Shown in pieces: positions 1 through 64,000 of a stretch of DNA of 64,000 bases. Position 1 is the first letter of the stretch. Every line of letters starts with the position of its first letter. Both the position numbers and the translations under genes were made by a program. The notes under the pieces were generated by a model, which saw nothing but the letters and a program-made list of their open reading frames with translations, did no database searches and was not told where the DNA came from. Source of the stretch: a virus; IMG/VR virus record IMGVR_UViG_3300035670_000049, positions 1 through 64,000 of that record; one strand, given 5' to 3'.

Positions 1-112
1 CTTCTTTCCTAAGAATATGTTCTAGTATCTCTACGTCAGATTTACCTTTAAACATTGCAAGATTTCGCATACGATTAATCTTGCCTTGATATTTGGGATC
101 AATTTCATACAT
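1..112 (-). CDS. Hypothetical protein, cut by the window edge
   Basis: Only the first 37 codons are inside the window; the gene continues beyond base 1. The start ATG at 110-112 has an AGAGGAT ribosome site eight bases upstream on the minus strand. The visible N-terminus starts MYEIDPKYQGKINRMR and is basic and probably helical. It lies just downstream of the terminator that ends the tRNA-Met/Tyr transcript, so it probably needs its own promoter or read-through. No family recognised. Confidence 0.55.
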   Translation of the reverse strand, partial: MYEIDPKYQGKINRMRNLAMFKGKSDVEILEHILRKE

Positions 113-129
113 ATAAAAATCCTCTAGGC

Positions 130-167
130 ACAAAAAAATAAGGAGCGAAGTCAACGACTTGCTCCTT
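130..167 (-). terminator. Rho-independent terminator after tRNA-Met
   Basis: Minus-strand stem AAGGAGC/GCTCCTT with an inner AAGTC/GACTT helix, followed by a run of seven T. It sits about 20 bases after the CCA end of tRNA-Met and would end the leftmost tRNA transcript. Confidence 0.85.
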
Positions 168-186
168 TCCATTCCGTTCATTAAGT

Positions 187-261
187 TGGTTGCGGGCCTG
201 AGAATCGAACTCAGAGTTTCTGCTTATGAGACAGGTGGGTTAGCCATTACCCTAGCCCGCA
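187..261 (-). tRNA. tRNA-Met(CAT), elongator type
   Basis: Acceptor TGCGGGC/GCCCGCA, discriminator A, encoded CCA. Anticodon loop CTCATAA gives CAT. The U1-A72 pair and lack of three G-C pairs in the anticodon stem argue against an initiator; a lysidine-modified Ile(AUA) reader cannot be excluded, but a separate tRNA-Ile(TAT) exists. Confidence 0.93.
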
Positions 262-267
262 TGAGAT

Positions 268-356
268 TGGTGGGTTGGGTAGGATTCGAACCTACAAGTT
301 TACCACATGGGACTTGTTCTACAGACAAGCGAGTACACCAATTACTCAACCAACCC
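268..356 (-). tRNA. tRNA-Tyr(GTA)
   Basis: Acceptor GGGTTGG/CCAACCC, discriminator A, encoded CCA. Anticodon stem CTTGT/ACAAG with loop CTGTAGA. It has the long variable arm expected of bacterial tRNA-Tyr. Its 5' end abuts the stop codon of the 46-residue gene at 357-497. Confidence 0.95.
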
Positions 357-497
357 TTACTTACTTTTCTTTACTCTGTTAGGTAACTTTTTGTAATTAA
401 CACCCTTATTAAAATCTTGAAGTGTAGTCCTGGAAATTTTACCTTGTTGATAAAGAACTCCCATCATTTTAAACTGCTTCTTAGATTTTGCTGGCAT
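357..497 (-). CDS. Small basic phage protein (46 aa)
   Basis: Starts MPAKSKKQFKMMGVLYQQGK after a strong AAGGTGAT ribosome site. The MPAKSKxQ start resembles a group of very short phage proteins of unknown role (DUF3008-like, by memory only). About a quarter of residues are Lys or Arg, so nucleic-acid contact is possible but unproven. The stop codon touches tRNA-Tyr, so gene and tRNAs probably share a transcript. Confidence 0.75.
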   Translation of the reverse strand: MPAKSKKQFKMMGVLYQQGKISRTTLQDFNKGVNYKKLPNRVKKSK

Positions 498-519
498 TTA
501 ATCACCTTCTTTATGTGAC

Positions 520-640
520 CTTATTTCGACCTCTTTATTCGGTCCCGTCACCAGTTAGGAATGCTCCCTGTCCAGCGGACGAGGTTCTGGTGGGCCATCG
601 GTTTCATCCACACCGACAAAGGTTAGGCTGTACATAATAT
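520..640 (-). ncRNA. Structured 5' leader or small RNA of unknown type
   Basis: This stretch between tRNA-Arg(TCG) and the 46-residue gene has no ORF but several nested helices: CACCAG/CTGGTG (inside it GTCC/GGAC with a 3-base loop), CGGT/ACCG, and GACC/GGTC. It lies just upstream of the SD at about 500. It could be a cis-regulatory leader or a separate RNA. It matches no riboswitch I know. Confidence 0.35.
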
Positions 641-660
641 GTAACAACCTAATAAAAATC

Positions 661-736
661 TGGCCCGCCCCAAGCGAGTCGAACGCTTATCTACGGGATC
701 GAACTCCGTTACACTAATCCATTGTGCTAGGGGCGG
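661..736 (-). tRNA. tRNA-Arg(TCG)
   Basis: Acceptor CCGCCCC/GGGGCGG, discriminator G, encoded CCA. Anticodon loop GTTCGAT; the innermost anticodon-stem pair is an A-C mismatch. Reads CGA. Confidence 0.92.
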
Positions 737-738
737 AT

Positions 739-814
739 TGGCAGTCGTACTAGGATTCGAACCTAGACTTTCTTGGGCCAGAACCAAGCGTGTTGCCAAT
801 TACACTATACGACT
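739..814 (-). tRNA. tRNA-Gln(CTG)
   Basis: Acceptor AGTCGTA/TACGACT, discriminator G, encoded CCA. Anticodon stem CTTGG/CCAAG, loop TTCTGGC. Two bases separate it from tRNA-Arg. Confidence 0.94.
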
Positions 815-815
815 G

Positions 816-890
816 TGGTAGCCCCACACGGAATTGAACCGTGTTCTTCGCGTTATCAGCACGACGATCTAACCGTTAATCGATGGGGCT
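816..890 (-). tRNA. tRNA-Ile(GAT)
   Basis: Acceptor AGCCCCA/TGGGGCT, discriminator A, encoded CCA. Anticodon loop CTGATAA. One base separates it from each neighbouring tRNA. Confidence 0.94.
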
Positions 891-891
891 T

Positions 892-967
892 TGGGGTGAT
901 CATTGGGTTTCGAACCCAAACTACCAGTGCCACAAACTAGTGTGCTAACCGTTACACCATGACCACC
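892..967 (-). tRNA. tRNA-His(GTG)
   Basis: Acceptor GTGGTCA/TGATCAC with an extra G-1 opposite C73, the hallmark of bacterial tRNA-His. Anticodon loop TTGTGGC and encoded CCA. Confidence 0.95.
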
Positions 968-970
968 GCG

Positions 971-1159
971 TTAAATAAAATCACCTGATGTATAAGATTC
1001 TGCAAATCGCCAAACGGATTCCCAATCGTCGGACTGGATATACTCCATTAGAGACTTAGAATTAAATATTTTACGATGAAGAAGATGATTAACTTCCCCC
1101 TCATCTACACCGTTATCAACTAAGTAATCAACAAGTGTGAGTAAAGTATTTTTCCTCAT
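971..1159 (-). CDS. Hypothetical protein (62 aa)
   Basis: Acidic 62-residue protein starting MRKNTLLTLVDYLVDNG, predicted helical, no recognised motif. Its start codon overlaps the stop of the gene at 1159-1494 by one base, so the two are translationally coupled and share a transcript with the tRNAs on both sides. Confidence 0.7.
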   Translation of the reverse strand: MRKNTLLTLVDYLVDNGVDEGEVNHLLHRKIFNSKSLMEYIQSDDWESVWRFAESYTSGDFI

Positions 1160-1494
1160 TAGTGTAATCTATACTTCCTTTTAGGCTTACTAATCAGACC
1201 CTTTTTAATCAACTCTTTACATGCTAAATAATAAGCAAACTCAAATCCATTTCTAATTTGAAGTGCAGAAGAGGAAGCATTTGCATTTGAATCTCTTAGC
1301 CGCATTATAGCAGTTTCATACCTATCCCATTCTGCGCCAAATGCTTTTGATTTAGGTGGAACAGACGAATCAACTGGCTTCTTATACGAAGATCGAATTG
1401 ATCCCGATTCAATTCTAACATCCTTGGCTAGAATCAATCCGGGGAATGCTGAATGCTTCTTATGCTCGGGGATTGCACGCCCCTTATTTCTCAT
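1159..1494 (-). CDS. Hypothetical protein (111 aa)
   Basis: The chosen start, MRNKGRAIPEHKKH, follows a good CAGGAG site. A longer reading would begin inside tRNA-Lys and is rejected. The protein has a basic N-terminus, a low-complexity middle rich in Ser, Pro and Lys, and a helical C-terminal half ending in a Lys/Arg-rich tail. No family recognised. Confidence 0.7.
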   Translation of the reverse strand: MRNKGRAIPEHKKHSAFPGLILAKDVRIESGSIRSSYKKPVDSSVPPKSKAFGAEWDRYETAIMRLRDSNANASSSALQIRNGFEFAYYLACKELIKKGLISKPKRKYRLH

Positions 1495-1510
1495 ATAATC
1501 TCCTGTTAAT

Positions 1511-1589
1511 TGGTGAGCGGGGAGGGAATCGAACCCTCGTTTCACGGGTTAAGAGTCCGTTACAACAGTCCAGCAGTTGTCGCCCGCCC
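1511..1589 (-). tRNA. tRNA-Lys(CTT)
   Basis: Acceptor GGGCGGG/CCCGCTC with one G-U, discriminator A, encoded CCA. Anticodon loop CTCTTAA. The five-pair D-stem ACAAC/GTTGT is longer than usual. Confidence 0.92.
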
Positions 1590-1596
1590 TTAAAAT

Positions 1597-1673
1597 TGGT
1601 GCCGAGAATGAGATTCGAACTCATAACACGCGGCTCTTCAAACCGCTGCTCTACCAATTGGAGCTATCTCGGC
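1597..1673 (-). tRNA. tRNA-Phe(GAA)
   Basis: Acceptor GCCGAGA/TCTCGGC, discriminator A, encoded CCA. Anticodon stem GCGGT/GCCGC, loop TTGAAGA. Confidence 0.95.
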
Positions 1674-1681
1674 ATATTTAA

Positions 1682-1758
1682 TATGGCCCCACCGACGAGA
1701 ATTGAACTCGCTTCTCCTGTTCGACAGACAGACATAATAGCCATTATACCACGGCGGG
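1682..1758 (-). tRNA. tRNA-Asp(GTC)
   Basis: Acceptor CCCGCCG/CGGTGGG, discriminator G, encoded CCA. Anticodon stem TCTGT/ACAGG, loop CTGTCGA. Confidence 0.94.
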
Positions 1759-1774
1759 ATTTAATTTCTTGTAT

Positions 1775-1848
1775 TGGCATGGCGGCAGGGATTCGAACCC
1801 TGATCAACTGTTTTGGAGACAGTAATCCTACCATTGAACGACCTCCAT
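1775..1848 (-). tRNA. tRNA-Trp(CCA)
   Basis: Acceptor ATGGAGG/CCGCCAT with one A-G mismatch, discriminator G as usual for Trp, encoded CCA. Anticodon stem ACTGT/ACAGT, loop CTCCAAA. Confidence 0.93.
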
Positions 1849-1879
1849 GCGGTCAGTTATTTAACACTCATTTATTAAA

Positions 1880-2161
1880 CTACTTGGGCTTAACGACAGG
1901 AATCTCGTAATCCACTGTTTCTAATACAGCCTTTATCCTTGCCCCACAAACCTTTCTTCCTGCTTTACCCTGACAAGTTGTGATTCTATCTGGCTCGGCC
2001 CATAGCATATTTTTACACTTAGGACAAGTTACCTGATAAAAATATATCGGGGTAGTATATGAATAGGAATATGAATTAGTACTATAGGGGTAGTACCAAT
2101 TAGTAGGTTCTAATGTTGATGTTATTGATACTGTAAATGCATCGGATTCTCCGCTACTCAT
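1880..2161 (-). CDS. Small protein with a Cys-rich metal-binding patch (93 aa)
   Basis: Residues 1-40 are Ser/Thr/Tyr-rich and look disordered. From about residue 45 a CPKC pair and two further cysteines (in TTCQGKAGRKVCGA) could bind zinc. It lies between tRNA-Trp and the virion-type gene at 2179-2550, and may be a minor virion or accessory protein. No function assigned. Confidence 0.7.
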   Translation of the reverse strand: MSSGESDAFTVSITSTLEPTNWYYPYSTNSYSYSYTTPIYFYQVTCPKCKNMLWAEPDRITTCQGKAGRKVCGARIKAVLETVDYEIPVVKPK

Positions 2162-2178
2162 TTTATTCTCCTAATAGT

Positions 2179-2550
2179 TTAAATGACTGATGCTCCTACA
2201 CTGTAGATAATAGCGTCTGTATCTCCATGCGTAGCAGTAACTCGCCAAACTGCTGGAAGCATGTCCTTAGCCACAAGGTTTGCCGCCGCTGTTAAATCAG
2301 GATGTACTCGTAATACTACTGTACTAACTGATGCAACCGCAGCCGACGTTAAAATTGTATAGTATTTCCCTGATGACGGGTCCTTGCCCTCGATTGTAAA
2401 TGTTACTGATGGTGTATCTGTAATACTTGTGCAATCAATGACTGCTACTAACCCTACGCCATTTCCGTAATTTCTAATATCGGGGCTACTATGTGTCGCT
2501 GTTCTTTCTTTTGATGGAAAAACTCCAACGTGCTGTGCCAAGGTAATCAC
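2179..2550 (-). CDS. Probable small virion-associated protein (123 aa)
   Basis: Beta-rich 123-residue protein. The central pattern (VVIDCTSITDTPSVTF followed by EGKDPSSGKYY) and the terminal YSVGAS resemble short proteins often found in phage structural regions. Two genes further virion-like proteins lie at 4228-5245, so this may be an outlier of the same module. The family identity is from memory and the exact virion role is unknown. Confidence 0.65.
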   Translation of the reverse strand: MITLAQHVGVFPSKERTATHSSPDIRNYGNGVGLVAVIDCTSITDTPSVTFTIEGKDPSSGKYYTILTSAAVASVSTVVLRVHPDLTAAANLVAKDMLPAVWRVTATHGDTDAIIYSVGASVI

Positions 2551-2568
2551 CCCCTTTTATAGTTATTT

Positions 2569-2643
2569 TGGTACTGGATAGGAGATTCGAACTCCTGACT
2601 TCTGCTTGGAAGGCAGACATGATAGCCTCTTCACCAATCCAGT
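2569..2643 (-). tRNA. tRNA-Gly(TCC)
   Basis: Acceptor ACTGGAT/ATCCAGT, discriminator A, encoded CCA. Anticodon stem TCTGC/GCAGA, loop CTTCCAA. Confidence 0.94.
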
Positions 2644-2644
2644 A

Positions 2645-3175
2645 TTAGGCTACGTATTCTTGCTCCATTTCATCAATAAGATTATCAACAAGTTGAGCAA
2701 TTTCCACGTATAGGGATTCTCTCTTTTCTTCTACCTCTGTTTGCATGTACTCTGCACCAATAGGAATGGTTGCAAAATCTAAACCCTTACTAGCAGAGTA
2801 AACTGCCCACTCTATAGGCAACCTATTTTCTTTAGCAATATTACAACCTTCACATGCGGGAGCCTTTAACAAGCCCCCCAAAGATTTTGGATATATATGA
2901 TCCCTAGTAATTTTACGATAGTATACAAAAATTCCACAGTAGGAACACTGTATATACTTTCCATCTCTCATTAACACAAAGTTAAATGTCAAAGGAAAAT
3001 AGCCGCTTCCTCTCGCCGCTCTATACACATCTTTATTTTTAACCACAGGTTTACCTTTTTTAGAGATTGAGAAAGAATACTCAATCTCACATTCATAACA
3101 AACATTTCCTCTAGCGGGAAAATCATATCTGTTTATTTCTATTCCGCATAGTTGGCAATAATGCTTCGAACCAAT
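2645..3175 (-). CDS. HNH endonuclease
   Basis: Two zinc-type CxxC clusters lie in the N-terminal half. The HNH core is in the C-terminal half: CSYCG, then TRDHIYPKSLGG, then CEGCNIAKENR, giving the His, Asn and His-like positions of a Cys-bracketed HNH fold. Such free-standing nucleases nick DNA and often home next to phage tRNA genes; here it sits between tRNA-Gly and tRNA-Pro. The start is uncertain: the open frame extends into tRNA-Pro up to a TTG at 3256, but a TGAGG site precedes an ATT at 3175, used here. A non-ATG start would be unusual. Confidence 0.8.
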   Translation of the reverse strand: MGSKHYCQLCGIEINRYDFPARGNVCYECEIEYSFSISKKGKPVVKNKDVYRAARGSGYFPLTFNFVLMRDGKYIQCSYCGIFVYYRKITRDHIYPKSLGGLLKAPACEGCNIAKENRLPIEWAVYSASKGLDFATIPIGAEYMQTEVEEKRESLYVEIAQLVDNLIDEMEQEYVA

Positions 3176-3194
3176 ATCACATACCTCAAAAATA

Positions 3195-3272
3195 TGGTCG
3201 GGGCGAGAGGATTCGAACCTCCGGCCTACTGCTCCCAAAGCAGTCGCGCTGACCAAACTGCGCCACGCCCCG
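3195..3272 (-). tRNA. tRNA-Pro(TGG)
   Basis: Acceptor CGGGGCG/CGCCCCG, discriminator A, encoded CCA. Anticodon stem ACTGC/GCAGT, loop TTTGGGA. It overlaps any TTG-initiated reading of the HNH gene downstream. Confidence 0.94.
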
Positions 3273-3273
3273 A

Positions 3274-3834
3274 TTAAATTGATACCTTAGATGCATTTAC
3301 AATAATCAATCTCTGAAAAGCATCGATATATGTTACGCTTTCCTCTTCCTTATTTTCTCTCTTTTCGTATTCTCCATGTTCCAACTTCATTTCGTTGACG
3401 TGCCAGCCACCGGGATTTGCCTCAACAAAGTAATTCCATAAAATTTTCGGAGTAAATCCTGTCCGATGAAACTCTCCCGCATGGTTCTGATTCCCGTAAA
3501 TAATATCCATCGGCCAACCAGTTGTTGGAACCTCTAGCCAGAACCTCAATGTCCATTCAAGATCAGGAACAATTAACTGAAGTAATCCTCCCGGCCTAAG
3601 CAACCTCCACCATTCTCTCAGTGTAGGCACAACATCAAATTTAGATACATGCTCTAATGCATTATTGCAATAAATCCAATCTACACTTTCATTAGGAAGT
3701 GGGATATCCCACATATCTGCAACGATATCTGCTTCCGTATACTTATCTACGGATGTAAAGCTTGGATCACTGGAGAATCCACCCGCTCCAACATCCAAAC
3801 GTATGGGCTGTTTAAACTGTAGCGGATCAAGCAC
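3274..3834 (-). CDS. SAM-dependent methyltransferase (class I)
   Basis: Motif I is LDVGAGG near residue 14, followed by an acidic strand end (SVDKY), a CNNALEHV motif IV near residue 58, and LRPGGLLQLIVPD, a typical motif of Methyltransf_11-like small-molecule or glycan methylases. At 186 residues it is a bare catalytic core. Its C-terminal third resembles the methyltransferase half of the fusion protein at 19965-21422 (shared EWWRLL/EWSRI, GFTP and HVNE-like segments). The substrate is unknown; glycan or virion modification is a guess. It overlaps the upstream gene by eight bases. Confidence 0.88.
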   Translation of the reverse strand: MLDPLQFKQPIRLDVGAGGFSSDPSFTSVDKYTEADIVADMWDIPLPNESVDWIYCNNALEHVSKFDVVPTLREWWRLLRPGGLLQLIVPDLEWTLRFWLEVPTTGWPMDIIYGNQNHAGEFHRTGFTPKILWNYFVEANPGGWHVNEMKLEHGEYEKRENKEEESVTYIDAFQRLIIVNASKVSI

Positions 3835-4045
3835 CTACAAATCCCTTAACCTTTCGAAAAGGCACTATTTGAACCTGATACCGTAAAGAACAGACACACC
3901 CTCTTGCATCCCTATCCGGGGATAATCCAAAATGATTTAGAATAAATTCACTTGCATATGCATTAAATGTTGAAATCTTAAGTCTGCAACCACATTCTGG
4001 GCAATAAGGCCATACGTGCTGTCCGTCCCGCATAAATTCTGCCAT
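3827..4045 (-). CDS. Cys-containing small protein (72 aa)
   Basis: Has CPECGC near residue 15 and a second pair (CVC) near residue 51, a likely zinc site. The ribosome site AGGAGG precedes the start. It overlaps the methyltransferase gene by eight bases, so the two are probably coupled. No function known. Confidence 0.72.
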   Translation of the reverse strand: MAEFMRDGQHVWPYCPECGCRLKISTFNAYASEFILNHFGLSPDRDARGCVCSLRYQVQIVPFRKVKGFVGA

Positions 4046-4071
4046 TTTAATTTCCTCCTTTATTTTAAGAT

Positions 4072-4146
4072 TGGTGCCCCCGGTAGGAATCGAACCTACA
4101 TTTTCGGGTTAGAACTCCGAGACTTTATCCATTAAGTTACGGGGGC
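4072..4146 (-). tRNA. tRNA-Arg(TCT)
   Basis: Acceptor GCCCCCG/CGGGGGC, discriminator A, encoded CCA. Anticodon loop GTTCTAA. Its 5' base directly follows the CCA of the next tRNA, with no spacer. Confidence 0.94.
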
Positions 4147-4224
4147 TGGTAGCATCGAAGAGATTCGAACTCTTACTGTTGTGATCCTAAGTCACACGCC
4201 TCCTGCCAATTGGGCTACGATGCC
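4147..4224 (-). tRNA. tRNA-Leu(TAG), short variable loop
   Basis: Acceptor GGCATCG/CGATGCT, discriminator A, encoded CCA. Anticodon stem TGTGA/TCACA, loop CTTAGGA. The variable loop is only ACAGT (5 nt), whereas bacterial leucine tRNAs normally carry a long variable arm. The anticodon reads CUA, so leucine is the expected amino acid, but the identity is less certain than for its neighbours. Confidence 0.85.
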
Positions 4225-4227
4225 ATA

Positions 4228-4596
4228 TTAACTATTTCCACCTAACTTTATTTTGCTAAAATCAGCACTGTCATCTATCGTTACTAAGATAGCCTCAAGA
4301 GCCTGTTGAACAGTCATTCCAGCAACAACAGGATCAGACGTGATACCATACTTACTATCAAGCCTGTTGTTGACCACGTTTGCTGTTGTGGCATTTATGG
4401 TATCTGTAAGTGGCTTATTAAGTGTTGTCAAGCGATCATCTAACAGAACACCAGAAACAATGCAGTTTTCAAACTTTACGAAAAAGATTCCATCCTTTTC
4501 GACAGCGACATAATCACAGCCATAATCTGCAACTACAGGTCTATATGGTTGATCTATTGTACCTGAGCCTATTATCTCACTTATCGCATACTCCAT
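4228..4596 (-). CDS. Probable virion-associated protein (122 aa)
   Basis: Starts MEYAISEIIGSGTID after an AAGGTGG site; a longer frame would run into the preceding tRNA and is rejected. The protein is acidic with predicted beta structure in the first half (DYVAVEKDGIFFVKF) and helical turns later. It precedes the structural genes on the same strand. No family recognised. Confidence 0.7.
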   Translation of the reverse strand: MEYAISEIIGSGTIDQPYRPVVADYGCDYVAVEKDGIFFVKFENCIVSGVLLDDRLTTLNKPLTDTINATTANVVNNRLDSKYGITSDPVVAGMTVQQALEAILVTIDDSADFSKIKLGGNS

Positions 4597-4614
4597 GCAA
4601 CTTTTCACCACCTT

Positions 4615-4648
4615 AAAAAGAATAAAACCGTACAACGATGTACGGTTT
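4615..4648 (-). terminator. Terminator after tRNA-Leu(CAA)
   Basis: Nine-pair stem AAACCGTAC/GTACGGTTT (4625-4633 with 4640-4648) followed on the minus strand by TATTCTTTTT. It abuts the CCA of tRNA-Leu(CAA) and separates it from the gene at 4228-4596. Confidence 0.75.
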
Positions 4649-4725
4649 GGTGCCCTTGAGTGGATTCGAACCACCACTGTACTGATCTTGAGTCAGTTGC
4701 CTCCTGCCAATTGGGCTACAAGGGC
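4648..4725 (-). tRNA. tRNA-Leu(CAA), short variable loop
   Basis: Acceptor GCCCTTG/CAAGGGC, discriminator A, encoded CCA. Anticodon stem ACTGA/TCAGT, loop CTCAAGA. Variable loop ACAGT, the same five bases as tRNA-Leu(TAG), and almost the same D-arm, so the two are recent duplicates with different anticodons. Confidence 0.87.
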
Positions 4726-4726
4726 T

Positions 4727-4803
4727 TGGTAGTCCCGGTGGGATTCGAACCCACACTTGGCGGATTTTAAGTCCGCGTCCTCTGCCGATTGGGATACGGG
4801 ACC
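4727..4803 (-). tRNA. tRNA-Leu(TAA), short variable loop
   Basis: Acceptor GGTCCCG/CGGGACT, discriminator A, encoded CCA. Anticodon stem GCGGA/TCCGC, loop CTTAAAA. Variable loop CAAGT (5 nt). First tRNA of the transcript that starts at the promoter near 4916. Confidence 0.88.
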
Positions 4804-4806
4804 AAA

Positions 4807-4911
4807 GTAGCCAGAACCACTCGCTACCCACCCGGAATTCATTGCCAAGTAATCAAACCCCTACAGATTACCCAGCAAATTACCGGCCTAAGCCTTGTCC
4901 GTTCTGGCTAC
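4807..4911 (-). ncRNA. Rod-like RNA element at the start of the tRNA-Leu transcript
   Basis: The ends are a perfect 11-pair stem (4901-4911 with 4807-4817, GTAGCCAGAAC/GTTCTGGCTAC). Inside is an unpaired bubble of about 14 bases per side, then CCGG/CCGG and AATT/AATT, then an 11-pair helix GCTGGGTAATC/GATTACTTGGC with three G-U pairs. The predicted transcription start (about 4909) coincides with the first base of the stem. It runs straight into tRNA-Leu(TAA), so it is a leader or a separately cleaved RNA. Its long-helix-with-bubble shape recalls 6S RNA, but it is shorter and no homology is claimed. Confidence 0.55.
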
Positions 4912-4915
4912 CGCC

Positions 4916-4945
4916 ATTATAGCAGATGAGGTAGAGGAGATGCAA
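4916..4945 (-). promoter_or_regulatory. Sigma70-type promoter for tRNA-Leu transcript
   Basis: TTGCAT (4940-4945), 18-base spacer, TATAAT (4916-4921) with TGC before the -10. The predicted start falls at about 4909. Confidence 0.75.
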
Positions 4946-4951
4946 CCTAGT

Positions 4952-5245
4952 TTAATAAACCCTGTCGAATACCTCAAATGCGGCTGTAGAAGCAATTTCT
5001 CTTCCAGCCCCATCTTTGCCCCAACCTTCATACTCGTAATAACCTATTAGGGGTGGTCGATAAAGCGTGTACACATACCCTGAAGCCTGTGTTAAATCTC
5101 CACCTGAATAAGTAATTATTGTTCCCGTTGGCTCTTTAATACTTAATCTAATTTCTGAGGGTGTAAATCTTTGTCCATTTTCGTTATAAAATGTAAGATC
5201 AATTTCAGGTTTTGATCCCAGTACATAGCGATTGGGTTTAGCCAT
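4952..5245 (-). CDS. Phage structural accessory protein, Ig-like (97 aa)
   Basis: Predicted small beta sandwich: PEIDLTFYNENGQRFTPSE, then a conserved-looking YEYEGWGKDGAGRE segment and an AAFEV end. Short proteins with this EID/LTF..NG..P..I pattern are common in phage tail or head-tail regions. It ends 5 bases after the promoter of the tRNA-Leu transcript and is followed upstream by the giant repeat proteins, so it is probably the last gene of the virion operon. Confidence 0.72.
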   Translation of the reverse strand: MAKPNRYVLGSKPEIDLTFYNENGQRFTPSEIRLSIKEPTGTIITYSGGDLTQASGYVYTLYRPPLIGYYEYEGWGKDGAGREIASTAAFEVFDRVY

Positions 5246-5256
5246 ATTCTCACCGC

Positions 5257-8091
5257 CTAATAATTTATATCCTTCATCATAACATTAATTGTTTCCATAT
5301 CATTTAGTGATAATCCTATTCCAGAATCCTGTAGGGCTAGTGTGATACCTGAATCCTGTAGAGTTATATTGATCGTTTCCTGATCTGAAAGTAGTAGAGA
5401 TATTCTTGATAGATCATTTATCTCTAGTCTCTTTAGGAAGTTAACAATCGTGATTTCTGCTTGTGCCTGAGCAACCTGTGAGGACTTGATAATTAAGGCT
5501 TGTGATTGAGCATATACAGTAATTCCTATACTGGTAATGTATGCCTGAGCATTTGCATATACTGTATAGGCAGTCTGCAATAGAGCAGAAGCCTGTGCAT
5601 ATCCCTGATATGTAGTTTCAATCCAAGCAGTTGATTGCGCTACACTAATAACCTGTACTTTAATGGATACTTGGGCGTTTGCGTATACCTGATACGCTGT
5701 ACGAATAACTGCACTTGCTTGTCCTGTTGCCCAGTAAATTGCCTTTATCGTAGCCTGTGCTTGTGCAAAGGCTTCTGTTTCTGCAATCTTTATATATGCT
5801 TGACCCTGCGCATATGCGTAGTATGTGTTCTTAACCCATACGCTGCTTTGTCCAAATGCCTGATATGCTTGCTTAATGATTCCTTGTGCCTGAGCATAAC
5901 TCTGAACACCGTAAGCATTGATCTTCGCTTGAGCCTGTGCTGGTTGTACAAACGCTCCTGCAATCCAAGTCGCAGCCTGTGCCCATACTTGGTATGTTAC
6001 CTTAATGTCTGCTTGCGCTTGTGCATAAACCTTCGTACCACTTCTAATATATGCTTCGGCTTGTGCAAACACACTGTTTGTTGTGTAAATGTACGCATTT
6101 GCCTGAGCAAATTGTGAGTATGTTGCTTCTATCTGCGCTTGGGCTTGTGCAACATTTTGTACACTAATCTTTATGTACGCTTGTGCTTGGGCAACATTTT
6201 GTACAGTAGACTTTACAGTAGCCGCGCTATTGGCAAATGCATGATACGTTTGACGTAACGTAGCACTAGCCTGTGCGTAAGACTGGTACTGTTGCTTTAC
6301 GCTCGCTTGAGACTGTGCAACTTGCAAATACGTTTGCTTAATTAGACCTTGAGCATTAGCATATGCAAACGAGATTGCTTTGATAGAACCTTGCGCTTGA
6401 GCAAATGCCGCATACGTTGTCTTGATAGAACCTTGTGCTTGAGCAACATTTGTTGTTGTTGTTTCGATCCAAGCCTCTGCCTGAGCATAGACTAGATAGG
6501 TATTCTTGATCAGGGCTTCTGCTTGAGCAGAGACAGGATACGTATGTTTAATATCTGCCTGTGCCTGAGCGAATGACCAACGATGTGCGCCAAAGATAAT
6601 TTCGGCTTCTGCTTGTGCAAAGCCTCTTCTGATCTTTGCATTACCAGCAGGAGCCTGTAGTTCTGCAAATGTTACATAGACTCTTGTTTCTTGGCCCGCA
6701 CTTCCATTGAACAGAATTTGCATATCAGCATAATCTGGAATGGAATTAATCTCTGCCGGTGTAAGAGCATACTCGTAAGTCGTTGGAATATCTGTTAGTA
6801 CCTGTGTTCTAGTTGCAATTAGATTTCCAGCCCGCAGTAATTCAACAGTTAGAGAACCTGTATTTGGCCCCAACTTATAGGCACGATATCGTACAATATG
6901 ATCCTGTCTATATTCAGGCTCATTCATCTGCTCCAAAGCAGTGATATATGTTGTCAGGTTAGGTGCATAATCTGTCAGTATGTAGTCGGTATCTAACGGG
7001 CTAGTTTCATCGATATACTGATAGATATCTATTCCAACGCTTATTGCTGCTTGAGATTGAGCATACGCCTCACGTGTCGCAAGGGTAGATAGAATCTGTG
7101 CTTCTGCCTGTGCGAATACTTGCGCCATTCCTGCGATATATGCTTGACCTTGCGCCCAACTATTTACCGTTGCTTTGATCTGGGACTGTGCCTGAGCGTA
7201 ACGCTTTACTTCTTCTTTGACAGTTGCTTGCGCTTGCGCGAACGTTACGTTATCAGTAACTTTGAGCCAAGTGCTTACCTGAGCGTAAGCATGGTAAGTA
7301 TTTTTGACATTTGCCATTGCTTGTGCGAATGTCAAATATTGTTGACGTATCTGCGCTTGTGCTTGAGCAACTGCTTCAATATCCGTTACTTTGATATAGG
7401 AGTCTGCCTGTGACCAGACATTATATGTAACCGCTCCTACTATCATCTGTGCTTGTGCTTGCGCAAAACTATTAACTAGATAAATAGTAAATGCTTGGGC
7501 TTGTGCAGGATTATAAACTACTTGCTTGACATATGCTAAGGACTGAGCATAAGATTGCTGCGTTATTTTAATATAAGTTTGTGACTGTGCTGATGCATTT
7601 ACTGTAGTAGAACCAGCAGTATAATCTACTGTAATTGATACATAATCAATACGAATTGTTTCTGAGGTAGGGCTGTTTGCGCGGTCATATAAGAAGTGTG
7701 CAAATACTGTTTGATCCCGAAGGTTCTGTAGCGTTGGAATCGTTGTAGCCGTAGATTCGATAACTAGATCGGCTGTGCTGCCAGAGTATTCCCCAATTGC
7801 TCCAACATCGGTTCCAGAGGGATTTTCAATAGTGATATCAATGATGCTTCCGATGCTTGCGCTCAATCCAACCTCTGCGCTTACCTTTACAGAGTTGATC
7901 GTAGCACCGTCAGGAATATCAGAAGTAGTATATGATGGGAACCCAAATCGTATTTCAGCAGTACCGTTTCTGGCGGCTTGGGTATGTGTAGCGTACTGAT
8001 CATCACTAGTCGTACCATAAGCGTTCGTTTGTCCAGTCCATGTACCAACAACATCTGTATAAGAACTAGCGGCTTTAGTTAAAATAGGCAT
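5257..8091 (-). CDS. Giant repeat fibre-like protein A (944 aa)
   Basis: Residues 1-155 form a predicted beta-sandwich domain nearly identical to that of protein B (shared SDIPDG, INSVKVSAEVGL, IENPSGTDVG, DYVSITVDY). From about 160 to 355 and 495 to 900 the chain is a run of 14-residue units of the form [YF]AQAQAxIKxTYxx. A second beta domain lies at 355-490. The C-terminus carries short LQDSGI repeats not found in B and C. The repeats suggest an elongated fibre or solenoid. A role in host contact is inferred from size, repeat design and location. The stop codon is adjacent to the start region of the next gene. Confidence 0.85.
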   Translation of the reverse strand: MPILTKAASSYTDVVGTWTGQTNAYGTTSDDQYATHTQAARNGTAEIRFGFPSYTTSDIPDGATINSVKVSAEVGLSASIGSIIDITIENPSGTDVGAIGEYSGSTADLVIESTATTIPTLQNLRDQTVFAHFLYDRANSPTSETIRIDYVSITVDYTAGSTTVNASAQSQTYIKITQQSYAQSLAYVKQVVYNPAQAQAFTIYLVNSFAQAQAQMIVGAVTYNVWSQADSYIKVTDIEAVAQAQAQIRQQYLTFAQAMANVKNTYHAYAQVSTWLKVTDNVTFAQAQATVKEEVKRYAQAQSQIKATVNSWAQGQAYIAGMAQVFAQAEAQILSTLATREAYAQSQAAISVGIDIYQYIDETSPLDTDYILTDYAPNLTTYITALEQMNEPEYRQDHIVRYRAYKLGPNTGSLTVELLRAGNLIATRTQVLTDIPTTYEYALTPAEINSIPDYADMQILFNGSAGQETRVYVTFAELQAPAGNAKIRRGFAQAEAEIIFGAHRWSFAQAQADIKHTYPVSAQAEALIKNTYLVYAQAEAWIETTTTNVAQAQGSIKTTYAAFAQAQGSIKAISFAYANAQGLIKQTYLQVAQSQASVKQQYQSYAQASATLRQTYHAFANSAATVKSTVQNVAQAQAYIKISVQNVAQAQAQIEATYSQFAQANAYIYTTNSVFAQAEAYIRSGTKVYAQAQADIKVTYQVWAQAATWIAGAFVQPAQAQAKINAYGVQSYAQAQGIIKQAYQAFGQSSVWVKNTYYAYAQGQAYIKIAETEAFAQAQATIKAIYWATGQASAVIRTAYQVYANAQVSIKVQVISVAQSTAWIETTYQGYAQASALLQTAYTVYANAQAYITSIGITVYAQSQALIIKSSQVAQAQAEITIVNFLKRLEINDLSRISLLLSDQETINITLQDSGITLALQDSGIGLSLNDMETINVMMKDINY

Positions 8092-11000
8092 TTAGATCAC
8101 CACCCCTCTCCATCCATCATTGCTTATATCGGCAACAGGATGAACGTGTTGTGGTGTATAAATCTGTGCCTGTGCCTGTGACTGTACGGTATTTGTCGTA
8201 AAGATGTATGCTTCTGCTTGTGCATAAACAACATAGGTTGTCTTTATTAAAGCCCCCGCCTGTGCGTAGGCTTCGATATCCGTTGTCTTTATGTATGCTT
8301 CTGCCTGAGCAAATTGTGAGTAGGTCTGCTTGATAAGGGCTTGCGCCTGAGCGTATGCCTCATTATCAGTTACCTTGATATATGCCTGTGCTTGTGCCCA
8401 GTTATAATAGGTTGCCTTTATTGCAGCCATGCTCTGAGCATAGGCTTCAATATCCCTTACGATAACGTAAGCATTTGCTTGCGCATATCCCTGATAAGTT
8501 TGAAGGGTTAGGGCCTGTGCTTGGGCATAACCATTCAATCCAGAAAGAAGAATGAATGCTTGTGCATTCGCATATCCCTGATAGGTGTTCTCGATCCAAA
8601 CAGATGTTTGTGCAAATCCGTTGTAAGTTGCTTCAATATTCGCAGCAGCCTGAGCATAAGCCTGATAGGTATTCTCAATCCATGCCTGAGCCTGAGCGAA
8701 TTGATTTATAGTAGTTTCAATCCATGCTTGGCTCTGGGCAAATTGTGCTGATGTAGCGGCTATCGTTGCCTGAGCCTGAGCAGACCAAACAACCTGACCA
8801 CTAATATAGGCACCAGATTGTGCGAATGTGTAGGTTGTTGCTTTAACAGTTGATTGCGCTTGTGCATGAACACGAGTCGTGGCAATCTTCGCTTGAGCCT
8901 GAGCATAGGCTTGATATGTCTGGATAATCTTTGCTTCTGCTTGCGAATATGCCTGATATGTTTGCTCGATCCATGCACCAGACTGAGCCCAAACATTATA
9001 GGTCTGTTCAATAGCAGCCTGTGCTTGTGCGTATGCTTGGTACGTTGCTTTAACGTGAGCCTGTGCTTGGGACACAACATAATATGTTTGCTTGATCTGT
9101 GCTTGCGCCTGAGCAAATACAGAGTATGCATTCTCTATCCAAGTCTGCGCTTGCGCATAGCCTTGATAAGTCGTTTTAATCAAAGCACCTGACTGTGCAA
9201 ACTGATTAACAGTTGCCTCAATCCAAGCACCAGTCTGTGCGAAACTGTTGTAAGTCTGCTTGATATCAGACTGTGCTTGTGCGAATAGATTGTACGTCTG
9301 CTCAATCCATGCTTCAGCCTGAGCATATTGCAGATACATTCCTTGAACTAATGCTGCGCCTTGTGCATATGCATCATACGTTGTTTTGATCTGCGCTTGC
9401 GCTTGTGCGAACACATATCGAGTTACAAGACTGATAACGATTTCAGCCTGAGCCTGTGCATATACTTGGTATGTCTGCTTAATCGTAGACTGCGCATTCG
9501 CATAGGCTTGATAGGTATTTTCGATCCATGTTTGTGCTTGCGCATAAACACTATTCAGTGTCTTGATATTTGCTTGCGCTTGGCTATATGCTTGATAGGT
9601 TTGTTTGATATCTGCTTGTGATTGCGCCCACACCTGATACGTTGTTTTTATTTGTGCCTGTGCCTGTGCAAATACTTCAATTTCTGTTGACTTGATGTAT
9701 GCATTTGCTTGTGACCATACCAGATAGGTCTGCTCGACCCACGCCGCTCCCTGAGCGTGTACACGGGTCGTAGCGATCTTCGCCTGAGCCTGAGCCCATA
9801 CCTGATAGGCTTGCTTGATCTGAGCATTAGCCTGTGCCCAATTATTTGTCGTTACCTCAATCCAAGCATTTCCTTGCGCCCATGCTTGATATGTCTGCTT
9901 AATTCGTGCCTGAGCCTGAGCGAAACCTTCGACCTCTGGCATCTTGATATACGCATTTGCCTGAGCCCAACTATTGTATGTTTGCTCAATCCAAGTTGCT
10001 GCCTGAGCATGAACACGGGTTGTAGAAATCTTTGCCCCTGCTTGTGCAAATACCTGATACGTTTTCTTGATACGTGCTTGGCTCTGTGCATATTGAGTAT
10101 AGGTAGCCCGAATAGTTGCCTGTGCTTGCGCGTAGGCTTCGATATCAGTGACTTTGATATAAGCATTTGCTTGTGCAAATACATAGTACGTTTGCTTGAT
10201 ATCGGCTTGTGCTTGTGCCCATTGTCGTGGGATACCGATGATCTGTGCATTAGCCTGTGCAGATACCTTATAAGCAGCGGCTCCTGCCGGTGGACGCTGT
10301 AGATAGGCTTGAGATACAATAAATTTAGCACCACTATCTGGATAGAAGCGTATTCTAAGATCACTATAGTCTGTAATAGCGTTCATTTCAGACTGAGAGA
10401 GTGCTAATTTTACAGTTTCCCAGCTTGAATTTGATATAGATGTATTAGTTATAAAATTAATACCTTGATATAACCTCGGACTAATGGAACCGCTTGCTCC
10501 AAAACGACAAGCAGTTACAACTAGGAAGTGATCTTTTTTCCAAGCAGGAGTTCCAAGGTCTTCAAGTTTTACTTCGACATAGTTAGTCGTACCATCGCTG
10601 ACAATGTAATCTGTGTTATCGAGAATGGCTTCATCGATAGCGCTATATAGATCAGTTGTTACTCCTATGAGAGCAAGAGATTGAGCAAAGGAATTTCTTT
10701 CTGTTGCCCCGGAAATTAGTTCAGCCTGTGCCTGAGCATAACTTTGATAGGTTGCCTTAATCTGTGCCTGTGCTTGCGCGTATGATCTATATGTAGTCTT
10801 GATTGAAGTTTGTGATTGACCATAGCCTTGATAAATCGCTTCAATCCAAGTCTGTGCCTGTGCATAAACTTGATACGCTTGTTTAATAGTAGTTTGTGCT
10901 TGCGCAAATACCACATATGTTGCTTTAATTGTTGACTGTGCTTGAGCGTATGCTTGATATGTCTTTATAATAGATGCTTGAGTTTGTGAGTAGACAAGGG

Positions 11001-14000
11001 AAGTTTTTGCAATAGAGGCTTGTGCTTGTGCAAACGTCGGTCCAATGACTGTTCCGCCAGATGCTGGACGTAATGCTCCAACAACACCAGACCACGCAAG
11101 AGACTGGGCTATTGTACCAGTAATTGTATCAGTAGTACCAGCAGTTGCTTTAATCCCATCTGCTGCCAGTGTATCCTTAATTGCAGAAGATTCAAATACC
11201 TCTGCAAACTCTGTAACAGGCTCATCAGCATCTATAGCAAGACGGGCTGCTGTTGAAGAGTTACAAGCAACACCAACAATTACCATTGCATTATCGGTAA
11301 CTGTGGAAATACCTGTTAAGGTAAATGTTAGAGCCGCAGCACCATCAGTACCAACAGCCGTAACATCAAGCGGATTTGTTGTATCAACTCCACTATATCT
11401 AGCTAAAACGTAGCCAGTATATAATGAGTTACTTGTAGTATAAGTGAAATTTCCCGACCAAGTACTAGTGGCTTTTCTACCGTAAAGATATGTATCTGGG
11501 TTGGTTTGTCCTACAGCCGATCCAATAAGTGTCCAACCATCTGAGGCAAGAGAGACAGTACCCGGACCACCGTTAAATCCAATAGTTAGTACTAGATAAT
11601 CATCTATAGATATTCCTGTAGGATATGTAACCGTATGTGTATATGGTCCTGCCCCTGTTGGAACCCCGCCTCCTGTAGAAAAGGTTTCTCGTACAATTGC
11701 TAAACCTCTTGGGTAGGTTTGTTTAATCTGTGATTGTACCTGTGAAAAGACACTATACACTTGTTTGATTTGTGTCTGAGCCTGAGCGAAGACTCTAGTT
11801 GTAGTAGCACCCCCACCACCGTATAATAGAGGTACAGCGACGAGGGAACGCTCTCGCACCGAATATGTACCCGGCGGAGATACAACAGAAGCATCAAGAT
11901 TAATTGTTCTTGCTGCCCCCGAAGTTAGGGAAACTTTGTTAAAAAATAGTACAGGTTGTAGATCATTAACATCCCAGTTAGACATACCGGGAGCATCATC
12001 GCCATAAGCAGGATCAGATGCCAGCCCACCACCAGATGGGTTGATCTGTAGTCTTGTTTTGAGTAATCTTGTGGAAGTTACTGTAACAAATGCTGTGGTT
12101 AGATATCCAAGAACAAGCCAATCCCCAGTTGTGGATGGGGTTGGGGAAACCGTTGCAACGGTCGTCCATGATGGATCGGTTGCAGGAGTAACATCTCCTG
12201 CTGTTCTCTCATACGCTACTGTACTAAACTTAGATAAATTTAGTGCAAATATGCTTGAGTTGAAAACAGTACCAGCAGTTGTTCCTGTATGTGCAGCATC
12301 TATGGTTACTGTGTGAGATGCATTAGACGGTACATATACTGCCGCCATTACTAGCGGACGGATATCATTAACAATATCCCCACCATCTTCGGTGGTTTCT
12401 ACCAGAGCATTTGCTACAGAATCATTAATTCGTAACTTGACGCTGGAGGTTCCGTCTGTAACTGGGGATAACCGTGTTGCATGGCCTAATATCAGCCAAG
12501 GATCAGTACCATCTGGAGTAAACGTCACAGAGGCTTGGCTAGCATAAGATGCTGTTGTAGTGTAATCTGCTGTAACACTATTGGTATAGTAGTCTGTATT
12601 CTCAGTTAACTCATCAGTAAGCCTGATGGCTACGATCCACGCATCTCCCGCTGTAGTTTGGGAAGCACTTGAATTTCGTACCTGTACTACATAGCGTTCT
12701 GCTGTTCCACCCTGTGTGTGGGTAAACATGAAACCGAATGGGGTTTTAGATGTTGTAAGAATAGATTCGTCAATAGACCCTGTACCATCTGTAAAGATTG
12801 TTGGTGTAGTACCATATCCTACCCGTACTTCAGCCTGAGAAGAAGCAGAGTCATTTTCTATGAAGCCCCCAACAAGAATTAGATATGTCTTATTGGCGAC
12901 CATATTTGTCGATGCAATCTCTGCGGCATCTGTCCATGTCGTACCTAGAACACTGAATCCAAGACCCTCAGAATAGTAGATACTTGCTGGAGTTGTGGAA
13001 CTACTAGAAATCTGCGCTTGGCTTTGGGCAAAAGATTTTCCAACACCAATAATCTGTGCTTGGGCTTGACCTGTTTGTTCAAAATATGCCTGAGATAATT
13101 GAAAATCATCTACTGTAGTAGTTTGTCCAGCATAGGCATTAAAAGCAGTTGCCACATGGCCGATTGGATATGAAACAAAGGAAGACTCATTAGTTATAGT
13201 TACATACGTAGCGGGCTCTGGATCGCCGTCTTTCCAAATCCTAACATAACCTGTTTGATATGTTCCATTATCCGCATGTTTCATCCAGCCTCTAAGCCAT
13301 ATCCAAGTTCCTGCTTGGTAATTTAATATTTCTGCAACACCGCCATTTGCCCCGCCCCATGTAGTATTGACCATTACAACACCGAGGATATTTCCATCGG
13401 CTACTTGGAATGTTCCTCCAAAACCATTACCAGCAGATAGAGAAGTTACAGAGGCATCCGTTCCATCTCGTACTATTACATAACTGTCAGCAGATGTACT
13501 CTCAAACTTAAACTTGAATTTAACCATCCAAAAATCGGGTGCCACAAGTTTTCCAAGGGATGCTCTAGGAGCAGTACCTGAGTTAGTGACGACTAACTGG
13601 GAGCCATCTACATCAAAGTAAGTAGGCTGATCTATAACAGTCCAAGCACCAGCGTTGTCACTTGTACCTAGCCCGTCTGTAACACTTCTTGTAAATGTAT
13701 CGTAAACAGATGAATAAACAGGAGTAGGAAGAATTTTTGCAGTTGCTTGCGCAAATACTCTATTTGTAGTAGAAATAGTTGCTTGGGCTTGTGCAAGACT
13801 ATTTACAACAGGAGCAGTATAATCTACTGTAATTGAAACGTAATCTATACGTGCTGTTTCTGAGGTAGCACTATTTGCTCTATCATATAAAAAGTGAGCA
13901 AATACTGTTTGATCCCGCAGATTCTGGAGCGTCGGCGTCGTCGTCGCGGTGCATTCGATCAGCACGTCGGTCGTACTGCTCGTATCAACCGGCGTGCCAA

Positions 14001-17000
14001 CGTCGGTTCCAGACGGATTTTCTATGGTAATCTGGATAATTGATCCAATACTCTGATTAAGACCAACTTCTGCACTAACTTTGACAGAATTAATAGTAGA
14101 ACCGTCAGGAATATCAGAAGTAGCGTAAGATGGGAATCCATATCTTATTTCAGCAGTACCATTTCGACTCGACAGCGTGATTGAAGCGTACTGATCATCA
14201 CTCGTAGTGCTATAGGCATTTGTTTGGCTAGACCATGTATCAACAACATCTGTGTAGGAGTTAGCAGCCTTAGTTAAAATAGCCATCTTATATCACCACC
14301 CTTACCCAGTTATTTGTGGTGATATCAAGGACTGGTCGCTGATATACCGGAATATATACCAAGGCTAATGCTTGGGCACTGGCATACGTTGTTACAACCG
14401 CTGCTAAGATGGTTGCTTGTGATTGCGCCAATAAATTAGATGTTATTCGTATGTGTGCTTGTGCTTGGCTATAATTTAGCGTTATAGCCTTTATCGCTGC
14501 TTGGGCTTGTGCAAATGTTGGACCTACTACACTACCAGTTGTGGCTAGAAAGTCATCAAAAATGGCTGCGCTAGAACTAATGGAACTACGGATAGAGTAC
14601 GTAGCCGTACCGACCCCGCCAGATTGAATCTGGTTGGCAGACGTATTATCGGTAGTTTCGATATCCCATGTACTAGGTTCTGGCTGATCAAGCGTCCATG
14701 CACGGATTTTAAAAGTAGTGGGCGAATAGCCTGAAACATTAACCCTATATCTAGCATTATATGATGCCGTGTACGCTGTATATGTAACACTGGCTACTAT
14801 AGAAGCGACACCGGCAGTTATCCTATACAATATAACCGCATTGTCAGAAACTGTTACTCTGTATGCATCAGCCCCGGAACCCTTGCGAAGAAGAATGCCA
14901 GAATATACTGAGCCATAAACAACTGAGCCATCTTCTTCATCATACGAGTCTTTATCAGAAGTCAGATAAACATCGCCATCACCAAATGAAACCCCTGATG
15001 CTTGAGCGGAAAGAAGTCTAGAACCACTTGGCAGTTGAACACCGTGTCTGCCAGTCCCATCGCCCACATATGTAAAAGTGTAGCCTCCAGTTCCGATTAA
15101 AGTAGTAACATCCCAAGTCCCCCCAATATCGAGGCTAGAGCCATCAATATTGGTAGCAGGAGAACCGGCATAGGACTCTTGGGCAACGACTGTACTGCCA
15201 CCAAATGGGTAAGTCTGTTTAATCCAGACAGATGCTTGTGCATACGCTCTACTTGTTGCTTTAATAGTAGCAGCAGATTGAGCAAATGCCGGATAGGTTG
15301 CCTTAACTCTTGTCTGCGCTTGTGCATAGGCTTGACTGGTCTTAGTGATTGCAGCATTAGCCTGTGAGTAGACTTGATACGTTTGCTTTATCCGTGCATT
15401 AGATTGCGCCCAAACTTGATAGGTTGTCTTGATCTGTGTTTGTGCTTGTGCGTGATTATAGACAGTGCCTTTAATCTGTGCCTGTGCTTGTGCAGATACT
15501 TTATAGTTAGCAACAGAAGAAACTATCTCTGCTTGTGCTTGCGCGAATGGAGAACCTACAACCTCTCCTGCATATTGTACTGCAAGAAGATCATCATGGT
15601 ACGCAGGACTAGTTATGGCTGTAAGTCCCCAATAACCAGAGACTCTTTGGTGGGTGGCGGTATTATCTGTTGTTTCAATAATAGGAACTTTACCGGAAAA
15701 ATCTGAAGTATCTGATCTAAAAACTCTTAGGCGTGTTGGAGATTGTCCTATAACTTCAAAGCATATGTAACTTCCTGATCCAGCAACAGTAGATGCTAGT
15801 ACAGAACCGTGTCTATATAATGATACAGTACTTCCACTTAATCTAACAGAGTAATCATAATTAGGACTAGGAACTATATTTAAACGTAGACCAATATACG
15901 GAGTTGTTCCTGATAAATGTGCTTGTATATAACCATTACCAATAGTATTTACATCAGCCAATGTAGCATAATATGTCCCAAAAGTTTCTATGCTATCTAT
16001 CCGATCTAAATCCCTATCTAATCTCCAGTCGCTGGTAGCAGTCCATGTACCACCTATCTCTGCGGTATGGGTGCTAAGATCAACTAGTCCTGTTCCTTCT
16101 TCTGTAAAGGAATCTTGTGCGATTGTAGAAGGATTTCCCCAAGGATTAAATGACGGATAGGTTTGCTTGATACTTGTCTGTGCTTGAGCCGAAGATGCTC
16201 CCTTATAAACAATTTTAGCCCGTGCTTGAGCATGTCTTAACCAATCGATAGCAATTCCATTTTTAAATTCCAGATCATCTAAAGTTACTAAGATAGGGAG
16301 ATTAGATACGCTACTACTAGCATACGCTCTTATCAGAACTGGCCCCGGAGTAACTGTATATGGAGTAGAAACAGTAGTTTCAGTTGTTGCTGCCGTAGAC
16401 CAAAGAGGTTCTTCTGTGCCAACTTTCCACAGTTTTCTTCTGTTTAAAGTATACATACTTGTAGGAGATGTTGGAGGACGAGTAATTGCCTGTATTCTAA
16501 AGTTCCAAGACTCTCCTGCTGCATATGGAATGGAATTTGTTCCGCTACTATTACCACTTCCTATTCTTGAGGCCACCATAGTAAAAGTACTGCTAGTACT
16601 AAAGGTAATCTGGGCTCCAAACGACTTGGTAGTAATAGAAGGATCTTTTGTAGAGTAACCGCCCATAACGTGTACGATTATGCTATCAGTAGCAGGTATT
16701 TTATCTAAGGAGATTATTCCTCTTACCTCGTACCCATGTTCATGAACAGATGTTTTAGGTACTATTATAAGTTGTTCTCCACTTGTTATTAAATTAATCG
16801 TTCCGCTTGTTCCATTTACATCAAAATTTGATAGCGTACCGGCTTCTAATGTATATACATCGCCACTGTCATTTGCGCCCCAACCATCGGTAACGGTTCT
16901 ATTGAAGTAATCTGTTAAGTGGAATCGCTCTCCAGCAATACATGCCGCAACCAGTGCTGACCTTTCCATCGGAGCCTTAAGATATGCTTCTGCTTGAGCA

Positions 17001-18870
17001 TAAGTGAGTTTAATCTTAGATTCGATTAAAGCAGTTGTTTGAGCAACCTGATTACCTACTGGATAGAAAGTAAAATCATCGATAGAGGCAGTAATACTTG
17101 TTGTTGTGCTACTATTAATATAGCAACCTACCCAGTTAAATATGCTCGCTTGACTTTCTGAAAGTGTTGCACCAGATGCTGCCCAATCAGGCTCTGCATC
17201 TCCATCTTTCCAAGCCTTTATTCTTATGCTTAATCCTGTTTTTCTTGCCTTTAAAATCCATGTATCTCCAGCAACATATGTGCCATAGTTAGTATTTGGT
17301 GTAGTAGAACCATATTTCCATACTCTAAGTGTTATAGTACCTGTAGAACTTACATCTATAGCTGGATGTATATAATTACTACTTCCTGTTTCTTGAGCAG
17401 TATTTTTATTTAAGAAAACTCCTACTGATATAGTAGATGAAGGAAGTACATCTAAACTAAATTTTAAAGATACTTCCCAATCTGGGTAGTATACAGAAGG
17501 ACCAGTTTGTTTTGTCATAAAAACTTTAGAGTTACTAGTACTGGGACCTACGTAACTTTGGTTCCCATTGACTCCAACTCCAGTATTACCATTTAAACTA
17601 AGCCAAGTATCTCCGTTTTCTGCTGTTCCCCATCCACTACCGGAAGAAACAGTTCTGGTAAACGTATCAAGTAGTGTTCCATAGACAGGAAGTATCTGGG
17701 CCATCGCAAGTGCATGAGCCCTTGTCGGAACAATCCATGCTGCTGCTTGCGCAAATTGTTGCTTTATATTGGAATCGATTAAAGCATTTGCTTGAGCGTA
17801 ATTATTAGTATTACTGATTATGATGTATGTTTGTGCTTGTGCTGGACTCTGTATCCCATTTAAGATAAGAGCATTAGCCTGAGCATACGCTTGCATTGCT
17901 GCCTTAATCGTACCTTGAGACTGAGCATAAGATTGAATAATTATTTTTATTCTTGCTTGTGCTTGTGCTACTTGGAAATAGGTTTGTTTAACTAAACCTT
18001 GTACCATAGAATGTACAAAGGAACTTGCTTTAACTGAGGATGAAGCCTGAGCGTAGGACTGCATGGGTGCAAAAATAGTTGCTTGGGCTTGCGCAACGGG
18101 CTCTGCTGTCCATCTAGTAACTTTGAAGTTATCAATTTTTACAACAGTGTTAGTAGAAATTCCGGCACCAAGAACACGAAGGATTGTATGTCCGGGTGGT
18201 GAATCTGTTGTAGGAATAGGAGTATGAATAGCACTATAAGAATATACCGTTTCTGGTGCTGCTTTGTTCCATGTGCGAGAATCGGCTTGTACTTTTCCTG
18301 TACTTGTATTCCAAAAAACATAAGCGTCATAAACCCAAACATCGCCTAAATTACCGTAAGTTGCTCCAGAACTCCAAGTATTAGCGGCACTTCCATATCC
18401 AGCAGCAAATTGAATTGTTTTATTTGATTGTATAATAATTCCAGCAGTTTTTGCACCATATACTGTTGTATCAAGAGTAGACCTACCGCCGTCATAAACA
18501 AATATATTAATTCCAACATCAGAAAGTTCGGTAAGCAATCCATATTCAAACGATACTCTCCACTTAGCCGGTGCAACCATATTTGTTAAATGTATAAACA
18601 TTTCATCTTGGTTAATTAAATCTACTCTTGCTTCTCCAGACGTTACTGACCAGCCAGCAGCAGAAGATGAAACCTTCCAATCCCCAGCATTATCAGATGT
18701 TCCTAAGCCGGGAGATACAGTACGAGTGAATGTATCAAATACTTCAGAATATTGTGGAGTAGTAAAAATTAATGCCATTGCCAGTGCATAAGCCCTAGCA
18801 GTAACTTTAATTTGTGTTTGTGCTTGAGCGTAGGAAGGAACAATACCTTTTATCTGTGCTTGAGATTGAG
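5450..18870 (-). repeat. Hundreds of bases of degenerate 42-bp coding repeats
   Basis: Within the three giant genes a 42-base unit coding for about 14 residues, core AQAQAxIKxTY, recurs many dozens of times. The longest runs are in 5455-7600, 8150-10260 and 10690-11040. Units differ at DNA level, more than at protein level, which implies selection on the protein while the DNA diverges. Runs are interrupted by non-repetitive beta-rich domains. Confidence 0.9.
8092..14286 (-). CDS. Giant repeat fibre-like protein B (2064 aa)
   Basis: Same N-terminal beta domain as protein A (1-160). Around 195-400 a ConA/LamG-like domain starts YDTFTRSVTDGLGTSDN. Further beta-rich domains occupy about 430-1060 and 1190-1330. 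The [YF]AQAxAxIKxTY repeats fill 1070-1180 and 1330-2045. The C-terminus HPVADISNDGWRGVVI resembles the end of protein C, so C-termini of B and C are related while A differs. Long fibres with ConA-like heads usually bind surface glycans. A GC-rich patch lies near 13925-13995. Confidence 0.85.
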   Translation of the reverse strand: MAILTKAANSYTDVVDTWSSQTNAYSTTSDDQYASITLSSRNGTAEIRYGFPSYATSDIPDGSTINSVKVSAEVGLNQSIGSIIQITIENPSGTDVGTPVDTSSTTDVLIECTATTTPTLQNLRDQTVFAHFLYDRANSATSETARIDYVSITVDYTAPVVNSLAQAQATISTTNRVFAQATAKILPTPVYSSVYDTFTRSVTDGLGTSDNAGAWTVIDQPTYFDVDGSQLVVTNSGTAPRASLGKLVAPDFWMVKFKFKFESTSADSYVIVRDGTDASVTSLSAGNGFGGTFQVADGNILGVVMVNTTWGGANGGVAEILNYQAGTWIWLRGWMKHADNGTYQTGYVRIWKDGDPEPATYVTITNESSFVSYPIGHVATAFNAYAGQTTTVDDFQLSQAYFEQTGQAQAQIIGVGKSFAQSQAQISSSSTTPASIYYSEGLGFSVLGTTWTDAAEIASTNMVANKTYLILVGGFIENDSASSQAEVRVGYGTTPTIFTDGTGSIDESILTTSKTPFGFMFTHTQGGTAERYVVQVRNSSASQTTAGDAWIVAIRLTDELTENTDYYTNSVTADYTTTASYASQASVTFTPDGTDPWLILGHATRLSPVTDGTSSVKLRINDSVANALVETTEDGGDIVNDIRPLVMAAVYVPSNASHTVTIDAAHTGTTAGTVFNSSIFALNLSKFSTVAYERTAGDVTPATDPSWTTVATVSPTPSTTGDWLVLGYLTTAFVTVTSTRLLKTRLQINPSGGGLASDPAYGDDAPGMSNWDVNDLQPVLFFNKVSLTSGAARTINLDASVVSPPGTYSVRERSLVAVPLLYGGGGATTTRVFAQAQTQIKQVYSVFSQVQSQIKQTYPRGLAIVRETFSTGGGVPTGAGPYTHTVTYPTGISIDDYLVLTIGFNGGPGTVSLASDGWTLIGSAVGQTNPDTYLYGRKATSTWSGNFTYTTSNSLYTGYVLARYSGVDTTNPLDVTAVGTDGAAALTFTLTGISTVTDNAMVIVGVACNSSTAARLAIDADEPVTEFAEVFESSAIKDTLAADGIKATAGTTDTITGTIAQSLAWSGVVGALRPASGGTVIGPTFAQAQASIAKTSLVYSQTQASIIKTYQAYAQAQSTIKATYVVFAQAQTTIKQAYQVYAQAQTWIEAIYQGYGQSQTSIKTTYRSYAQAQAQIKATYQSYAQAQAELISGATERNSFAQSLALIGVTTDLYSAIDEAILDNTDYIVSDGTTNYVEVKLEDLGTPAWKKDHFLVVTACRFGASGSISPRLYQGINFITNTSISNSSWETVKLALSQSEMNAITDYSDLRIRFYPDSGAKFIVSQAYLQRPPAGAAAYKVSAQANAQIIGIPRQWAQAQADIKQTYYVFAQANAYIKVTDIEAYAQAQATIRATYTQYAQSQARIKKTYQVFAQAGAKISTTRVHAQAATWIEQTYNSWAQANAYIKMPEVEGFAQAQARIKQTYQAWAQGNAWIEVTTNNWAQANAQIKQAYQVWAQAQAKIATTRVHAQGAAWVEQTYLVWSQANAYIKSTEIEVFAQAQAQIKTTYQVWAQSQADIKQTYQAYSQAQANIKTLNSVYAQAQTWIENTYQAYANAQSTIKQTYQVYAQAQAEIVISLVTRYVFAQAQAQIKTTYDAYAQGAALVQGMYLQYAQAEAWIEQTYNLFAQAQSDIKQTYNSFAQTGAWIEATVNQFAQSGALIKTTYQGYAQAQTWIENAYSVFAQAQAQIKQTYYVVSQAQAHVKATYQAYAQAQAAIEQTYNVWAQSGAWIEQTYQAYSQAEAKIIQTYQAYAQAQAKIATTRVHAQAQSTVKATTYTFAQSGAYISGQVVWSAQAQATIAATSAQFAQSQAWIETTINQFAQAQAWIENTYQAYAQAAANIEATYNGFAQTSVWIENTYQGYANAQAFILLSGLNGYAQAQALTLQTYQGYAQANAYVIVRDIEAYAQSMAAIKATYYNWAQAQAYIKVTDNEAYAQAQALIKQTYSQFAQAEAYIKTTDIEAYAQAGALIKTTYVVYAQAEAYIFTTNTVQSQAQAQIYTPQHVHPVADISNDGWRGVVI

Positions 18871-19345
18871 AATAACTTCGATAGGTTGTAACAGGAGCAT
18901 CAGGCACGGATAGATAAACTTCATAAACGCGGATAGTTTCTATTCCACCAATCGTAGTCTGAGCCATTCTAACACGAAGATCACTATAGTTTGTGATGGA
19001 ATCTGCTTCAGTTGATGTAAGCGTATATGTATAATCAGTAGCGGTTGTACGGCTAATCGTTTCTGCGGCAGAAGTTGCTCTTAATGTTGCACCTTCATAT
19101 AAATAGAACGTTAATTTTTCTCCTGCTGCCGAACCATCTTGTACTATTGCACGTACAGTTAATACGTGATTCGTATTAGATGCTGGATCAGTAACACTTC
19201 CTAATTGTAACTCACACGCAAGCGTTGATCCAAGCGGACCATTTATATAGGTTGAATCAGACGAATCATTTACTTTTGAATATAAAGGGCTTGTCCACCA
19301 TGTATTAATTGTAACGTCGCTGATAGGTCTAGCAAACTGTGCCAT
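14288..19345 (-). CDS. Giant repeat fibre-like protein C (1685 aa)
   Basis: Has a distinct N-terminal beta domain (1-150, starting MAQFARPISDVTINTWW) and about five ConA-like domains. Their openings are recognisable as (D)TFTRTVS..GLGTSDN, LDTFTRTVSSGSGWG, DYFNRTVTDGWGAND, QDSFTEEGTG and QESYAGSPAT, near residues 205, 565, 830, 1090 and 1395. AQAQAxIK repeats link them. The end is PVLDITTNNWVRVVI. The strong AAAAGGTGGTGAG ribosome site supports this start. It is probably a virion fibre with several carbohydrate-binding modules. Confidence 0.85.
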   Translation of the reverse strand: MAQFARPISDVTINTWWTSPLYSKVNDSSDSTYINGPLGSTLACELQLGSVTDPASNTNHVLTVRAIVQDGSAAGEKLTFYLYEGATLRATSAAETISRTTATDYTYTLTSTEADSITNYSDLRVRMAQTTIGGIETIRVYEVYLSVPDAPVTTYRSYSQSQAQIKGIVPSYAQAQTQIKVTARAYALAMALIFTTPQYSEVFDTFTRTVSPGLGTSDNAGDWKVSSSAAGWSVTSGEARVDLINQDEMFIHLTNMVAPAKWRVSFEYGLLTELSDVGINIFVYDGGRSTLDTTVYGAKTAGIIIQSNKTIQFAAGYGSAANTWSSGATYGNLGDVWVYDAYVFWNTSTGKVQADSRTWNKAAPETVYSYSAIHTPIPTTDSPPGHTILRVLGAGISTNTVVKIDNFKVTRWTAEPVAQAQATIFAPMQSYAQASSSVKASSFVHSMVQGLVKQTYFQVAQAQARIKIIIQSYAQSQGTIKAAMQAYAQANALILNGIQSPAQAQTYIIISNTNNYAQANALIDSNIKQQFAQAAAWIVPTRAHALAMAQILPVYGTLLDTFTRTVSSGSGWGTAENGDTWLSLNGNTGVGVNGNQSYVGPSTSNSKVFMTKQTGPSVYYPDWEVSLKFSLDVLPSSTISVGVFLNKNTAQETGSSNYIHPAIDVSSTGTITLRVWKYGSTTPNTNYGTYVAGDTWILKARKTGLSIRIKAWKDGDAEPDWAASGATLSESQASIFNWVGCYINSSTTTSITASIDDFTFYPVGNQVAQTTALIESKIKLTYAQAEAYLKAPMERSALVAACIAGERFHLTDYFNRTVTDGWGANDSGDVYTLEAGTLSNFDVNGTSGTINLITSGEQLIIVPKTSVHEHGYEVRGIISLDKIPATDSIIVHVMGGYSTKDPSITTKSFGAQITFSTSSTFTMVASRIGSGNSSGTNSIPYAAGESWNFRIQAITRPPTSPTSMYTLNRRKLWKVGTEEPLWSTAATTETTVSTPYTVTPGPVLIRAYASSSVSNLPILVTLDDLEFKNGIAIDWLRHAQARAKIVYKGASSAQAQTSIKQTYPSFNPWGNPSTIAQDSFTEEGTGLVDLSTHTAEIGGTWTATSDWRLDRDLDRIDSIETFGTYYATLADVNTIGNGYIQAHLSGTTPYIGLRLNIVPSPNYDYSVRLSGSTVSLYRHGSVLASTVAGSGSYICFEVIGQSPTRLRVFRSDTSDFSGKVPIIETTDNTATHQRVSGYWGLTAITSPAYHDDLLAVQYAGEVVGSPFAQAQAEIVSSVANYKVSAQAQAQIKGTVYNHAQAQTQIKTTYQVWAQSNARIKQTYQVYSQANAAITKTSQAYAQAQTRVKATYPAFAQSAATIKATSRAYAQASVWIKQTYPFGGSTVVAQESYAGSPATNIDGSSLDIGGTWDVTTLIGTGGYTFTYVGDGTGRHGVQLPSGSRLLSAQASGVSFGDGDVYLTSDKDSYDEEDGSVVYGSVYSGILLRKGSGADAYRVTVSDNAVILYRITAGVASIVASVTYTAYTASYNARYRVNVSGYSPTTFKIRAWTLDQPEPSTWDIETTDNTSANQIQSGGVGTATYSIRSSISSSAAIFDDFLATTGSVVGPTFAQAQAAIKAITLNYSQAQAHIRITSNLLAQSQATILAAVVTTYASAQALALVYIPVYQRPVLDITTNNWVRVVI

Positions 19346-19375
19346 CTATCTCACCACCTTTTGGCGGTGAAAAGC

Positions 19376-19421
19376 AAAAAAGAACCGGAACGCCACTATT
19401 TCTAGCAGTGTTCCGGTTCTT
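19376..19421 (-). terminator. Terminator ahead of the giant repeat genes
   Basis: Eleven-pair stem AGAACCGGAAC/GTTCCGGTTCT (19381-19391 with 19410-19420) followed on the minus strand by TTTTT. It sits between the gene at 19493-20008 and protein C, so it should stop or attenuate read-through into the fibre genes. I found no strong promoter downstream of it, so partial read-through is likely. Confidence 0.85.
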
Positions 19422-19492
19422 CTTAGTATCACGCTGACCACTTCCCTATTGTATTAGAGTTAGAATATTGTATTATCCTAAGAGTTGTTTAA

Positions 19493-20008
19493 TTAATCAA
19501 TTCCTATCTGTCCGTCTATGAATAGACTGATCATTTTCTTAACATTCTTGCTCCCGAATTCTGTGGGAGTTGTTGTCTGTGCCCCGATAATCTTTGTCGG
19601 TGTCCCGTTGGTCATTCTTGTAAACCAGATCGGACGCCAAGTTAGCGGAGTAAGAGTATCGTTTCTTACCTTTGCATATCTTCCGTCAGCAGTAAGTAAC
19701 AAACGACCATCTTCATCGCGCCAATCTACTAATTCAAAACTGTAGTGTTTCAATAGCCCGACAATGTTTGTTTCGTCACAAATAAGGAGAGAAACTTTAG
19801 GATTAACAACGTATGGTAATTCGTTATCGACTCCAAAATCTTCTGGATCGATATGAATGATTCCCTCTATTAGATCAACGACAACGCTGTGTCCAAAGTC
19901 TTCTTGGGCAATGAGTGCGAGTAATCCGTCTTCACCATCCTGTACAGGACGGCCATGCGTATTCTCACTTACTATCGACCCAGTACGATAAATCGCCTTC
20001 CAACCCAT
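19493..20008 (-). CDS. Hypothetical protein of the virion region (171 aa)
   Basis: Starts MGWKAIYRTGSIVSENTHG. The body is mixed alpha/beta with no known motif; a glycine/threonine-rich segment (GTPTKIIGAQTTTPTEFG) is present near 135. It overlaps the end of the glycosyltransferase-methyltransferase fusion by 44 bases. It is conserved enough in position to suggest a structural or accessory role, but the function is unknown. Confidence 0.7.
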   Translation of the reverse strand: MGWKAIYRTGSIVSENTHGRPVQDGEDGLLALIAQEDFGHSVVVDLIEGIIHIDPEDFGVDNELPYVVNPKVSLLICDETNIVGLLKHYSFELVDWRDEDGRLLLTADGRYAKVRNDTLTPLTWRPIWFTRMTNGTPTKIIGAQTTTPTEFGSKNVKKMISLFIDGQIGID

Positions 20009-21422
20009 CAGCCTTCTCCTTCTCTACTTTTCTAATAACTTCAAGGGCTTCTTCTCTCTTCTTCTTGCCCGCCTTTGTTGGTGTACCCTTTGAGGCTTCA
20101 TCAACAGTTTCCTCTACAGGCTTCTCTGTTGACTCTTCATATACTCGCATCGGCCACCATAGATTACTATCCGGGGGTGGAGCCTCCAGATCATCAGGAG
20201 CAATGTTATCGAGCATCGGGTGCTTTATCTTAACTGCTCTTGCAATTAGATTCCACGATTCTGGTGCTGGAGGACCATTGATATCTCCCTCGCGTATCTC
20301 GATACTATTTTCATCAAAGACTCCAATAGATCGGATCAACGCACCTAATGTGTTTGGAGTAAATCCTACTGAGTGATGATTCTTTGGATAATCCTGTTCT
20401 CCATAGAGTACCCAATAATCTTCTGGCACCATCGTATCGTCTAGGATATGTCTAGCACTCCAACGTAAGTTTGGAACAACCAGACGTAATTCCCCACCGA
20501 CCTTGATGATTCGGCTCCATTCCTTTAGAACCCGATCAACAGAGGGCCACGGGAAATGCTCAAGTGTATGTGAAGAGAATACGATATCGAATGTCTGATC
20601 AGGGACTGGAAGATAGCGAACGTCGCAAATAACGTCAGGCTTTACTTCTTCCCTGATATCAAAGGTAACAACTTCTCCGTCAGGCCACGGTGAGGCTTGT
20701 GTTCCTACACCAATGTCTGCAATTAACTTATCACCCTTTGATGGAATTTCCCAAGCGGGTCTTGATTGTGGGGCGTTAGGAGGCATTGCATATAGCACAC
20801 TATTTCCCTTATCGAAATGGAATGCCTGAACGTCCGTGTCTGCCCAAATCTTAAATCCGGCTTTCTTTGCCTTCCAGTAGAAATACAAATCTTCTGTATT
20901 GTTTGGCGGTGAAAATGCTGCTCCCAAAGACTGGCCGGGGAAACTCAAGTAGTCAGTTGAATACCAAGGCCCACCAATCTTTTCAGAGATAGTCTTATAA
21001 ACGTCCATCTTAACGAGAGTCAAACCACTTCCTGCGGCATCAATCTCAATTAAATCCCCTACATGCCAATTCATATAGGGACCTTCAAGATGGTTCCTAA
21101 ATAGGAGAGGCATGGGCGGATTGGACTTACTCCAGTACACTCCATTGATAATATCTTTGTTATGCCGAAGTAACTTCAAAAATGAATTTGGAGGGGCAAT
21201 AACGTCGTCGTCTAACCAAAATATATAATTAGCATTCATAGCGAATGCATATTCCACAATCTCGTTTCGAGCTTCTGCGATTGGCTTCTTTAAGACAACC
21301 TTATCAATAGCCGAGGAAACAAGGGGAAACTGCATTGCTGCCCGTGCTTGTAAGAAATATGTGGACACCATCCCAAAGGAAGGAATTCCGACAACTACGT
21401 TAACTCCATAAACTTTACCCAT
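19965..21422 (-). CDS. Glycosyltransferase-methyltransferase fusion (485 aa)
   Basis: The N-terminal half has a GT-A fold: IPSFGMV opening, ARNEIVEYA, and the metal-binding FWLDDDVIAP motif near residue 72; GW-like W and acidic NTEDLYFYWKAKKAGF follow at about 175. Residues 230-420 are a SAM methyltransferase: LIADIGVGTQ, SSHTLEHFPW, VGGELRLVVPN. The C-terminal 60 residues are Lys/Glu-rich and probably disordered. The two activities on one chain suggest synthesis of a methylated sugar or a methylated glycan. It neighbours virion genes and the sugar cluster at 23335-26992, so virion glycosylation is a reasonable guess. The methyltransferase half resembles the protein at 3274-3834. Confidence 0.88.
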   Translation of the reverse strand: MGKVYGVNVVVGIPSFGMVSTYFLQARAAMQFPLVSSAIDKVVLKKPIAEARNEIVEYAFAMNANYIFWLDDDVIAPPNSFLKLLRHNKDIINGVYWSKSNPPMPLLFRNHLEGPYMNWHVGDLIEIDAAGSGLTLVKMDVYKTISEKIGGPWYSTDYLSFPGQSLGAAFSPPNNTEDLYFYWKAKKAGFKIWADTDVQAFHFDKGNSVLYAMPPNAPQSRPAWEIPSKGDKLIADIGVGTQASPWPDGEVVTFDIREEVKPDVICDVRYLPVPDQTFDIVFSSHTLEHFPWPSVDRVLKEWSRIIKVGGELRLVVPNLRWSARHILDDTMVPEDYWVLYGEQDYPKNHHSVGFTPNTLGALIRSIGVFDENSIEIREGDINGPPAPESWNLIARAVKIKHPMLDNIAPDDLEAPPPDSNLWWPMRVYEESTEKPVEETVDEASKGTPTKAGKKKREEALEVIRKVEKEKADGLEGDLSYWVDSK

Positions 21423-21447
21423 ACCTACTCCTTTTTAGTTATCTAAA

Positions 21448-22047
21448 TTACTGCTCGTCGTACTGGAGTGTAAATCCAAAGTACCCTGTTGTTCCTGCCG
21501 GTGCTGCGGCTGCTGCACTTAACTGTAGTGCAAGCCATCCACCCGGTGTGTTAGAACCTGATGCACCTGTACCATTGACACCTGATCCTGCTGCGCCTGA
21601 TGCGAATGATCCTAGACCAACGATAGCGCCCGCAGGAGATGCGGTACTGTTTGCGGCATTTGTTGCTACAGAAAGGTTAGAAGCGAAGTTAGTGTGGGTG
21701 TTTGTTCCCGCAAGACTTGCTACGCTGTAACTATTCTGTGTCTGCCCGTAGATTGTAAATGATGCAGTATTCGCAGAAGATGCGGCTGGTGTGAACTGCC
21801 AAAACTTTAGGTTAGAGACTGTGAATGCAACACCGTTTGTCCAATAACCCTTGATCCATACCGGCCAAGAGCCACTTCCTGCGCTAACAGGGTTGGCTGT
21901 ATATGTTACTGTACCTGTGTTATCTGCTGTTTCGAAATCCCAACTCATTGAGTTTGAAGACGATGTTCCCATTGTTGTAGAAGCGTTCCAAGCGGTTACT
22001 GCCGCGTTACTTCCGACATACTGTACCCATGAGAATGTTGCTGGCAT
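21448..22047 (-). CDS. Probable capsid/tail decoration protein (199 aa)
   Basis: Very rich in Ala, Ser, Thr, Gly and Asn, with beta-strand periodicity (WPVWIKGYWTNGVAF; SNLKFWQF) and a glycine-rich loop region near 145-175. The pattern fits a secreted-like or virion-surface protein rather than an enzyme. It lies between the fusion enzyme and the tRNA-Thr terminator. The ribosome site AAAAGGAGG precedes ATG. Identity as structural is inference from composition and location. Confidence 0.7.
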   Translation of the reverse strand: MPATFSWVQYVGSNAAVTAWNASTTMGTSSSNSMSWDFETADNTGTVTYTANPVSAGSGSWPVWIKGYWTNGVAFTVSNLKFWQFTPAASSANTASFTIYGQTQNSYSVASLAGTNTHTNFASNLSVATNAANSTASPAGAIVGLGSFASGAAGSGVNGTGASGSNTPGGWLALQLSAAAAAPAGTTGYFGFTLQYDEQ

Positions 22048-22123
22048 AATTATACCTCCTTTTATATGGTCATGTCAAATCCTTTTCCTTGTCCCTGTAG
22101 GCATTGTATTACCTTTCGAACCC

Positions 22124-22148
22124 AAAAAAATAAGCCCTAATGGGCTTA
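22124..22148 (-). terminator. Strong terminator after tRNA-Thr
   Basis: Minus-strand stem TAAGCCC/GGGCTTA with a four-base ATTA loop, then ATTTTTTT. It ends the tRNA-Thr/Ile transcript upstream of the structural gene at 21448-22047. Confidence 0.88.
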
Positions 22149-22165
22149 GTTTCCCCTAAAATTAT

Positions 22166-22239
22166 TGGAGCCCCCGACCGGACTTGAACCGATATGGGCG
22201 GTTTACAAAACCGCTATTCTGCCGTTGAATTACAGGGGC
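22166..22239 (-). tRNA. tRNA-Thr(TGT)
   Basis: Acceptor GCCCCTG/CGGGGGC, discriminator T, encoded CCA. Anticodon stem GCGGT/ACCGC, loop TTTGTAA. Confidence 0.94.
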
Positions 22240-22250
22240 GGTATAGAGAG

Positions 22251-22326
22251 TGGTAGCCCCGCATGGAGTCGAACCATGCTATTCTGTTTATAAGACAGAC
22301 GCCTCCAACCGGATGGCTCCGGGGCC
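22251..22326 (-). tRNA. tRNA-Ile(TAT)
   Basis: Acceptor GGCCCCG/CGGGGCT, discriminator A, encoded CCA. Anticodon stem TCTGT/ACAGA, loop CTTATAA. UAU is rare in bacteria, which normally read AUA with a lysidine-modified CAU tRNA, so this would allow the phage to read AUA without the host TilS enzyme. Confidence 0.92.
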
Positions 22327-22335
22327 GCAAATTAA

Positions 22336-22518
22336 CTAATACTTCAATGTGCGAGGATCGTAATAGATATCTGGGTATTCTGCGTTTGCTTTCTTATAAC
22401 CTATCAAGGGCTCGGGGCTCTCTATTGAAACTATCTTTGCTTCGATCTTCCTTCTTTTTAACCCTTTAATGCGAAGTCTTTTGGGCGCTTTAAAAAATTT
22501 CCTTATCCTCGATCCCAT
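22336..22518 (-). CDS. Small basic protein (60 aa)
   Basis: Arg/Lys-rich N-terminus (MGSRIRKFFKAPKRLRIKG), then a tail ending YYDPRTLKY. An AGGAG site lies 13 bases before the start, a loose spacing. It is located between tRNA-Ile and tRNA-Val. It may bind nucleic acid; no family recognised. Confidence 0.62.
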   Translation of the reverse strand: MGSRIRKFFKAPKRLRIKGLKRRKIEAKIVSIESPEPLIGYKKANAEYPDIYYDPRTLKY

Positions 22519-22542
22519 CTATATATCAAATCTCCTAAGTGT

Positions 22543-22620
22543 TGGTAGCCCCGAAGTGATTCGAACACTCAACCTCTTCGGTGTAAACGAAGCCGTCTAA
22601 CCAGTTGACTATACGGGGCT
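22543..22620 (-). tRNA. tRNA-Val(TAC)
   Basis: Acceptor AGCCCCG/CGGGGCT, discriminator A, encoded CCA. Anticodon stem CTTCG/CGAAG, loop TTTACAC. Confidence 0.94.
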
Positions 22621-22624
22621 AATT

Positions 22625-23302
22625 CTAGGGGGCAAGGTATCCATTATTAATCCAAGCCTCATGTGTAATTGGCATCTTCTCCTTGAAGAATTCTTTCAAC
22701 TCTACGGCATATTGCCTGATTTCCCATTGAGCATCGGCTCCAAGACGAAGATTCATAAAATTCATCAGTGACCTTGCATTGACAGTCCAGTAAAATTGGG
22801 TATATAAACTAAGCGGGAGAACCATACGAGCCATCTCTTTGGCTACACCGGCTTCCAGTAGAAGTTGATACTGTCCCCAAGCCATTATCATTGCTTCTTC
22901 ATAATCAGTATCGTTTGTATTATCCCAAATAATCCGGTCATGATCTACGTCAGGAAAGACGCTTCCCTGTTTATTACTATCAGCAGGAACACGCCAGCGA
23001 GCAGGGTAATAAAACTCTGGCTCAAACTCTACGTATCGTCCGCTCATCTCGTTATAGGAGCCAATTCGATGGCGCTGCCATTCCCGTACTACGAATAGGG
23101 GAGCCTTGACGTGAAACGTAAAATACGTATGTTCAAATGGACTACCATGACGATGCTTCATCATGTAGTTGATTAACTTCTCTTCTCTTGCGCCCATCTC
23201 TAAAGTAGCAAGATCAAAAGAGACTCTCGCTGCTTCAACGACTCTCTGATCCCCTCCCATAAAATCCTTAAGATCAACGAACCCTTTGTCAAGTACCTTC
23301 AT
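22625..23302 (-). CDS. thyX: Flavin-dependent thymidylate synthase ThyX
   Basis: Converts dUMP to dTMP using methylene-tetrahydrofolate, FAD and NADPH. The ThyX signature RHR-x7-S is seen as RHRIGSYNEMS at about residues 77-87. The upstream KHRHGSPFEH and downstream SLMNFMNLR blocks also match the family. At 225 residues it is near full length. Together with NrdJ, dCMP deaminase and IMP dehydrogenase it supplies DNA precursors. The transcript appears leaderless: a TTGAAC/TAAAAT promoter places the start at or next to the ATG, and no ribosome site lies at normal distance. Confidence 0.96.
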   Translation of the reverse strand: MKVLDKGFVDLKDFMGGDQRVVEAARVSFDLATLEMGAREEKLINYMMKHRHGSPFEHTYFTFHVKAPLFVVREWQRHRIGSYNEMSGRYVEFEPEFYYPARWRVPADSNKQGSVFPDVDHDRIIWDNTNDTDYEEAMIMAWGQYQLLLEAGVAKEMARMVLPLSLYTQFYWTVNARSLMNFMNLRLGADAQWEIRQYAVELKEFFKEKMPITHEAWINNGYLAP

Positions 23303-23308
23303 GCGACC

Positions 23309-23338
23309 ATTTTACCTCATTGCTCTCTCTAGGTTCAA
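23309..23338 (-). promoter_or_regulatory. Promoter of thyX, giving a leaderless mRNA
   Basis: TTGAAC (23333-23338), 18-base spacer, TAAAAT (23309-23314), then six bases to the start codon at 23302. The TTGAACCTAG start of this element recurs at promoters near 30550, 31340 and 46545. Confidence 0.7.
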
Positions 23339-23976
23339 CCATGCGGCCTTACGTAGTGATGTAGCCCAACTAACCAGTTATAACGTCCCTCATCGATGCT
23401 CCCATCTTCTAGGAGTTTCTTGTAGGTTTGCAGATACTCCGTTTCCCTCGTAACTTGCTTATATGTGGTCTTTCGATGATAGATGACCCAATGATCCTTA
23501 TAGGTTCCTCGCCCTTCGAACTGATCGTCTGCATGAATATTATTCAGAGGAAATTTAACGGATTCTTTACGGAAGAGTTTACACTTCTGAAAGGTTCTTA
23601 CATGCTGTCCGTCGATTATTTCCTGCTGATTGAAATATACATAATCCCAATCCTTTTCTTCCCCATATGGCCCAAAGAATTCCATTATCCCGAGCATCGC
23701 TGCATCGCTGAGTCTTTCATCTGCGTCAAGCATGAGACACCAAGCACCGTCAGGAACCATCTCCTTCGCCTCATGTTTTACTGTCTCTGGAAGTCCTGTA
23801 TGCTTTATGGATTTATACTGAAACTCTGCATTCTGGAAAGAACCAAGAATCTCCTTTGTCTTATCGGTACTCTCATCATCTACGATACGAAATCCAGAAA
23901 CTAGGGGCTTAACGTGGCTTATTAAATCAACTATCTCTGACTCTTCATTATAAACTGCTGCTATAAAATAGAGCAT
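23335..23976 (-). CDS. Glycosyltransferase family 2
   Basis: GT-A fold start YFIAAVYNEESEI, nucleotide-sugar part VDDESTDKTKEI near residue 35, and DADERLS near residue 87, the metal-binding DxD region. C-terminal helices contain a His- and Arg-rich segment (WVIYHRKTTYKQVTRE). The product is a sugar transfer to an unknown acceptor. It is the first of a run of sugar/methyl genes on the minus strand and is two bases from the next one. Confidence 0.9.
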   Translation of the reverse strand: MLYFIAAVYNEESEIVDLISHVKPLVSGFRIVDDESTDKTKEILGSFQNAEFQYKSIKHTGLPETVKHEAKEMVPDGAWCLMLDADERLSDAAMLGIMEFFGPYGEEKDWDYVYFNQQEIIDGQHVRTFQKCKLFRKESVKFPLNNIHADDQFEGRGTYKDHWVIYHRKTTYKQVTRETEYLQTYKKLLEDGSIDEGRYNWLVGLHHYVRPHG

Positions 23977-23977
23977 A

Positions 23978-24622
23978 TTACTCTCTCCATTTATATAAAT
24001 AGGTTTTATGATGATCCCATGCTTGAATTAACTCATATTCTGGAAGAAGGGCTCCATACTCATTATTTGCATCTTCAATAAGGATTAGGGGCTTATCTTT
24101 CTTTATCAGGTTCTCTGCACTTCTTAGAACTTCTGGTTCGTGCCATTCAACATCAATTTTCATCAGTGTAACTGGTAAGGGAAACGCAAAAAAATCTAGG
24201 GGAAGAGCTTCTACGGTAATTCCCTGTTGCTGTATTTCATGGGCACCCCAATTACTTCTATTAAGTGCTAGGTGCATAAGCGTAAACGGTTTTACATCAC
24301 TAATAGCGTTATTATGAAGTCTTACCTTTCGTTCAAAATCCATTGACAGGAGACTTTCTATGTTTTCCCCTAAAACATGGAAGTTTAACGGATCGGGTTC
24401 GAAGCAGTAGATACGAAAGTAATCGAGGAATCTTGCAAAATACACTGCGTGATTACCGATATTTGCTCCTACGTCGAGGATAACTTCATGCTTAGGAAAA
24501 TAATATGCCAAGTAATCTAGGATATCTGCTTCCCAGTAATCGCCATTCCTCGCTATAGCGTTAGATAAATCTTCATCGTCATGGATATAAAAAGGCTTAT
24601 TCCTGAGATTTATTTGCCGCAT
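23978..24622 (-). CDS. FkbM-family methyltransferase
   Basis: SAM motif I is ILDVGANIGNHAVYFA near residue 48, followed by CFEPDPLNF and LKNDVEWHE-like LMKIDVEWHEPEVL, as in FkbM sugar O-methyltransferases. Length 214 is normal for the family. It lies inside a cluster of glycosyltransferases, so a methylated glycan is plausible. It overlaps the small RHH-like gene upstream by 26 bases. Confidence 0.87.
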   Translation of the reverse strand: MRQINLRNKPFYIHDDEDLSNAIARNGDYWEADILDYLAYYFPKHEVILDVGANIGNHAVYFARFLDYFRIYCFEPDPLNFHVLGENIESLLSMDFERKVRLHNNAISDVKPFTLMHLALNRSNWGAHEIQQQGITVEALPLDFFAFPLPVTLMKIDVEWHEPEVLRSAENLIKKDKPLILIEDANNEYGALLPEYELIQAWDHHKTYLYKWRE

Positions 24623-24782
24623 ATTTTAATGCCTCTATAATAAAATCTTCTACAGTTTGTCCTGAGTATTCAGCAGCCCGCTCTATCTTGGCCCATTCCT
24701 CTTTAGTCCACTTTACATGGAAAAGGTATCTTCCTGTTTCTTTTGATCTAAAGGCTACATGAACCATTTCCGGCTTAGTCAA
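24597..24782 (-). CDS. Short helical protein, RHH/DUF1778-like (61 aa)
   Basis: Start is a TTG: AAGGAGG lies six bases before it, and the longer frame has no such site. The sequence FHVKWTKEEWAKIERAAEYSGQT followed by VEDFIIEALKYAA resembles the strand-helix-helix of ribbon-helix-helix or DUF1778 antitoxin-like proteins. It overlaps the gene at 24775-25713 by eight bases. It could be a DNA-binding regulator of the sugar cluster. Confidence 0.65.
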   Translation of the reverse strand: MTKPEMVHVAFRSKETGRYLFHVKWTKEEWAKIERAAEYSGQTVEDFIIEALKYAANKSQE

Positions 24783-25713
24783 GGAAGACCTCCTTAAATT
24801 TTGCCATAACGTTATGGGGAGTAAACTCTGTATAATTACTTCCACTCTTCCACGGAAATCCCGGCCTGTCTCTCACAGCATCCATGCCCCGTAAAAGGTC
24901 TTGTTTATTAAAATAAAGCCAAGTTTGTGATCCTGCTAGTTGCTCTATATGCGCACGTTCGGGGCTTGCTCCGTATGTTAATACGAGTTTTCCATTAATA
25001 GCAAATTCTCCTACTGCTATTCCAAATGTTTCTCCTCTACTTCTTGCATGGAGCATTGCATCGCACGCATGAATGAAGGATGATTTCCACCAATCATCTA
25101 CTGTAGGAGAGATAAAAATTACTCGCTCATTGAATTCTATATTTGGTGGATTCGTATTTAAAAACAAAAAATACACATTATCATGCTGTTCCGAAAATTC
25201 CTTAACGGCTTCCCATGCCCAAGAAATGTCAAACGTATCTGCGCCACCATGCCTACCAAATACTACTGCATTACTGGGTATCTCATTTTCTTTACGAATG
25301 TTGTAAATAGGTTCGGGCAGTTGGACTATATGTGGTACATATGGAACACCGAATTTATCGCCCATCCATTCAGAAATTGTTGCGTACCTATCTCCATGAG
25401 GCTGGCTAGCGTTAAACACCGCATGGACCGTGTAGCGGGCTCCGGGGACCTCCAAAGAGCCATCATTCTCTCCTGATTTGATATGGTAGATCACGTCAAT
25501 TCCCATCCAGCGTGTCACCAAATCCCAACCAGAATGAACGGCTCCAAATCTTCTAATGAGTTTATCATACATCCCCATATCGGGGGCGCTCATGCCAAGA
25601 CTAACAATGACGCTCTTATTCCCGAGGATTTCCTCATTATAATGAGCATAATCATATAGGGCGTTTCCTGTGCCCCGATTATCGATCTGATTGTTTACAA
25701 ATGCAACCTTCAT
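24775..25713 (-). CDS. Glycosyltransferase, GT-B fold (family 4-like)
   Basis: N-terminal MKVAFVNNQIDNRGTGNALYDYA has the Gly-rich loop of a GT-B donor fold. FGRHGGADTFDISW at about 155 and the later CDAMLHARSRGETFGIAVGEFAI (ending in the family's ExxG-type Glu region) mark the C-terminal donor domain. It starts one base after the end of the next glycosyltransferase. Sugar and acceptor unknown. Confidence 0.85.
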   Translation of the reverse strand: MKVAFVNNQIDNRGTGNALYDYAHYNEEILGNKSVIVSLGMSAPDMGMYDKLIRRFGAVHSGWDLVTRWMGIDVIYHIKSGENDGSLEVPGARYTVHAVFNASQPHGDRYATISEWMGDKFGVPYVPHIVQLPEPIYNIRKENEIPSNAVVFGRHGGADTFDISWAWEAVKEFSEQHDNVYFLFLNTNPPNIEFNERVIFISPTVDDWWKSSFIHACDAMLHARSRGETFGIAVGEFAINGKLVLTYGASPERAHIEQLAGSQTWLYFNKQDLLRGMDAVRDRPGFPWKSGSNYTEFTPHNVMAKFKEVFLD

Positions 25714-26405
25714 TAGCCAATCCTATGATGTGTAAATAGCCCATCGCCCTGTGTGACATTAAAATTCTGAGTTTCCCACCAAGACTGAAGATTTATCTCT
25801 ATATCTCCAGCAACTTTAGGGAGGATATAAACCTGAAGAAATCCCCTACGTGCCATGTGGGGGTTATTTGTCCAGTTGGCATTACGTGAGGTTGTTCTGT
25901 ACCAGCCATTACCTCTAGAATAAATCTCTGGAAACAGTTCAATCTCAAAGTCTTCCCTATAATGGAGGGCATCTAACAGGTGAGTTGGACGATCATATTC
26001 TCGCCCCATAAATTGTCTTGTCCATAGAGGATTACCCGGATTTAGTCTACTACGATATCTTACGATATCTGTTTCCCCTCGTTTGAGCATCGCCATTCCC
26101 TGTATAATCTGTACATCGGGAAAGGGCTCAATAAGTAACCAGTCATTCTCAAGAAATAAAAAAAGATCGCTTGCCGACTGCTCGACAAGCGCACGATAGG
26201 CTTCAGCAATACCGATATTACGGTCTGATCCTATAAAGTCATAATCAAACTCTCTGGCAATCTCTTTATCTTTTTCTGAGATTTCTTGAAAGAAGATTAT
26301 CCGCTCATCTCCCAGCCGGTCCAAACCTTTATCACGGTAACTAGTTAGGGTATTTATTAGCGTCTTGTGCTGTCCCCAAGATAATATACCTATTGTTAAA
26401 TCCAT
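25713..26405 (-). CDS. Glycosyltransferase, GT-A fold (family 2-like)
   Basis: TIGILSWGQHKTLINTL opening, IGSDRNIGIAEAYRALVEQ (the SN-GxGxAxN nucleotide-sugar loop) and FLFLENDWLL (acidic metal site, about residue 85) define the GT-A core. Later Trp-rich segments (RNANWTNNPHMARRGF) are typical acceptor-side loops. It overlaps both neighbours by one base, so the cluster is one operon. Confidence 0.87.
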   Translation of the reverse strand: MDLTIGILSWGQHKTLINTLTSYRDKGLDRLGDERIIFFQEISEKDKEIAREFDYDFIGSDRNIGIAEAYRALVEQSASDLFLFLENDWLLIEPFPDVQIIQGMAMLKRGETDIVRYRSRLNPGNPLWTRQFMGREYDRPTHLLDALHYREDFEIELFPEIYSRGNGWYRTTSRNANWTNNPHMARRGFLQVYILPKVAGDIEINLQSWWETQNFNVTQGDGLFTHHRIG

Positions 26406-26992
26406 TATAATACCTGTCCTAAAATCAAACCTCTGGGCGTATGAAAATCAATAAGGCTAATATATGCAGAGATTTCTTCGTCGGTTTGTCCTAGTGGTAA
26501 TACATGCTTCCTTACTTGATGATGTGGAGCCGTATCATGGAAGGCGACTATTGCCCCACTTTTTAATCTGCCCATATCGTAAAATCGTCTAAATTCTAGG
26601 TGGCGTCCTTCCTGCCAAGAGTCAAAGAAGGCAAAATCAATATCTTCTAGGGGCGCATACTCCATAGAATTGACATTGATGATCTGCATCCTGTTGTACT
26701 CGCCCATGATATTCTGAATATATCTCTCAGCCCGTTCCGCTAACAAAGCATCTGATTCTACAGAAACCCCTCTTCCATGATTATTCATATGAAGAGCCCG
26801 AGACATTTCAAGGGTCGTATGTCCGTTATAGGAGCCTGTTTCTAGCACAAACTCCGGTTGGATTAATCTAACCAAAGAACCAATAAACTCAGAAACTTCA
26901 ATCTCTGTCGCTTCCGAGTCAGGTGAATGCCAGTATTCAGGATGAGGGCACCAACTTCGCGGTGGCGTAAATCTGCTTTCCAAATTGTCCAT
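26405..26992 (-). CDS. Class I methyltransferase (Methyltransf_24-like)
   Basis: Motif I is EFVLETGSYNGHTTLEMSRAL near residue 50, then VSVESDALLAERAERYI and IDFAFFDSWQEGRHL (motif IV). GAIVAFHDTAPHH near residue 145 is a common end to small-molecule methylases of this type. First gene of the sugar cluster, following tRNA-Gln. Likely sugar methylation. Confidence 0.85.
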   Translation of the reverse strand: MDNLESRFTPPRSWCPHPEYWHSPDSEATEIEVSEFIGSLVRLIQPEFVLETGSYNGHTTLEMSRALHMNNHGRGVSVESDALLAERAERYIQNIMGEYNRMQIINVNSMEYAPLEDIDFAFFDSWQEGRHLEFRRFYDMGRLKSGAIVAFHDTAPHHQVRKHVLPLGQTDEEISAYISLIDFHTPRGLILGQVL

Positions 26993-27006
26993 ATATTCTC
27001 CAAAAT

Positions 27007-27080
27007 TGGCAGAGGCTAAGGGATTCGAACCCTTACTAAGAGGGCCAAAGTCTCTGGTGCTGCCGTTACACTAAGCCTCA
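27007..27080 (-). tRNA. tRNA-Gln(TTG)
   Basis: Acceptor TGAGGCT/AGCCTCT with an outer U-U mismatch, discriminator G, encoded CCA. Anticodon stem AGAGA/CCTCT, loop CTTTGGC. The open first pair is expected for tRNA-Gln, which needs a weak 1-72 pair. Confidence 0.9.
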
Positions 27081-27084
27081 ATGC

Positions 27085-27315
27085 TTATTTCTTAGATACC
27101 GTGGTCTTAAATGCAGAACCAACAAGTCCCAATAAAACCCATCCAGCAAGTGCTGTTACATAATCAATAGTTGGGCCTCCAAAGACTACTGGAATAAATA
27201 AATTCCAAACAGTCATAAAGATAAATGCCCCTAATCCTATAAATAGGAGGACTAGTAGGATAAATACCATACAAGTAATAACGGCTACAAGTCCATCTTC
27301 TTGAGTTTTACTCAT
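27085..27315 (-). CDS. Small double-spanning membrane protein (76 aa)
   Basis: Two hydrophobic segments: about residues 10-38 (VAVITCMVFILLVLLFIGLG onward) and 53-68 (TALAGWVLLGLVGSAF). N-terminus short and polar, C-terminus Lys-rich. It starts inside the end of the upstream gene (TGA overlapping ATG), so it is translationally coupled. No holin evidence beyond size and topology. Confidence 0.75.
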   Translation of the reverse strand: MSKTQEDGLVAVITCMVFILLVLLFIGLGAFIFMTVWNLFIPVVFGGPTIDYVTALAGWVLLGLVGSAFKTTVSKK

Positions 27316-27503
27316 TCATTCTCCAATACATTTTTATGTACATATCTCCAAGGATGAACACCACCAAACTTTTTCCAATACATTGGAAGATACCTGTTGC
27401 GCCCGTTCTCTGTGGCAGTGTGGACCGTATCGTATTTACAGTGCTTATGTCCACAGGTGCTTTCCGCAATTTGCTTAGTGCGCTTTCTCTTGAAGTTTGC
27501 CAT
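27312..27503 (-). CDS. Small basic His/Cys protein (63 aa)
   Basis: MANFKRKRTKQIAEST then CGHKHCKYDTVHTATENG, a possible metal or nucleic-acid contact. GAGGGTG precedes ATG. An alternative overlapping frame at 27308-27511 was rejected. It ends in TGA overlapping the start of the membrane gene. Function unknown. Confidence 0.65.
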   Translation of the reverse strand: MANFKRKRTKQIAESTCGHKHCKYDTVHTATENGRNRYLPMYWKKFGGVHPWRYVHKNVLENE

Positions 27504-27521
27504 AAATACACCCTCTTAATT

Positions 27522-27596
27522 TGGCTGGCACGCTGGGATTCGAACCCAGATCAACGGATTAACAGTCCGGCATCCTACCCATTGGACGACACGCCA
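27522..27596 (-). tRNA. tRNA-Asn(GTT)
   Basis: Acceptor TGGCGTG/CGTGCCA, discriminator G, encoded CCA. Anticodon stem CCGGA/TCCGT, loop CTGTTAA. Its 5' end lies six bases from the end of Y-RNA 1. Confidence 0.92.
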
Positions 27597-27602
27597 GTAA
27601 AG

Positions 27603-27736
27603 AGACTAGGGAGACTAAGGCAACATCGGAGATTTTAGGTAGACTCTCCCGCCGCAAGACAGTAATAACGAGTAACCAACGAGTAGACAAATCGTAAAAT
27701 GGTGTCGAAGTATCCGATATCTACACTGCCCTAGAA
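27603..27736 (-). ncRNA. Y-RNA-like element 1 of 6
   Basis: The 5' arm has the common core (GCAGTGTAGATATCGGA then TACTTC). The outer stem pairs CTAGGG with CCCTAG and the inner stem ATCGGA with TCCGAT. The middle part has no tRNA-like module; a direct repeat TACTCGTT is present. It is the element farthest from the Ro60 gene. Confidence 0.75.
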
Positions 27737-27746
27737 GTTATACGTA

Positions 27747-27882
27747 ATTTAGTGAGATTAAATTCAATCAGATTTTTAACGCTTGCGCGCTCGGCTGGAT
27801 TCGAACCAGCAATAGTTTCTTTAAGAGAGAAAAATCTTTACCGTTAGATTACGAAGTATCTGATTAAGACACTACACTAAGA
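27747..27882 (-). ncRNA. Y-RNA-like element 2 of 6, with a tRNA-like module
   Basis: Outer stem TTAGTG/CACTAA (27875-27880 with 27749-27754), inner stem ATCAGAT/ATCTGAT. After TACTTC comes an ordinary-order tRNA-like module: D-like hairpin (AATCT/AGATT), anticodon-like arm TTTCT/AGAAA with loop CTCTTAA (CTT), variable CTATT, T-arm GCTGG/CCAGC with loop TTCGAAT. A proper seven-pair acceptor is missing; only TTCG/CGAG can close it. A CGC-GCAA-GCG hairpin follows. Confidence 0.8.
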
Positions 27883-27884
27883 GT

Positions 27885-28009
27885 TGTCCTTTCCCCGCCC
27901 CTTGAAAAAGGGACAGAGACTGAACACTAGTTGATGTGCCGTCGCACATCCGGTAGTACAGTTGGGCAGCGCGCATTTAATGATGCCCGATGTACTACCC
28001 GATGAGCGA
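27885..28009 (-). ncRNA. Three-hairpin RNA segment between Y elements 2 and 3
   Basis: No ORF. Reading the minus strand: a long helix GGGTAGTACA/TGTACTACC closed inside by GGGCA/TGCCC, then GATGTGC-GACG-GCACATC, then a CCCTTT/AAGGGG hairpin. It lacks the Y core. It might be a 3' extension of Y3 or a separate RNA; the three hairpins make random sequence unlikely. Confidence 0.45.
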
Positions 28010-28152
28010 TGACTAGGAAGATTAATTCAGAACAGTAACGTTTTCCTGTGCTGCCGTAACACTTAACCCTGCCCGTTGTGCAGGATTGGGGAGTCGAACC
28101 CCTCTTGGGCATCCTAATTGCGAAGTAACTGTTTCCTACACTATCCTATAGA
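28010..28152 (-). ncRNA. Y-RNA-like element 3 of 6, permuted-tRNA module
   Basis: 5' arm GATAGTGTAGGAAACAG then TTACTTC; outer stem AGGA/TCCT, inner AACAG/CTGTT. The insert reads, in order: T-arm (GGGG-TTCGACT-CCCC), acceptor 3' strand AATCCTG, short linker, acceptor 5' strand CAGGGTT (seven pairs), then D-arm GTG/CAC with a TTACGGCAG loop. This is the order of a circularly permuted tRNA whose anticodon arm is replaced by the Y stem. Known bacterial YrlA RNAs carry a tRNA-mimicking module; the comparison is by architecture only. Confidence 0.8.
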
Positions 28153-28159
28153 TGTAAAA

Positions 28160-28342
28160 TTTATATAGTGAGATTAATCGGATCGGGGGCTTTATCGTCT
28201 TGCTTCCGATTCGTCACTTAGTCCTTTCCTAAGAGTCACTAGGGCCATCCTCCCATGCTGGCATAATATACCTTATACTGGTTCTTGTGTTTTCGAGACA
28301 AAAGTTGTGTAGAAGTACCCGATTCCCACACTACACTATGTG
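28160..28342 (-). ncRNA. Y-RNA-like element 4 of 6
   Basis: Outer stem ATAGTG/CACTAT (28334-28339 with 28165-28170), inner ATCGGG/CCCGAT. The 120-base insert has no full tRNA fold but holds a CTTAG/CTAAG hairpin and a TGT-CTCGAAA-ACA loop that looks like a T-loop. A sigma70-type promoter lies just upstream. Confidence 0.75.
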
Positions 28343-28373
28343 AATGACAGCCTTGCCTCCAAGGCTCTACTTT

Positions 28374-28403
28374 ATTATAACATAGACTAGAAGGATAAGT
28401 CAA
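28374..28403 (-). promoter_or_regulatory. Promoter inside the Y array
   Basis: TTGACT (28398-28403), 18-base spacer, TATAAT (28374-28379). The start would lie near 28367, about 25 bases ahead of Y element 4. The -35 overlaps the conserved 3' arm of Y element 5, which itself contains TTGACT, so the match could be partly coincidental. Confidence 0.55.
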
Positions 28404-28530
28404 CTAGGCTTGCCCAAGAGGATTCGAACCTTCTTCTCTGGACCTTCAAATCCAGCGTGTTGCCATTACACCATATTGACGGGCGGTTTTTGGAGTCAAT
28501 AGAAGAATTCCTAATCTACACTATCTAGTT
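28384..28530 (-). ncRNA. Y-RNA-like element 5 of 6, enclosing a tRNA-like fold
   Basis: Outer stem CTAGA/TCTAG (28524-28528 with 28387-28391), inner TAGG/CCTA. Between the arms lies a tRNA-like fold with D-arm, anticodon arm and T-arm in ordinary order. The 3' arm is GACTTATCCTTCTAG, aligned with the other five. The 5' arm has GATAGTGTAGATTAGG then TTCTTC, the most diverged core of the six. Confidence 0.75.
28412..28484 (-). ncRNA. tRNA-like fold inside Y element 5 (8-base anticodon loop)
   Basis: D-arm GTG/CAC, anticodon stem CTGGA/TCCAG with an eight-base loop TTTGAAGG (TGA or GAA depending on register), T-arm loop TTCGAAT. The acceptor is weak (only GCCC/GGGC pairs, with an offset), there is no encoded CCA. 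It is therefore not a normal tRNA gene. Confidence 0.6.
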
Positions 28531-28542
28531 TAATGTCTTAGT

Positions 28543-28617
28543 TGGTAGCCCTACGGGGAATCGAACCCCGATTGTCGGATTGAAAGTCCGGTATCCTAGC
28601 CATTAGACGATAGGGCC
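28543..28617 (-). tRNA. tRNA-Glu(TTC)
   Basis: Acceptor GGCCCTA/TAGGGCT, discriminator A, encoded CCA. Anticodon loop CTTTCAA. It sits between Y elements 5 and 6, so tRNA and Y RNAs are intermixed in one array. Confidence 0.92.
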
Positions 28618-28619
28618 GC

Positions 28620-28717
28620 TATTTAGGGAGGTTAAGACTGAACGGAAAACAGGTTATATCCGTAGATAATAACTCTCTTGTGCAAAGAAGTAACCGTTTC
28701 AAACACTGCCCTAAAAA
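28620..28717 (-). ncRNA. Y-RNA-like element 6 of 6, shortest
   Basis: Outer stem TTAGGG/CCCTAA (28709-28714 with 28623-28628), inner AACGG/CCGTT. 5' core GGCAGTGTTTGAAACGG then TTACTTC. Insert only about 40 bases, one small hairpin GTTAT/ATAAC. It begins three bases after the Ro60 stop codon, so it can be made from the Ro60 transcript. Confidence 0.78.
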
Positions 28718-28719
28718 TA

Positions 28720-30312
28720 TTACCAGTTCTTGATTTCTTCAACCATTGCATTACCCTTCTCGTAAATAGCAATCAGATCAAAAATCTTGTCTGACCAACC
28801 ATTTAGAAGAACAACGTTCTTCGCATTAGAAGGAGTCTGCTTTGTTCCGTATGCGTTGATATCCAGCGAGAACAACTTCGCATTTGGATACTTCTTAGCG
28901 TAGGTTGCCCACATCTTGTGAACATCCCTTACCTGAGAGCCATTATAGCCCCAACCATATCCAGCGTAGTAGTTATCTCGGTGCTGCGAGTCATAGCACT
29001 GCATGTCAGAGATAAGAATTACCCTATCAACTTCCTTTGTGCCCAATTCCTCAAAGGCAAGCCAAGCGTTTGTGCTAAAACCTACCCCAAGGCCCTTGAT
29101 TTGCTCAATATTAGTCATCATCGTATCGTCTGGATTAATACGAGCAGTCTTTGCCCTATCCCCAAATCCGATAACGATTGAGTCTGCTGACTTCTTAGCC
29201 GCAATGGCAGCAAGAGTACAAGCAGTATCCTTATATGAAACCTTTGACTTAGCCGAAAGTTTTGAATCCATTGATCCCGACAAGTCTACCAAGATCGCAG
29301 TCTTGCCATCAAGACGAACATTTGAAATAGACTTCTCAAATGCCTGAGCAATTGCTCTTGAAATCTTCTGATCTGAAATTTCACGGTAGGCAGAAAGGAA
29401 TCTAAATGGAAGTTGCTTTGAACGCTTAATCTCGTTCTCGTCCGTGATGCGGGCAAGAATGGGATCAAGATCAACACCCTTTTCTTGGAAGTTGCGAAGG
29501 TTCCGCAATAGAGCCATATAGCCCATATTTGGAGCCACTAATTCCCAATTTTCCTTAGTAGAGCCAAACTTGGAAATAAGAGTTTCCCAAGTCACCCCTG
29601 ACTTCTTAATTAACTCTATGGCTTCTGCGTCAAGCGAATCCTTGGCAAGCAGAGCCTTTAGTGCTGCTGTCTTAGGTAGCGCCTCTACATCTACCTCATC
29701 CTTGGTTAAGTAGTTATATAGTGCCTTGCCGATAGCCGGATGCACTAACTGTGCAACTTGCCCAAGAGAAACATCAGCCTTTGACGAATCATACTTATTT
29801 AGTTGATACTCGTCAAAATTTAGGAACGCCTTAGCAAGTCCCTTCTTCAATGAGTTAGGGAAGTTTGCATGAGTTACGTTTGGACGCTTTGGGTCCTTCC
29901 CGTAATTATTAGAATAGTAGGCTACAATCTCGCTTAACTCGTCTGCACGCTTTACAATCTTAGGTGTATACTCCACCACGAAAGGCTTGCATTCAGGAAT
30001 CCTTGCGGCTTCTACCAGAATGACCTGTGGAGTTGTGCGCAGATAGAGAACATTTCTAGCATATGCTGCTAACTGCAATGGGAACCGTGGATCAATCTTT
30101 GCAACGGTCTTGATGTTCTCAACAATTTCCTTGCTGATCTTCTTGCCCTTTGCATAGAATAAATCTTCATTCCAAAATGCGCCCACAACCTGTTCAACGA
30201 GTTTATCGCGTGCATCCAGTTTAAATGCTACCGCACCCTCGTAATTGGTTGTAGTCTCTTCCGTTAACCTTTGTGTAACCTTTTCACGCTTAGTCGCGTT
30301 TAATCGTGCCAT
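28720..30312 (-). CDS. Ro60-like TROVE/VWA protein
   Basis: Ring-shaped RNA-binding protein family (Ro60; Rsr in bacteria) that binds Y RNAs and misfolded small RNAs. Residues 20-330 form the TROVE helical repeats (for example TVAKIDPRFPLQLAAYARN, TPQVILVEAARI). Residues 335-530 form a VWA domain with an intact metal site DLSGSMDS near 344 and a DMMTN threonine/Asp region. Length 530 is normal for bacterial Rsr. The array of six Y-like RNAs downstream, with Y6 only three bases past the stop, argues strongly for a functional pair. In bacteria Rsr and Y RNA can pair with PNPase; no PNPase is visible here, so a host partner is possible. Confidence 0.94.
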   Translation of the reverse strand: MARLNATKREKVTQRLTEETTTNYEGAVAFKLDARDKLVEQVVGAFWNEDLFYAKGKKISKEIVENIKTVAKIDPRFPLQLAAYARNVLYLRTTPQVILVEAARIPECKPFVVEYTPKIVKRADELSEIVAYYSNNYGKDPKRPNVTHANFPNSLKKGLAKAFLNFDEYQLNKYDSSKADVSLGQVAQLVHPAIGKALYNYLTKDEVDVEALPKTAALKALLAKDSLDAEAIELIKKSGVTWETLISKFGSTKENWELVAPNMGYMALLRNLRNFQEKGVDLDPILARITDENEIKRSKQLPFRFLSAYREISDQKISRAIAQAFEKSISNVRLDGKTAILVDLSGSMDSKLSAKSKVSYKDTACTLAAIAAKKSADSIVIGFGDRAKTARINPDDTMMTNIEQIKGLGVGFSTNAWLAFEELGTKEVDRVILISDMQCYDSQHRDNYYAGYGWGYNGSQVRDVHKMWATYAKKYPNAKLFSLDINAYGTKQTPSNAKNVVLLNGWSDKIFDLIAIYEKGNAMVEEIKNW

Positions 30313-30351
30313 TTTCCTTCTCCTTATAGTATCTATCTTGCGTATAGAACA

Positions 30352-30525
30352 TTATTCTTCAGACTCTTCTTTTTTACCCCTCCCCTTCTTAGTCTGACTT
30401 GGTTTAGGAGCGGGTCTGGAGTACCCAAATCTTGGGTCCCTAATTATAACCTCCTTAACATAAGGATTGTTAAATAGTGTCTCTATGGGCTCTTCATTAG
30501 GTTTGATCTTTCTAGGTCTACCCAT
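30352..30525 (-). CDS. Small charged protein upstream of Ro60 (57 aa)
   Basis: MGRPRKIKPNEEPIETLFN onward, ending in a Lys/Arg/Glu tail (KKGRGKKEESEE). An AT-hook-like GRPRK is at the N-terminus. GGAG lies about 11 bases before ATG, and the -10 box of a TTGAAC promoter overlaps the ATG itself, so this ORF would be made only from a longer transcript. It lies 40 bases before Ro60. Confidence 0.6.
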   Translation of the reverse strand: MGRPRKIKPNEEPIETLFNNPYVKEVIIRDPRFGYSRPAPKPSQTKKGRGKKEESEE

Positions 30526-30553
30526 TATAGCATTTACTCCATACTAGGTTCAA
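30524..30553 (-). promoter_or_regulatory. Promoter upstream of Ro60
   Basis: TTGAAC (30548-30553), 18-base spacer, TATAAT (30524-30529), extended by TGC. The predicted start near 30517 lies inside the 57-residue ORF and would give Ro60 an mRNA leader of about 200 bases. Confidence 0.6.
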
Positions 30554-30554
30554 G

Positions 30555-30630
30555 TGGAGGCCCCGGTCAGAGTCGAACTGACTTTTAACTCGTTTTGCAG
30601 ACGAGCCCTTGGCCGTTTAGGTTCGGAGCC
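30555..30630 (-). tRNA. tRNA-Cys(GCA)
   Basis: Acceptor GGCTCCG/CGGGGCC, discriminator T as usual for Cys, encoded CCA. Anticodon stem CTCGT/ACGAG, loop CTGCAAA. Confidence 0.95.
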
Positions 30631-30673
30631 TAATATTTACACTAACTGTAAAGATGCCTAAAATTGTAAATAT

Positions 30674-30749
30674 TGGTGGAGGTATGGGGATTCGAACCCC
30701 AACGAGCAGAGTGCAAATCTGCTATGCTCCCAATTAACATCATACCCCC
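30674..30749 (-). tRNA. tRNA-Ala(TGC)
   Basis: Acceptor GGGGGTA/TACCTCC, discriminator A, encoded CCA. Anticodon stem GCAGA/TCTGC, loop TTTGCAC. Confidence 0.94.
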
Positions 30750-30751
30750 AT

Positions 30752-30837
30752 TGGCGGATGGTGTAGGATTTGAACCCACGCAGCATTACGCCTCACCAGT
30801 TTTCAAGACTAGCGCCTTACCACTCGGCCAACCATCC
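30752..30837 (-). tRNA. tRNA-Ser(TGA)
   Basis: Acceptor GGATGGT/ACCATCC, discriminator G, encoded CCA. Anticodon stem CTAGT/ACTGG, loop CTTGAAA. It has the long variable arm expected for serine, unlike the phage leucine tRNAs. Confidence 0.95.
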
Positions 30838-31203
30838 TTATTCTTCCTCGTACTCGATTAATTCAACACCTAACTTCCGCGCCCATTCAGCACTATTTGC
30901 TGTGCCCCCTGTTTGAAACTGACCTTTTGCATAGAAAGCCAGCACAAGCGTAGACGCCTGAACAATCCGCTTATTGCGCTCAAACGTAGCACCCTTACCA
31001 TATCTTTGGTATTTTGGATACTTGATACTAATATCAAATCCATGCTCTTTTGCGTAACGTTGAGCAAAAGTATCTACACCTATTGCGCCACCGGAGATAA
31101 TTTCATCATCGTAACTTAAATAACCGTCAAGCACTCTTTCTAATTGGGCGTAGTTTTGAAAAGTTCTACTTCCAACTACAGCAATTCTTTTAAAAGTTTC
31201 CAA
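30838..31203 (-). CDS. SLOG-superfamily protein (DUF2493-like)
   Basis: IAVVGSRTFQNYAQLE (Rossmann-like nucleotide loop), then IISGGAIGVDTFAQRYAKE, near residue 45, and AFYAKGQFQTGGTANS near 95 match DUF2493/YspA-type SLOG proteins that bind nucleotides. Start taken as TTG at 31203: AAAGGAG precedes it by five bases; the longer reading extends into tRNA-Ser(GCT). Function in phages is unknown; nucleotide or ADP-ribose sensing has been suggested for SLOG domains in general. Confidence 0.8.
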   Translation of the reverse strand: METFKRIAVVGSRTFQNYAQLERVLDGYLSYDDEIISGGAIGVDTFAQRYAKEHGFDISIKYPKYQRYGKGATFERNKRIVQASTLVLAFYAKGQFQTGGTANSAEWARKLGVELIEYEEE

Positions 31204-31217
31204 TGTGACTCCTTTCT

Positions 31218-31310
31218 TGGCGGGCAGAGAGGGATTCGAACCCTCGGGACACATTCACATGGCCCAACGTCTTAGCAGGACGCCGCTTTAAACCACTCAG
31301 CCACCTACCC
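31218..31310 (-). tRNA. tRNA-Ser(GCT)
   Basis: Acceptor GGGTAGG/CTGCCC region closed by GGGTAGG with TCTGCCC, discriminator G, encoded CCA. Anticodon stem CGTC/GACG, loop CTGCTAA, and a long variable arm. Confidence 0.93.
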
Positions 31311-31314
31311 GTAG

Positions 31315-31344
31315 AGTATAGCGCATTTGCCAATCTAGGTTCAA
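31315..31344 (-). promoter_or_regulatory. Promoter for tRNA-Ser(GCT) and downstream genes
   Basis: TTGAAC (31339-31344), 18-base spacer, TATACT (31315-31320). The predicted start falls within the first bases of tRNA-Ser(GCT), leaving almost no 5' leader to trim. Confidence 0.7.
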
Positions 31345-31665
31345 CTATTCAGAATTCCTTGGCTTCCTTGCTTTAGCCTTTCCCATCAATTTAAGTGCTT
31401 CCTCGTAGTCTATTTCACCTACGACAATAATATCCTGACTGCCCTTATGCCCAAAGGATTTCCCATTGATATCAGTATATATCCATATCTCCGAGACTAA
31501 CTTTTGAACGAATACCTTCTTACCTTTAAGAGTTGCTGCCTCTTTAGAGGTAGGACGATCAAACTCCATCTCTGTTGGTCCTATTTTCTCGCTAGCGAGT
31601 CCGTCAAAATTTAAGCCACTTAAAAGACGTTCCCACTCCTGTAAATTCTGTGGTTCATTTGCCAT
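31345..31665 (-). CDS. Hypothetical protein next to polA (106 aa)
   Basis: Starts MANEPQNLQEWERLLSGLNF. The body holds a beta strand pair (VFVQKLVSEIWIYTDINGKSFGH) and a C-terminal helix rich in Lys/Arg. It ends one base before polA begins on the same strand, so the two are coupled. Possibly a replication accessory factor; no family recognised. Confidence 0.65.
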   Translation of the reverse strand: MANEPQNLQEWERLLSGLNFDGLASEKIGPTEMEFDRPTSKEAATLKGKKVFVQKLVSEIWIYTDINGKSFGHKGSQDIIVVGEIDYEEALKLMGKAKARKPRNSE

Positions 31666-31666
31666 A

Positions 31667-33460
31667 CTATCCCTTCTTCCAACTATCTGCTATATAGGCT
31701 TCTACTTTAACAGGGATAGTTTTGAGTAACCCCTGAGCGGCTTCAATCATCGCAGCCACTGTTACTTCTTTAACCGCACTCGCTTCCTCTTTTCGGGACA
31801 ATATTACAATCTCATCGTGTACCTGAATAATGATATCTGCGGAAAATCCATTATTACGAAGCTCTTTATGAATATCAATCATCGCCAGTTTTGTGATATC
31901 TGCATTTGTGCCCTGAATTGGAGAGTTAGCACCTTGCCGTTTAATGCTTGCAATTTGCTGAAGATAAGACTCTTCATCACTTCCTTGCTGTGGGGGCGTA
32001 AAGAATCTCTTGCGGCCATACATTGTCTCACTATAGCCACGACGATATGCTAGTGCCCCAGCATCGTCCAGCCACTCCACGACTTTTCTGTAGGCATTTC
32101 GGTACTTGGAAATAAGGACTTTGGTTTGTCCAGTTGTGTATTTCTTTGTACCAGCCTTTTCAGCCTCCGCATTAAGGATATCCATCAACTTGACAGAACC
32201 CATTCCATAGGCTAATCCAAAGTTAATAGTCTTGGCGATGAACCTTTGCTCCTTTGTCACTGTCTCAATCGGGATGGAGAACATTGTAGCAGCCGTAGAT
32301 TTGTGTAAATCCTGACCGCTTGTAAACGCAGACATGAAATTTGGGTCCTGACTCAACTCCGCGAGAATTCTCAATTCGATCTGGGAGTAATCAGCAGCAA
32401 TCAGAGAGTATCCAGCCTCTCCAACGCATTGTCGAAACTCATCAGGCATTTGCTGCAAATTCGGCTCTTTACAGGAAAATCTACCTGTTTCCGTACCTAA
32501 TTGGCGGAAATCCGCATGAATTCTATTCGTGAACGGATGGACGTGTCCAAGGAAGGTTTCCCCGTATGAGGAAAGAATCTTCTGGAGCCCTCGATAATTT
32601 AATAACTCCTTTGCCGCAGGATGATCAATGAGTCCTATCTCTCGCTCATTTGTGGTTGTAAGATTGATACCTATGTTTGCAAGCGCTTCTTTAACTTGTT
32701 TGGGACTATTTAGGTTAATCCCGTCCCTGACAAACATTCCGATCTGTTCGACATTCTGACCTTCATCAAAGAGAAGGCTATTTAACCTAAGACGGGAATC
32801 CTCATGCTTCATACGGGTTTTATCAATAATGTCATTCCAGCGCCCCCGGTTAAGAGGAACGCCAACTAGTTCCATGTTTACAACAACGTTCACCAATTCA
32901 AACTCTAGGTCTGCAACCTTCTCCAGATTCTTGGCTACCAGTTGTTCTTTCTGAGCATTATATATAGGAAACAGCACAATAACATCGTTAGCAGCATAAT
33001 CCAATTGCTCAGTAGTAAAGGCTGATATTCCACGGGCTTCTCCAAACGAGGTTCTAATTGACTTGTCTAGGGTAACTCCAGCATACTTCTGCGCCAAGGC
33101 TGCAAGAGAAGCACTGGAAAAGGCGTGCGTAGATAGGAGGCTTTCTGCCAAGAGCGTATCAAATACGCCGTTGATATCTGTATTATAATAATGCTTGATA
33201 AACTTGCCCTCAAATTTAGCCTGTTGAATAATCTTCGTCCATTTACGACTGGCTAAATAAGGCATCAGTGGGGTAATACCTACCTTCGATACATCAATAA
33301 CAAAGGTCTTACCCGGAAAGCCTATCTGGCAAAGAACAATCCTTGAATCTACGGGGTTAAGTCCAGTTGTTTCTAAATCGAGAGCAAAGGTGTCGGAGTT
33401 TCCAAAGCAGGAAACCACTTCATCCAGTGATCCTTCGACAAACGTATATTCTTGAACCAT
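31667..33460 (-). CDS. polA: DNA polymerase I (family A) with 3'-5' exonuclease
   Basis: Main replicative polymerase of the phage. Exonuclease motif FALDLETTGL near residue 25-34 (D28, E30). Polymerase motif A is AADYSQIELR (D357), motif B KTINFGLAYGMG (about 411-421), motif C VHDEIVI (about 548-554). There is no 5'-3' exonuclease domain, as is usual for phage PolA. It is 597 residues, overlaps the primase gene by 88 bases and shares the operon. Confidence 0.97.
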   Translation of the reverse strand: MVQEYTFVEGSLDEVVSCFGNSDTFALDLETTGLNPVDSRIVLCQIGFPGKTFVIDVSKVGITPLMPYLASRKWTKIIQQAKFEGKFIKHYYNTDINGVFDTLLAESLLSTHAFSSASLAALAQKYAGVTLDKSIRTSFGEARGISAFTTEQLDYAANDVIVLFPIYNAQKEQLVAKNLEKVADLEFELVNVVVNMELVGVPLNRGRWNDIIDKTRMKHEDSRLRLNSLLFDEGQNVEQIGMFVRDGINLNSPKQVKEALANIGINLTTTNEREIGLIDHPAAKELLNYRGLQKILSSYGETFLGHVHPFTNRIHADFRQLGTETGRFSCKEPNLQQMPDEFRQCVGEAGYSLIAADYSQIELRILAELSQDPNFMSAFTSGQDLHKSTAATMFSIPIETVTKEQRFIAKTINFGLAYGMGSVKLMDILNAEAEKAGTKKYTTGQTKVLISKYRNAYRKVVEWLDDAGALAYRRGYSETMYGRKRFFTPPQQGSDEESYLQQIASIKRQGANSPIQGTNADITKLAMIDIHKELRNNGFSADIIIQVHDEIVILSRKEEASAVKEVTVAAMIEAAQGLLKTIPVKVEAYIADSWKKG

Positions 33461-34434
33461 TCCTGCTCCTTAATAAGATTCCTAAATTGTGTTTCCCCAT
33501 CATAACGTGCGTCTGCTCCCAACTCGCTGATATCTTTCACTCCCAGCGATGTATAGTCTAGGATGTAACTATTTGGTAGCGTAGCGTGGAGTTTTTTGGC
33601 GCTTTCCTGCCCTACGGCATCATTATCAGGAACAATGATCACCATCTTCTCACGCAGAAGCATGATGTTATATCGAGGCAGATGAGAGCCTGAAAGCACT
33701 ACAGCAGGAAATCCCCACTGTCGTAGCATCAGCCAATCAAACTGTCCTTCGGCTACAAACAGGATCGGAGACTTTGAAACCTCTGTAAAGCCATAGATAG
33801 GTTTGGGCATCCTTGTACCGAGATACTTTAAGCGGTCGTTGATTACGGTCCTTCCCATGATGAAATCAACTCGTTCTGGCCCACAGAAGTTTGGTATGGT
33901 GATTCTATGAGACATGACTTCATAGCCTTGCGCATTAATGAGGCCACATTCCTGTGCGATCCTGAAATCTTCACTGTACTCAATATGAAGGACTCGTCCA
34001 TCTGTGTATCCAATTCGATATAGTCGTATTGTATCGTCACTGAGCCCCCTACTTCGAAGGTAATTGACTGCCCCAGTTGTTGTAAGAAGATTAGCATGGT
34101 AGATTGAGGATACTCGCCCCAAAAATTCCCAAGTACGTACAGTGTTACGGGTCTTAATGATTCGTGACTTCTCTGCTCTTTTATATTCATAGTCTACCCC
34201 AACACACTCTTGCGCCTCCTTGGAGGACCATCCCTTAAAGTCACATAGAAACTTGACAGGATCGCCCCATACCTGACAGCCAAAGCAGTAGTACGAATCA
34301 TTATGCGTATAAACAGTAAAGGATGGGTCACGGTCCCCTTCGTGAAAAGGACAAACCGCAACCCATCGGCCATTACTGCTTGGCTGTATTTCAATTCCCT
34401 GTTCAGTTAATACTTCAATAAGGGTCTTCGACAA
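33373..34434 (-). CDS. DnaG-type primase
   Basis: CHC2 zinc finger (CPFHEGDRDPSF ... CFGCQ) near residues 25-50, then TOPRIM motifs: VAEGQFDWLML near 225 and IIVPDNDAVGQ near 270. The core is thus a bacterial DnaG-like primase of 353 residues without a helicase fusion. The start is uncertain: TTG at 34434 with GGGAG eight bases before it is preferred; a longer TTG start at 34458 also exists. The C-terminal 88 bases overlap polA. Confidence 0.9.
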   Translation of the reverse strand: MSKTLIEVLTEQGIEIQPSSNGRWVAVCPFHEGDRDPSFTVYTHNDSYYCFGCQVWGDPVKFLCDFKGWSSKEAQECVGVDYEYKRAEKSRIIKTRNTVRTWEFLGRVSSIYHANLLTTTGAVNYLRSRGLSDDTIRLYRIGYTDGRVLHIEYSEDFRIAQECGLINAQGYEVMSHRITIPNFCGPERVDFIMGRTVINDRLKYLGTRMPKPIYGFTEVSKSPILFVAEGQFDWLMLRQWGFPAVVLSGSHLPRYNIMLLREKMVIIVPDNDAVGQESAKKLHATLPNSYILDYTSLGVKDISELGADARYDGETQFRNLIKEQEWFKNIRLSKDHWMKWFPALETPTPLLSI

Positions 34435-34693
34435 CGTATGGACTCCCTGACAAAGCAATGAAAACTCTGGGACTTAACTCTCGCCAAAAAGAATCCTCAT
34501 CCTGCGTATATGCGGGATATTCCTTTGAGGGCATTACATGCTTAACTTTTCCCCCACGAATGCACTCCCAATAGCGTTCAGCATAAAACCCGTACCAACC
34601 TTTCTCATTCTGAGCCATTTCTGGATCAAAATGCTTAATTGCTAACTTCCAATTATGAACGTGATACATGGGCCTTCCGGGTCTTACCACCAT
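34415..34693 (-). CDS. Hypothetical protein in the replication block (92 aa)
   Basis: Trp/Tyr-rich (WYGFYAERYWECIRGGKVKH). No motif recognised. It overlaps the primase start region by 20 bases and lies next to nrdJ, so it is probably an accessory replication protein. Confidence 0.6.
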   Translation of the reverse strand: MVVRPGRPMYHVHNWKLAIKHFDPEMAQNEKGWYGFYAERYWECIRGGKVKHVMPSKEYPAYTQDEDSFWRELSPRVFIALSGSPYVVEDPY

Positions 34694-34699
34694 GTCTCC

Positions 34700-36574
34700 T
34701 TATATAACTTGTATTGATGGAATTGGGCCTTCGTCCCTCATCCACTTCACTCCTGCTTCATAGTCTATCTTGGGCTTGTATTCCTCTGGAATTTCACAAA
34801 CTCCATCAACACAGTCCATCATATTCTGCTCAGTAATTGAGGCCAATGCCTGATGAATGTCACGATTATGTACCAGTTGCTTGGCTTCTGCTAGAGGGAT
34901 TGCCTCTAGGGGCTCTTCTCCCCGTGAGCCAGCCCGGTAGAACGTCGTTCCCTTGACGTATGGTAGATATTCTAGCCATAGGTCTGATAGAGATTCAACC
35001 GAGTAGGATTGCGCGAGATTTATGGTTTTACTTGTCGCATTATCAATATGTAGTTGACATACCCTTTGCATCTCAAAGTGAGCCTCGGGACTTACATCGT
35101 ATGCTCCTTCAAGCACATCAACGTTCCCATCTTTTTCGACTAGTTCGTTCCAATGCGGATTGATAACTAATTCCTTGTCAAGTTGTCTTGAGCCATCAAG
35201 TGTAGGACGATAGAATCTTCGCCAATACGCGGGAGCAAAGATGGGCTCAATACCTGTAGAGACATTAGCAACCATGCCTGTTGTTCCTGTTGGGGCAATT
35301 GTCAGAATTGCACAGTTTCGAATACCCTTCTCTTGAATCTGGCGCTGTAGTTCTTCCGGTATCGCTCTTTGAACAAACCCGGACATTAGAAACTCTTCTT
35401 GAAAAGCAGGGAATGGTCCCTTCTCTTCAGCCAGATCAATAGATGCCTGATATGCCTCAAGTTTTATAAAATGCATCAACTGATCAACGAAGTTTCTCGC
35501 AGACTCTGAAGAATACTTATATCCCAACTTAATGAGCATGTCATGTAGACCCATGACTCCCAGACCAATACGCCGCACAGTATTGCAGTTATCTCGTATC
35601 TCTGGAAGAGGGTACTCATTTACGGATAGAACATTATCCAAGAACCTAACCGCCGTCCTGATCGTGCTAGCAAGTTGAGCCCATTCAACATGCCCCAAGT
35701 CATTGACAAACCTAGGAAGAACCAGAGCCCCAAGATCGCAGCACCCATATTCTTCCAGCCATATCTCTCCGCATGGGTTAGTCGATACCAGCGGCTTGTG
35801 ATACCATATGTTAGATTCTCGATTAGCCAGATCACCATTTAAAACTCCCGGTTCTCCGCTAGACCAAGCATTACTAACAATTGTTTCCCATAATTCCTTC
35901 GCATTCTGCTTACCGTGTTGCGTTCCTGAGTAAGTCAGATCAAACTCTTCTCCATTTCTCACCTTGTTTATGAAGGAATCTGTATTTAGCCTTTTATCAA
36001 TAATAACAGAAACATTTGCGTTATTAAGTTTGGACTTGTTAAGCTTTGCATTGATAAATTCCGGCATGTCCGGGTGTGTGATATTTAGATCAAGCATCAG
36101 TGCCAATCTTCTGCCACCACCCGACACAAGAACGTCACCAACAGCATTGATCATATCCATTAATGAAACAGCGCCTGTAGCCACACCCCCAGTGCCATTA
36201 ATACGACTTCCGCGAGGGCGAATAGGACTACAATTGACACCAACACCCCCGCCCATTCCAGAAATAACAATAACGTCGTGAATGGTCTTCCCCCACCCCT
36301 CTCGACTATCATGCGTAGGGACAACAAAACAATTAAGTAACTGAGCCCTAGGGCGACCACTTCCATACCAAATCCTTCCACCGGGCATGAACCTGTTTGT
36401 TACAATTTCTTCATAAAACTCGGCTGCTGTCGGTTCTCTCTTTCCATTCATTTCTGCTGATGCCACATGCTGCGCCAATCTCATGCTGGCATCACCCCAA
36501 TCCTCACTTGGATGAATTGTGTACCTTTCCTTAAATATTGTCTCCGCTAATCCTAACGGTTGATAAATGCTCAA
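34700..36574 (-). CDS. nrdJ: Class II (B12-dependent) ribonucleotide reductase
   Basis: Makes deoxyribonucleotides using adenosylcobalamin. Core motifs: GRIWYGSGRPRAQLLNCF, GGGVGVNCSPIRP near 115, NPCGEIWLEEYGCCDLGAL near 270 and GVMGLHDMLIKLG near 345. The fold spacing matches monomeric class II enzymes rather than class I NrdA, since there is no NrdB partner in the window. 624 residues. Class II needs no oxygen and relies on vitamin B12, common in Actinobacteria and their phages. Overlaps the HNH gene by four bases. Confidence 0.95.
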   Translation of the reverse strand: MSIYQPLGLAETIFKERYTIHPSEDWGDASMRLAQHVASAEMNGKREPTAAEFYEEIVTNRFMPGGRIWYGSGRPRAQLLNCFVVPTHDSREGWGKTIHDVIVISGMGGGVGVNCSPIRPRGSRINGTGGVATGAVSLMDMINAVGDVLVSGGGRRLALMLDLNITHPDMPEFINAKLNKSKLNNANVSVIIDKRLNTDSFINKVRNGEEFDLTYSGTQHGKQNAKELWETIVSNAWSSGEPGVLNGDLANRESNIWYHKPLVSTNPCGEIWLEEYGCCDLGALVLPRFVNDLGHVEWAQLASTIRTAVRFLDNVLSVNEYPLPEIRDNCNTVRRIGLGVMGLHDMLIKLGYKYSSESARNFVDQLMHFIKLEAYQASIDLAEEKGPFPAFQEEFLMSGFVQRAIPEELQRQIQEKGIRNCAILTIAPTGTTGMVANVSTGIEPIFAPAYWRRFYRPTLDGSRQLDKELVINPHWNELVEKDGNVDVLEGAYDVSPEAHFEMQRVCQLHIDNATSKTINLAQSYSVESLSDLWLEYLPYVKGTTFYRAGSRGEEPLEAIPLAEAKQLVHNRDIHQALASITEQNMMDCVDGVCEIPEEYKPKIDYEAGVKWMRDEGPIPSIQVI

Positions 36575-37029
36575 TTTGTATCGCTCCTTTTATCTCCTTC
36601 TCCAACTTTTCCAATATATCCCCAAAATCTTGAACATTTGTACACATCACCGGATTCTTGGTAACTGCAAATGTATGGAAGATATACTTTGTGCTTTCTA
36701 GCAATAGGGGCTCTCACTTCCTTCCAACAGGGCTTCTGAAACTTACAAGGCATGAACGTCTTTGATGCGCCCTTCCTTGGCTCTACATGCTCATCCCCCA
36801 AATTAACAATTCGGTATCCGTGACTCGCAGAAATAACTTCAAGGTTTGAGGGACGATTATCATTAGTATCGCCGTTCTTATGCCGTACAGACTCGTCAGG
36901 ATAGAGAAATCTGCCTAATTCTTCTTCTGCTATAAGTATCTGTTCAGGTACATATCCTTCGCCCACAACTGCGGGATGACCGGGTTTATATACAAGAACA
37001 TAGTAATCATAAATTCTGGGTTTCTTCAC
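36571..37029 (-). CDS. HNH endonuclease next to nrdJ
   Basis: N-terminal YYVLVYKPGHPAV, then PDESVRHKNGDTNDNRPSNLEVIS near residue 43-66, a typical HNH_3-like core with His and Asn in place, followed by cysteine pairs (CKFQKPC, C-CSRF). Such enzymes are often free-standing homing nucleases placed in or beside essential genes such as nrdJ. It overlaps nrdJ by four bases. Confidence 0.85.
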   Translation of the reverse strand: MKKPRIYDYYVLVYKPGHPAVVGEGYVPEQILIAEEELGRFLYPDESVRHKNGDTNDNRPSNLEVISASHGYRIVNLGDEHVEPRKGASKTFMPCKFQKPCWKEVRAPIARKHKVYLPYICSYQESGDVYKCSRFWGYIGKVGEGDKRSDTN

Positions 37030-37228
37030 AGGGGATACCTTCTAAACGCTGAATTACTTTAAATATGGGCTTCATAAATTTCTCCTTTAGGACAAGAATT
37101 TTCGACTTGACTCTGGTATAGGTAAGTTGTTACACTAGGGGTTGCCGGGACAGCGGTGGGAGGATATATACTAAGAGTAGTAATAGAGCATAGTACTGAT
37201 CTAAACTATGCTCTGAGGAGTTACGAGT
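37030..37228. promoter_or_regulatory. Divergent intergenic region with plus-strand promoter and hairpin
   Basis: Separates the minus-strand replication operon from the plus-strand operon. On the plus strand TTGACT (37107-37112), 18 bases and TACACT (37131-37136) form a promoter. A 10-pair hairpin AGAGCATAGT/ACTATGCTCT (37185-37194 with 37205-37214) sits just ahead of the GAGGAG ribosome site of the next gene and could hide it or regulate it. No gene lies in this stretch. Confidence 0.65.
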
Positions 37229-37420
37229 ATGCTAGACTATGGATATAGAAGTAGATGCTGCTTTGCACCTATTAGACTAGGTAGAAAGAAAATAAAGAAA
37301 CTAAATAAAACTGTCATGATTTGGGTTTGCACAAAGTGCCTCTCTAGGGATGTGGACATTATACCAAAGGACGGCTCGGAGGTTCAAGTTGACAAGTTGC
37401 CGTTTTCAGAGAGAAGTTGA
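37229..37420 (+). CDS. Small basic Cys protein (63 aa)
   Basis: MLDYGYRSRCCFAPIRLGRKKIKK, then VCTKCLSRDV with a CxxC pair. Potential zinc site CC...CxxC. It overlaps by one promoter -35 with the next gene region. It is preceded by the 10-pair hairpin and GAGGAG. Function unknown. Confidence 0.6.
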   Translation: MLDYGYRSRCCFAPIRLGRKKIKKLNKTVMIWVCTKCLSRDVDIIPKDGSEVQVDKLPFSERS

Positions 37421-37446
37421 CCCTGACTGACAAAATATGCTATACT
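37417..37446 (+). promoter_or_regulatory. Promoter of the lysin operon
   Basis: TTGACC (37417-37422), 18-base spacer, TATACT (37441-37446) with an extended TGC. It lies at the end of the preceding ORF and about 30 bases before the lysin start. Confidence 0.75.
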
Positions 37447-37477
37447 GAAGAAGCGCCCAAGGGGTGCAAATGGGGGA

Positions 37478-37981
37478 ATGAATTTGAGATTATTTATTAT
37501 TGGCTGCTTAATAGCAGGAGTATTTTTCTTAGCAACACCAACCGAGGCTAAAGCTCCTTCCAAGAACTGGGAGCCATTACCAGAAAGATTATTTACTTCG
37601 TTCACAGAGGATTCTTTTAAGGAAGTCATCAGAGATGTACCTGAGCCCTCCGTAGAGCCACGTAGCGCCCCGAAACCTACGAAAGCGCCTCCAACTACCA
37701 GTCCCAAAAAATATGCTTTTAATCGGATCGGCTATCGGCAGTTTGCTTGCTTAGACAAACTATGGACAAGAGAGAGTAACTGGAACCATAGAGCGAGAAA
37801 TAGACATTCCGGCGCGTATGGAATCCCACAGGCATTACCCGGAAGCAAGATGGCTTCTGCCGGGGCAGATTGGAGAACTAACCCGATTACTCAAGTTAGA
37901 TGGGGTCTAAGATATATTGATGGAAGATATGGAACAGCGTGCAACGCTTGGAGATTCTGGCAATCTCACCACTGGTACTAA
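37478..37981 (+). CDS. Secreted transglycosylase-type lysin
   Basis: Residues 1-24 are a signal peptide (hydrophobic IIGCLIAGVFFLATP then AKA). A proline-rich linker follows (about 50-80). The C-terminal 85 residues carry CLDKLWTRESNWNHRARN and SGAYGIPQALPGSKMASAG, then QVRWGLRYIDGRYGTACNAW. This is the actinobacterial type of SLT-like domain in which Glu of the RES motif would be catalytic, cutting the peptidoglycan glycan strand. Likely used for lysis or cell-wall entry. Confidence 0.86.
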   Translation: MNLRLFIIGCLIAGVFFLATPTEAKAPSKNWEPLPERLFTSFTEDSFKEVIRDVPEPSVEPRSAPKPTKAPPTTSPKKYAFNRIGYRQFACLDKLWTRESNWNHRARNRHSGAYGIPQALPGSKMASAGADWRTNPITQVRWGLRYIDGRYGTACNAWRFWQSHHWY

Positions 37982-37991
37982 TTACATAAGT

Positions 37992-38135
37992 ATGCATTGT
38001 GCAAACGATTGTCCCTATCCAGACGCTAAGTTTGATCTGGAGACAGGGTTGTATCCTTGTGGATATCGACATTGGTGCCCTTGGTGCGGGGATTGTGAAT
38101 ACTGTTATGATGAGGGTCCGCATGACTGGGACTAA
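37992..38135 (+). CDS. Small Cys-rich protein (47 aa)
   Basis: MHCANDCPYPDAKFD then YRHWCPWCGDCEYCYDEGP. Four or more cysteines in a CxxC-C-CxxC layout suggest zinc binding. No clear ribosome site; translation may be coupled to the lysin. Overlaps the next gene by 14 bases. Confidence 0.5.
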   Translation: MHCANDCPYPDAKFDLETGLYPCGYRHWCPWCGDCEYCYDEGPHDWD

Positions 38136-38331
38136 AAAGTGGGGCCTTCATATCGATCACCCTTGGTCAGAGTGTGTTAGAGAATATGGAGCCCCAACAA
38201 GAATCTATATAAGAACACCGAAGGTGTTTATTACCATCGCATTAGGGAGAGGGAATGGAACACAGGCTTACGACTGGAAGGCTAAGATATATACCGATAG
38301 ATATTCGTGGATCACTTTTATTCCTACTTAA
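38122..38331 (+). CDS. Hypothetical protein (69 aa)
   Basis: MTGTKKWGLHIDHPWSEC, Trp- and His-containing, followed by basic and aromatic stretches. A GAGGG site precedes the ATG. It overlaps the membrane protein gene by 77 bases, which is long, so either the start of that gene is later or the two really overlap. Function unknown. Confidence 0.55.
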   Translation: MTGTKKWGLHIDHPWSECVREYGAPTRIYIRTPKVFITIALGRGNGTQAYDWKAKIYTDRYSWITFIPT

Positions 38332-38644
38332 TGCTGTAATTCTGGTTTTATTCGTTGTATTTATATCATGGGCAGTTTATCAAACTCTAACGGCCCCGAG
38401 AGAGGGAACCGTAGAAGCAACATGGATAGAGCCCGCACATTTTGAACAATACCAGTCAGGCTCCATCTGTATAAGTTATAATGCTAGTGGAGGCTGTGAT
38501 TATTCCATGCCCATCTACTCTCAGAGATGGGTAGACACTCGATGCTGGATGAGAATCAACGATACCGAAAAGACAAAGAGAAAGTGGACATGGCAGATTA
38601 ACTGCAACAATATTCCTGAAGTTGGAAAGTGGGTAGGTGTGTGA
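38255..38644 (+). CDS. Single-pass membrane protein (129 aa)
   Basis: A hydrophobic segment at about residues 19-42 (SLLFLLNAVILVLFVVFIS) follows a basic N-terminus. The outer part (residues 55-129) has four cysteines (SICI, GGCD, TRCW, NCN), suggesting disulphides in a secreted domain. GAGAGGGA precedes ATG. It may be a spanin- or anchor-like partner of the lysin, but this is speculative. Confidence 0.68.
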   Translation: MEHRLTTGRLRYIPIDIRGSLLFLLNAVILVLFVVFISWAVYQTLTAPREGTVEATWIEPAHFEQYQSGSICISYNASGGCDYSMPIYSQRWVDTRCWMRINDTEKTKRKWTWQINCNNIPEVGKWVGV

Positions 38645-39669
38645 GAGAGTATTTTACATTTGATGATGTGCTGATACGGCCAGCATATAGCGAAGTTGAC
38701 TCAAGAGAGGAAATATCGACGGAACAAGAGTTTCTCGGTATCCCCATGAGCATTCCTGTTATTTCTGCCAATATGGATTACATAACAGGGGATGCAATGG
38801 CCTCTGCTATGCACCATGAGGGTGGATTAGGCATATTACACCGCTTCGCTCCTTGGGCCGACCAAAAGGCTAATATCGAAAAAATTTATACGAATACAGG
38901 CATTGTTGCATTCTCTGTTGGCACCCGGTTCCCAACCCAGTCCATTGATCGGATCAAAGAAGTCAGCGATATGCTGAACGGACGATACCCACAAGCACGG
39001 ATCGTCTGTGTTGATGTTGCGCATGGGCACCATAAGAAAGTGATGGACCTCATTGGACAAATCAAATCCCAATTTCCAGAATTTAGAGTTATTGCAGGAA
39101 ATGTTGCTACAGCGGAAGGAACTTCTGATCTTGTTGCAGCAGGAGCAGACGCAATTAAAATTGGCATTGGCCCCGGAAGTGTATGCACAACAAGGATTGT
39201 TACGGGCGTCGGCGTTCCTCAACTTTCTGCAATTATCGAATGCTCTAATTTCGCTAGACCAAGAAATATTCCAATTATTGCTGATGGTGGTATTCGAAGT
39301 GCAGGAGACATTGTAAAGGCATTAGCCGCTGGTGCAGATGTAGTCATGTTAGGGAGTCTTCTTGCGGGCACTGAAGAAGCCCCCGGAGAAGTTATTGATA
39401 CAGGGAGAGGTAGACGTGTTAAACGATATCAGGGTCAGTCTATCTTCGGGACAAATGACGCTTTATTTACCCGCGAAGGTATATCAGGCTTTGTCGATGC
39501 GAAAGGCCCTGTTACGAGTGTCCTTAAGCAACTCATGGGAGGGTTACGAAGTGGTATGTCATATGTCGGGGCCTTCACACTCGCAGAGTTACGTCAGAAC
39601 ACTGAATTTATTAGAGTCAGTCATTCTACCACAGTAGAGAATCATCCGAGGGTAAGTGAGTATATATGA
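38641..39669 (+). CDS. guaB: IMP dehydrogenase-like protein without CBS domains
   Basis: Catalyses IMP to XMP (or GMP reduction if it is a GuaC relative). Core elements: [23 protein letters not shown], catalytic-cysteine loop [18 protein letters not shown] near residue 170, [37 protein letters not shown], and the flap region. It is about 342 residues because the CBS insertion of host GuaB is missing. Start GTG at 38641 overlaps the previous stop (GTGA). It supplies guanine nucleotides for the phage. Confidence 0.9.
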
Positions 39670-39902
39670 CAGAATTAGATTTACGGGAATTACTAGCCGC
39701 CCTAGAACATGAACAGTGGATGGCATGGGCAAACCATATCATGGATACTGAACCAATCAGCGAAGAACGGAAAAACCGTTGGCAGCATTTCATGGTCCCA
39801 TATGCCGATCTTGATGAGATAACAAAAGAATTTGACCGCGTATGGGCAGATCGAGTGCTACATATTCTTTCAAAATGGACAGACGAGGTAATTAATAAAT
39901 GA
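39666..39902 (+). CDS. Small helical RyR-like protein (78 aa)
   Basis: LLAALEHEQWMAWANHIMD followed by WQHFMVPYADLDEITKEFDRVWADRV. The LEHEQW start and DRxWA end resemble small RyR-domain or similar phage proteins of unknown role. Overlaps guaB by four bases. Confidence 0.7.
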   Translation: MTELDLRELLAALEHEQWMAWANHIMDTEPISEERKNRWQHFMVPYADLDEITKEFDRVWADRVLHILSKWTDEVINK

Positions 39903-40135
39903 CAGAGTTGCCCCCGGAGATGCTAGAAGCGCTCCAGACAAAAGAACAGGCACAAATGAAGCACAGTTGGATGTACTCATTCATGCCTGTTAGAAATGAA
40001 ATTTTTTTAGTTGGTTATTGCAAAGTTTGCGATACGGTAGTCTCTTCGATTGTACCGTATGATATAAAAAGAAAAGGTCTTACGATGCGGGCGTATATTC
40101 CTAAGTGGGGCTGTGTTCCTCTCGGGGAGTTATGA
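39899..40135 (+). CDS. Hypothetical protein (78 aa)
   Basis: Contains a CKVCDTVV pair (CxxC) near residue 41, in a small beta-like body. Overlaps the previous gene by four bases and ends five bases inside the convergent minus-strand gene at 40130-40348. Last gene of the plus-strand operon. Confidence 0.6.
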   Translation: MTELPPEMLEALQTKEQAQMKHSWMYSFMPVRNEIFLVGYCKVCDTVVSSIVPYDIKRKGLTMRAYIPKWGCVPLGEL

Positions 40136-40348
40136 TTCTTCTAGGTTGATCATCAACGTATCGAGATACGATGGGTGGACATACTGGGCATTCCACCCAT
40201 CAACGCGAGGATCATCAGAAAGTGGAATACTATCAGATAATTCTCGTGGTCGATACGAATGAAATACCTCTTTGGAGTCTCGACATTCAGAAGAGCAAGA
40301 CCGTGTATGTCCGTTGTGACAAGCACCGTTGCAAGGACATTTCATCAT
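40130..40348 (-). CDS. Cys-rich small protein (72 aa)
   Basis: MMKCPCNGACHNGHTRSC then CRDSKEVFHSYRPREL. Four to five cysteines plus His make zinc binding plausible. Last gene of a minus-strand operon of four overlapping genes. Converges with the plus-strand gene at 39899-40135. Confidence 0.6.
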   Translation of the reverse strand: MMKCPCNGACHNGHTRSCSSECRDSKEVFHSYRPRELSDSIPLSDDPRVDGWNAQYVHPSYLDTLMINLEES

Positions 40349-40617
40349 GAGTCTCCATAAAGGATATTTCGAATGGCGCTCACCAACGATTCCCCCTCTT
40401 CAGTCAAGTCAGCAATGTAGTCGAGATACTTATCTAATTCCAATGCCGCCTTTGCTAGTGCAGCATGGTTGTAATCGTGTTCAAAACGATGCCCTACACT
40501 GACACAAGTGGGACAAGCCGGATAGAAGCGTAGGCTGCATGACGCGCAAGCCCACATCGATGGTAGGTTGTCTCCGACAAATCGGAGGATAGAGGGATGC
40601 CGACAATCATCTCTCAT
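40345..40617 (-). CDS. Zinc-finger-like small protein (90 aa)
   Basis: CRHPSILRFVGDN, then CASCSLRF and CPTC near residue 24-37, giving a probable Cys4 zinc site; the rest is a coiled helix rich in Ala/Leu/Glu. Overlaps the next gene by four bases (translational coupling). Function unknown. Confidence 0.6.
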   Translation of the reverse strand: MRDDCRHPSILRFVGDNLPSMWACASCSLRFYPACPTCVSVGHRFEHDYNHAALAKAALELDKYLDYIADLTEEGESLVSAIRNILYGDS

Positions 40618-41225
40618 CTTGGCTCCTGTGAATAATCGGTACGACGATTACCCTCTTCGTCAATATATGTTGGTCGGCGTTTTCTGCGCGGAGGTTTACC
40701 AGCCTCATAAGCGGCTAGTAATACCTTGCGGGCTTCTTCAACGTGATAACCAGATGGACTGATCTTGTCGAGAAAGAAAAGTGCAGCGCGAGCAATCTCT
40801 CTCGCATTAATACGAGCCATGTCTTCGGCTTCTTGCTGAGTGAGCATTGAATCTACGCGGGCACGTTCAGCATCTACCCCACGCTGATAGGCATCCGCTT
40901 CGATAGCCGCCCGCAACTCTTCACCGGGAACCTTGATCGTGACTCGATCATTACCATCGGGTAGAGCGCTAACCATCATCCCCACGCCCGCCAGCCTGAA
41001 TGCCTCCATGTATTTGTCATGTCGGCGTGAGGCCATTTTGTACATGCGCCTCCACTTTTTGGCGGATTGTTTCCACGCCGCACTTAGTGGATTACGGCTA
41101 ATCGGTTCAAGGGTAGAGAATTCCCATTCTCTGTCTTTTCCACAAATCGGGCATCTCCCGATACGAACGATAGCCAATTCCTCACGGAAATCTACGGCAT
41201 CCTCGCAGAAATGGGTATTACTCAT
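40614..41225 (-). CDS. Helical protein with a CxxC pair (203 aa)
   Basis: N-terminal CPICGKDREW suggests a zinc site, then long charged helices (many Ala, Arg, Glu; MARINAREIARAALFF). C-terminus Pro/Arg-rich. It has the highest GC content of the local operon. No family recognised. Confidence 0.6.
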   Translation of the reverse strand: MSNTHFCEDAVDFREELAIVRIGRCPICGKDREWEFSTLEPISRNPLSAAWKQSAKKWRRMYKMASRRHDKYMEAFRLAGVGMMVSALPDGNDRVTIKVPGEELRAAIEADAYQRGVDAERARVDSMLTQQEAEDMARINAREIARAALFFLDKISPSGYHVEEARKVLLAAYEAGKPPRRKRRPTYIDEEGNRRTDYSQEPR

Positions 41226-41427
41226 TTACATACCACTCTGGCTCAGGATGCCGATCTGCCCAATGAGAGTTCATGGAACAATAAATAATTTTTCTTTTTC
41301 CACAAACACATTCACAGGGAATGTCTAAAAAATACTTAGGAGGGGGAGGATGAGGGGGAATATAAAACTTATGAAATTCCGTCATACACTTGAGTTTTTG
41401 TATAAGAGAAGATATCGGATTAGCCAT
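41218..41427 (-). CDS. Small protein with CxC motif (69 aa)
   Basis: Preferred start MANPISSLIQKLKCMTEF, ribosome site weak. A Pro-rich stretch (PPHPPPPKYF) is followed by CECVCG and RKIIYC, possible metal ligands. Overlaps the next gene by eight bases. Function unknown. Confidence 0.5.
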   Translation of the reverse strand: MANPISSLIQKLKCMTEFHKFYIPPHPPPPKYFLDIPCECVCGKRKIIYCSMNSHWADRHPEPEWYVNE

Positions 41428-41546
41428 GAGAGTGGATATTCCGATGGCGAGTGCAGAATACCTTTCGGCACAGCACACACGATGCTAGGTGTTTATTGAA
41501 GTTGCAAAAATGTGCAACCGTTCGACTGACGGTTTGCACCGAACAT

Positions 41547-41765
41547 TTAACGGTAGGCATGACGAGGCTCCGGTGGTGTCAGCCAGCCCAATTCAAGGAA
41601 GGCTTGCATTCGATTGGTGACACTCATCTTCTTATATGCACTATGAATATGATTCTTCACGGTCTGCGGGCTGATCCGAAGATGCTCAGCAATATCATTG
41701 CCCGTATTCCCATTTGCCAGCAGAACGAGAATCTGATACTCTCGTTGCGAGAGATGAAAATTCAC
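41547..41765 (-). CDS. Stand-alone LuxR-type HTH protein (72 aa)
   Basis: A GerE/LuxR C-terminal HTH: LSQREYQILVLLANGNTGND followed by IAEHLRISPQTVKNHIHSAYKKM, with the typical turn (ISPQTVKNHI) and a final helix. No receptor domain is present. It starts at a GTG overlapping the previous stop by one base. Likely transcription regulator, possibly of the operators nearby (inference). Confidence 0.82.
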   Translation of the reverse strand: MNFHLSQREYQILVLLANGNTGNDIAEHLRISPQTVKNHIHSAYKKMSVTNRMQAFLELGWLTPPEPRHAYR

Positions 41766-41947
41766 TACCGACAAGCGAGTTTCCTCCGAAGTTTGTTCGC
41801 AGCATTGATTTCTTTCCAGCACTCTCGACAATAGGATTGCCACCCAGAAGTCTTGTGCGGCCCTCTGGGTCGAGCGACATAGAAATACTCCTCTGTCTGC
41901 GGCTTTTCTAGCGCACAGCGAGAACAAAGCCTGAGAATTTCAGACAT
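41765..41947 (-). CDS. Small zinc-ribbon-like protein (60 aa)
   Basis: LCSRCALEKPQTEEYFY near the start and YCRECWKEINAAN, a Cys4 pattern of the kind seen in many short phage proteins. AGAGGGGAT precedes the ATG. First gene in an operon with the LuxR-type HTH, transcribed from the promoter at 42085-42113. Confidence 0.75.
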   Translation of the reverse strand: MSEILRLCSRCALEKPQTEEYFYVARPRGPHKTSGWQSYCRECWKEINAANKLRRKLACR

Positions 41948-42084
41948 AAAATCCCCTCTAAACCACGCTTCTCTAATTGGGCCTATTAGATCAAGCGATA
42001 CGTAAATCCTTCCAAATAGAGTGAAACTGAGAAAAACGCCTTTAAATTAGAATACGCCCAAGACTGCTTGGGACGCTTCGGCCA

Positions 42085-42113
42085 AGTGTACCCGATAGGG
42101 GGCTGCTTGTCAA
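42085..42113 (-). promoter_or_regulatory. Promoter of the HTH operon
   Basis: TTGACA (42108-42113), 17-base spacer, TACACT (42085-42090). The start at about 42078 leaves a leader of about 130 bases before the gene at 41947. Confidence 0.72.
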
Positions 42114-42164
42114 GCCCAATTTTGACCTATTTTTGTGGATAACTTCGTTTTTATGAGAGCTAAA

Positions 42165-42178
42165 TTAAGAAACCTTAA
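42165..42178. promoter_or_regulatory. Palindrome TTAAGAAACCTTAA next to a promoter
   Basis: 14-base near-palindrome one base before the -35 of the plus-strand promoter at 42180. Related sequences lie at 43334-43349, 43582-43595, 45800-45813 and near 44341 and 45258. Looks like a binding site for a dimeric protein. Confidence 0.6.
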
Positions 42179-42179
42179 C

Positions 42180-42208
42180 TTGACAGAACGCACCACCTCT
42201 GTTAAGGT
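42180..42208 (+). promoter_or_regulatory. Promoter of the autonomous RNA
   Basis: TTGACA (42180-42185), 17-base spacer, TAAGGT (42203-42208). No ORF follows; transcription would run from about 42215 to the terminator at 42607. Confidence 0.7.
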
Positions 42209-42214
42209 ACATAT

Positions 42215-42607
42215 TGTCAGAGGGGCCAACACCCCAAAGATGCCGGTCTGATGGGATGGGTTGAGAAGCCTTCTTCCCCCAAGGAATTTTTCCTCATTCG
42301 AATGTGGAGAGCATTCTACCGGCAGGGAATTACTGAAACATTGGATAAGGTATTCTCAATTCTTTCGGCCTCACACTCTTAGCGAGAGAAAAACTATTGC
42401 AAGAGTTTTATCTTACTAAGAGAAAGGTTCTGGCCTTCGGGTAGTATTCTCGCATCTGACTCCCGCCCGGTAGGGATGACAGTGGAACGCTGAATATTAC
42501 AAGGAGAAGAAGAAAACCGTTCTTCTCTGCGGCCAGAGGCAGTCACTAACACGAAGATCGTGCCTGTCGAAACTCCCCTTAGTAGAAATGCTAGGGGGAG
42601 TTTTTTT
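42215..42607 (+). ncRNA. Autonomous structured RNA, about 390 nt
   Basis: Bounded by a sigma70-type promoter and a rho-independent terminator, with no ORF of note. Helices seen: TGCCGGT (42241-42247) with ACCGGCA (42318-42324); hairpin GAATG/CATTC (near 42300-42316); CTTAG/CTAAG enclosing AAAACT/AGTTTT (42378-42420); long-range TCTGGCC (about 42429) with GGCCAGA (about 42531); GAGAAGAA/TTCTTCTC (42503-42527); CACGA/TCGTG near 42552-42563; a cUUCGg loop near 42436. The multibranch layout resembles ornate large RNAs, but no known class was recognised. Confidence 0.65.
42571..42607 (+). terminator. Terminator of the autonomous RNA
   Basis: Stem ACTCCCCT/AGGGGGAGT with a loop of about 13 bases and a seven-T run at 42601-42607. 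Confidence 0.88.
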
Positions 42608-42847
42608 ATTGCCCAAAAACCCTGTGGCGATTTTCTCCCAATTTTTCTGGTCTAGAGGGTATCTAAAAAACTGGAAAAATTAGTCCCGGTATTTATGTAC
42701 AGTAACAGGCTGCAAACCGGGTGTTAGCGTTTCACTTTTGTGTGAATATAGGGGGGGGCTAATTGAATCTGAGCTAATTGATTGTTTAGGGCCAGGGGAT
42801 GAAACAGAACAATTGAAAGTACAGAATTGAATCTGAAGAATACATGA

Positions 42848-42877
42848 AAGAGCCGATGACTTTCATCATCGGCTCTT
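42848..42877 (-). terminator. Terminator after the 118-aa gene
   Basis: Twelve-pair stem AAGAGCCGATGA/TCATCGGCTCTT (42848-42859 with 42866-42877). It lies 22 bases after the stop codon of the gene at 42899-43255. The T-run is short, so termination may be partial; both strands could use it. Confidence 0.7.
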
Positions 42878-42898
42878 GTTTGTTGTTGTTGATCTAAG

Positions 42899-43255
42899 TC
42901 ACCATTCGCCGCTCCGCTGAATCTCTGCAAAGAACATTCTAACCGCAGTGAGCATCTTATCAGCACGCGGGTCCGCGTAGTCAATCATTCGGTCGGCCAA
43001 TTCCATCAGGTCCATCATAAGGTCAATCTGGCGATTCGTGGGCCGGTAGCGCTGATGCAGCACAACATATCCCGGACCATACAGTGACAAGTGAATCCAC
43101 CCGCGCGCCTCTAGATCATTCGGGTCCTCGTGGATGACGAGATAGGCTACATCATGATGACCCATGCTGGGGACGTAGTGCTGGCGGCCAGCAGGATCGA
43201 TCCACGAATCGCACAGGGTCGGCTCTGAAAGAATCTCGCCCGGTTCGTGCTGCAT
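42899..43255 (-). CDS. Hypothetical protein (118 aa)
   Basis: Starts MQHEPGEILSEPTLCDSW, mixed alpha/beta with a helical C-terminus (LMMDLMELADRMIDYAD). Strongly expressed-looking promoter upstream with a 16-base palindrome directly before the -35. Its GC content is higher than most genes here. No family recognised. Confidence 0.72.
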   Translation of the reverse strand: MQHEPGEILSEPTLCDSWIDPAGRQHYVPSMGHHDVAYLVIHEDPNDLEARGWIHLSLYGPGYVVLHQRYRPTNRQIDLMMDLMELADRMIDYADPRADKMLTAVRMFFAEIQRSGEW

Positions 43256-43299
43256 CTCACTGCTCCTTGCTCTTGCTATCGCCTGTTGGCGATGCCAAG

Positions 43300-43329
43300 A
43301 GCATAATCGATTCGACTACCCTATGTCAA
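43300..43329 (-). promoter_or_regulatory. Promoter of the 118-aa gene
   Basis: TTGACA (43324-43329), 18-base spacer, TATGCT (43300-43305). Preceded by palindrome AAAGCTAAGGAATCTTAGCTTT (43331-43352), a near-perfect 16-base inverted repeat with flanks. Confidence 0.72.
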
Positions 43330-43333
43330 CAAA

Positions 43334-43349
43334 GCTAAGGAATCTTAGC
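43334..43349. promoter_or_regulatory. Palindrome GCTAAGGAATCTTAGC
   Basis: A 16-base inverted repeat, four bases before the -35 of the promoter at 43300-43329. Same family as the sites at 42165 and 45800 (TTAAG-like arms). Confidence 0.65.
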
Positions 43350-43636
43350 TTTGCAAGGTTAGAGCGTTATTGCGTGAAAGCGCAATCGTTGCACATGCAA
43401 CTACCAGGATTGGGCCTTGCCTGTACATACCCTAAACAGAACGGAACATGGAGTATGGTATAACAGAACTGAACGGCAATCGAATTCCTGTACATACACT
43501 ATACACTATAGTACAGTACATCAGTACACATTCATGCGCCCATGAATCAATCTGCGTTCCATTGGCTCAAATCGCAATTATTAAGATTTCTTAATAAAGC
43601 TAAGATATCTTAATCCAGGTTCTCAATGCACATGGT

Positions 43637-43668
43637 GATAGGGCAGGGTTTCTGTGCCCTGCCCTATC
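43637..43668. terminator. Twelve-pair hairpin downstream of the 91-aa gene
   Basis: GATAGGGCAGGG (43637-43648) with CCCTGCCCTATC (43657-43668) and an 8-base loop, 12 bases after the stop at 43681. A very stable stem, but no T-run, so either a rho-dependent pause, a barrier or an RNA element. Confidence 0.6.
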
Positions 43669-43680
43669 CTCTAGACTTGA

Positions 43681-43956
43681 TTACCGATTGCTATCGATCA
43701 CCAGATCGACGTACTCGGTGTACGTCATGCCCTGCGGCAGCACGGGCCGGATTGCGCTGATCTGGGAGAAGAGATCGAGAGCCGCAGTGTACTCGCCACG
43801 CACGATCAATTGATCGTGGAGAAGGTTCGACATGTAGGAATCGACCTTCTCTTCCTTGGTTCCGTTCGACTCCCGAAACAGATCGACTGCCGTGGGGATC
43901 GAATCCACCAGAACCTCGGTGGGGGCGAGCATGAGCCAGAACTCATACCCGTTCAC
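43681..43956 (-). CDS. Hypothetical protein (91 aa)
   Basis: Starts MNGYEFWLMLAPTEVLVDS, with Leu/Val/Asp-rich helices. No motif. Transcribed from TTGACA/TATAGT at 44027-44055; the preceding operator-like palindrome here is GGTCACTTTCGATTGTGACC-like rather than TTAAG. Function unknown. Confidence 0.68.
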   Translation of the reverse strand: MNGYEFWLMLAPTEVLVDSIPTAVDLFRESNGTKEEKVDSYMSNLLHDQLIVRGEYTAALDLFSQISAIRPVLPQGMTYTEYVDLVIDSNR

Positions 43957-44026
43957 TTTTCTGCCTTCCTTCTCTTCCTTCGGGATCGGTCCCGATTGCC
44001 TATCAGATCATCGATCTGATGTGATC

Positions 44027-44055
44027 ACTATAGCGAGTAGCACGCTATCTGTCAA
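44027..44055 (-). promoter_or_regulatory. Promoter of the 91-aa gene
   Basis: TTGACA (44050-44055), 17-base spacer, TATAGT (44027-44032). An inverted repeat with arms GGTCAC/GTGAC lies 15-35 bases upstream. Confidence 0.72.
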
Positions 44056-44458
44056 TAGTACCTTTGTCACAATCGAAAGTGACCTTTGGGGAAGCTCGGT
44101 GCAGAGCATAAACTCATACCAGCGCACTCATATATCCTAGCCAAAGTCTACTAATCTGGTAGACTTACCAAGGGATTGCGGGCATGGGCTAATCATATAC
44201 TATATCACTAGTATATAAACAGGAACAGGAATGAAATACTAATCTAAACAGTATTCGATTGTATATCCTATGCGCCCCATTCATAGTCGAGTATCCATTG
44301 GCTTGCGTGTCAATTCTGATCGCCGCTCCATTGGCTCAAAGCTAAGATTTCTTTATTTAGCTAAGATTTCTTTATCCAGGATTAGAACTGAACGGATATT
44401 CTAATTCAATTCGGTATCTTTATTCGCCAGCGAATTAGCAGGGACTAAGGGAATTAGA

Positions 44459-44839
44459 TTACTTGGACTTGGCGGGCTTCTCGGGCTCGGGCTCGATAAC
44501 CTCGGGCTCGGGCTCGGGATTCCGCAGGGCTTCCAACTCTGCCGCGATGCTATCCGCATCGAGTCCCTGCGCAGCGGTCCGTCCGCGCTTCCCCTCGGGA
44601 AGTGTGAGCGTCCCTGCATTCAGGTCGAGTGCGAATCCATCCGCCAGCGCATCGGACTTGTCAATGTTCTTGGACGGGATCGAGAGTTTATCCTTGCGGA
44701 TCACCTTGCCATCCGCATCGGTTTCGGTGGAGTAGAAAACTCCGCTGACCGTGTAGAGGCGCTCGGGATTCCGCTCGGCGGTCTTGCCCGTGGGGCGGGT
44801 GACTCGCATCCGCTCCACCAGATAGGTGACTAGTGCCAT
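44459..44839 (-). CDS. GC-rich protein paralogous to 45354-45647 (126 aa)
   Basis: N-terminal ERMRVTRPTGKTAERNPERLYTVSG and GKRGRTAA match the shorter paralog (KMRVVKPSDKMAEKHPDRFCTI, GKRGRTAM). It ends in a Glu/Pro-rich tail. GC content clearly exceeds its neighbours, which may mean recent acquisition or strong codon bias for expression. Function unknown. Confidence 0.72.
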   Translation of the reverse strand: MALVTYLVERMRVTRPTGKTAERNPERLYTVSGVFYSTETDADGKVIRKDKLSIPSKNIDKSDALADGFALDLNAGTLTLPEGKRGRTAAQGLDADSIAAELEALRNPEPEPEVIEPEPEKPAKSK

Positions 44840-44863
44840 TGTAGGCTCCCTTCGGCTAGTCCC

Positions 44864-45061
44864 CTAGTCCCTGCTATTCACTTGGTAAGGTGCTGGCCGG
44901 TGGTTCCATGTCCATCCGACATACAGAACTATATCCTCCGCGTAAAAAACTCGATAGAGCCATAGGTCCCAAAACTTTGTGACCTTTGGCCCTTGACAAG
45001 CGACGAGCTTTGTGCTAGGGGGGCCAGGTTGCGTGGTTGCGCAAGTACGCAATTGTTGCAT
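44864..45061 (-). pseudogene. Possible GIY-YIG nuclease fragment
   Basis: A minus-strand frame reads WLYRVFYAEDIVLYVGWTW, resembling the GIY-YIG strand/turn of homing or repair nucleases, then stops a few residues later. No sensible in-frame start near the motif and no rest of the domain. If real, it is a decayed remnant; it could also be chance. Confidence 0.3.
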
Positions 45062-45353
45062 GCGCAGCTAACTACCCCCACCCTCCATTGGCTTCCCTCC
45101 CCCATGTGGATATATAAGTGAATCAGTATACTTATATAGAACTGGATGTAATATGAAATCCAATAGTATAACAGTAACTGGATTGAAATTCAAATTCGAT
45201 TATAGAACACATCAAATTATGTAATGCGTAACATAAATGATACGTACTCCATTGGCTCAACATTAAGAACAGGTTAAGAATTCTTAATCAAATATTAATA
45301 TATAAGTGAATTAGTAATGTTAAGAGGAGAAGCGAGAGTTTAAGTTAGAGAAT

Positions 45354-45647
45354 TTACTCCTTGCGCAAAGAATTCAATTCCTTTGCGATATCGTCTGCGG
45401 TTAGGCTAGCCATTGCGGTTCGGCCCCGCTTACCTTCAGTAAGAGTAAGAATACCCTTATTGATATCGATAACCGTAGCCTTATCGCGTGCTTCATCGAA
45501 AGTAATTACCTTCGATGTGATGCTAAGCGGCTGCCCCTTATCGTTAGCAAAGACCCCGAAGATTGTGCAAAACCTATCGGGATGCTTTTCGGCCATCTTG
45601 TCGGATGGCTTAACGACGCGCATCTTGGCGATATGGTAGGTCGGCAT
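45354..45647 (-). CDS. Small protein, paralog of 44459-44839 (97 aa)
   Basis: Start chosen at ATG with the perfect AAAGGAGGTGAT ribosome site. Shares KMRVVKPSDKMAEKHPDRFC and the GKRGRTAM segment with the GC-rich paralog; AKELN-like end. The promoter TTGACA/TATAGT and a TTAAG palindrome lie upstream. Strong RBS and promoter suggest abundant expression. Function unknown. Confidence 0.78.
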   Translation of the reverse strand: MPTYHIAKMRVVKPSDKMAEKHPDRFCTIFGVFANDKGQPLSITSKVITFDEARDKATVIDINKGILTLTEGKRGRTAMASLTADDIAKELNSLRKE

Positions 45648-45765
45648 ATTTATCACCTCCTTTCATCACAGGTCATGTCCTGTGTTAGTCAGACGGTGTA
45701 AATTCTCGCCTCTCGCTCTCGCTTCTCTTCTCTTATCTCACCGCCTCCTTGCCGGTGGCAAAGCC

Positions 45766-45794
45766 ACTATACAACCTGAAGAGTCAATTGTCAA
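45766..45794 (-). promoter_or_regulatory. Promoter of the 97-aa gene
   Basis: TTGACA (45789-45794), 17-base spacer, TATAGT (45766-45771). The palindrome TTAAGGTTTCTTAA (45800-45813) lies five bases before the -35. Confidence 0.75.
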
Positions 45795-46213
45795 GCATGT
45801 TAAGGTTTCTTAACCTAGGCTAGTTTAGCTCAGGTTAAATTGTGCGAGCAATTACCCTCATCAATGCCACAGCTATATAGGTACTGATAATCAAATACAT
45901 ACTATTCCCTGGCCCGCTATGTAACTGGAACCCAAATGAAATTCAATACCTATATATTGTCCGTTGTATATCTAGGTATCGTACCAGATAATGTCGCCAC
46001 TCCATTGGCTGCACGCCCAGATCAGGATATTGCCTCTATTGGCTCAAATATAATTGAAAACATTTTTTAATTGTAAATACGCCCCTGATTTGAGCGTCAC
46101 TCCATTGGCTTGGGCAATAAAAGTGTCAATTCCCTATATATGGCGATATAAATATTAATAAAAAACTCGCTATGTAACAAGCTTCCTGATGAAATTCGAT
46201 GCCATAAAATAAA

Positions 46214-46250
46214 GGGGCTAAACTCCTAATATATCTAGGAATTTAACCCC
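46214..46250 (-). terminator. Hairpin terminator
   Basis: GGGG-CTAAA-CTCCTA paired with TAGGA-ATTTAA-CCCC, T-rich on the minus side (TTTATTTTAT). It closes the minus-strand transcript of the small membrane peptide at 46383-46463. Confidence 0.65.
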
Positions 46251-46382
46251 ATTTTGTGCTCAATACCTATGTATTTATGAGTGTATACCTAGGTAACTTG
46301 GCCTTTTTTATGCTTGGCAGTTGTTCTTAAAGATCAATTACTTCTATCTATCCCTATATATAGATTATATGTATTTATTATA

Positions 46383-46463
46383 TTATCTACTTGCGCCCGA
46401 ACTTTCGTCAGATACAAACATTACAATGATTACTAGAATTGCCAAGAATATCAACCACTCCAT
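46383..46463 (-). CDS. Tiny membrane peptide (26 aa)
   Basis: MEWLIFLAILVIIVMFVSD then SSGASR, one transmembrane helix. GGGGGTG precedes the ATG by six bases, and a TTGAAC/TATACT promoter lies upstream. It could be a small membrane-active or regulatory peptide. Confidence 0.6.
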   Translation of the reverse strand: MEWLIFLAILVIIVMFVSDESSGASR

Positions 46464-46517
46464 CTGATGCACCCCCTTCTAGAAACTGCTATCTATCATC
46501 CCGACTGTGCGGTATCA

Positions 46518-46547
46518 AGTATAGCATATCAGATGGAGTAGGTTCAA
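46518..46547 (-). promoter_or_regulatory. Promoter of the tiny membrane peptide
   Basis: TTGAAC (46542-46547), 18-base spacer, TATACT (46518-46523), with an extended TGC. Resembles the TTGAACCTA promoter at 30548. Confidence 0.7.
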
Positions 46548-46551
46548 CTCG

Positions 46552-46830
46552 CTACTGTTCTGCCTTAATAGTAAAGAGGAGACTTCCCATCATTGTTTTG
46601 ATTTGACTTTTAATCTCTTCATGCGGCCAACCGTAGTATTCATAAAGAGCCACGATTTGCTCAGGATAGATCAGATATAAATACGGAAGCTCTGGACTTC
46701 CCTTATTGATCATCTTATCAAGGAAGCGTAGCACCCAACAATTAGTCCACTCATATTGGGTGCCGCCTCTGTCTGCAAGAATAGCCCCAATGTTAACTGT
46801 ATCATACTTATTCATCATTATAGATTCCAT
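46552..46830 (-). CDS. Hypothetical protein (92 aa)
   Basis: Starts MESIMMNKYDTVNIGAI; a start two codons later at MMN is also possible. Aromatic-rich (WTNCWVLRFLD, PYLYLIYPEQIVALYEYYGW). Overlaps its upstream neighbour by 13 bases. First of a long run of coupled genes transcribed toward 46.5 kb. Function unknown. Confidence 0.62.
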   Translation of the reverse strand: MESIMMNKYDTVNIGAILADRGGTQYEWTNCWVLRFLDKMINKGSPELPYLYLIYPEQIVALYEYYGWPHEEIKSQIKTMMGSLLFTIKAEQ

Positions 46831-47222
46831 CCATTTTCTTTTGCGGCCAGGAATTGTTCCTTGGTAATAGGTGTCATATCATATACATGAGTATCACCTA
46901 GTTCACCCTCTGGAACAACTACTGAATAAGCCCTACCAAAGCGATATCCATTATCATAATTGGCTTTGGCATCCTCCTTCTCCCACTCAAGTTCACCACT
47001 ATCAATATCCTCGTATACTGGATCAGAATAGATTTCTTCTTGGGTCATAATGTAGCCAAAGATTTGAATAATCTCACCGTATCCAGTATCCCATTCTCGC
47101 ATCCAATAATCACCATATGTCAATGCCTTCTGCTCTGGAGATGCGAGTTGATTAGCCCTTTCTGTGCCCCTACGAATAGCAGCAAACATTTCATCCACGT
47201 CATCAAAAGGAATAAATGTCAT
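46818..47222 (-). CDS. Hypothetical protein (134 aa)
   Basis: Acidic protein starting MTFIPFDDVDEMFAAIRRGTE, with several Tyr/Trp/Glu-rich segments. No motif. Overlaps both neighbours by 4-13 bases. Position suggests an early, host-directed gene. Confidence 0.66.
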   Translation of the reverse strand: MTFIPFDDVDEMFAAIRRGTERANQLASPEQKALTYGDYWMREWDTGYGEIIQIFGYIMTQEEIYSDPVYEDIDSGELEWEKEDAKANYDNGYRFGRAYSVVVPEGELGDTHVYDMTPITKEQFLAAKENGWNL

Positions 47223-47536
47223 GATAGTTCCTCCTTATTCCAATCCATCCATTCTGATTCTAATTTGGCCCAATTATCTCTTGCTTCTCTAAGAGAATTA
47301 TATGGTGTTACAACAAAGAATCCATACTCAGTCTCTACACAGATATAAACAGGATACTGACATACTGTTTTCTCTAGTGGTGTAAAAGTATCTGATTCAA
47401 TATAACACCAATATCCAAATCCTGTGCCTGAGTCTCCTAGTTCTGGATGTGAGGCATCAAGGAAATGATCATAAAGAATCTCACTCTCTTCAAGAGAATC
47501 ATTCATTTCAAATTTGCCGGGACCGGGTTTAGTCAT
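47219..47536 (-). CDS. Hypothetical protein (105 aa)
   Basis: Starts MTKPGPGKFEMNDSLEESE; aromatic and acidic, with FTPLEKTVCQYPVYICVE in a beta-like centre. It overlaps the next gene by four bases. Function unknown. Confidence 0.64.
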   Translation of the reverse strand: MTKPGPGKFEMNDSLEESEILYDHFLDASHPELGDSGTGFGYWCYIESDTFTPLEKTVCQYPVYICVETEYGFFVVTPYNSLREARDNWAKLESEWMDWNKEELS

Positions 47537-47540
47537 TTGA

Positions 47541-47675
47541 TCACCACGAAATCATTTCTGTCTCATTAGTGATAATGTCATAGTCACTATCATCATAGTC
47601 ACTATCATCATCATTAAATAGTGGCTCTAACTCTAATTCATGATAAGTCATATCCATAACATTATCATCTTCCAT
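47541..47675 (-). CDS. Very acidic small protein (44 aa)
   Basis: MEDDNVMDMTYHELELEPL with DDDSDYDDSDYD. Its start codon overlaps the stop codon of the 171-residue gene by one base (TAATG). Could be a DNA-mimic-like or unstructured protein, given its charge, but this is speculative. Confidence 0.6.
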   Translation of the reverse strand: MEDDNVMDMTYHELELEPLFNDDDSDYDDSDYDIITNETEMISW

Positions 47676-48190
47676 TACTTTGCGTCCCTCTCAAAATCAA
47701 GTTGTACCTGATAATATGCTTGCTCGCATACTTCTACATAGTCAGAATCAAAACATGTGACATTAGCCTTTTGGCCAGCATTATCGAGATAAATAGCAAA
47801 GATCAATGCATCTTTACTTGTGGAATTAGGCTTCTCTAGCCAATATTCCTCACAATATGGATACACATGCCCTTCTACTGAGAAATCATGATAATGATTG
47901 AGAACCAACCGCTTCTTAGGATTATCGTAAGAATCAACAAATGGATTAGTAGGCTCATCCTTCCAAATCTTATTGAATGCGTGGATAAATCGTAGCCACT
48001 CGATATCAGCAATTACCTTTGGATCATTCGTGTGATCCTCATGACAAAGACCATCACTATTATCATCAAGGTAATTGACTTCCCACAGTCTACGTGGATT
48101 GCCCTTGCTATTGGACATGCAATGGGGCTTACGGTTGTCCATGTCCTTGGACCAAGCAACGTACTTTACCCTACTCATTTTACGGCTCAT
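47675..48190 (-). CDS. Hypothetical protein (171 aa)
   Basis: Starts MSRKMSRVKYVAWSKDMDN with a basic N-terminus; later RLRFIHAFNKIW and LNHYHDFSVEGHVYPYCEEYW are rich in His and aromatic residues. Cysteines and histidines scattered. No known family. Linked by overlap to both neighbours. Confidence 0.65.
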   Translation of the reverse strand: MSRKMSRVKYVAWSKDMDNRKPHCMSNSKGNPRRLWEVNYLDDNSDGLCHEDHTNDPKVIADIEWLRFIHAFNKIWKDEPTNPFVDSYDNPKKRLVLNHYHDFSVEGHVYPYCEEYWLEKPNSTSKDALIFAIYLDNAGQKANVTCFDSDYVEVCEQAYYQVQLDFERDAK

Positions 48191-48470
48191 CCATATAATC
48201 AGGTAGATTTCGTGTTAGACAGTTATCACAAGGACGATCAGCATCACTACAATCATGTGTTACATGAATTGGTGCATTCTCATCCTCCCCACATAGGCCA
48301 CAAGTATCTCGATGCAAAGCAGGAGAATAATAAGGATCATACTCATGCTGCAACATAATATCCCAACAAGGATTACAGAATGTATGATCCTTATCTACTG
48401 ATGTTAGAATATTACCACATCTATGGCAACGTCCTCCCCTTGCGGCCTTCATTTCATCTAGTGTTCTCAT
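48180..48470 (-). CDS. Multi-Cys zinc-ribbon protein (96 aa)
   Basis: Two or three zinc sites are likely: RCHRCGN...CNPCW, CGLCGED...H...HDC, and PCDNC. No enzyme domain. The layout resembles small metal-binding regulators. Overlaps neighbours by 4-11 bases. Confidence 0.7.
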   Translation of the reverse strand: MRTLDEMKAARGGRCHRCGNILTSVDKDHTFCNPCWDIMLQHEYDPYYSPALHRDTCGLCGEDENAPIHVTHDCSDADRPCDNCLTRNLPDYMDEP

Positions 48471-48946
48471 TCATCATACCCCATGATATAACCGTAGAGA
48501 ATATCTGCTACATTTCCACGATTGGTTGCAATAAAATCCATTGAGTCATAATCAATATTATATTGTACTGATCCAGTAAATCCCATTCCAGGTTCTGCAT
48601 AAATCAATGAGAATCCAAGATATGGGTATTGTTCAGCAATTCTTTTAATTGCTTCCTCGGGTGGAGCCCAAGCACTCTCAAACTTGATAATAATATTAGA
48701 GTTTTCTACTTCCCAATTAGGATTACAAAGTTCAGCATTGATATCCCACTTTGTGCCCCAGTTTTTTACACACCAATCATAATCCCATTCTCCACCCTCG
48801 TAAGGAATAAGAGACTTCAAACTAAGGACACTAGGCTTCTCGTCATACTCTACATCATCCTCTTTAGAATGTGCATCCTCAAGAAACCCCTTCTTCTGTT
48901 TTACTGAGCCAGCAATTTCAAGTAGATTTGCACACCAATTAGGCAT
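48467..48946 (-). CDS. DUF1281/YubB ferredoxin-like protein (159 aa)
   Basis: MPNWCANLLEIAGS start is the hallmark of DUF1281/Api92-like proteins. Later EVENSNIIIKFESAWAPPEE and YPYLGFSLIYAEPGMGFTG fit that family. Function in phages and plasmids is not known. 159 residues. Confidence 0.78.
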   Translation of the reverse strand: MPNWCANLLEIAGSVKQKKGFLEDAHSKEDDVEYDEKPSVLSLKSLIPYEGGEWDYDWCVKNWGTKWDINAELCNPNWEVENSNIIIKFESAWAPPEEAIKRIAEQYPYLGFSLIYAEPGMGFTGSVQYNIDYDSMDFIATNRGNVADILYGYIMGYDE

Positions 48947-48961
48947 TGTAACTTCCTCAAT

Positions 48962-49156
48962 TCAACTTAAAAACGGATTAAAAGCTGGAATGGTTTCATC
49001 ATCATCGACACATGGAGCATAAAGAGTAGCAATCCAACTATCCCCATCATGGAATAGTCTCATATCTTCATCAGCAGCATCAAAATCATCAAACGGACCC
49101 TCAAAGATGAATCCATCTGATAGATTACCTCTAACTAAAACATATTTCTCATTCAT
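48962..49156 (-). CDS. Hypothetical protein (64 aa)
   Basis: Starts MNEKYVLVRGNLSDGFIFE. It is acidic with a beta-strand start and aromatic residues, ending CVDDDETIPAFNPFLS. Spacing to neighbours is a few bases. No motif. Confidence 0.58.
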   Translation of the reverse strand: MNEKYVLVRGNLSDGFIFEGPFDDFDAADEDMRLFHDGDSWIATLYAPCVDDDETIPAFNPFLS

Positions 49157-49386
49157 TTGGTTTTAACCTTCACAATACGTTCATGCTTGAATACCCAAGG
49201 CATAATCATATTATCATATGCCCGACAGAATGGATACATGTACTTATAATGCCAATCCTTATTGACCCAATACATCCACTCATGAACCCAAAAGAACCAC
49301 TGTTCAATCAACCATACAAGGATAGGTGAACTTCGTACCTCGATATCACCTAAACTATGTTCAATTACTGTATACTTATGAAACAT
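49153..49386 (-). CDS. Hypothetical protein (77 aa)
   Basis: Trp- and Tyr-rich (WLIEQWFFWVHEWMYWVNKDWHY) with a basic C-terminus. The aromatic stretch might be an amphipathic helix. Overlaps each neighbour by one to four bases. Function unknown. Confidence 0.58.
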   Translation of the reverse strand: MFHKYTVIEHSLGDIEVRSSPILVWLIEQWFFWVHEWMYWVNKDWHYKYMYPFCRAYDNMIMPWVFKHERIVKVKTK

Positions 49387-49598
49387 TATAGCGCCCGATC
49401 CTCAAATCCCTCATTATAGTGATTAACAACAAACTCCATTTGCTCACTTTCAGTAGCGAATGTTACATCAGTTACAGTATCTACCCACTCTTCTTTCTGA
49501 TTGATAAACTTTACATACACATCTTCAAGTGTTTCAATATCATGCATAACATCAACTTTACCGTTGTGGTCAAGAGTAATAGTAATTGTAGCATTCAT
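49386..49598 (-). CDS. Hypothetical protein (70 aa)
   Basis: MNATITITLDHNGKVDVMHDI, a beta-strand-rich N-terminal half, then a helix. The longer frame (start at 49742) is rejected because GGAGAAGAG precedes the ATG at 49598. One base from the next gene. Function unknown. Confidence 0.6.
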   Translation of the reverse strand: MNATITITLDHNGKVDVMHDIETLEDVYVKFINQKEEWVDTVTDVTFATESEQMEFVVNHYNEGFEDRAL

Positions 49599-49599
49599 T

Positions 49600-50031
49600 T
49601 TACTCTTCTCCAATATTTGTTGCTGTCGGTATATAACCTTGCCAGTCTGGAAAGAATCCAAACTCGGGTAGACCGGGAAGATTGCCCCAATCCTGAATGG
49701 TATCAAACATATCAGATGGACTATCTCCCCAACTATCTCCACCTGTAATTAGTACATCATACTTACCGATATTAATCATATAACAATGACGATCATAGTT
49801 ACCATCAGCGACTGATCGAATATCATCGTGACAACAAAGCAAACGATGCTTCAATTCTTCAAGAGCCGAACAATCATCGTCATCACTATGAATCATTTGC
49901 ATATACTCAAACTCAGGATGATCTTTAAGTTGTTCCTCTGTTAGATTCTCAATGTATGCTCTTGCAGCATCCCAATCAGGACGCTTATCTTTAGCCCACC
50001 AAACAAAGTTTAGAAGTAGATCATTACCCAT
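49600..50031 (-). CDS. Hypothetical protein (143 aa)
   Basis: MGNDLLLNFVWWAKDKRPDW then EYIENL helices, HSDDDDCSALEELKHRLLCCHDD and TGGDSWGDSPSDMFDTIQDW. The last segment resembles a loop found in several phage proteins, but the family is not identified. Confidence 0.64.
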   Translation of the reverse strand: MGNDLLLNFVWWAKDKRPDWDAARAYIENLTEEQLKDHPEFEYMQMIHSDDDDCSALEELKHRLLCCHDDIRSVADGNYDRHCYMINIGKYDVLITGGDSWGDSPSDMFDTIQDWGNLPGLPEFGFFPDWQGYIPTATNIGEE

Positions 50032-50204
50032 TATGTTAGGACCCTCGCAACTACCTTATCATTACATAGAAGTCGCTTCTTATACCCATTACCTACATTT
50101 AGAGCATTGAAGTATAAAATAGCTTGGACTTTATTAGTAAATGACCATCGAGTTTTATATGCTGATTTATAACGTCCAATCTGAACTTTATATAAATCAT
50201 CCAT
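50031..50204 (-). CDS. Small basic protein (57 aa), neighbour of the inserted cassette
   Basis: Preferred start is the ATG at 50202-50204 (MDDLYKVQIGRYKSAYKT), because its ribosome site (TAGGTGAAG) lies inside the orphan native 3' end of the interrupted gene. This shows that the region originally connected to the gene now at 51555-51974. Lys/Arg-rich; may bind nucleic acid. Confidence 0.6.
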   Translation of the reverse strand: MDDLYKVQIGRYKSAYKTRWSFTNKVQAILYFNALNVGNGYKKRLLCNDKVVARVLT

Positions 50205-50250
50205 AAACAACTTCACCTAGCACAATCTTCTGAATGATTACATCTGCCAT
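50197..50250 (-). pseudogene. Native 3' end of the gene now ending at 51555
   Basis: Reads (ATG) then ADVIIQKIVLGEVVYG and TGA on the minus strand, the same 16 residues as the current C-terminus of 51555-51974, but 14 of the 16 codons differ (all synonymously) and the stop is TGA instead of TAG. It ends in the ATGGATGA overlap with the start of the next gene. Interpreted as the displaced original tail. Confidence 0.85.
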
Positions 50251-50321
50251 AGCCCATATCCTTTCTATATTGTAGATTATGATACCGGGGGATGGTCATA
50301 ATCTATTTAGGAGGTATTAAA

Positions 50322-51041
50322 ATGTTTAAATATTCAGGAAACAAACAAAGGTTATTGCATCTACTACGCCAACCACCTAAAGGTCCGATCATAGAGCCTT
50401 TTGCTGGAAGCGCAAGGTACAGTTTGAATTACGATTTAGATGCTATTTTATTTGAAAAAAACAAAGACGTATACGATTTATGGGACTGGTTAATAAACGA
50501 TGCTACTAAGAAAGATTTACTTGAATTAGAAAAAATGAAGCAACCGGAAAAGGTGGATATTCGATTGCTTAACCTTCCAAAACCGCAGGAAACTCTATTT
50601 AGGTTGACGTGCGCAAGCGTTTACGTAGGTCAGTTATCCTCATGGATTTCGTACCCTCAACATAAAGTAGATTTTTCTAGATTGATTAGTTATTTACCCC
50701 AAATAAAATATCGATTTACTTTAGGAGGCACAGATTACTTACAATCAGCAGGATTGCAAGGAACGTACTTTATTGATCCGCCTTATATGGGCACAAGTGG
50801 AAATTATATAGATGGAAGCAATAAAAAAGAATTAAATAGCGTAAACTTAAATACTTTTACAGAGTATATAAATAGTGTTGACTCTCCTATTATATTTACG
50901 TATGGCACGGATGCTCAGGAAGTTTTTCCGCAATATCAATGGGAATTAGTTTTGATGAGGCGCGTCCCTAAAATTAGAACCGGAGGTACTGCGAATAGGA
51001 TCGATTATGTCTTTTATAAGAATTTTTCTATACATGGTTAA
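50322..51041 (+). CDS. D12-class adenine-N6 DNA methyltransferase
   Basis: Dam-like fold: MFKYSGNKQRLLHLLRQPPKG, IIEPFAGSARYSLNYDL (SAM motif I, FAGS) and TYFIDPPYMGTSGNYIDG (catalytic DPPY motif IV) near residue 148. AGGAGG precedes the ATG at 50322; a start ten codons earlier is less likely. In the cassette it would protect the recognition site of the paired nuclease. Confidence 0.92.
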   Translation: MFKYSGNKQRLLHLLRQPPKGPIIEPFAGSARYSLNYDLDAILFEKNKDVYDLWDWLINDATKKDLLELEKMKQPEKVDIRLLNLPKPQETLFRLTCASVYVGQLSSWISYPQHKVDFSRLISYLPQIKYRFTLGGTDYLQSAGLQGTYFIDPPYMGTSGNYIDGSNKKELNSVNLNTFTEYINSVDSPIIFTYGTDAQEVFPQYQWELVLMRRVPKIRTGGTANRIDYVFYKNFSIHG

Positions 51042-51140
51042 ATCAGAAATTTCCTCAAAATCTTCGTCTGTTTCAATAATAAAGCAGCCGTCGATAGATG
51101 AAAATGTTTCTCCATCATTAAGAACAACGTATTGTTTCAT
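50946..51140 (-). CDS. Small acidic protein antisense to the methylase end (64 aa)
   Basis: MKQYVVLNDGETFSSIDGCF with VLNDGETF opening, a pattern of short phage proteins of unknown function. GAGGAG precedes the ATG. The C-terminal third is antisense to the methylase gene, so the original stop may have been lost to insertion, or the overlap is natural. Confidence 0.55.
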   Translation of the reverse strand: MKQYVVLNDGETFSSIDGCFIIETDEDFEEISDLTMYRKILIKDIIDPIRSTSGSNFRDAPHQN

Positions 51141-51161
51141 TTTACTCCTCGGAGGTAAATA

Positions 51162-51578
51162 ATGTCTAAAGAACGTCAACGCGAATGGTATTATGAGAAC
51201 CATGAAAGAGAGTTAGCCAAACGTAGAGCATATCAAGAGGCTAATCGAGAACGAGTACGCGAAATGAATAGAGATAATCATCGAAGGCACCAGCAAGAGG
51301 ACCCCGAAGGTTATAAACTTGTTAGGAGATTTCGTCAACTAAAGCATAAATATGGTATTACACAGCAACAATACGACGATATGTATAACTCTCAGCAAGG
51401 ATTGTGTGCAATATGTATACAGCCCTTTGATATTTTTGCCGTAGATCATAATCATATTACAGGTCGAATACGTGGATTACTGTGTAAATCATGTAATACC
51501 TTACTTGCTAATGCTAAAGAAGATTCATCGCTACTGCAAAGAGCAATTGACTATCTAGCCGTACACGACCTCACCTAG
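51162..51578 (+). CDS. HNH endonuclease, recombination endonuclease VII-like
   Basis: Basic N-terminus (SKERQREWYYENHERELAKR), then YGITQQQYDDMYNSQQ, CAIC and FAVDHNHITGRIRGLLCKSCN near residue 88-113, the His-Asn-His endonuclease VII layout. A GGAGG site precedes ATG. Its last 24 bases are antisense to the recoded tail of 51555-51974, so both genes share DNA. Likely homing nuclease whose site lies in that tail. Confidence 0.9.
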   Translation: MSKERQREWYYENHERELAKRRAYQEANRERVREMNRDNHRRHQQEDPEGYKLVRRFRQLKHKYGITQQQYDDMYNSQQGLCAICIQPFDIFAVDHNHITGRIRGLLCKSCNTLLANAKEDSSLLQRAIDYLAVHDLT

Positions 51579-51974
51579 AACTATTTTTTGGATTATAACG
51601 TCCGCTCCGATGGCATCGTAATCAATATCTTCTCTGATACCCTTGTTGTTGACAGTATATGAGAATAGATGGCCGTAGTTTTCTAGCGCCCAATCTGTAG
51701 CATCAACCAACTTCTGTAGCGTAATTGAAGTAAATGGCCGCTTCTCTTCTTCTGCTTGACCATCCTCATCATCACGCATCCAAATTAGAGGAGTATCAAG
51801 AGTTAGATCAGGATTGATTTTATCGGTATCGGGCTCTCCATCCTCATCACATACATACCACCAATACCACTTGTATCTTTCAATTTGCGCCCAAAATCCT
51901 CTAGCACTCCAATCCATACCATCACTGAGAATATTCAGCAATAGAGGTACGGGATAACGTCCAGCAATTTGCAT
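51555..51974 (-). CDS. Hypothetical protein with recoded C-terminus (139 aa)
   Basis: MQIAGRYPVPLLLNILSDGMDW, aromatic and acidic body, C-terminus ADVIIQKIVLGEVVYG. The last 16 residues use codons unlike the native copy at 50197-50250 (for example GCG/GCA, ATA/ATT, GTG/GTT), yet the protein is unchanged. It lies at the insertion boundary of the methylase/nuclease cassette. Function unknown, but its protein was clearly worth preserving. Confidence 0.8.
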   Translation of the reverse strand: MQIAGRYPVPLLLNILSDGMDWSARGFWAQIERYKWYWWYVCDEDGEPDTDKINPDLTLDTPLIWMRDDEDGQAEEEKRPFTSITLQKLVDATDWALENYGHLFSYTVNNKGIREDIDYDAIGADVIIQKIVLGEVVYG

Positions 51975-52204
51975 TAGGTTAGTTCCTTTACAGTAAATGC
52001 TGTATCTACAGCAAACTCGTTGGCAAATCCATCAGTAATTTCCTGCCATGCTTCTGCGGGCATATGCCCAATAGCATTAGCAATAGCATCTACTTCTGTA
52101 ATGCGCCCCTTTCGATACATTGGAGCAAAGCCAATTCTAGTATGCAGATTAATTGTAATTGTTACGTCGTAGTCTTTCTCTTCAAAATAAGACTTCTTTG
52201 CCAT
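51974..52204 (-). CDS. Hypothetical protein (76 aa)
   Basis: MAKKSYFEEKDYDVTITINLH, beta N-terminus, then TEVDAIANAIGHMPAEAWQEI. Coupled by a one-base overlap to the target gene of the cassette. Function unknown. Confidence 0.6.
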   Translation of the reverse strand: MAKKSYFEEKDYDVTITINLHTRIGFAPMYRKGRITEVDAIANAIGHMPAEAWQEITDGFANEFAVDTAFTVKELT

Positions 52205-52431
52205 TACTCTTTACCCACTACTTCAATTACTGATACATCGGCATCTTCCCAGCAGTCAGGATGCCACTTATCAGCCATCAATTTCCCGTTATATTTAAAA
52301 CGTTCAAGGACAACCATATCGCCCTCTTCAATATCTTCATTACATCCAGCACAATGTTGAGTCTGCTCCCCACTATATTCAAACTTAATTATCTCAGGAG
52401 GAAGATACTCAATGACGGGAGGCTCATGCAT
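52204..52431 (-). CDS. Zinc-binding small protein (75 aa)
   Basis: CAGCNEDIEEGDMVVLERF then HPDCWEDAD. The CxxC...HxxC pattern with a hydrophobic core resembles LIM- or PARP-type zinc fingers. Overlaps its neighbour by one base. Confidence 0.68.
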   Translation of the reverse strand: MHEPPVIEYLPPEIIKFEYSGEQTQHCAGCNEDIEEGDMVVLERFKYNGKLMADKWHPDCWEDADVSVIEVVGKE

Positions 52432-52785
52432 TCAAATCACCCAATCCCTAGTATCCAGATATGTATCTTCCATATGTCCACAATGGGTAGAAGCCCCACA
52501 GATATCACACAGGTCCATCATATTACAATGGTTGCAATACATCAGTGATTCCCATGCCACCACTTTGGTAGAATGGATATACCTCAGATCAGCATCAGGA
52601 TTTACTTTGGGTAGAATTAGATGGACAGAGCCATCATAAAGAATCTTACCCTCATAAAAGGTTCCATTCTCAGGAGTTCTAATCTTAGTTGCATCGGGAC
52701 CTTGCTTACGGTCCCATAGTTTATTGGTCCAATCAATAGTATAGACTGATTCAGACTCTGTAGTATACCGACGAATAATTCTCAT
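52432..52785 (-). CDS. Zinc-binding protein (117 aa)
   Basis: The second half contains CNHCNMMDLCDICGASTHCGH, with up to six Cys/His, likely two zinc sites. First half is beta-rich (VYTIDWTNKLWD). No family recognised. Confidence 0.66.
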   Translation of the reverse strand: MRIIRRYTTESESVYTIDWTNKLWDRKQGPDATKIRTPENGTFYEGKILYDGSVHLILPKVNPDADLRYIHSTKVVAWESLMYCNHCNMMDLCDICGASTHCGHMEDTYLDTRDWVI

Positions 52786-52973
52786 CTCTCATACCACTCC
52801 ACATCGCCCTCTAAATCCTCAAGGTATTCGGGATCATTCCACTCAGAATCTAAAGTAGTCTCATTACCATCCAAATAATCCTGATACTTTTGCTTGGCTT
52901 CCTCTAAAGAAGCAGCCTCAATTGTATAAATTCTATGCCAACGTTCTGCCTGACTAACTTGATAGATAGGCAT
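52782..52973 (-). CDS. Small acidic protein (63 aa)
   Basis: MPIYQVSQAERWHRIYTIEAASLEEAKQ, a strand-helix start seen in short phage proteins, then acidic residues. Overlaps its neighbour by four bases. Function unknown. Confidence 0.6.
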   Translation of the reverse strand: MPIYQVSQAERWHRIYTIEAASLEEAKQKYQDYLDGNETTLDSEWNDPEYLEDLEGDVEWYER

Positions 52974-52974
52974 C

Positions 52975-53190
52975 TTATTTCACCACATTCTCTAGTGCAA
53001 TAGAGGCTGAGAAATATCTCTTAGATTTACCCTCAGTCTCATCTTCCCACTCTTCAATATGTCCAATAAGAGAATTGATCAACTGATTCTTCAGCTTTTC
53101 TGTATAGTCAAACTGTGCCTCTTCGATCCATTGCCTCTCATCATCCCACAGAGTTTCATAAAAGGTAAGTCTAAGATCAAGTTGCAGCAT
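52975..53190 (-). CDS. Hypothetical protein (71 aa)
   Basis: MLQLDLRLTFYETLWDDERQ, acidic helices with many Glu and Lys. Overlaps the upstream gene by 14 bases. No motif. Confidence 0.58.
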   Translation of the reverse strand: MLQLDLRLTFYETLWDDERQWIEEAQFDYTEKLKNQLINSLIGHIEEWEDETEGKSKRYFSASIALENVVK

Positions 53191-53845
53191 TTCTTGCTTC
53201 CTCTACTTCTCTGATTTTACCCAAGATAAGTTGTAGTTCTTCTGGTTCAAGGTCTTCAATTTCATCTAGCCTGATATATGACTTAGGTTTCATGGCACTA
53301 ATGACTGACTCTGGCGGAATCGCCTTGTAAAGAGCCTCTAGATTGGGTGTGACGAGTTGTTCACGTTCGTTTAGGCCATCGTTTTTAGGCTTATGATAAG
53401 CATCGGGAGGACGAGTGCTTTTACGCCCACGCTTACCCTTTACTTCTACCACGCCTCTATTGGTACACAGTTCACCAAAATAACTACACTGATAAGGTTT
53501 ATCGGAAGTGTGCCAACTCTTGTTGGATTTTAGTAGAGCAAGAGTTTGGCTAATGAATTTACCTTCTCTTGTTAGCCCTAATGCTTCAAGAATTGCTAGT
53601 CTCGCAGCAGAATGAATAGGGCTAGGAACATTATCAATAAAATTGGCCAGAGCATAGATCGCAATACCATCATTATATGTGCGTGTATCCAGGAATTTAT
53701 CTACCTCATCTAGTGCATCTTGTATAAGTTTAGACTTACCTTTAGGTGATTCAAGGATAGTAGCCTCTAGTGTTGTAGTATCAAAATTAATCTCTGCGCC
53801 CACCGCTGAAAAGATAGGCGCAAATTGAATCAGGTTCTTACTCAT
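53177..53845 (-). CDS. Hypothetical protein (222 aa)
   Basis: Helical protein with a basic central region (EVKGKRGRKSTRPPDAYHKPK) and an acidic C-terminus. May bind nucleic acid through the Lys/Arg segment, near residue 140. No family recognised. Confidence 0.64.
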   Translation of the reverse strand: MSKNLIQFAPIFSAVGAEINFDTTTLEATILESPKGKSKLIQDALDEVDKFLDTRTYNDGIAIYALANFIDNVPSPIHSAARLAILEALGLTREGKFISQTLALLKSNKSWHTSDKPYQCSYFGELCTNRGVVEVKGKRGRKSTRPPDAYHKPKNDGLNEREQLVTPNLEALYKAIPPESVISAMKPKSYIRLDEIEDLEPEELQLILGKIREVEEARNAAT

Positions 53846-53848
53846 AGG

Positions 53849-54907
53849 TCAATCTACCCTACCACCTAGGGACCAACTTCCCTTTGCAGTATTGAATACA
53901 ATCCTATGCCAAATCTTTCCCAATTGGATACGCTTATGCTCTGGCCTTCTGAATAGTGGACGATGATATAGATTACCTCGGGCATACATACGCTTTCGGC
54001 TATCATATCCAATCTCATTAGCCGCATGAGAATCATTCACCTTTGGCATATCAAGTTCCATGCGAATAATCTCTGACTCATAAGACTGTGTTTCTTGATT
54101 CCAACGACTTCTAACAACAGGCTCCATATGTGCCCTAGTTTTATTCTTTAGAATCTTGCGAGAATTCAGATCAAGCACAGGGATAGCAAATACATCCCCC
54201 TGACGCTTTACATTTAGACCCGCAGCATATGCTTCCTTTACGATCTTGGGCTTTAGTGACTCATATGCCTCTTCAACTGTCTTTACAGCGTGAGGCAACT
54301 CACAGATGAAATAGCCATCATTACGGGAATTATGAGTCTCATCAAAACCTGAGAGGAAGTAATGGTACTTATAAGGATGCCTATTACGGTAGTCACCCTT
54401 GGCCCTAAATACACTACCACCTAGGCGATGCACATAAGTAGTTACACAACGCTCTTCTTTCACTACTGGATCATAATGCTGATCACGATGCTCATTCATC
54501 ACAGCCCATGCTGTCTTTCCAGTCATAAAATCTGCAAGAAAGTACTGATTATGGGTCTTGCAGTAAGCCTCTTCGAAATCCTGATCTACATCCACTTGCT
54601 CAATTGTGTGCAGATCAATATGTGCAGCACTGGCAACACTAAAGGGAATTGTAATCTGGCGATAATTAGATGGGAGATACGATGCAAGGGCACCGCGCAA
54701 ATTGCTCTGATGCTGGGTAGTAGAAACTGAATACCTATCACCGTTGACAATGACGAGGTTTCGCTCATCATCAGCAATTGCCATTACAAAGTGAGGGCCA
54801 TAGGAATAAATCTCAGTATTCCCATAGCCTGAATATACATTATGACCCTTTAGGCCACGCTCTCCACGCTGTGCAAATCGCACACAAACATCATAATGAG
54901 TAGTCAT
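53849..54907 (-). CDS. Hypothetical protein (352 aa)
   Basis: MTTHYDVCVRFAQRGERGLKG, then a middle region (HFVMAIADDERNLVIVNG, DRYSVSTTQHQSN) with His and Gln residues. The C-terminal third is Arg-rich. It appears to be a complete single-domain protein; it is the largest gene of this cassette. No function assigned. Confidence 0.66.
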   Translation of the reverse strand: MTTHYDVCVRFAQRGERGLKGHNVYSGYGNTEIYSYGPHFVMAIADDERNLVIVNGDRYSVSTTQHQSNLRGALASYLPSNYRQITIPFSVASAAHIDLHTIEQVDVDQDFEEAYCKTHNQYFLADFMTGKTAWAVMNEHRDQHYDPVVKEERCVTTYVHRLGGSVFRAKGDYRNRHPYKYHYFLSGFDETHNSRNDGYFICELPHAVKTVEEAYESLKPKIVKEAYAAGLNVKRQGDVFAIPVLDLNSRKILKNKTRAHMEPVVRSRWNQETQSYESEIIRMELDMPKVNDSHAANEIGYDSRKRMYARGNLYHRPLFRRPEHKRIQLGKIWHRIVFNTAKGSWSLGGRVD

Positions 54908-54916
54908 GTTATATCC

Positions 54917-55360
54917 TCAATCAAAAGTAATAAAAGATTCCCAAGGTTGGGGATGACGATAACGCTTCATTGTGTATTCGATATGCTTCTCCGCTTCCTC
55001 TTTAGTAGAAAACCAACGGGTTCTAAAATCGTGGGTATCATCCTGCCACAATTCAGGAACGTCTTTGAAATTCTCAACTGGTACCCAAAAGATCACCTGT
55101 CCCAATTCGCCTAGATTATTGACTGCCAAATCATCCCCATAAATAGGAACGGCAGCCACTCCGCTAATATCCTTGACAGTTTCAGGATTAATCTCGACTA
55201 AATAGGGTACAACATCCGCTAGTTTTTCGCCCCAATCTTCCTCTTGCCAAACTCCTTCGAAAACCGTCCCAAAACCGGGTCTATAAATGGTCGTTTTGAT
55301 TGTCTCAAAAATAACCTCACCCTTCCCGAGAGTTGTTTGCATGGGTTTAGAAGTCTCCAT
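54917..55360 (-). CDS. Hypothetical protein (147 aa)
   Basis: Starts METSKPMQTTLGKGEVI or six codons later. Trp/Tyr-rich (FEGVWQEEDWGEKL, HPQPWESFITFD), alpha/beta. No motif. Spaced by nine bases from its neighbour. Confidence 0.62.
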   Translation of the reverse strand: METSKPMQTTLGKGEVIFETIKTTIYRPGFGTVFEGVWQEEDWGEKLADVVPYLVEINPETVKDISGVAAVPIYGDDLAVNNLGELGQVIFWVPVENFKDVPELWQDDTHDFRTRWFSTKEEAEKHIEYTMKRYRHPQPWESFITFD

Positions 55361-55419
55361 AATGATATAGATATATTCTCCGTACTCGCTAGGTAACTGG
55401 TCGTGGGTTGAAATTCAAT

Positions 55420-55839
55420 TTAGTCACTAGAATCCCAACTCCAACTCAAACCACACGTAGGACAAGTTCGATCATGCCATCCTCTAATTGTATCTGATCC
55501 TGTTGCCTCTTTATGATCGCATCCAATACGGAAGAATTTGAAAGGCTTAGGGATTGCATGTTCTACTTTTTGCATTACTGCAAATGCTTCATTATGATAA
55601 TAAATAATCTGCATCGACCGATAATACTGCTCATTTCTAGGAAGATCACCAAATAGCTCAGGCTCTGAAACGGGATTAATCTGCCTATACCCATGAGCAT
55701 TCCCAAATCCCCAGATTAGTACATGATGCCAAAACCTTTCCTCTGTGATTTCTTGATATGGCTTTGGCATATCATTGTATCCACCCGGTTCTAGGATATA
55801 ATGCTTTGCTCGATCTAGTGTAGTTTCCTCTAGTGTCAT
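55420..55839 (-). CDS. Hypothetical protein with C-terminal zinc-like motif (139 aa)
   Basis: MTLEETTLDRAKHYILEPGG start; the end (GCDHKEATG ... DRTCPTCGLSWSWD) holds CxH and CxxC that may bind zinc. Its start codon overlaps the stop of the small gene upstream (ATGA). Function unknown. Confidence 0.64.
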   Translation of the reverse strand: MTLEETTLDRAKHYILEPGGYNDMPKPYQEITEERFWHHVLIWGFGNAHGYRQINPVSEPELFGDLPRNEQYYRSMQIIYYHNEAFAVMQKVEHAIPKPFKFFRIGCDHKEATGSDTIRGWHDRTCPTCGLSWSWDSSD

Positions 55840-55964
55840 TTTTTCTCTGCTTTCTTTCCAAGTAGCGGAAGAATTACACTCTTGATACTTCTACCTGATA
55901 CTTTCATACCATAGATTTTCTTGCGGCGTTTCTTCTCCCTATCTTCTGCATGTTTATCAGTCAT
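55836..55964 (-). CDS. Small basic protein (42 aa)
   Basis: MTDKHAEDREKKRRKKIYG then VILPLLGKKAEKK. Highly basic. AGGAG precedes the ATG, and the stop overlaps the next start by four bases. Probably nucleic-acid-binding. Confidence 0.6.
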   Translation of the reverse strand: MTDKHAEDREKKRRKKIYGMKVSGRSIKSVILPLLGKKAEKK

Positions 55965-56070
55965 TTAGGCTCCTAAATAGTCTGACAATATCCACTAGGA
56001 TATAGGCTACAAGGGAGAATATCAATATAAAGAAGATGCTTGTGATAATAAAGATCAGCAGATCAATCAT
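55957..56070 (-). CDS. Small transmembrane protein (37 aa)
   Basis: MIDLLIFIITSIFFILIFS then LVAYILVDIVRLF, one or two membrane segments. Overlaps the upstream gene by four bases and the downstream one by eight. Function unknown. Confidence 0.6.
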   Translation of the reverse strand: MIDLLIFIITSIFFILIFSLVAYILVDIVRLFRSLND

Positions 56071-56300
56071 TCTACACCTAAATCCCTTCCAGATAGAGCC
56101 TTTACAATAGCAACGGCCACCAGTTCATAGTATCCATTGCTGTAATTTTCTTCATCATAGAAGTTATCCATCAGGATATCGTTAACAATGGCTACAGCCT
56201 TAGCCTGTCGCTCATAGCGCTTCTTTACGTCTTTACAAAGATGAGGTTCATTAGTAGTGTTACACTCTACGCCACATCTAGTACAAGTGTATCTAGCCAC
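56067..56300 (-). CDS. Zinc-ribbon start protein (77 aa)
   Basis: MARYTCTRCGVECNTTNEPHLC then helices rich in Ala and Val. Cys4-like pattern at the N-terminus (CTRC, C, C). Overlaps the HNH gene by eight bases. Confidence 0.64.
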   Translation of the reverse strand: MARYTCTRCGVECNTTNEPHLCKDVKKRYERQAKAVAIVNDILMDNFYDEENYSNGYYELVAVAIVKALSGRDLGVE

Positions 56301-56691
56301 TTCCTTTCCTCAATACAATGATATCACTATCTTCAACAATTGCTTGAGATTCTTCATAATGATTATCAAGATAAACTTTATCCAGGTTCATCTCTTCTGC
56401 GATAATACTCGCTTCTACCTGAGTAGGATAAACATCCGATACAATCTCACCCTTTGGATCAACAATGACATAGCCGTTGCTATGCTGTTCTGCACGAAAT
56501 ACTTTATGGCCCTTACGTTTATTGCACCATTTATGCGCTAGTGCAATGTTTGTAGAACCTCTACCAACTTTGCCTCCTAATGCCTTGGGTACAATATGAT
56601 CGCGTGTAGCGTCTGTCAATCTTTGGACTCTATCTCCGCAGATATGACAGATTGCTTTATCACGCTTATAAAGTTGTGCTAATGTGATCAC
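56293..56691 (-). CDS. HNH endonuclease
   Basis: CHICGDRVQRLTDATRDHIVPKALGG, near residues 15-40, then HKWCNKRKGHK; the Cys-bracketed HNH with DHIVPK. C-terminal part is acidic and beta-rich. Free-standing nuclease in a small-gene cassette. Overlaps both neighbours. Confidence 0.87.
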   Translation of the reverse strand: MITLAQLYKRDKAICHICGDRVQRLTDATRDHIVPKALGGKVGRGSTNIALAHKWCNKRKGHKVFRAEQHSNGYVIVDPKGEIVSDVYPTQVEASIIAEEMNLDKVYLDNHYEESQAIVEDSDIIVLRKGSG

Positions 56692-57272
56692 GGATTACTA
56701 CACCCCCAAAAATTGGGAGGCATAATCGGATTATTGAGTGTACCACAAAGGTAGTTATAGATAATCTTTCCTGTTCTACCATTCCCATCCCTGAATGGAT
56801 GAATATTCTCATACTCGTAGTAGAACTGATCCTCTGCTGTCTTAGACAGTTTATGGCCTCTTGATCGATGTTCCCAATCTCCAACTACTTGATCAACAAC
56901 AATAAGCCCTCCACTATAGTAGGCTTCAAGTAGACTGGTAAGTAGATCAGGCACTCGCTCCCAAGATGCCTTTTCAATCCAACCAAGATTTGGATCATCC
57001 ACTCCAATTGGAATTCTACGAAATCCATTCTTATTTTTGGTGGGCTCAACTAATTGTCCAAGATACTCGATGAACTCAAGATTAATTGGTTGCTGAATTC
57101 TATTGTGTGGAAATTCTGCGTTCTCGTCCTTATAAGCATAGGCACAAGTAGGACAATATTCCCACTTCTCTTGCGCCCATTGCCAAGCATTACACATATA
57201 GTATACGCTAACTTCACCTGATCCTTGGCGCTCACATTCCCTAGCGCAATACTCAATGATATCAAGTTCCAT
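56688..57272 (-). CDS. Fic-family AMP transferase
   Basis: The signature ENIHPFRDGNGRTGK lies near residue 155-168 of the preferred start (MELDIIEYCAREC). Fic enzymes transfer AMP (or other groups) to protein Tyr or Thr. An inhibitory helix with Ser/Thr-xxx-Glu-Gly-Asn was not identified, so it may be unregulated. A zinc-like CPTC lies in the N-terminal half. Probably modifies a host protein. Confidence 0.85.
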   Translation of the reverse strand: MELDIIEYCARECERQGSGEVSVYYMCNAWQWAQEKWEYCPTCAYAYKDENAEFPHNRIQQPINLEFIEYLGQLVEPTKNKNGFRRIPIGVDDPNLGWIEKASWERVPDLLTSLLEAYYSGGLIVVDQVVGDWEHRSRGHKLSKTAEDQFYYEYENIHPFRDGNGRTGKIIYNYLCGTLNNPIMPPNFWGCSNP

Positions 57273-57274
57273 TA

Positions 57275-57676
57275 TTAGAACCTTTCTTCCTGCCACATAG
57301 GAATAACTAGATCGCTTCGTACAGAGTAAAACATCTTTCGAAATCCCAACTTCTTCAAGATAGCGTAGCAGTTAGGACATGGATATGAAAGATTTGTTGC
57401 TACATTTGTACGAGAGTAATTGATAATTGTTGCTCCGGTTAGTTTCCTGATACCTACCTTTCTTAGAGCATGAACCTCTGAATGCATTGTCTTATCTAGG
57501 GGAAGATCAGTATCATCAGCAATGATAGAACCTCCCGCAAAATGATTTACACCAGTCCCAATGATTCTTCCTTCCCTATCGAGGATTACCGAAGAATGCA
57601 TATAGCGTGTGACTTGTGGATCAGTCTTTCCTGCCAACTTCTTAGCCACATCAAACGGATCACGATAACGACTCAT
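57275..57676 (-). CDS. Deoxycytidylate deaminase-like
   Basis: Zinc motif HSEVHAL near residue 66 and PCPNCYAIL near residue 98, as in dCMP/cytidine deaminases. Makes dUMP from dCMP for ThyX. It overlaps the longer Fic reading, which is why the shorter Fic start is favoured. Small membrane gene 57673-58008 overlaps by four bases. Confidence 0.88.
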   Translation of the reverse strand: MSRYRDPFDVAKKLAGKTDPQVTRYMHSSVILDREGRIIGTGVNHFAGGSIIADDTDLPLDKTMHSEVHALRKVGIRKLTGATIINYSRTNVATNLSYPCPNCYAILKKLGFRKMFYSVRSDLVIPMWQEERF

Positions 57677-58008
57677 ATAGAACCTACAATAGCCGCAAAA
57701 TTAAATCCTGCTCCAACAATACCGGATGCTGTTGCGGTAGAGATAGCAACAATCCTTACATTATTGAATTTGGCTGGAACCGGAATTTGAGAACGATATG
57801 CAACAAGGAGGGATAGTCCAAGTTTAGCAACAGGGATAGCCCAAATTCCTCCAATGGATACTAGAAGTAGAATTAGAAAGTTTTGCTCACTGAATTTTCC
57901 TGGTCCAATAAATATATAGAAGATCAAGAATGTCAATGCATCCAAAGATTGAGCAAAGACTAGCCTAAATACAAGATTCTTAGGTAGAGTCATTTCGGTA
58001 GATTCCAA
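57673..58008 (-). CDS. Multi-pass membrane protein (111 aa)
   Basis: Three to four hydrophobic segments: near residues 10-28, 42-64, 68-80 and 88-108. No transporter motif recognised. A two- or three-pass topology with a charged N-terminus. Function unknown. Confidence 0.7.
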   Translation of the reverse strand: MESTEMTLPKNLVFRLVFAQSLDALTFLIFYIFIGPGKFSEQNFLILLLVSIGGIWAIPVAKLGLSLLVAYRSQIPVPAKFNNVRIVAISTATASGIVGAGFNFAAIVGSI

Positions 58009-58247
58009 CTAGCACGGGGATCATTTACAGGATACCAAGTTACCCAATCGGGAGGGCTAGAGATATCTGCATCAGAGATATCTTCTACAACAGTATCAGG
58101 AGGATTAGAACCATAGGGCCAAATCGGCTTCCAAAATGCATCGTCATAGTGACAGCAATGTGTATCCCTGCCACATTCACAACAAGGAGGCTCTACTCCC
58201 TCACAATCAGGACATACCTTATAAGGAAAATCTGCTACTGCAATCAC
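57990..58247 (-). CDS. Cys-rich small protein (85 aa)
   Basis: CPDCEGVEPPCCECGRDTHCCHYDD contains six or more Cys and His, likely two zinc ions. C-terminal part acidic and Pro/Trp-rich. Overlaps the membrane gene by 19 bases. Confidence 0.66.
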   Translation of the reverse strand: MIAVADFPYKVCPDCEGVEPPCCECGRDTHCCHYDDAFWKPIWPYGSNPPDTVVEDISDADISSPPDWVTWYPVNDPRASWNLPK

Positions 58248-58261
58248 TTCTATTCACCTTT

Positions 58262-58531
58262 CTAAAATCTAGGCCAACTAAATGAAATTGAGATTGCGCG
58301 ACCTTCTCCTAGAAAATATCCTATCGATGCAGTATGTGCTTGGACATATTCAGGCTCATATCGATAGGATACACTAAGAATACCAATCAAGAGCATACCA
58401 TCAGCAGTTATACCATCGTGCCCCCAATTTCTTCGGGATATGAATCCTCGGATACCAAACCGATCAAATGCTCGATGTTTGTACGGATATTCTGCATTGA
58501 GTTCTTCCAGTTGTTCAGTAAAATGATCCAC
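58262..58531 (-). CDS. Hypothetical protein (89 aa)
   Basis: MDHFTEQLEELNAEYPYKHRAF, aromatic and Gly-rich (RFGIRGFISRRNWGHDG). Its AAAGGAG site is next to the terminator-like hairpin at 58556-58579, so leader folding may control it. Function unknown. Confidence 0.6.
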   Translation of the reverse strand: MDHFTEQLEELNAEYPYKHRAFDRFGIRGFISRRNWGHDGITADGMLLIGILSVSYRYEPEYVQAHTASIGYFLGEGRAISISFSWPRF

Positions 58532-58543
58532 CCTACTCCTTTC

Positions 58544-58579
58544 TAAAAAGAATTAGTGACGGATAACCGGAGCCGTCAC
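58544..58579 (-). terminator. Terminator-like hairpin ahead of 58262-58531
   Basis: Stem GTGACGG/CCGTCAC (58556-58562 with 58573-58579) then TAATTCTTTTT on the minus strand. It abuts the SD of the next gene, so it could act as an intrinsic attenuator. Confidence 0.8.
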
Positions 58580-58812
58580 GGAAGCATTCTCTTAGGGTTA
58601 TTGCTTATCCCGACAAGCATTTATATAGCGACAACTTTCTTCCGCTTCTCTTGCCCCTATCCCAGCCATTTCTCATGGCAGTAGTCGATAGACTTCTTAT
58701 ATGATGGAGTTACCCTAATCCTACCAATTGGAGGATGTATAGGCATCATATAAGTTGGGACACTCACCCAACCTTCGGCAAGAGTATTGCGCTATTTATT
58801 TAGGCCATTCCT
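58545..58812 (-). ncRNA. Structured leader or attenuator RNA
   Basis: Starts at the promoter at 58819-58847 and ends in a terminator-like hairpin just before the ribosome site of the next gene. Helices seen: CTTATATGATG/CATCATATAAG (11 pairs, 58744-58754 with 58696-58706), inside it ATCCT/AGGAT; GTTGGG/CCCAAC (58754-58772); GCCAT/ATGGC; GCTT/AAGC; and the GTGACGG/CCGTCAC terminator. Possible riboswitch, attenuator or stand-alone RNA. No known class recognised. Confidence 0.6.
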
Positions 58813-58818
58813 AGCCTC

Positions 58819-58847
58819 ATTGTAGCACATATCACAGGATAAAGCAA
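58819..58847 (-). promoter_or_regulatory. Promoter of the structured leader
   Basis: TTGCTT (58842-58847), 17-base spacer, TACAAT (58819-58824) with a TGC extension. Confidence 0.7.
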
Positions 58848-58891
58848 TAAATGTTTTGTGATTTGTGCTACCATGAAACTATGAGCGGTAA

Positions 58892-59137
58892 TTACTCTAC
58901 TTTGAACTTATCACCGACGCGAGTAATATTTAGATAGAAGCGTCGATCCCTAGCAGGATCAGGACCAACCACAAACACCATCTTATTCTCAGGCATTTCT
59001 GTAATTGGTCCATCATACTCATTACCAAAGAAGGAAGTTGCCTCCAAAGAAACACCTTCTGGATTAGAGGCAATTGCCTCCTTTACAGCCTTCTTTGATT
59101 TAGGACGATTCCAGTTTACCCAAATTCCTTGAGTCAC
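58892..59137 (-). CDS. Hypothetical protein (81 aa)
   Basis: Start taken as GTG at 59137 (GAGGAG five bases upstream, stop of previous gene overlapping as GTGA). MTQGIWVNWNRPKSKKAVK, then LEATSFFGNEYDGPI and FVVGPDPARDRRFYL, a pattern found in several actinophage proteins, by memory. Function unknown. Confidence 0.7.
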   Translation of the reverse strand: MTQGIWVNWNRPKSKKAVKEAIASNPEGVSLEATSFFGNEYDGPITEMPENKMVFVVGPDPARDRRFYLNITRVGDKFKVE

Positions 59138-59274
59138 ATCCACTCCTCTGTAAAATCTACGGGACCACCATCCCAATCGATATCTTCGTCGGGTTCCTCT
59201 TCATCAATATCTGTATCTGCAATAAATCTATCCTCATACGACATTTCTAGCCAAGAGTCATCCCATTCCATCAT
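59134..59274 (-). CDS. Small acidic protein (46 aa)
   Basis: MMEWDDSWLEMSYEDRFIAD then DIDEEEPDEDIDWDGG. Strongly acidic; the stop overlaps the next start. GGAGAG site upstream. Function unknown. Confidence 0.6.
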   Translation of the reverse strand: MMEWDDSWLEMSYEDRFIADTDIDEEEPDEDIDWDGGPVDFTEEWM

Positions 59275-59525
59275 AGAAGTTTACTCTCCCGCTCTCTTGT
59301 AATTTCAAGATCACGAATCGCATTCCAAACAAACGCTAGAGAAGTTCTATAAGCGTCACTAAATGATGCGCGACTCCTATTCTTATCAGAAATCTTGGTA
59401 AAACCATCCTTGCTTACAAGAGTGACTGTGCAAATACCCTTATCACCATCATAAACCTTATTGATTTTATAGCCCCGACTAATGATAAGTGATTCCATTT
59501 TACCAATAGTAGGATCAGCAGCCAT
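59271..59525 (-). CDS. Hypothetical protein (84 aa)
   Basis: MAADPTIGKMESLIISRG, then VYDGDKGICTVTLVSKDGF, beta-rich, with an Arg-rich C-terminal helix. Start at the ATG two codons after the longer reading because GGAG is at normal distance. Overlaps the next gene by four bases. Confidence 0.62.
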   Translation of the reverse strand: MAADPTIGKMESLIISRGYKINKVYDGDKGICTVTLVSKDGFTKISDKNRSRASFSDAYRTSLAFVWNAIRDLEITRERESKLL

Positions 59526-59527
59526 TT

Positions 59528-59905
59528 TCAATGCTCCACGTTATAATTATGTGCGCCATTCTTCATGCCGCAATCATCACATTCATCAGTGATGCCCCAA
59601 TATTTCTCTGCGGCCTCCTTATCCTTTAGATGATAGTATTCAACATTCCAACGACCTTTGGGCCACTCAAACATTGTACCATCTTCAACGATTGCAAAGA
59701 ATTCCTCGGCATCTTCCTTTCTTTCAAACTCTCTTACGAGAGGATCAGGCTCATACTCATATCGATCATCCTCGTCCTCAATGATTTCATCTGCATATTC
59801 CATATCATATCTATTTTCCTGGTACCACATCAATTCTGCATCTTCGTTCCAATGGGCATATGCACTAATCGGAGGAATATTATCACCGCGACGATGGACT
59901 GACAT
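59528..59905 (-). CDS. Hypothetical protein (125 aa)
   Basis: Start ATG at 59905 (MSVHRRGDNIPPISAY); the longer reading runs into the upstream gene. Acidic middle (EIIEDEDDRYEYEPD), aromatic tail with a C..C pair (CDDCGM) that might bind zinc. Function unknown. Confidence 0.62.
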   Translation of the reverse strand: MSVHRRGDNIPPISAYAHWNEDAELMWYQENRYDMEYADEIIEDEDDRYEYEPDPLVREFERKEDAEEFFAIVEDGTMFEWPKGRWNVEYYHLKDKEAAEKYWGITDECDDCGMKNGAHNYNVEH

Positions 59906-60335
59906 ATCGATCAAGCCTTTCTTGAATCTTCCAAGCCTCTGTGGCTGAGATATCCTCATAGGCAGAATTTACTTCTTCATCTTCTCCTTCCTCATCATAA
60001 TCATAATCAGCATCAAATTCACACCGTCCGCAGGGAATATCGTATGATGTATGGAGATAGACTCCATGCTTACAATAGCAACACCCATCAATTGGGGTAT
60101 GGTTGCTATCATGGCTACTTCCATTGCAAACTCTTTCCGATCCATCGGATCGATAAAGAATTGCCTTACATGTATAGCCACCATAATGAGTACGACCATT
60201 TTCATCAACCCAAGAGTCTCTTTCATCCTTGGGTTCAAAGTCATGGAGGTTATCATAGAACCTCACATAACCAACAGGGTCCTCGTTGGGATCAGGAATA
60301 ATATCTTCCCAATACTCTTGGCTAATGTTACTCAT
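59883..60335 (-). CDS. Hypothetical Cys-containing acidic protein (150 aa)
   Basis: MSNISQEYWEDIIPDPNED, then HYGGYTCKAIL, CNGSSHDSNHTPIDGCCYC and CGRCEF; several Cys and His may hold two zinc ions. Very acidic C-terminus (DYDYDEEGEDEE). Overlaps neighbours by 23 and 2 bases. Confidence 0.62.
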   Translation of the reverse strand: MSNISQEYWEDIIPDPNEDPVGYVRFYDNLHDFEPKDERDSWVDENGRTHYGGYTCKAILYRSDGSERVCNGSSHDSNHTPIDGCCYCKHGVYLHTSYDIPCGRCEFDADYDYDEEGEDEEVNSAYEDISATEAWKIQERLDRYVSPSSR

Positions 60336-60336
60336 C

Positions 60337-60579
60337 TCAAAATCCGTCCGCAATAATATCACCCCAAGAGGTAATATACCATGCATACTTATAAGTCTTA
60401 CCGTCATTCATAATTGCCCATACAATCCAACTACCATCACGCTCTGACATAACGGTAATTTGCTTTACATCAGGAAGCTCAGAATTTTCCTTTCGCTCAT
60501 CCAGAATGTAATCAAGCATTTGCTTCGTTGCATCTGCAATCAACTGATTACGCCTAATATCATCAAATTCAGCAGTCAT
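60337..60579 (-). CDS. Hypothetical protein (80 aa)
   Basis: MTAEFDDIRRNQLIADATKQ helix, then beta hairpin (ITVMSERDGSWIVWAIMNDG). One base from its neighbour. Function unknown. Confidence 0.6.
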   Translation of the reverse strand: MTAEFDDIRRNQLIADATKQMLDYILDERKENSELPDVKQITVMSERDGSWIVWAIMNDGKTYKYAWYITSWGDIIADGF

Positions 60580-60580
60580 T

Positions 60581-60793
60581 TTACCAATCCTTCATATCAG
60601 CAAGGTGATTGCTATAAGCGATGACCGACTTCCAACCATCTGGATCGGTCTGCTTTAGATAACTTAAAATCTCCTGATACTGTGTGCTAAATTCGTACTT
60701 AGCCTCATCAGAATCAAAAGAACCAAATCTGAGAACATTTGCCATATATTTGGCAACATTCACATAATTTGGTGTAAGTACAATCGTTTCCAT
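60581..60793 (-). CDS. Hypothetical protein (70 aa)
   Basis: METIVLTPNYVNVAKYMANVL with helices and Tyr/Asp residues. Overlaps the next gene by one base. No motif. Confidence 0.58.
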   Translation of the reverse strand: METIVLTPNYVNVAKYMANVLRFGSFDSDEAKYEFSTQYQEILSYLKQTDPDGWKSVIAYSNHLADMKDW

Positions 60794-61134
60794 TATCTAA
60801 TTACTCCCTTGAAATGATCCCTAGCATCAACAACTTGATAACCATATGGGAGATTTTTGAATGTCATTGCCATTCTAAGTTTGGCGATAGGATTGGATGT
60901 ATGAATAAAGAAGAAATCAACATCAACTGTTGTATTATCTTCAAAATACATCCGCTCTAGTTCTTTTACTAAATCGTATCCTTCCCTTTCTGCGTAATCA
61001 TCAAGATCATTATCTAGCCAAACTTGATCCCAATGCCCATCTACAAGTTTTTCACAAGCAGTATCGAAATCCCTGGCATATACGGCATCAAATTTAGCGA
61101 TGCGAAGATCATCAATCACTAGTTGTCTCATCAT
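60793..61134 (-). CDS. Cyclic-phosphate-processing receiver-like protein (113 aa)
   Basis: LVIDDLRIAKFDAVYARDFDTA then DQVWLDNDLDDYAEREGYDLVKEL, the cREC pattern (acidic pocket WLDHDL-like) of stand-alone receiver domains thought to process cyclic phosphates. It ends in a helix-strand unit (IAKLRMAMTFK). Overlaps the upstream gene by 23 bases. A link to RNA end repair with the Ro60 system is possible but speculative. Confidence 0.72.
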   Translation of the reverse strand: MMRQLVIDDLRIAKFDAVYARDFDTACEKLVDGHWDQVWLDNDLDDYAEREGYDLVKELERMYFEDNTTVDVDFFFIHTSNPIAKLRMAMTFKNLPYGYQVVDARDHFKGVIR

Positions 61135-61537
61135 ACTCCACTACAATCAGATCATTGATAGAGCAGTTGCATTCAGGCTTACTTTCTGAAAAATAGAAAA
61201 TTGACCGTGCCCCGATCCATCCAATGTTTTTGGTTGACCATCGCAAATCCGTATGGTTCTTGCACGTCAATGCAATATGCTGACCATAAGGCTGATTTGG
61301 ATCAATAGTCTCAGTCCGCTGAATACGCTCTGCATTTTCCTTATTTACTTGCTGACAATCAGCACATTCGTCCTTTTCCCACCGACGAGCATTATGCATT
61401 TCGAAATGCTTGTGGCACAACAGGCCAAGTGCCCTATCCTGCGGACAATTGTAATTGCTGTGAATATCCTCGCCAGTATTTACAAACTTCTTTAGAGGCT
61501 TTTCACAGACACATTCATGATTGGTTAGCGTTGTCAT
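61112..61537 (-). CDS. Zinc-binding protein (141 aa)
   Basis: Start at MTTLTNHECVCEKP, ribosome site GGGAG. Cys/His-rich: ECVCEKP, NCPQDRALGLLCHKHFEMH, CADC, LTCKNH and CNCS. It looks like a multi-zinc scaffold. Function unknown. Confidence 0.65.
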   Translation of the reverse strand: MTTLTNHECVCEKPLKKFVNTGEDIHSNYNCPQDRALGLLCHKHFEMHNARRWEKDECADCQQVNKENAERIQRTETIDPNQPYGQHIALTCKNHTDLRWSTKNIGWIGARSIFYFSESKPECNCSINDLIVVEYDETTSD

Positions 61538-61538
61538 T

Positions 61539-62123
61539 TTACTTGCTCCCAAGAAACTTGATATCCAGATCGGATTTCTTTCCGCCATACTGGAGATATT
61601 CGAAGATTTTCTTTGCTACCTCATTCTGGAGGCCGATCCAAACTTCACCATTCACCATATTGTATACGCGATAACCATTCCTCCGAATATTGTCGAGATA
61701 CATTGCATGGAGAGTGGAATTCTTTTCTCTGCCGTATCCCGTATACCGAATGCTAGAACTTCCCTTATTGGTTTTTGCGGCCATAAGGGAATTCTTTGTG
61801 CGACTCTTGGTTCGATCCCTTTCGATCTTGCTTTTCGTAGCCTCGGGAGTATTCAGACCCTTATAGGGCATTCCATTAGTTGGATGATTTTTGCGCCACG
61901 ACATATCTTCGGCATCTTGCACCATATCTTCACCGATGATTTCGATGCCTTTTGTGACGCTGAAAACCTCGATCTTATCTACGGCAAATCCCTCTGCCCG
62001 ATACTCTTTTGCAAAGATATTCGCCATCCGTGGAGAAAGCATTTCCTCCACGATTTTCCCATCAATAACGAGATTGTATCGACGGGTTTTGATCTGGTTC
62101 TCAGAAACGATCATATTTCCCAT
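61539..62123 (-). CDS. Hypothetical protein (194 aa)
   Basis: MGNMIVSENQIKTRRYNLVID then basic middle (RDRTKSRTKNSLMAAKT) and a C-terminal helical unit. Probably nucleic-acid-binding, given the charge. First gene of this cassette, transcribed from the TTGACA/TACTAT promoter just upstream. Confidence 0.66.
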   Translation of the reverse strand: MGNMIVSENQIKTRRYNLVIDGKIVEEMLSPRMANIFAKEYRAEGFAVDKIEVFSVTKGIEIIGEDMVQDAEDMSWRKNHPTNGMPYKGLNTPEATKSKIERDRTKSRTKNSLMAAKTNKGSSSIRYTGYGREKNSTLHAMYLDNIRRNGYRVYNMVNGEVWIGLQNEVAKKIFEYLQYGGKKSDLDIKFLGSK

Positions 62124-62181
62124 TTTTTATCTCGCTTTCTTTCTGCCTCTCTGTTTTCCGTCGCTCAATTCCACTACGATA

Positions 62182-62210
62182 ATAGTAGCACGAATCGGGC
62201 GGCTTGTCAA
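62182..62210 (-). promoter_or_regulatory. Promoter of the left-going small-gene cassette
   Basis: TTGACA (62205-62210), 17-base spacer, TACTAT (62182-62187), extended TGC. A second candidate (TTGACA-17-TACCAC) lies near 62340-62365, so tandem promoters are possible. Confidence 0.75.
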
Positions 62211-62620
62211 GGGGTAAAATAGGCTATTTTGATGCCTAGCATAAAATCGTAAAAACGCCTGGAAAAATTCCCTAGAAAATACGCGGTAAAAATCCCGGCC
62301 TTCCCGTGGACAGTATATAAAAGGACGGGCGCGCGTGGTACCACATTTTTTGTTCCCTGTCAAGGGCCATTTGTCACAAAGTTCGTAAAATTGCTATTTT
62401 ACCCTGAAAAAGCTCGTAGGACTTTACCTAGAATAAAACCCAGAATTTCCTCCCCGAGCTTAGAAATATTTTTTACGGCTAGGAATTTTATTTTTACGCC
62501 CTGAGTAACAGGCTCCCCAATGAAATTCGATTTTAAACTGGGCCTCTAAACTACCTCAAAAATAGCGCGACTAAATTCCTGACTATTTCGATGATATAAA
62601 ACCTATTTTGAAAATAAGTG
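62211..62620. other. Gene-free control region between divergent operons
   Basis: No credible gene. It holds a second minus-strand promoter candidate near 62340-62365, and one copy of the TAACAGG...GAAATTCGAT element (62506-62533) also found at 45923, 46171, 55390 and elsewhere. The rest is AT-rich with no clear hairpin. Confidence 0.55.
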
Positions 62621-62649
62621 TTGACAAGGGGAGCGCGGGCTGCTAGGAT
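62621..62649 (+). promoter_or_regulatory. Promoter of the rightward operon
   Basis: TTGACA (62621-62626), 17-base spacer, TAGGAT (62644-62649), extended TGC. Leader of about 175 bases contains a GAGTG/CACTC hairpin near 62745 before the AAAGGAAAGG site. Confidence 0.78.
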
Positions 62650-62830
62650 GCTCCCAGCGGTCGATGATCCGACGCGAGGGGTCAGGGACAGGGCAGACGG
62701 AGAATTCGCTAGAAAACTCCACCGGCCTTGACAGGGCTCCAAAAGAGTGGTAAAACACTCTCGTACCTTAACAACCGAATATAGTCTGCGAGATTAGTTA
62801 GCCTAACCCAAAGGAAAGGAAAACACTCTG

Positions 62831-63433
62831 ATGGCTAAGGCTACAAATGGTCAGGCTGAGAATACTCGGTCTGCCACAATCACTGTTGGCGTTGAGAATG
62901 GTGCAGGAAATGCCGTTCTTGCCGCATGGCAGGGAATTTACCACCTATTCGGTGGGCGCGGAAACTTTGAGATTACACCCGATGGTGTGATTGTCAATGA
63001 TTTCAGCGTTGATGGGAAGTATGATCCTGAGCAGATTGCTAAGGATATCTCTCATCGCAATAGGCGACTTGATCTTGTTCCCACTTATCTGTGGGTACAG
63101 GGCATGGAGCCTGAGCCCTTTGCAGATGCCAAGGAAATGACCCAGTTTATGGTTCAGTATTTCCGGGGCTCTGTTGAGGAAGGTTCTTCTCGCTCTCCTA
63201 AGTACGTTAGGGATGCGGTTGCAACCTTTAAGGCAAGCCACAATCTTGCCAAAAAGCGTGGGCCTCGCAAGAAGATTTTCCGTGTGGATAATCTTAGCGA
63301 GATTGACGAGAATACTCTCGTTGGAGTTAATGCATCCGAACTCTCCAAACTCCGCGATGCAATTGAGAAGGCTCTTGCGACTGCTGCCACGAATACTAGT
63401 GGGGAGTCGCAGGAAGCCCCCGCTACAGTTTAA
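62831..63433 (+). CDS. Hypothetical protein, probably highly expressed (200 aa)
   Basis: MAKATNGQAENTRSATITV start, then alpha/beta body, a conserved-looking WVQGMEPEPFADAKEMTQF and a basic segment (NLAKKRGPRKKIF) before a Thr/Ser-rich tail. Strong promoter and ribosome site argue for heavy expression. No family recognised. Confidence 0.72.
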   Translation: MAKATNGQAENTRSATITVGVENGAGNAVLAAWQGIYHLFGGRGNFEITPDGVIVNDFSVDGKYDPEQIAKDISHRNRRLDLVPTYLWVQGMEPEPFADAKEMTQFMVQYFRGSVEEGSSRSPKYVRDAVATFKASHNLAKKRGPRKKIFRVDNLSEIDENTLVGVNASELSKLRDAIEKALATAATNTSGESQEAPATV

Positions 63434-63505
63434 GTATCTGCTAACTAATCTCAACGATTATATTCGGTTGTTTCCAATTTCATCATACACTTTTAAGGGA
63501 ATACA

Positions 63506-63781
63506 ATGGCTGCACAGAGAATTCGTCATGCAAAATCTGTTCGTGAGGCAGAACAGATGCGTGACGAATTTATTACGCTTGGATACAAGGTAGAATCCTC
63601 TGGAGAGAATACTACCATCGTAAAGAAAACTTCTTGGGGCTCTGTTTCAGGGCATTTGCTAGTAGCCCTTTTTACCGTTTGGTGGACACTAGGGCTTGGA
63701 AATCTTGCTTATGCGCTAATTGCGCATAAGTCAGACGAGGTTCTAATCAAAACTGATGAGGAAGCGCTAACAACTTCTTAA
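63506..63781 (+). CDS. Membrane protein with one or two spans (91 aa)
   Basis: Basic N-terminal helix (AAQRIRHAKSVREAEQM), then LLVALFTVWWTLGLGNLAYALI near residues 50-70. GGGA site upstream; transcribed with the 200-residue gene before the terminator. Function unknown. Confidence 0.7.
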   Translation: MAAQRIRHAKSVREAEQMRDEFITLGYKVESSGENTTIVKKTSWGSVSGHLLVALFTVWWTLGLGNLAYALIAHKSDEVLIKTDEEALTTS

Positions 63782-63800
63782 GTGTTGCGCCTTTTATCCT

Positions 63801-63850
63801 AAAGGGGCTAGTTAATCCAAGGGCAAGGATTGGCTAGCCCTTTTTATTTC
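63801..63850 (+). terminator. Terminator of the rightward operon
   Basis: Stem AAAGGG-GCTAG with CTAGCC-CTTT (GGGGCTAG/CTAGCCC) followed by TTTTTATTTCTTTTT. Strong hairpin with a T-rich tail. Confidence 0.88.
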
Positions 63851-63868
63851 TTTTTAAGGACAATAATT

Positions 63869-64000
63869 GTGGAAGATGTAATAGAATTTACTATTCTTTC
63901 GAGAAAGGCACATAAAGCGAAGAAGGAACATATTTGTCACGCTTGTAAACAGCCTATTATGCCCGGAGAGAAGTACCTTAAAGAAGTAGCTATTATTGAT
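63869..64000 (+). CDS. Zinc-ribbon-like protein, cut by the window edge
   Basis: GTG start (EDVIEFTILSRKAHKAKK), then CHACKQPIMPGEKYL with a CxxC pair. 44 codons visible to the window end. Only a partial gene; no function assigned. Confidence 0.55.
   Translation, partial: MEDVIEFTILSRKAHKAKKEHICHACKQPIMPGEKYLKEVAIID

Follow-up and report, generated by a model that had tools for sequence, protein, structure and literature searches.

Background

Phages carry free-standing homing endonucleases, such as those of the seg and mob genes of T4 and the endonuclease VII-like genes of T7-like phages. Restriction enzymes and Holliday-junction resolvases belong to the endonuclease VII family as well. Gene drives engineered on the home-and-rescue or cleave-and-rescue principle (for example PMC7968924 and PMC7951863) are synthetic CRISPR constructs.

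The WHO elements of Torulaspora and Lachancea (Coughlan et al. 2020, PMC7282813) consist of an endonuclease gene located downstream of a full-length FBA1 gene, the 3' end of which has been replaced by a resistant allele, the displaced 3' fragment residing on the far side. Some of the endonuclease genes are oppositely oriented. The enzyme is an HO/intein-like nuclease, the system is eukaryotic and meiotic, and the FBA1 alleles are 85% identical in their 3' part, over hundreds of bases (PMC7282813). Mobile endonuclease ORFs of fungal mitochondria have been described in the atp6, atp9, cox2 and nad3 genes of Glomus and in atp6 of Allomyces; an inserted C-terminal end restores the gene, and the native end lies downstream (PMC3630166). 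The inserted ends show 64-81% identity in DNA and 94-100% in protein, and measure 51 nt in atp9, where the native end measures 52 nt. The mitochondrial case has been read as horizontal transfer of the end, not as resistance (PMC3630166).

Duplicated or recoded gene ends were not found by keyword in one T4 review and one phage-wide survey. No phage report of a gene-end-replacing architecture was found in the literature searched, which is weak evidence, subscription papers lying outside it.

Results

Two ends of one gene

The window, the whole stretch of 64,000 bases analyzed here, corresponds to positions 1-64000 of a metagenomic virus record of 120,336 bases. The features of the locus are collected in Table 1. 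The target gene matches phrog_2355 (E=9.7e-7), the match reaching the last position of the family, and its C-terminal end is ADVIIQKIVLGEVVYG. According to the initial annotation the same 16 residues are encoded twice on the minus strand, at 51558-51605 and 50200-50247, with 14 of the 16 sense codons changed, every change synonymous, and TAG versus TGA as stops; a codon-by-codon reading of the DNA gave exactly this. The recoded tail is GCG GAC GTT ATA ATC CAA AAA ATA GTT CTA GGT GAG GTC GTG TAC GGC TAG, the native tail GCA GAT GTA ATC ATT CAG AAG ATT GTG CTA GGT GAA GTT GTT TAT GGA TGA. Both translate to ADVIIQKIVLGEVVYG followed by the stop, and are identical at 35/51 DNA positions. When peptide repeats encoded on one strand by diverged DNA were searched for across the 64-kb window, nothing comparable was returned except one repetitive gene region, and the duplicated tail is therefore not due to chance.

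Table 1. Features of the locus, in window coordinates. L002 and L003 are phage contigs carrying cassette-free relatives of the target gene.
Feature	Position	Strand	Remarks
Target gene, full length with restored 3' end	51555..51974	-	139 aa, PHROG 2355-like
Recoded (restored) tail	51555..51605	-	16 codons + TAG
Probable upstream extension of divergent patch (TAC GAT GCC ATC GGA)	51606..51620	-	codons compared with L003
Antisense overlap, nuclease 3' end / recoded tail	51555..51578	.	24 nt, codons in register
Endonuclease VII-like (beta-beta-alpha metal) nuclease	51162..51578	+	138 aa; PF02945
D12-class adenine methyltransferase, cargo or partner	50322..51041	+	239 aa; PF02086, E=6.2e-6
Inverted repeat, TAGATTATGA / TCATAATCTA	50273..50305	.	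perfect, 10 bp; upstream of methylase; operator-like
Inserted unit, deduced from empty site	50248..51605	.	1358 bp; comparison with L003 and L002
Displaced native tail	50197..50247	-	16 codons + TGA; codons match L003 empty site
Possible mini-ORF MADVIIQKIVLGEVVYG	50197..50250	-	ATG 50248-50250 abuts native tail in frame
Downstream gene	50031..50204	-	57 aa; ATG inside native tail; homologue in L003

Cassette-free relatives

Two relatives of the target gene, 68-69% identical to it, were found in IMG/VR, on phage contigs of 115 and 120 kb (L002 and L003). Alignment and degenerate-DNA scans of IMG/VR detected none beyond these two; none was found in 50,697 annotated phage records, and none in a genome-contig scan. 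In both relatives the site is empty and the gene intact. The L003 gene ends GCA GAT GTA ATC ATT CAG AAG ATT GTG CTT GGT GAA GTA ACG TATGGATAA, and is directly followed, at 6563-6733, by a homologue of the 50031-50204 gene, which starts inside its end; the overlap of the native tail with the start of this gene, pointed out in the initial annotation, is thus the same in the uninterrupted gene.

The native tail shares 13 of 15 comparable codons with L003, the recoded tail one of 15 (P=2e-5). The gene core has 44 of 71 codons identical to L003, again against 1/15 in the recoded tail (P=9e-5). By this comparison the end now borne by the intact gene is foreign, and the original one has been displaced to the other side of the cassette. 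Recoded codons were looked for in cassette-free relatives, and both L002 and L003 were found to carry native-type codons. Their uninterrupted genes support the proposal that the cassette landed in the gene, that the protein end was kept and that the far copy is native, and they define a unit of about 1.36 kb inside the 3' end of the gene. The codon break relative to L003 already sets in some five codons upstream of the duplicated part: one of four comparable codons is shared at 51606..51620, 17 of 22 in the 27 codons preceding it upstream.

The stop of the possible mini-ORF overlaps the start of the next gene, and AAAGGA is found 8 nt upstream of its ATG. With an in-frame ATG and AAAGGA directly before the native tail, which holds the start of the next gene, these 17 codons could preserve translational coupling to that gene.

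Genes of the inserted unit

The unit, made up of the recoded tail, the endonuclease VII-like gene and the D12 methylase gene, resides in the 3' end of the target gene and has a G+C content of 36% (42.5% in the window). The two domains, which had been assigned from the sequence to plus-strand genes between the tails, were matched by PF02086 and PF02945. An Rfam search of 49900-52200 gave no RNA or intron match. The reading of the unit as a group I intron or an intein was discarded, a splicing element being absent (Rfam, same interval) and the nuclease being antisense to the gene.

The nuclease matches PF02945 with E=1.2e-22 and 80.1 bits, the curated cut-off being 23.6, and Endonuclease_7 is the only Pfam domain over cut-off in the protein. 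The DHNH residues (D95, H96, N97, H98) and the zinc-binding CxxC pairs (C82/C85/C108/C111) are invariant in a 12-member alignment. The nearest solved structures are T4 endonuclease VII and Hpy99I, the latter being the best PDB match. The last seven codons and the stop of the nuclease (LAVHDLT-TAG) pair in antisense, codon for codon, with LGEVVYG-stop of the target gene, and the two unchanged tail codons, CTA GGT, exactly face ACC TAG of the nuclease. In the tail part lying outside the overlap, 9/9 codons are changed.

The methylase is recognized by PADLOC as MTase_II (E=6e-17), and features intact EPFAG and DPPY motifs. Its gene is adjacent to, and co-directional with, that of the nuclease. 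None of three viral methylase relatives is paired with such a nuclease in the DNA analyzed, and no methylase relative was found at the other nuclease loci; the methylase may be cargo or a safeguard.

An antisense ORF (51039-51140, minus strand) is located between the two genes. It begins MKQYVVLNDGETFSSIDGCFIIETDEDFEEISDL (MKQYVVLNDGETFSSIDGC..), is preceded by GAGGAG, and then runs into the antisense strand of the methylase. It resembles the beginning, 34 codons long, of a small phage gene, and may be left over from a locus that formerly hosted the cassette; relatives sought in the phage collection and in L002 and L003 were not detectable.

Codons of the recoded tail

When the 16 residues were redrawn from the codon usage of the phage, 8.9 differences were obtained on average, and at least 14 with P=0.004; the corresponding P is 0.019 with the codon usage of the cassette, and 0.048 with uniform usage. 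The codon-usage likelihood of the recoded tail falls in the lowest 0.04% for the phage, and in the lowest 0.5% for the cassette. Such unusual codons lean towards selection, or towards an unusual donor.

Restored ends were compared at eight loci, the window included (the other loci are described below). Codons differ at 75 of 113 identical residues (66%), one of L188 and L189 being taken and the weak locus L121 left out, and the 14/16 of the window is at the high end. As 66% is close to the level expected when an old, divergent allele has reached synonymous saturation, selection and drift are both kept as options, and the recoding may come from a divergent donor. In the yeast WHO precedent, resistance derives from allelic divergence, not from purposeful recoding (PMC7282813).

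Gene ends duplicated at other endonuclease VII loci

Endonuclease VII loci were collected from IMG/VR, the window being excluded, and same-strand peptides encoded left and right of the nuclease were compared within flanks of 350 nt, at a threshold of at least 26 bits and with mismatched flanks as controls. A first broad survey of ungapped peptides had been swamped by low-complexity repeats; stop-anchored, seeded and flank-limited versions then took its place. A gene end is duplicated across the nuclease at seven of 215 distinct viral loci (about six elements), and at none of 860 mismatched controls; the resulting 3% is not an unbiased frequency, because two later scans were queried with the nucleases of early finds.

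All seven duplications involve gene ends. One element is of the 3' type. In this locus (L102) the gene ends ISAPTGLTVVIQ-stop and is followed by the nuclease, the C-terminus of which is fused to the displaced ISPPTGLTVVVQ-stop. Running on in frame into the displaced native tail, the L102 nuclease frame (3896-4447) encodes a foreign C-terminal extension. The other five elements are mirror images at 5' ends, in the order truncated 5' fragment, nuclease, full gene with its own start region. They reside in a small Cys-rich gene (L048), the large terminase gene (L189 and L204, with L188), and genes named from their sequence as QueE-like (L114), nicotinamide phosphoribosyltransferase (NAMPT)-like (L228) and cytosine methylase-like (L146). 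The truncated fragment is taken as native from its position, direct evidence being provided by the terminase pair only. In L146 nuclease and native fragment share a reading frame: no stop interrupts the nuclease frame (2764-3315) on its way upstream through the native 5' part of the methylase gene. Judging from this arrangement, the nuclease may be expressed from the start of the target gene itself. In L102 and L048 the restored end differs also in amino acids. Nuclease ORF and restored end share 4-24 nt at each of the six loci whose coordinates were measured, as they do in the window; at L102 the shared stretch is the GTGA junction. Such overlaps would tie the rescue to the nuclease.

The terminase loci provide the strongest evidence of movement. 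The upstream flanks of L188 and L189 are unrelated. Over the nuclease cassette and the ~65 bases that begin the restored terminase, 4/645 positions differ (99.4% identity), as against 62 of 1114 nt in the terminase sequence that follows (94% identity; P=6e-9 for the contrast). Cassette and restored end being far more alike than the adjoining terminase, the transferred unit is the nuclease plus the restored gene end, and this co-transfer matches what the homing model predicts. The terminase search returned only relatives less than 60% identical, too distant for the codon test.

No clear end duplication was found at 27 loci of annotated or cultured phages. In Klebsiella phage VIPKPNMC04 (L288) the endonuclease VII gene overlaps the start of the DNA polymerase gene, and a 13-nt polymerase stretch recurs upstream of the nuclease; this repeat of the polymerase 5' region (~1149 and ~1688) was judged too weak. 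Neither the window's two remaining HNH genes nor the endonuclease VII genes of the L002 phage showed an end duplication. One HNH_3 nuclease gene of the window (36571-37029, minus strand) abuts, and slightly overlaps, the start of the gene for the ribonucleotide reductase large subunit (34700-36574), a typical homing position; no end duplication was seen there. Three large adjacent genes on the minus strand of the window (5257-19345; 944, 2064 and 1685 aa) are rich in degenerate AQAQAxIKxTYxxxAQ repeats. Three different endonuclease VII-like genes lie in a row on one viral contig of 4.3 kb (L004, 1-4264).

Discussion

Taken together, the sequence data indicate that the window cassette is probably a free-standing homing element of the gene-end-replacing type. 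In a gene free of the cassette, the nuclease would be expected to recognize and cut the junction near the final codons, at the conserved ..IGADVIIQKIVLGEV.. end. Repair from a phage that bears the cassette would then copy in the nuclease, the methylase and the synonymous gene end. After homing, the upstream part of the gene would be joined to the tail of the cassette, and the same protein encoded. The recoded tail, 69% identical to the native one in DNA, should escape recognition, and the tail of the recipient would be pushed to the far side as half a target, still holding the start of the gene that follows. For the window, we infer that the native tail is cut, that the recoded one is immune and that the element spreads through repair. 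The general homing idea is supported by the seven further loci, and by the terminase pair, in which nuclease and restored end were transferred together. The exact window cassette was found at one locus only, and its own mobility is deduced from the empty site and from its cousins. The breadth of the nuclease family, which extends to resolvases and restriction enzymes, and the lack of a clear case at the 27 annotated or cultured loci speak against this reading.

A broader reading is put forward tentatively, as one which may well be wrong: that these loci represent an unnamed phage class of homing elements which replace 3' or 5' gene ends, the diverged end overlapping the nuclease, and that in the window the recoding was selected to escape both nuclease and recombination, to which the methylase would add a second safeguard, the whole being a natural home-and-rescue drive. 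Alternatively, the restored tail could be the old 3' end of the gene of a distant relative, brought in together with the nuclease when ordinary recombination took place at a boundary flanked by it. The codon differences would then be due to drift, and resistance to cutting would be incidental or absent. The near-saturation of synonymous differences across the eight loci and the amino acid changes in L102 and L048 speak for such an origin, and nuclease genes are known at boundaries of exchange between phages (PMC10448857). Yet all 16 residues are identical in the window while 14 codons differ, the codons are unusual for phage and cassette alike, and plain recombination gives no reason for the repeated overlap of nuclease and restored end, nor for the displaced native end. 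Ordinary recombination is accordingly a serious but rather unlikely explanation.

The pairing of a methylase with a beta-beta-alpha-metal nuclease in adjacent, co-directional genes would suit a type II restriction-modification system of methylase and Hpy99I-like nuclease, inserted by chance, in which the methylase protects the phage genome. PADLOC assigns the two proteins to MTase_II (see above) and REase_II (1.8e-6), and Hpy99I leads the PDB matches. The nuclease, however, is much closer to the general endonuclease VII families of phages (1e-22 to 1e-32), a second such pair was seen neither with the three viral methylase relatives, in the DNA analyzed, nor at the other nuclease loci, and a recoded gene tail is left without a reason, all of which makes a restriction-modification system improbable. 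That the C-terminal 16 residues occur twice on one strand might also recall the relic of a tandem gene duplication, with methylase and nuclease inserted later between the copies; but just the last 17 codons are duplicated, the break coincides exactly with the cassette boundary, the relatives are single-copy and the intact gene carries foreign codons, so that this origin is hardly credible.

Replacement of the gene end would account for the harmless presence, inside important genes, of homing genes that do not rely on splicing. The native fragment would mark the site, and the targets of the nucleases would be predictable directly from sequence; matched pairs of DNAs, predicted to be cut and immune, are naturally available for tests of nuclease specificity.

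Free-standing homing endonucleases of phages resemble the window element in that an endonuclease VII or HNH gene lies beside or within a phage gene and the sites of relatives are empty. The likeness to WHO is in the architecture: a full-length gene with a divergent end beside the nuclease, and the native end displaced beyond it. The window element differs in residing in a phage, in its endonuclease VII-type enzyme, in the 16-codon, fully synonymous tail, in the methylase and in the antisense overlap, and phage loci elsewhere include mirror-image 5' versions. It does not belong to the WHO family by descent, as the nuclease is of the endonuclease VII type, not an HO/LAGLIDADG-type enzyme with a zinc finger. 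The mitochondrial ORFs share the gene-end-replacing architecture, but encode LAGLIDADG or GIY-YIG nucleases and lack a methylase. Replacement of gene ends, known in yeast and in fungal mitochondria, is here extended to phages and to several independent genes, the large terminase included. With engineered drives, in which a nuclease cassette sits in an essential gene together with a recoded copy restoring its function, the likeness is in logic only; comparable layouts at further phage genes suggest that the home-and-rescue drive has a natural version, a counterpart in nature of recoded-rescue designs.
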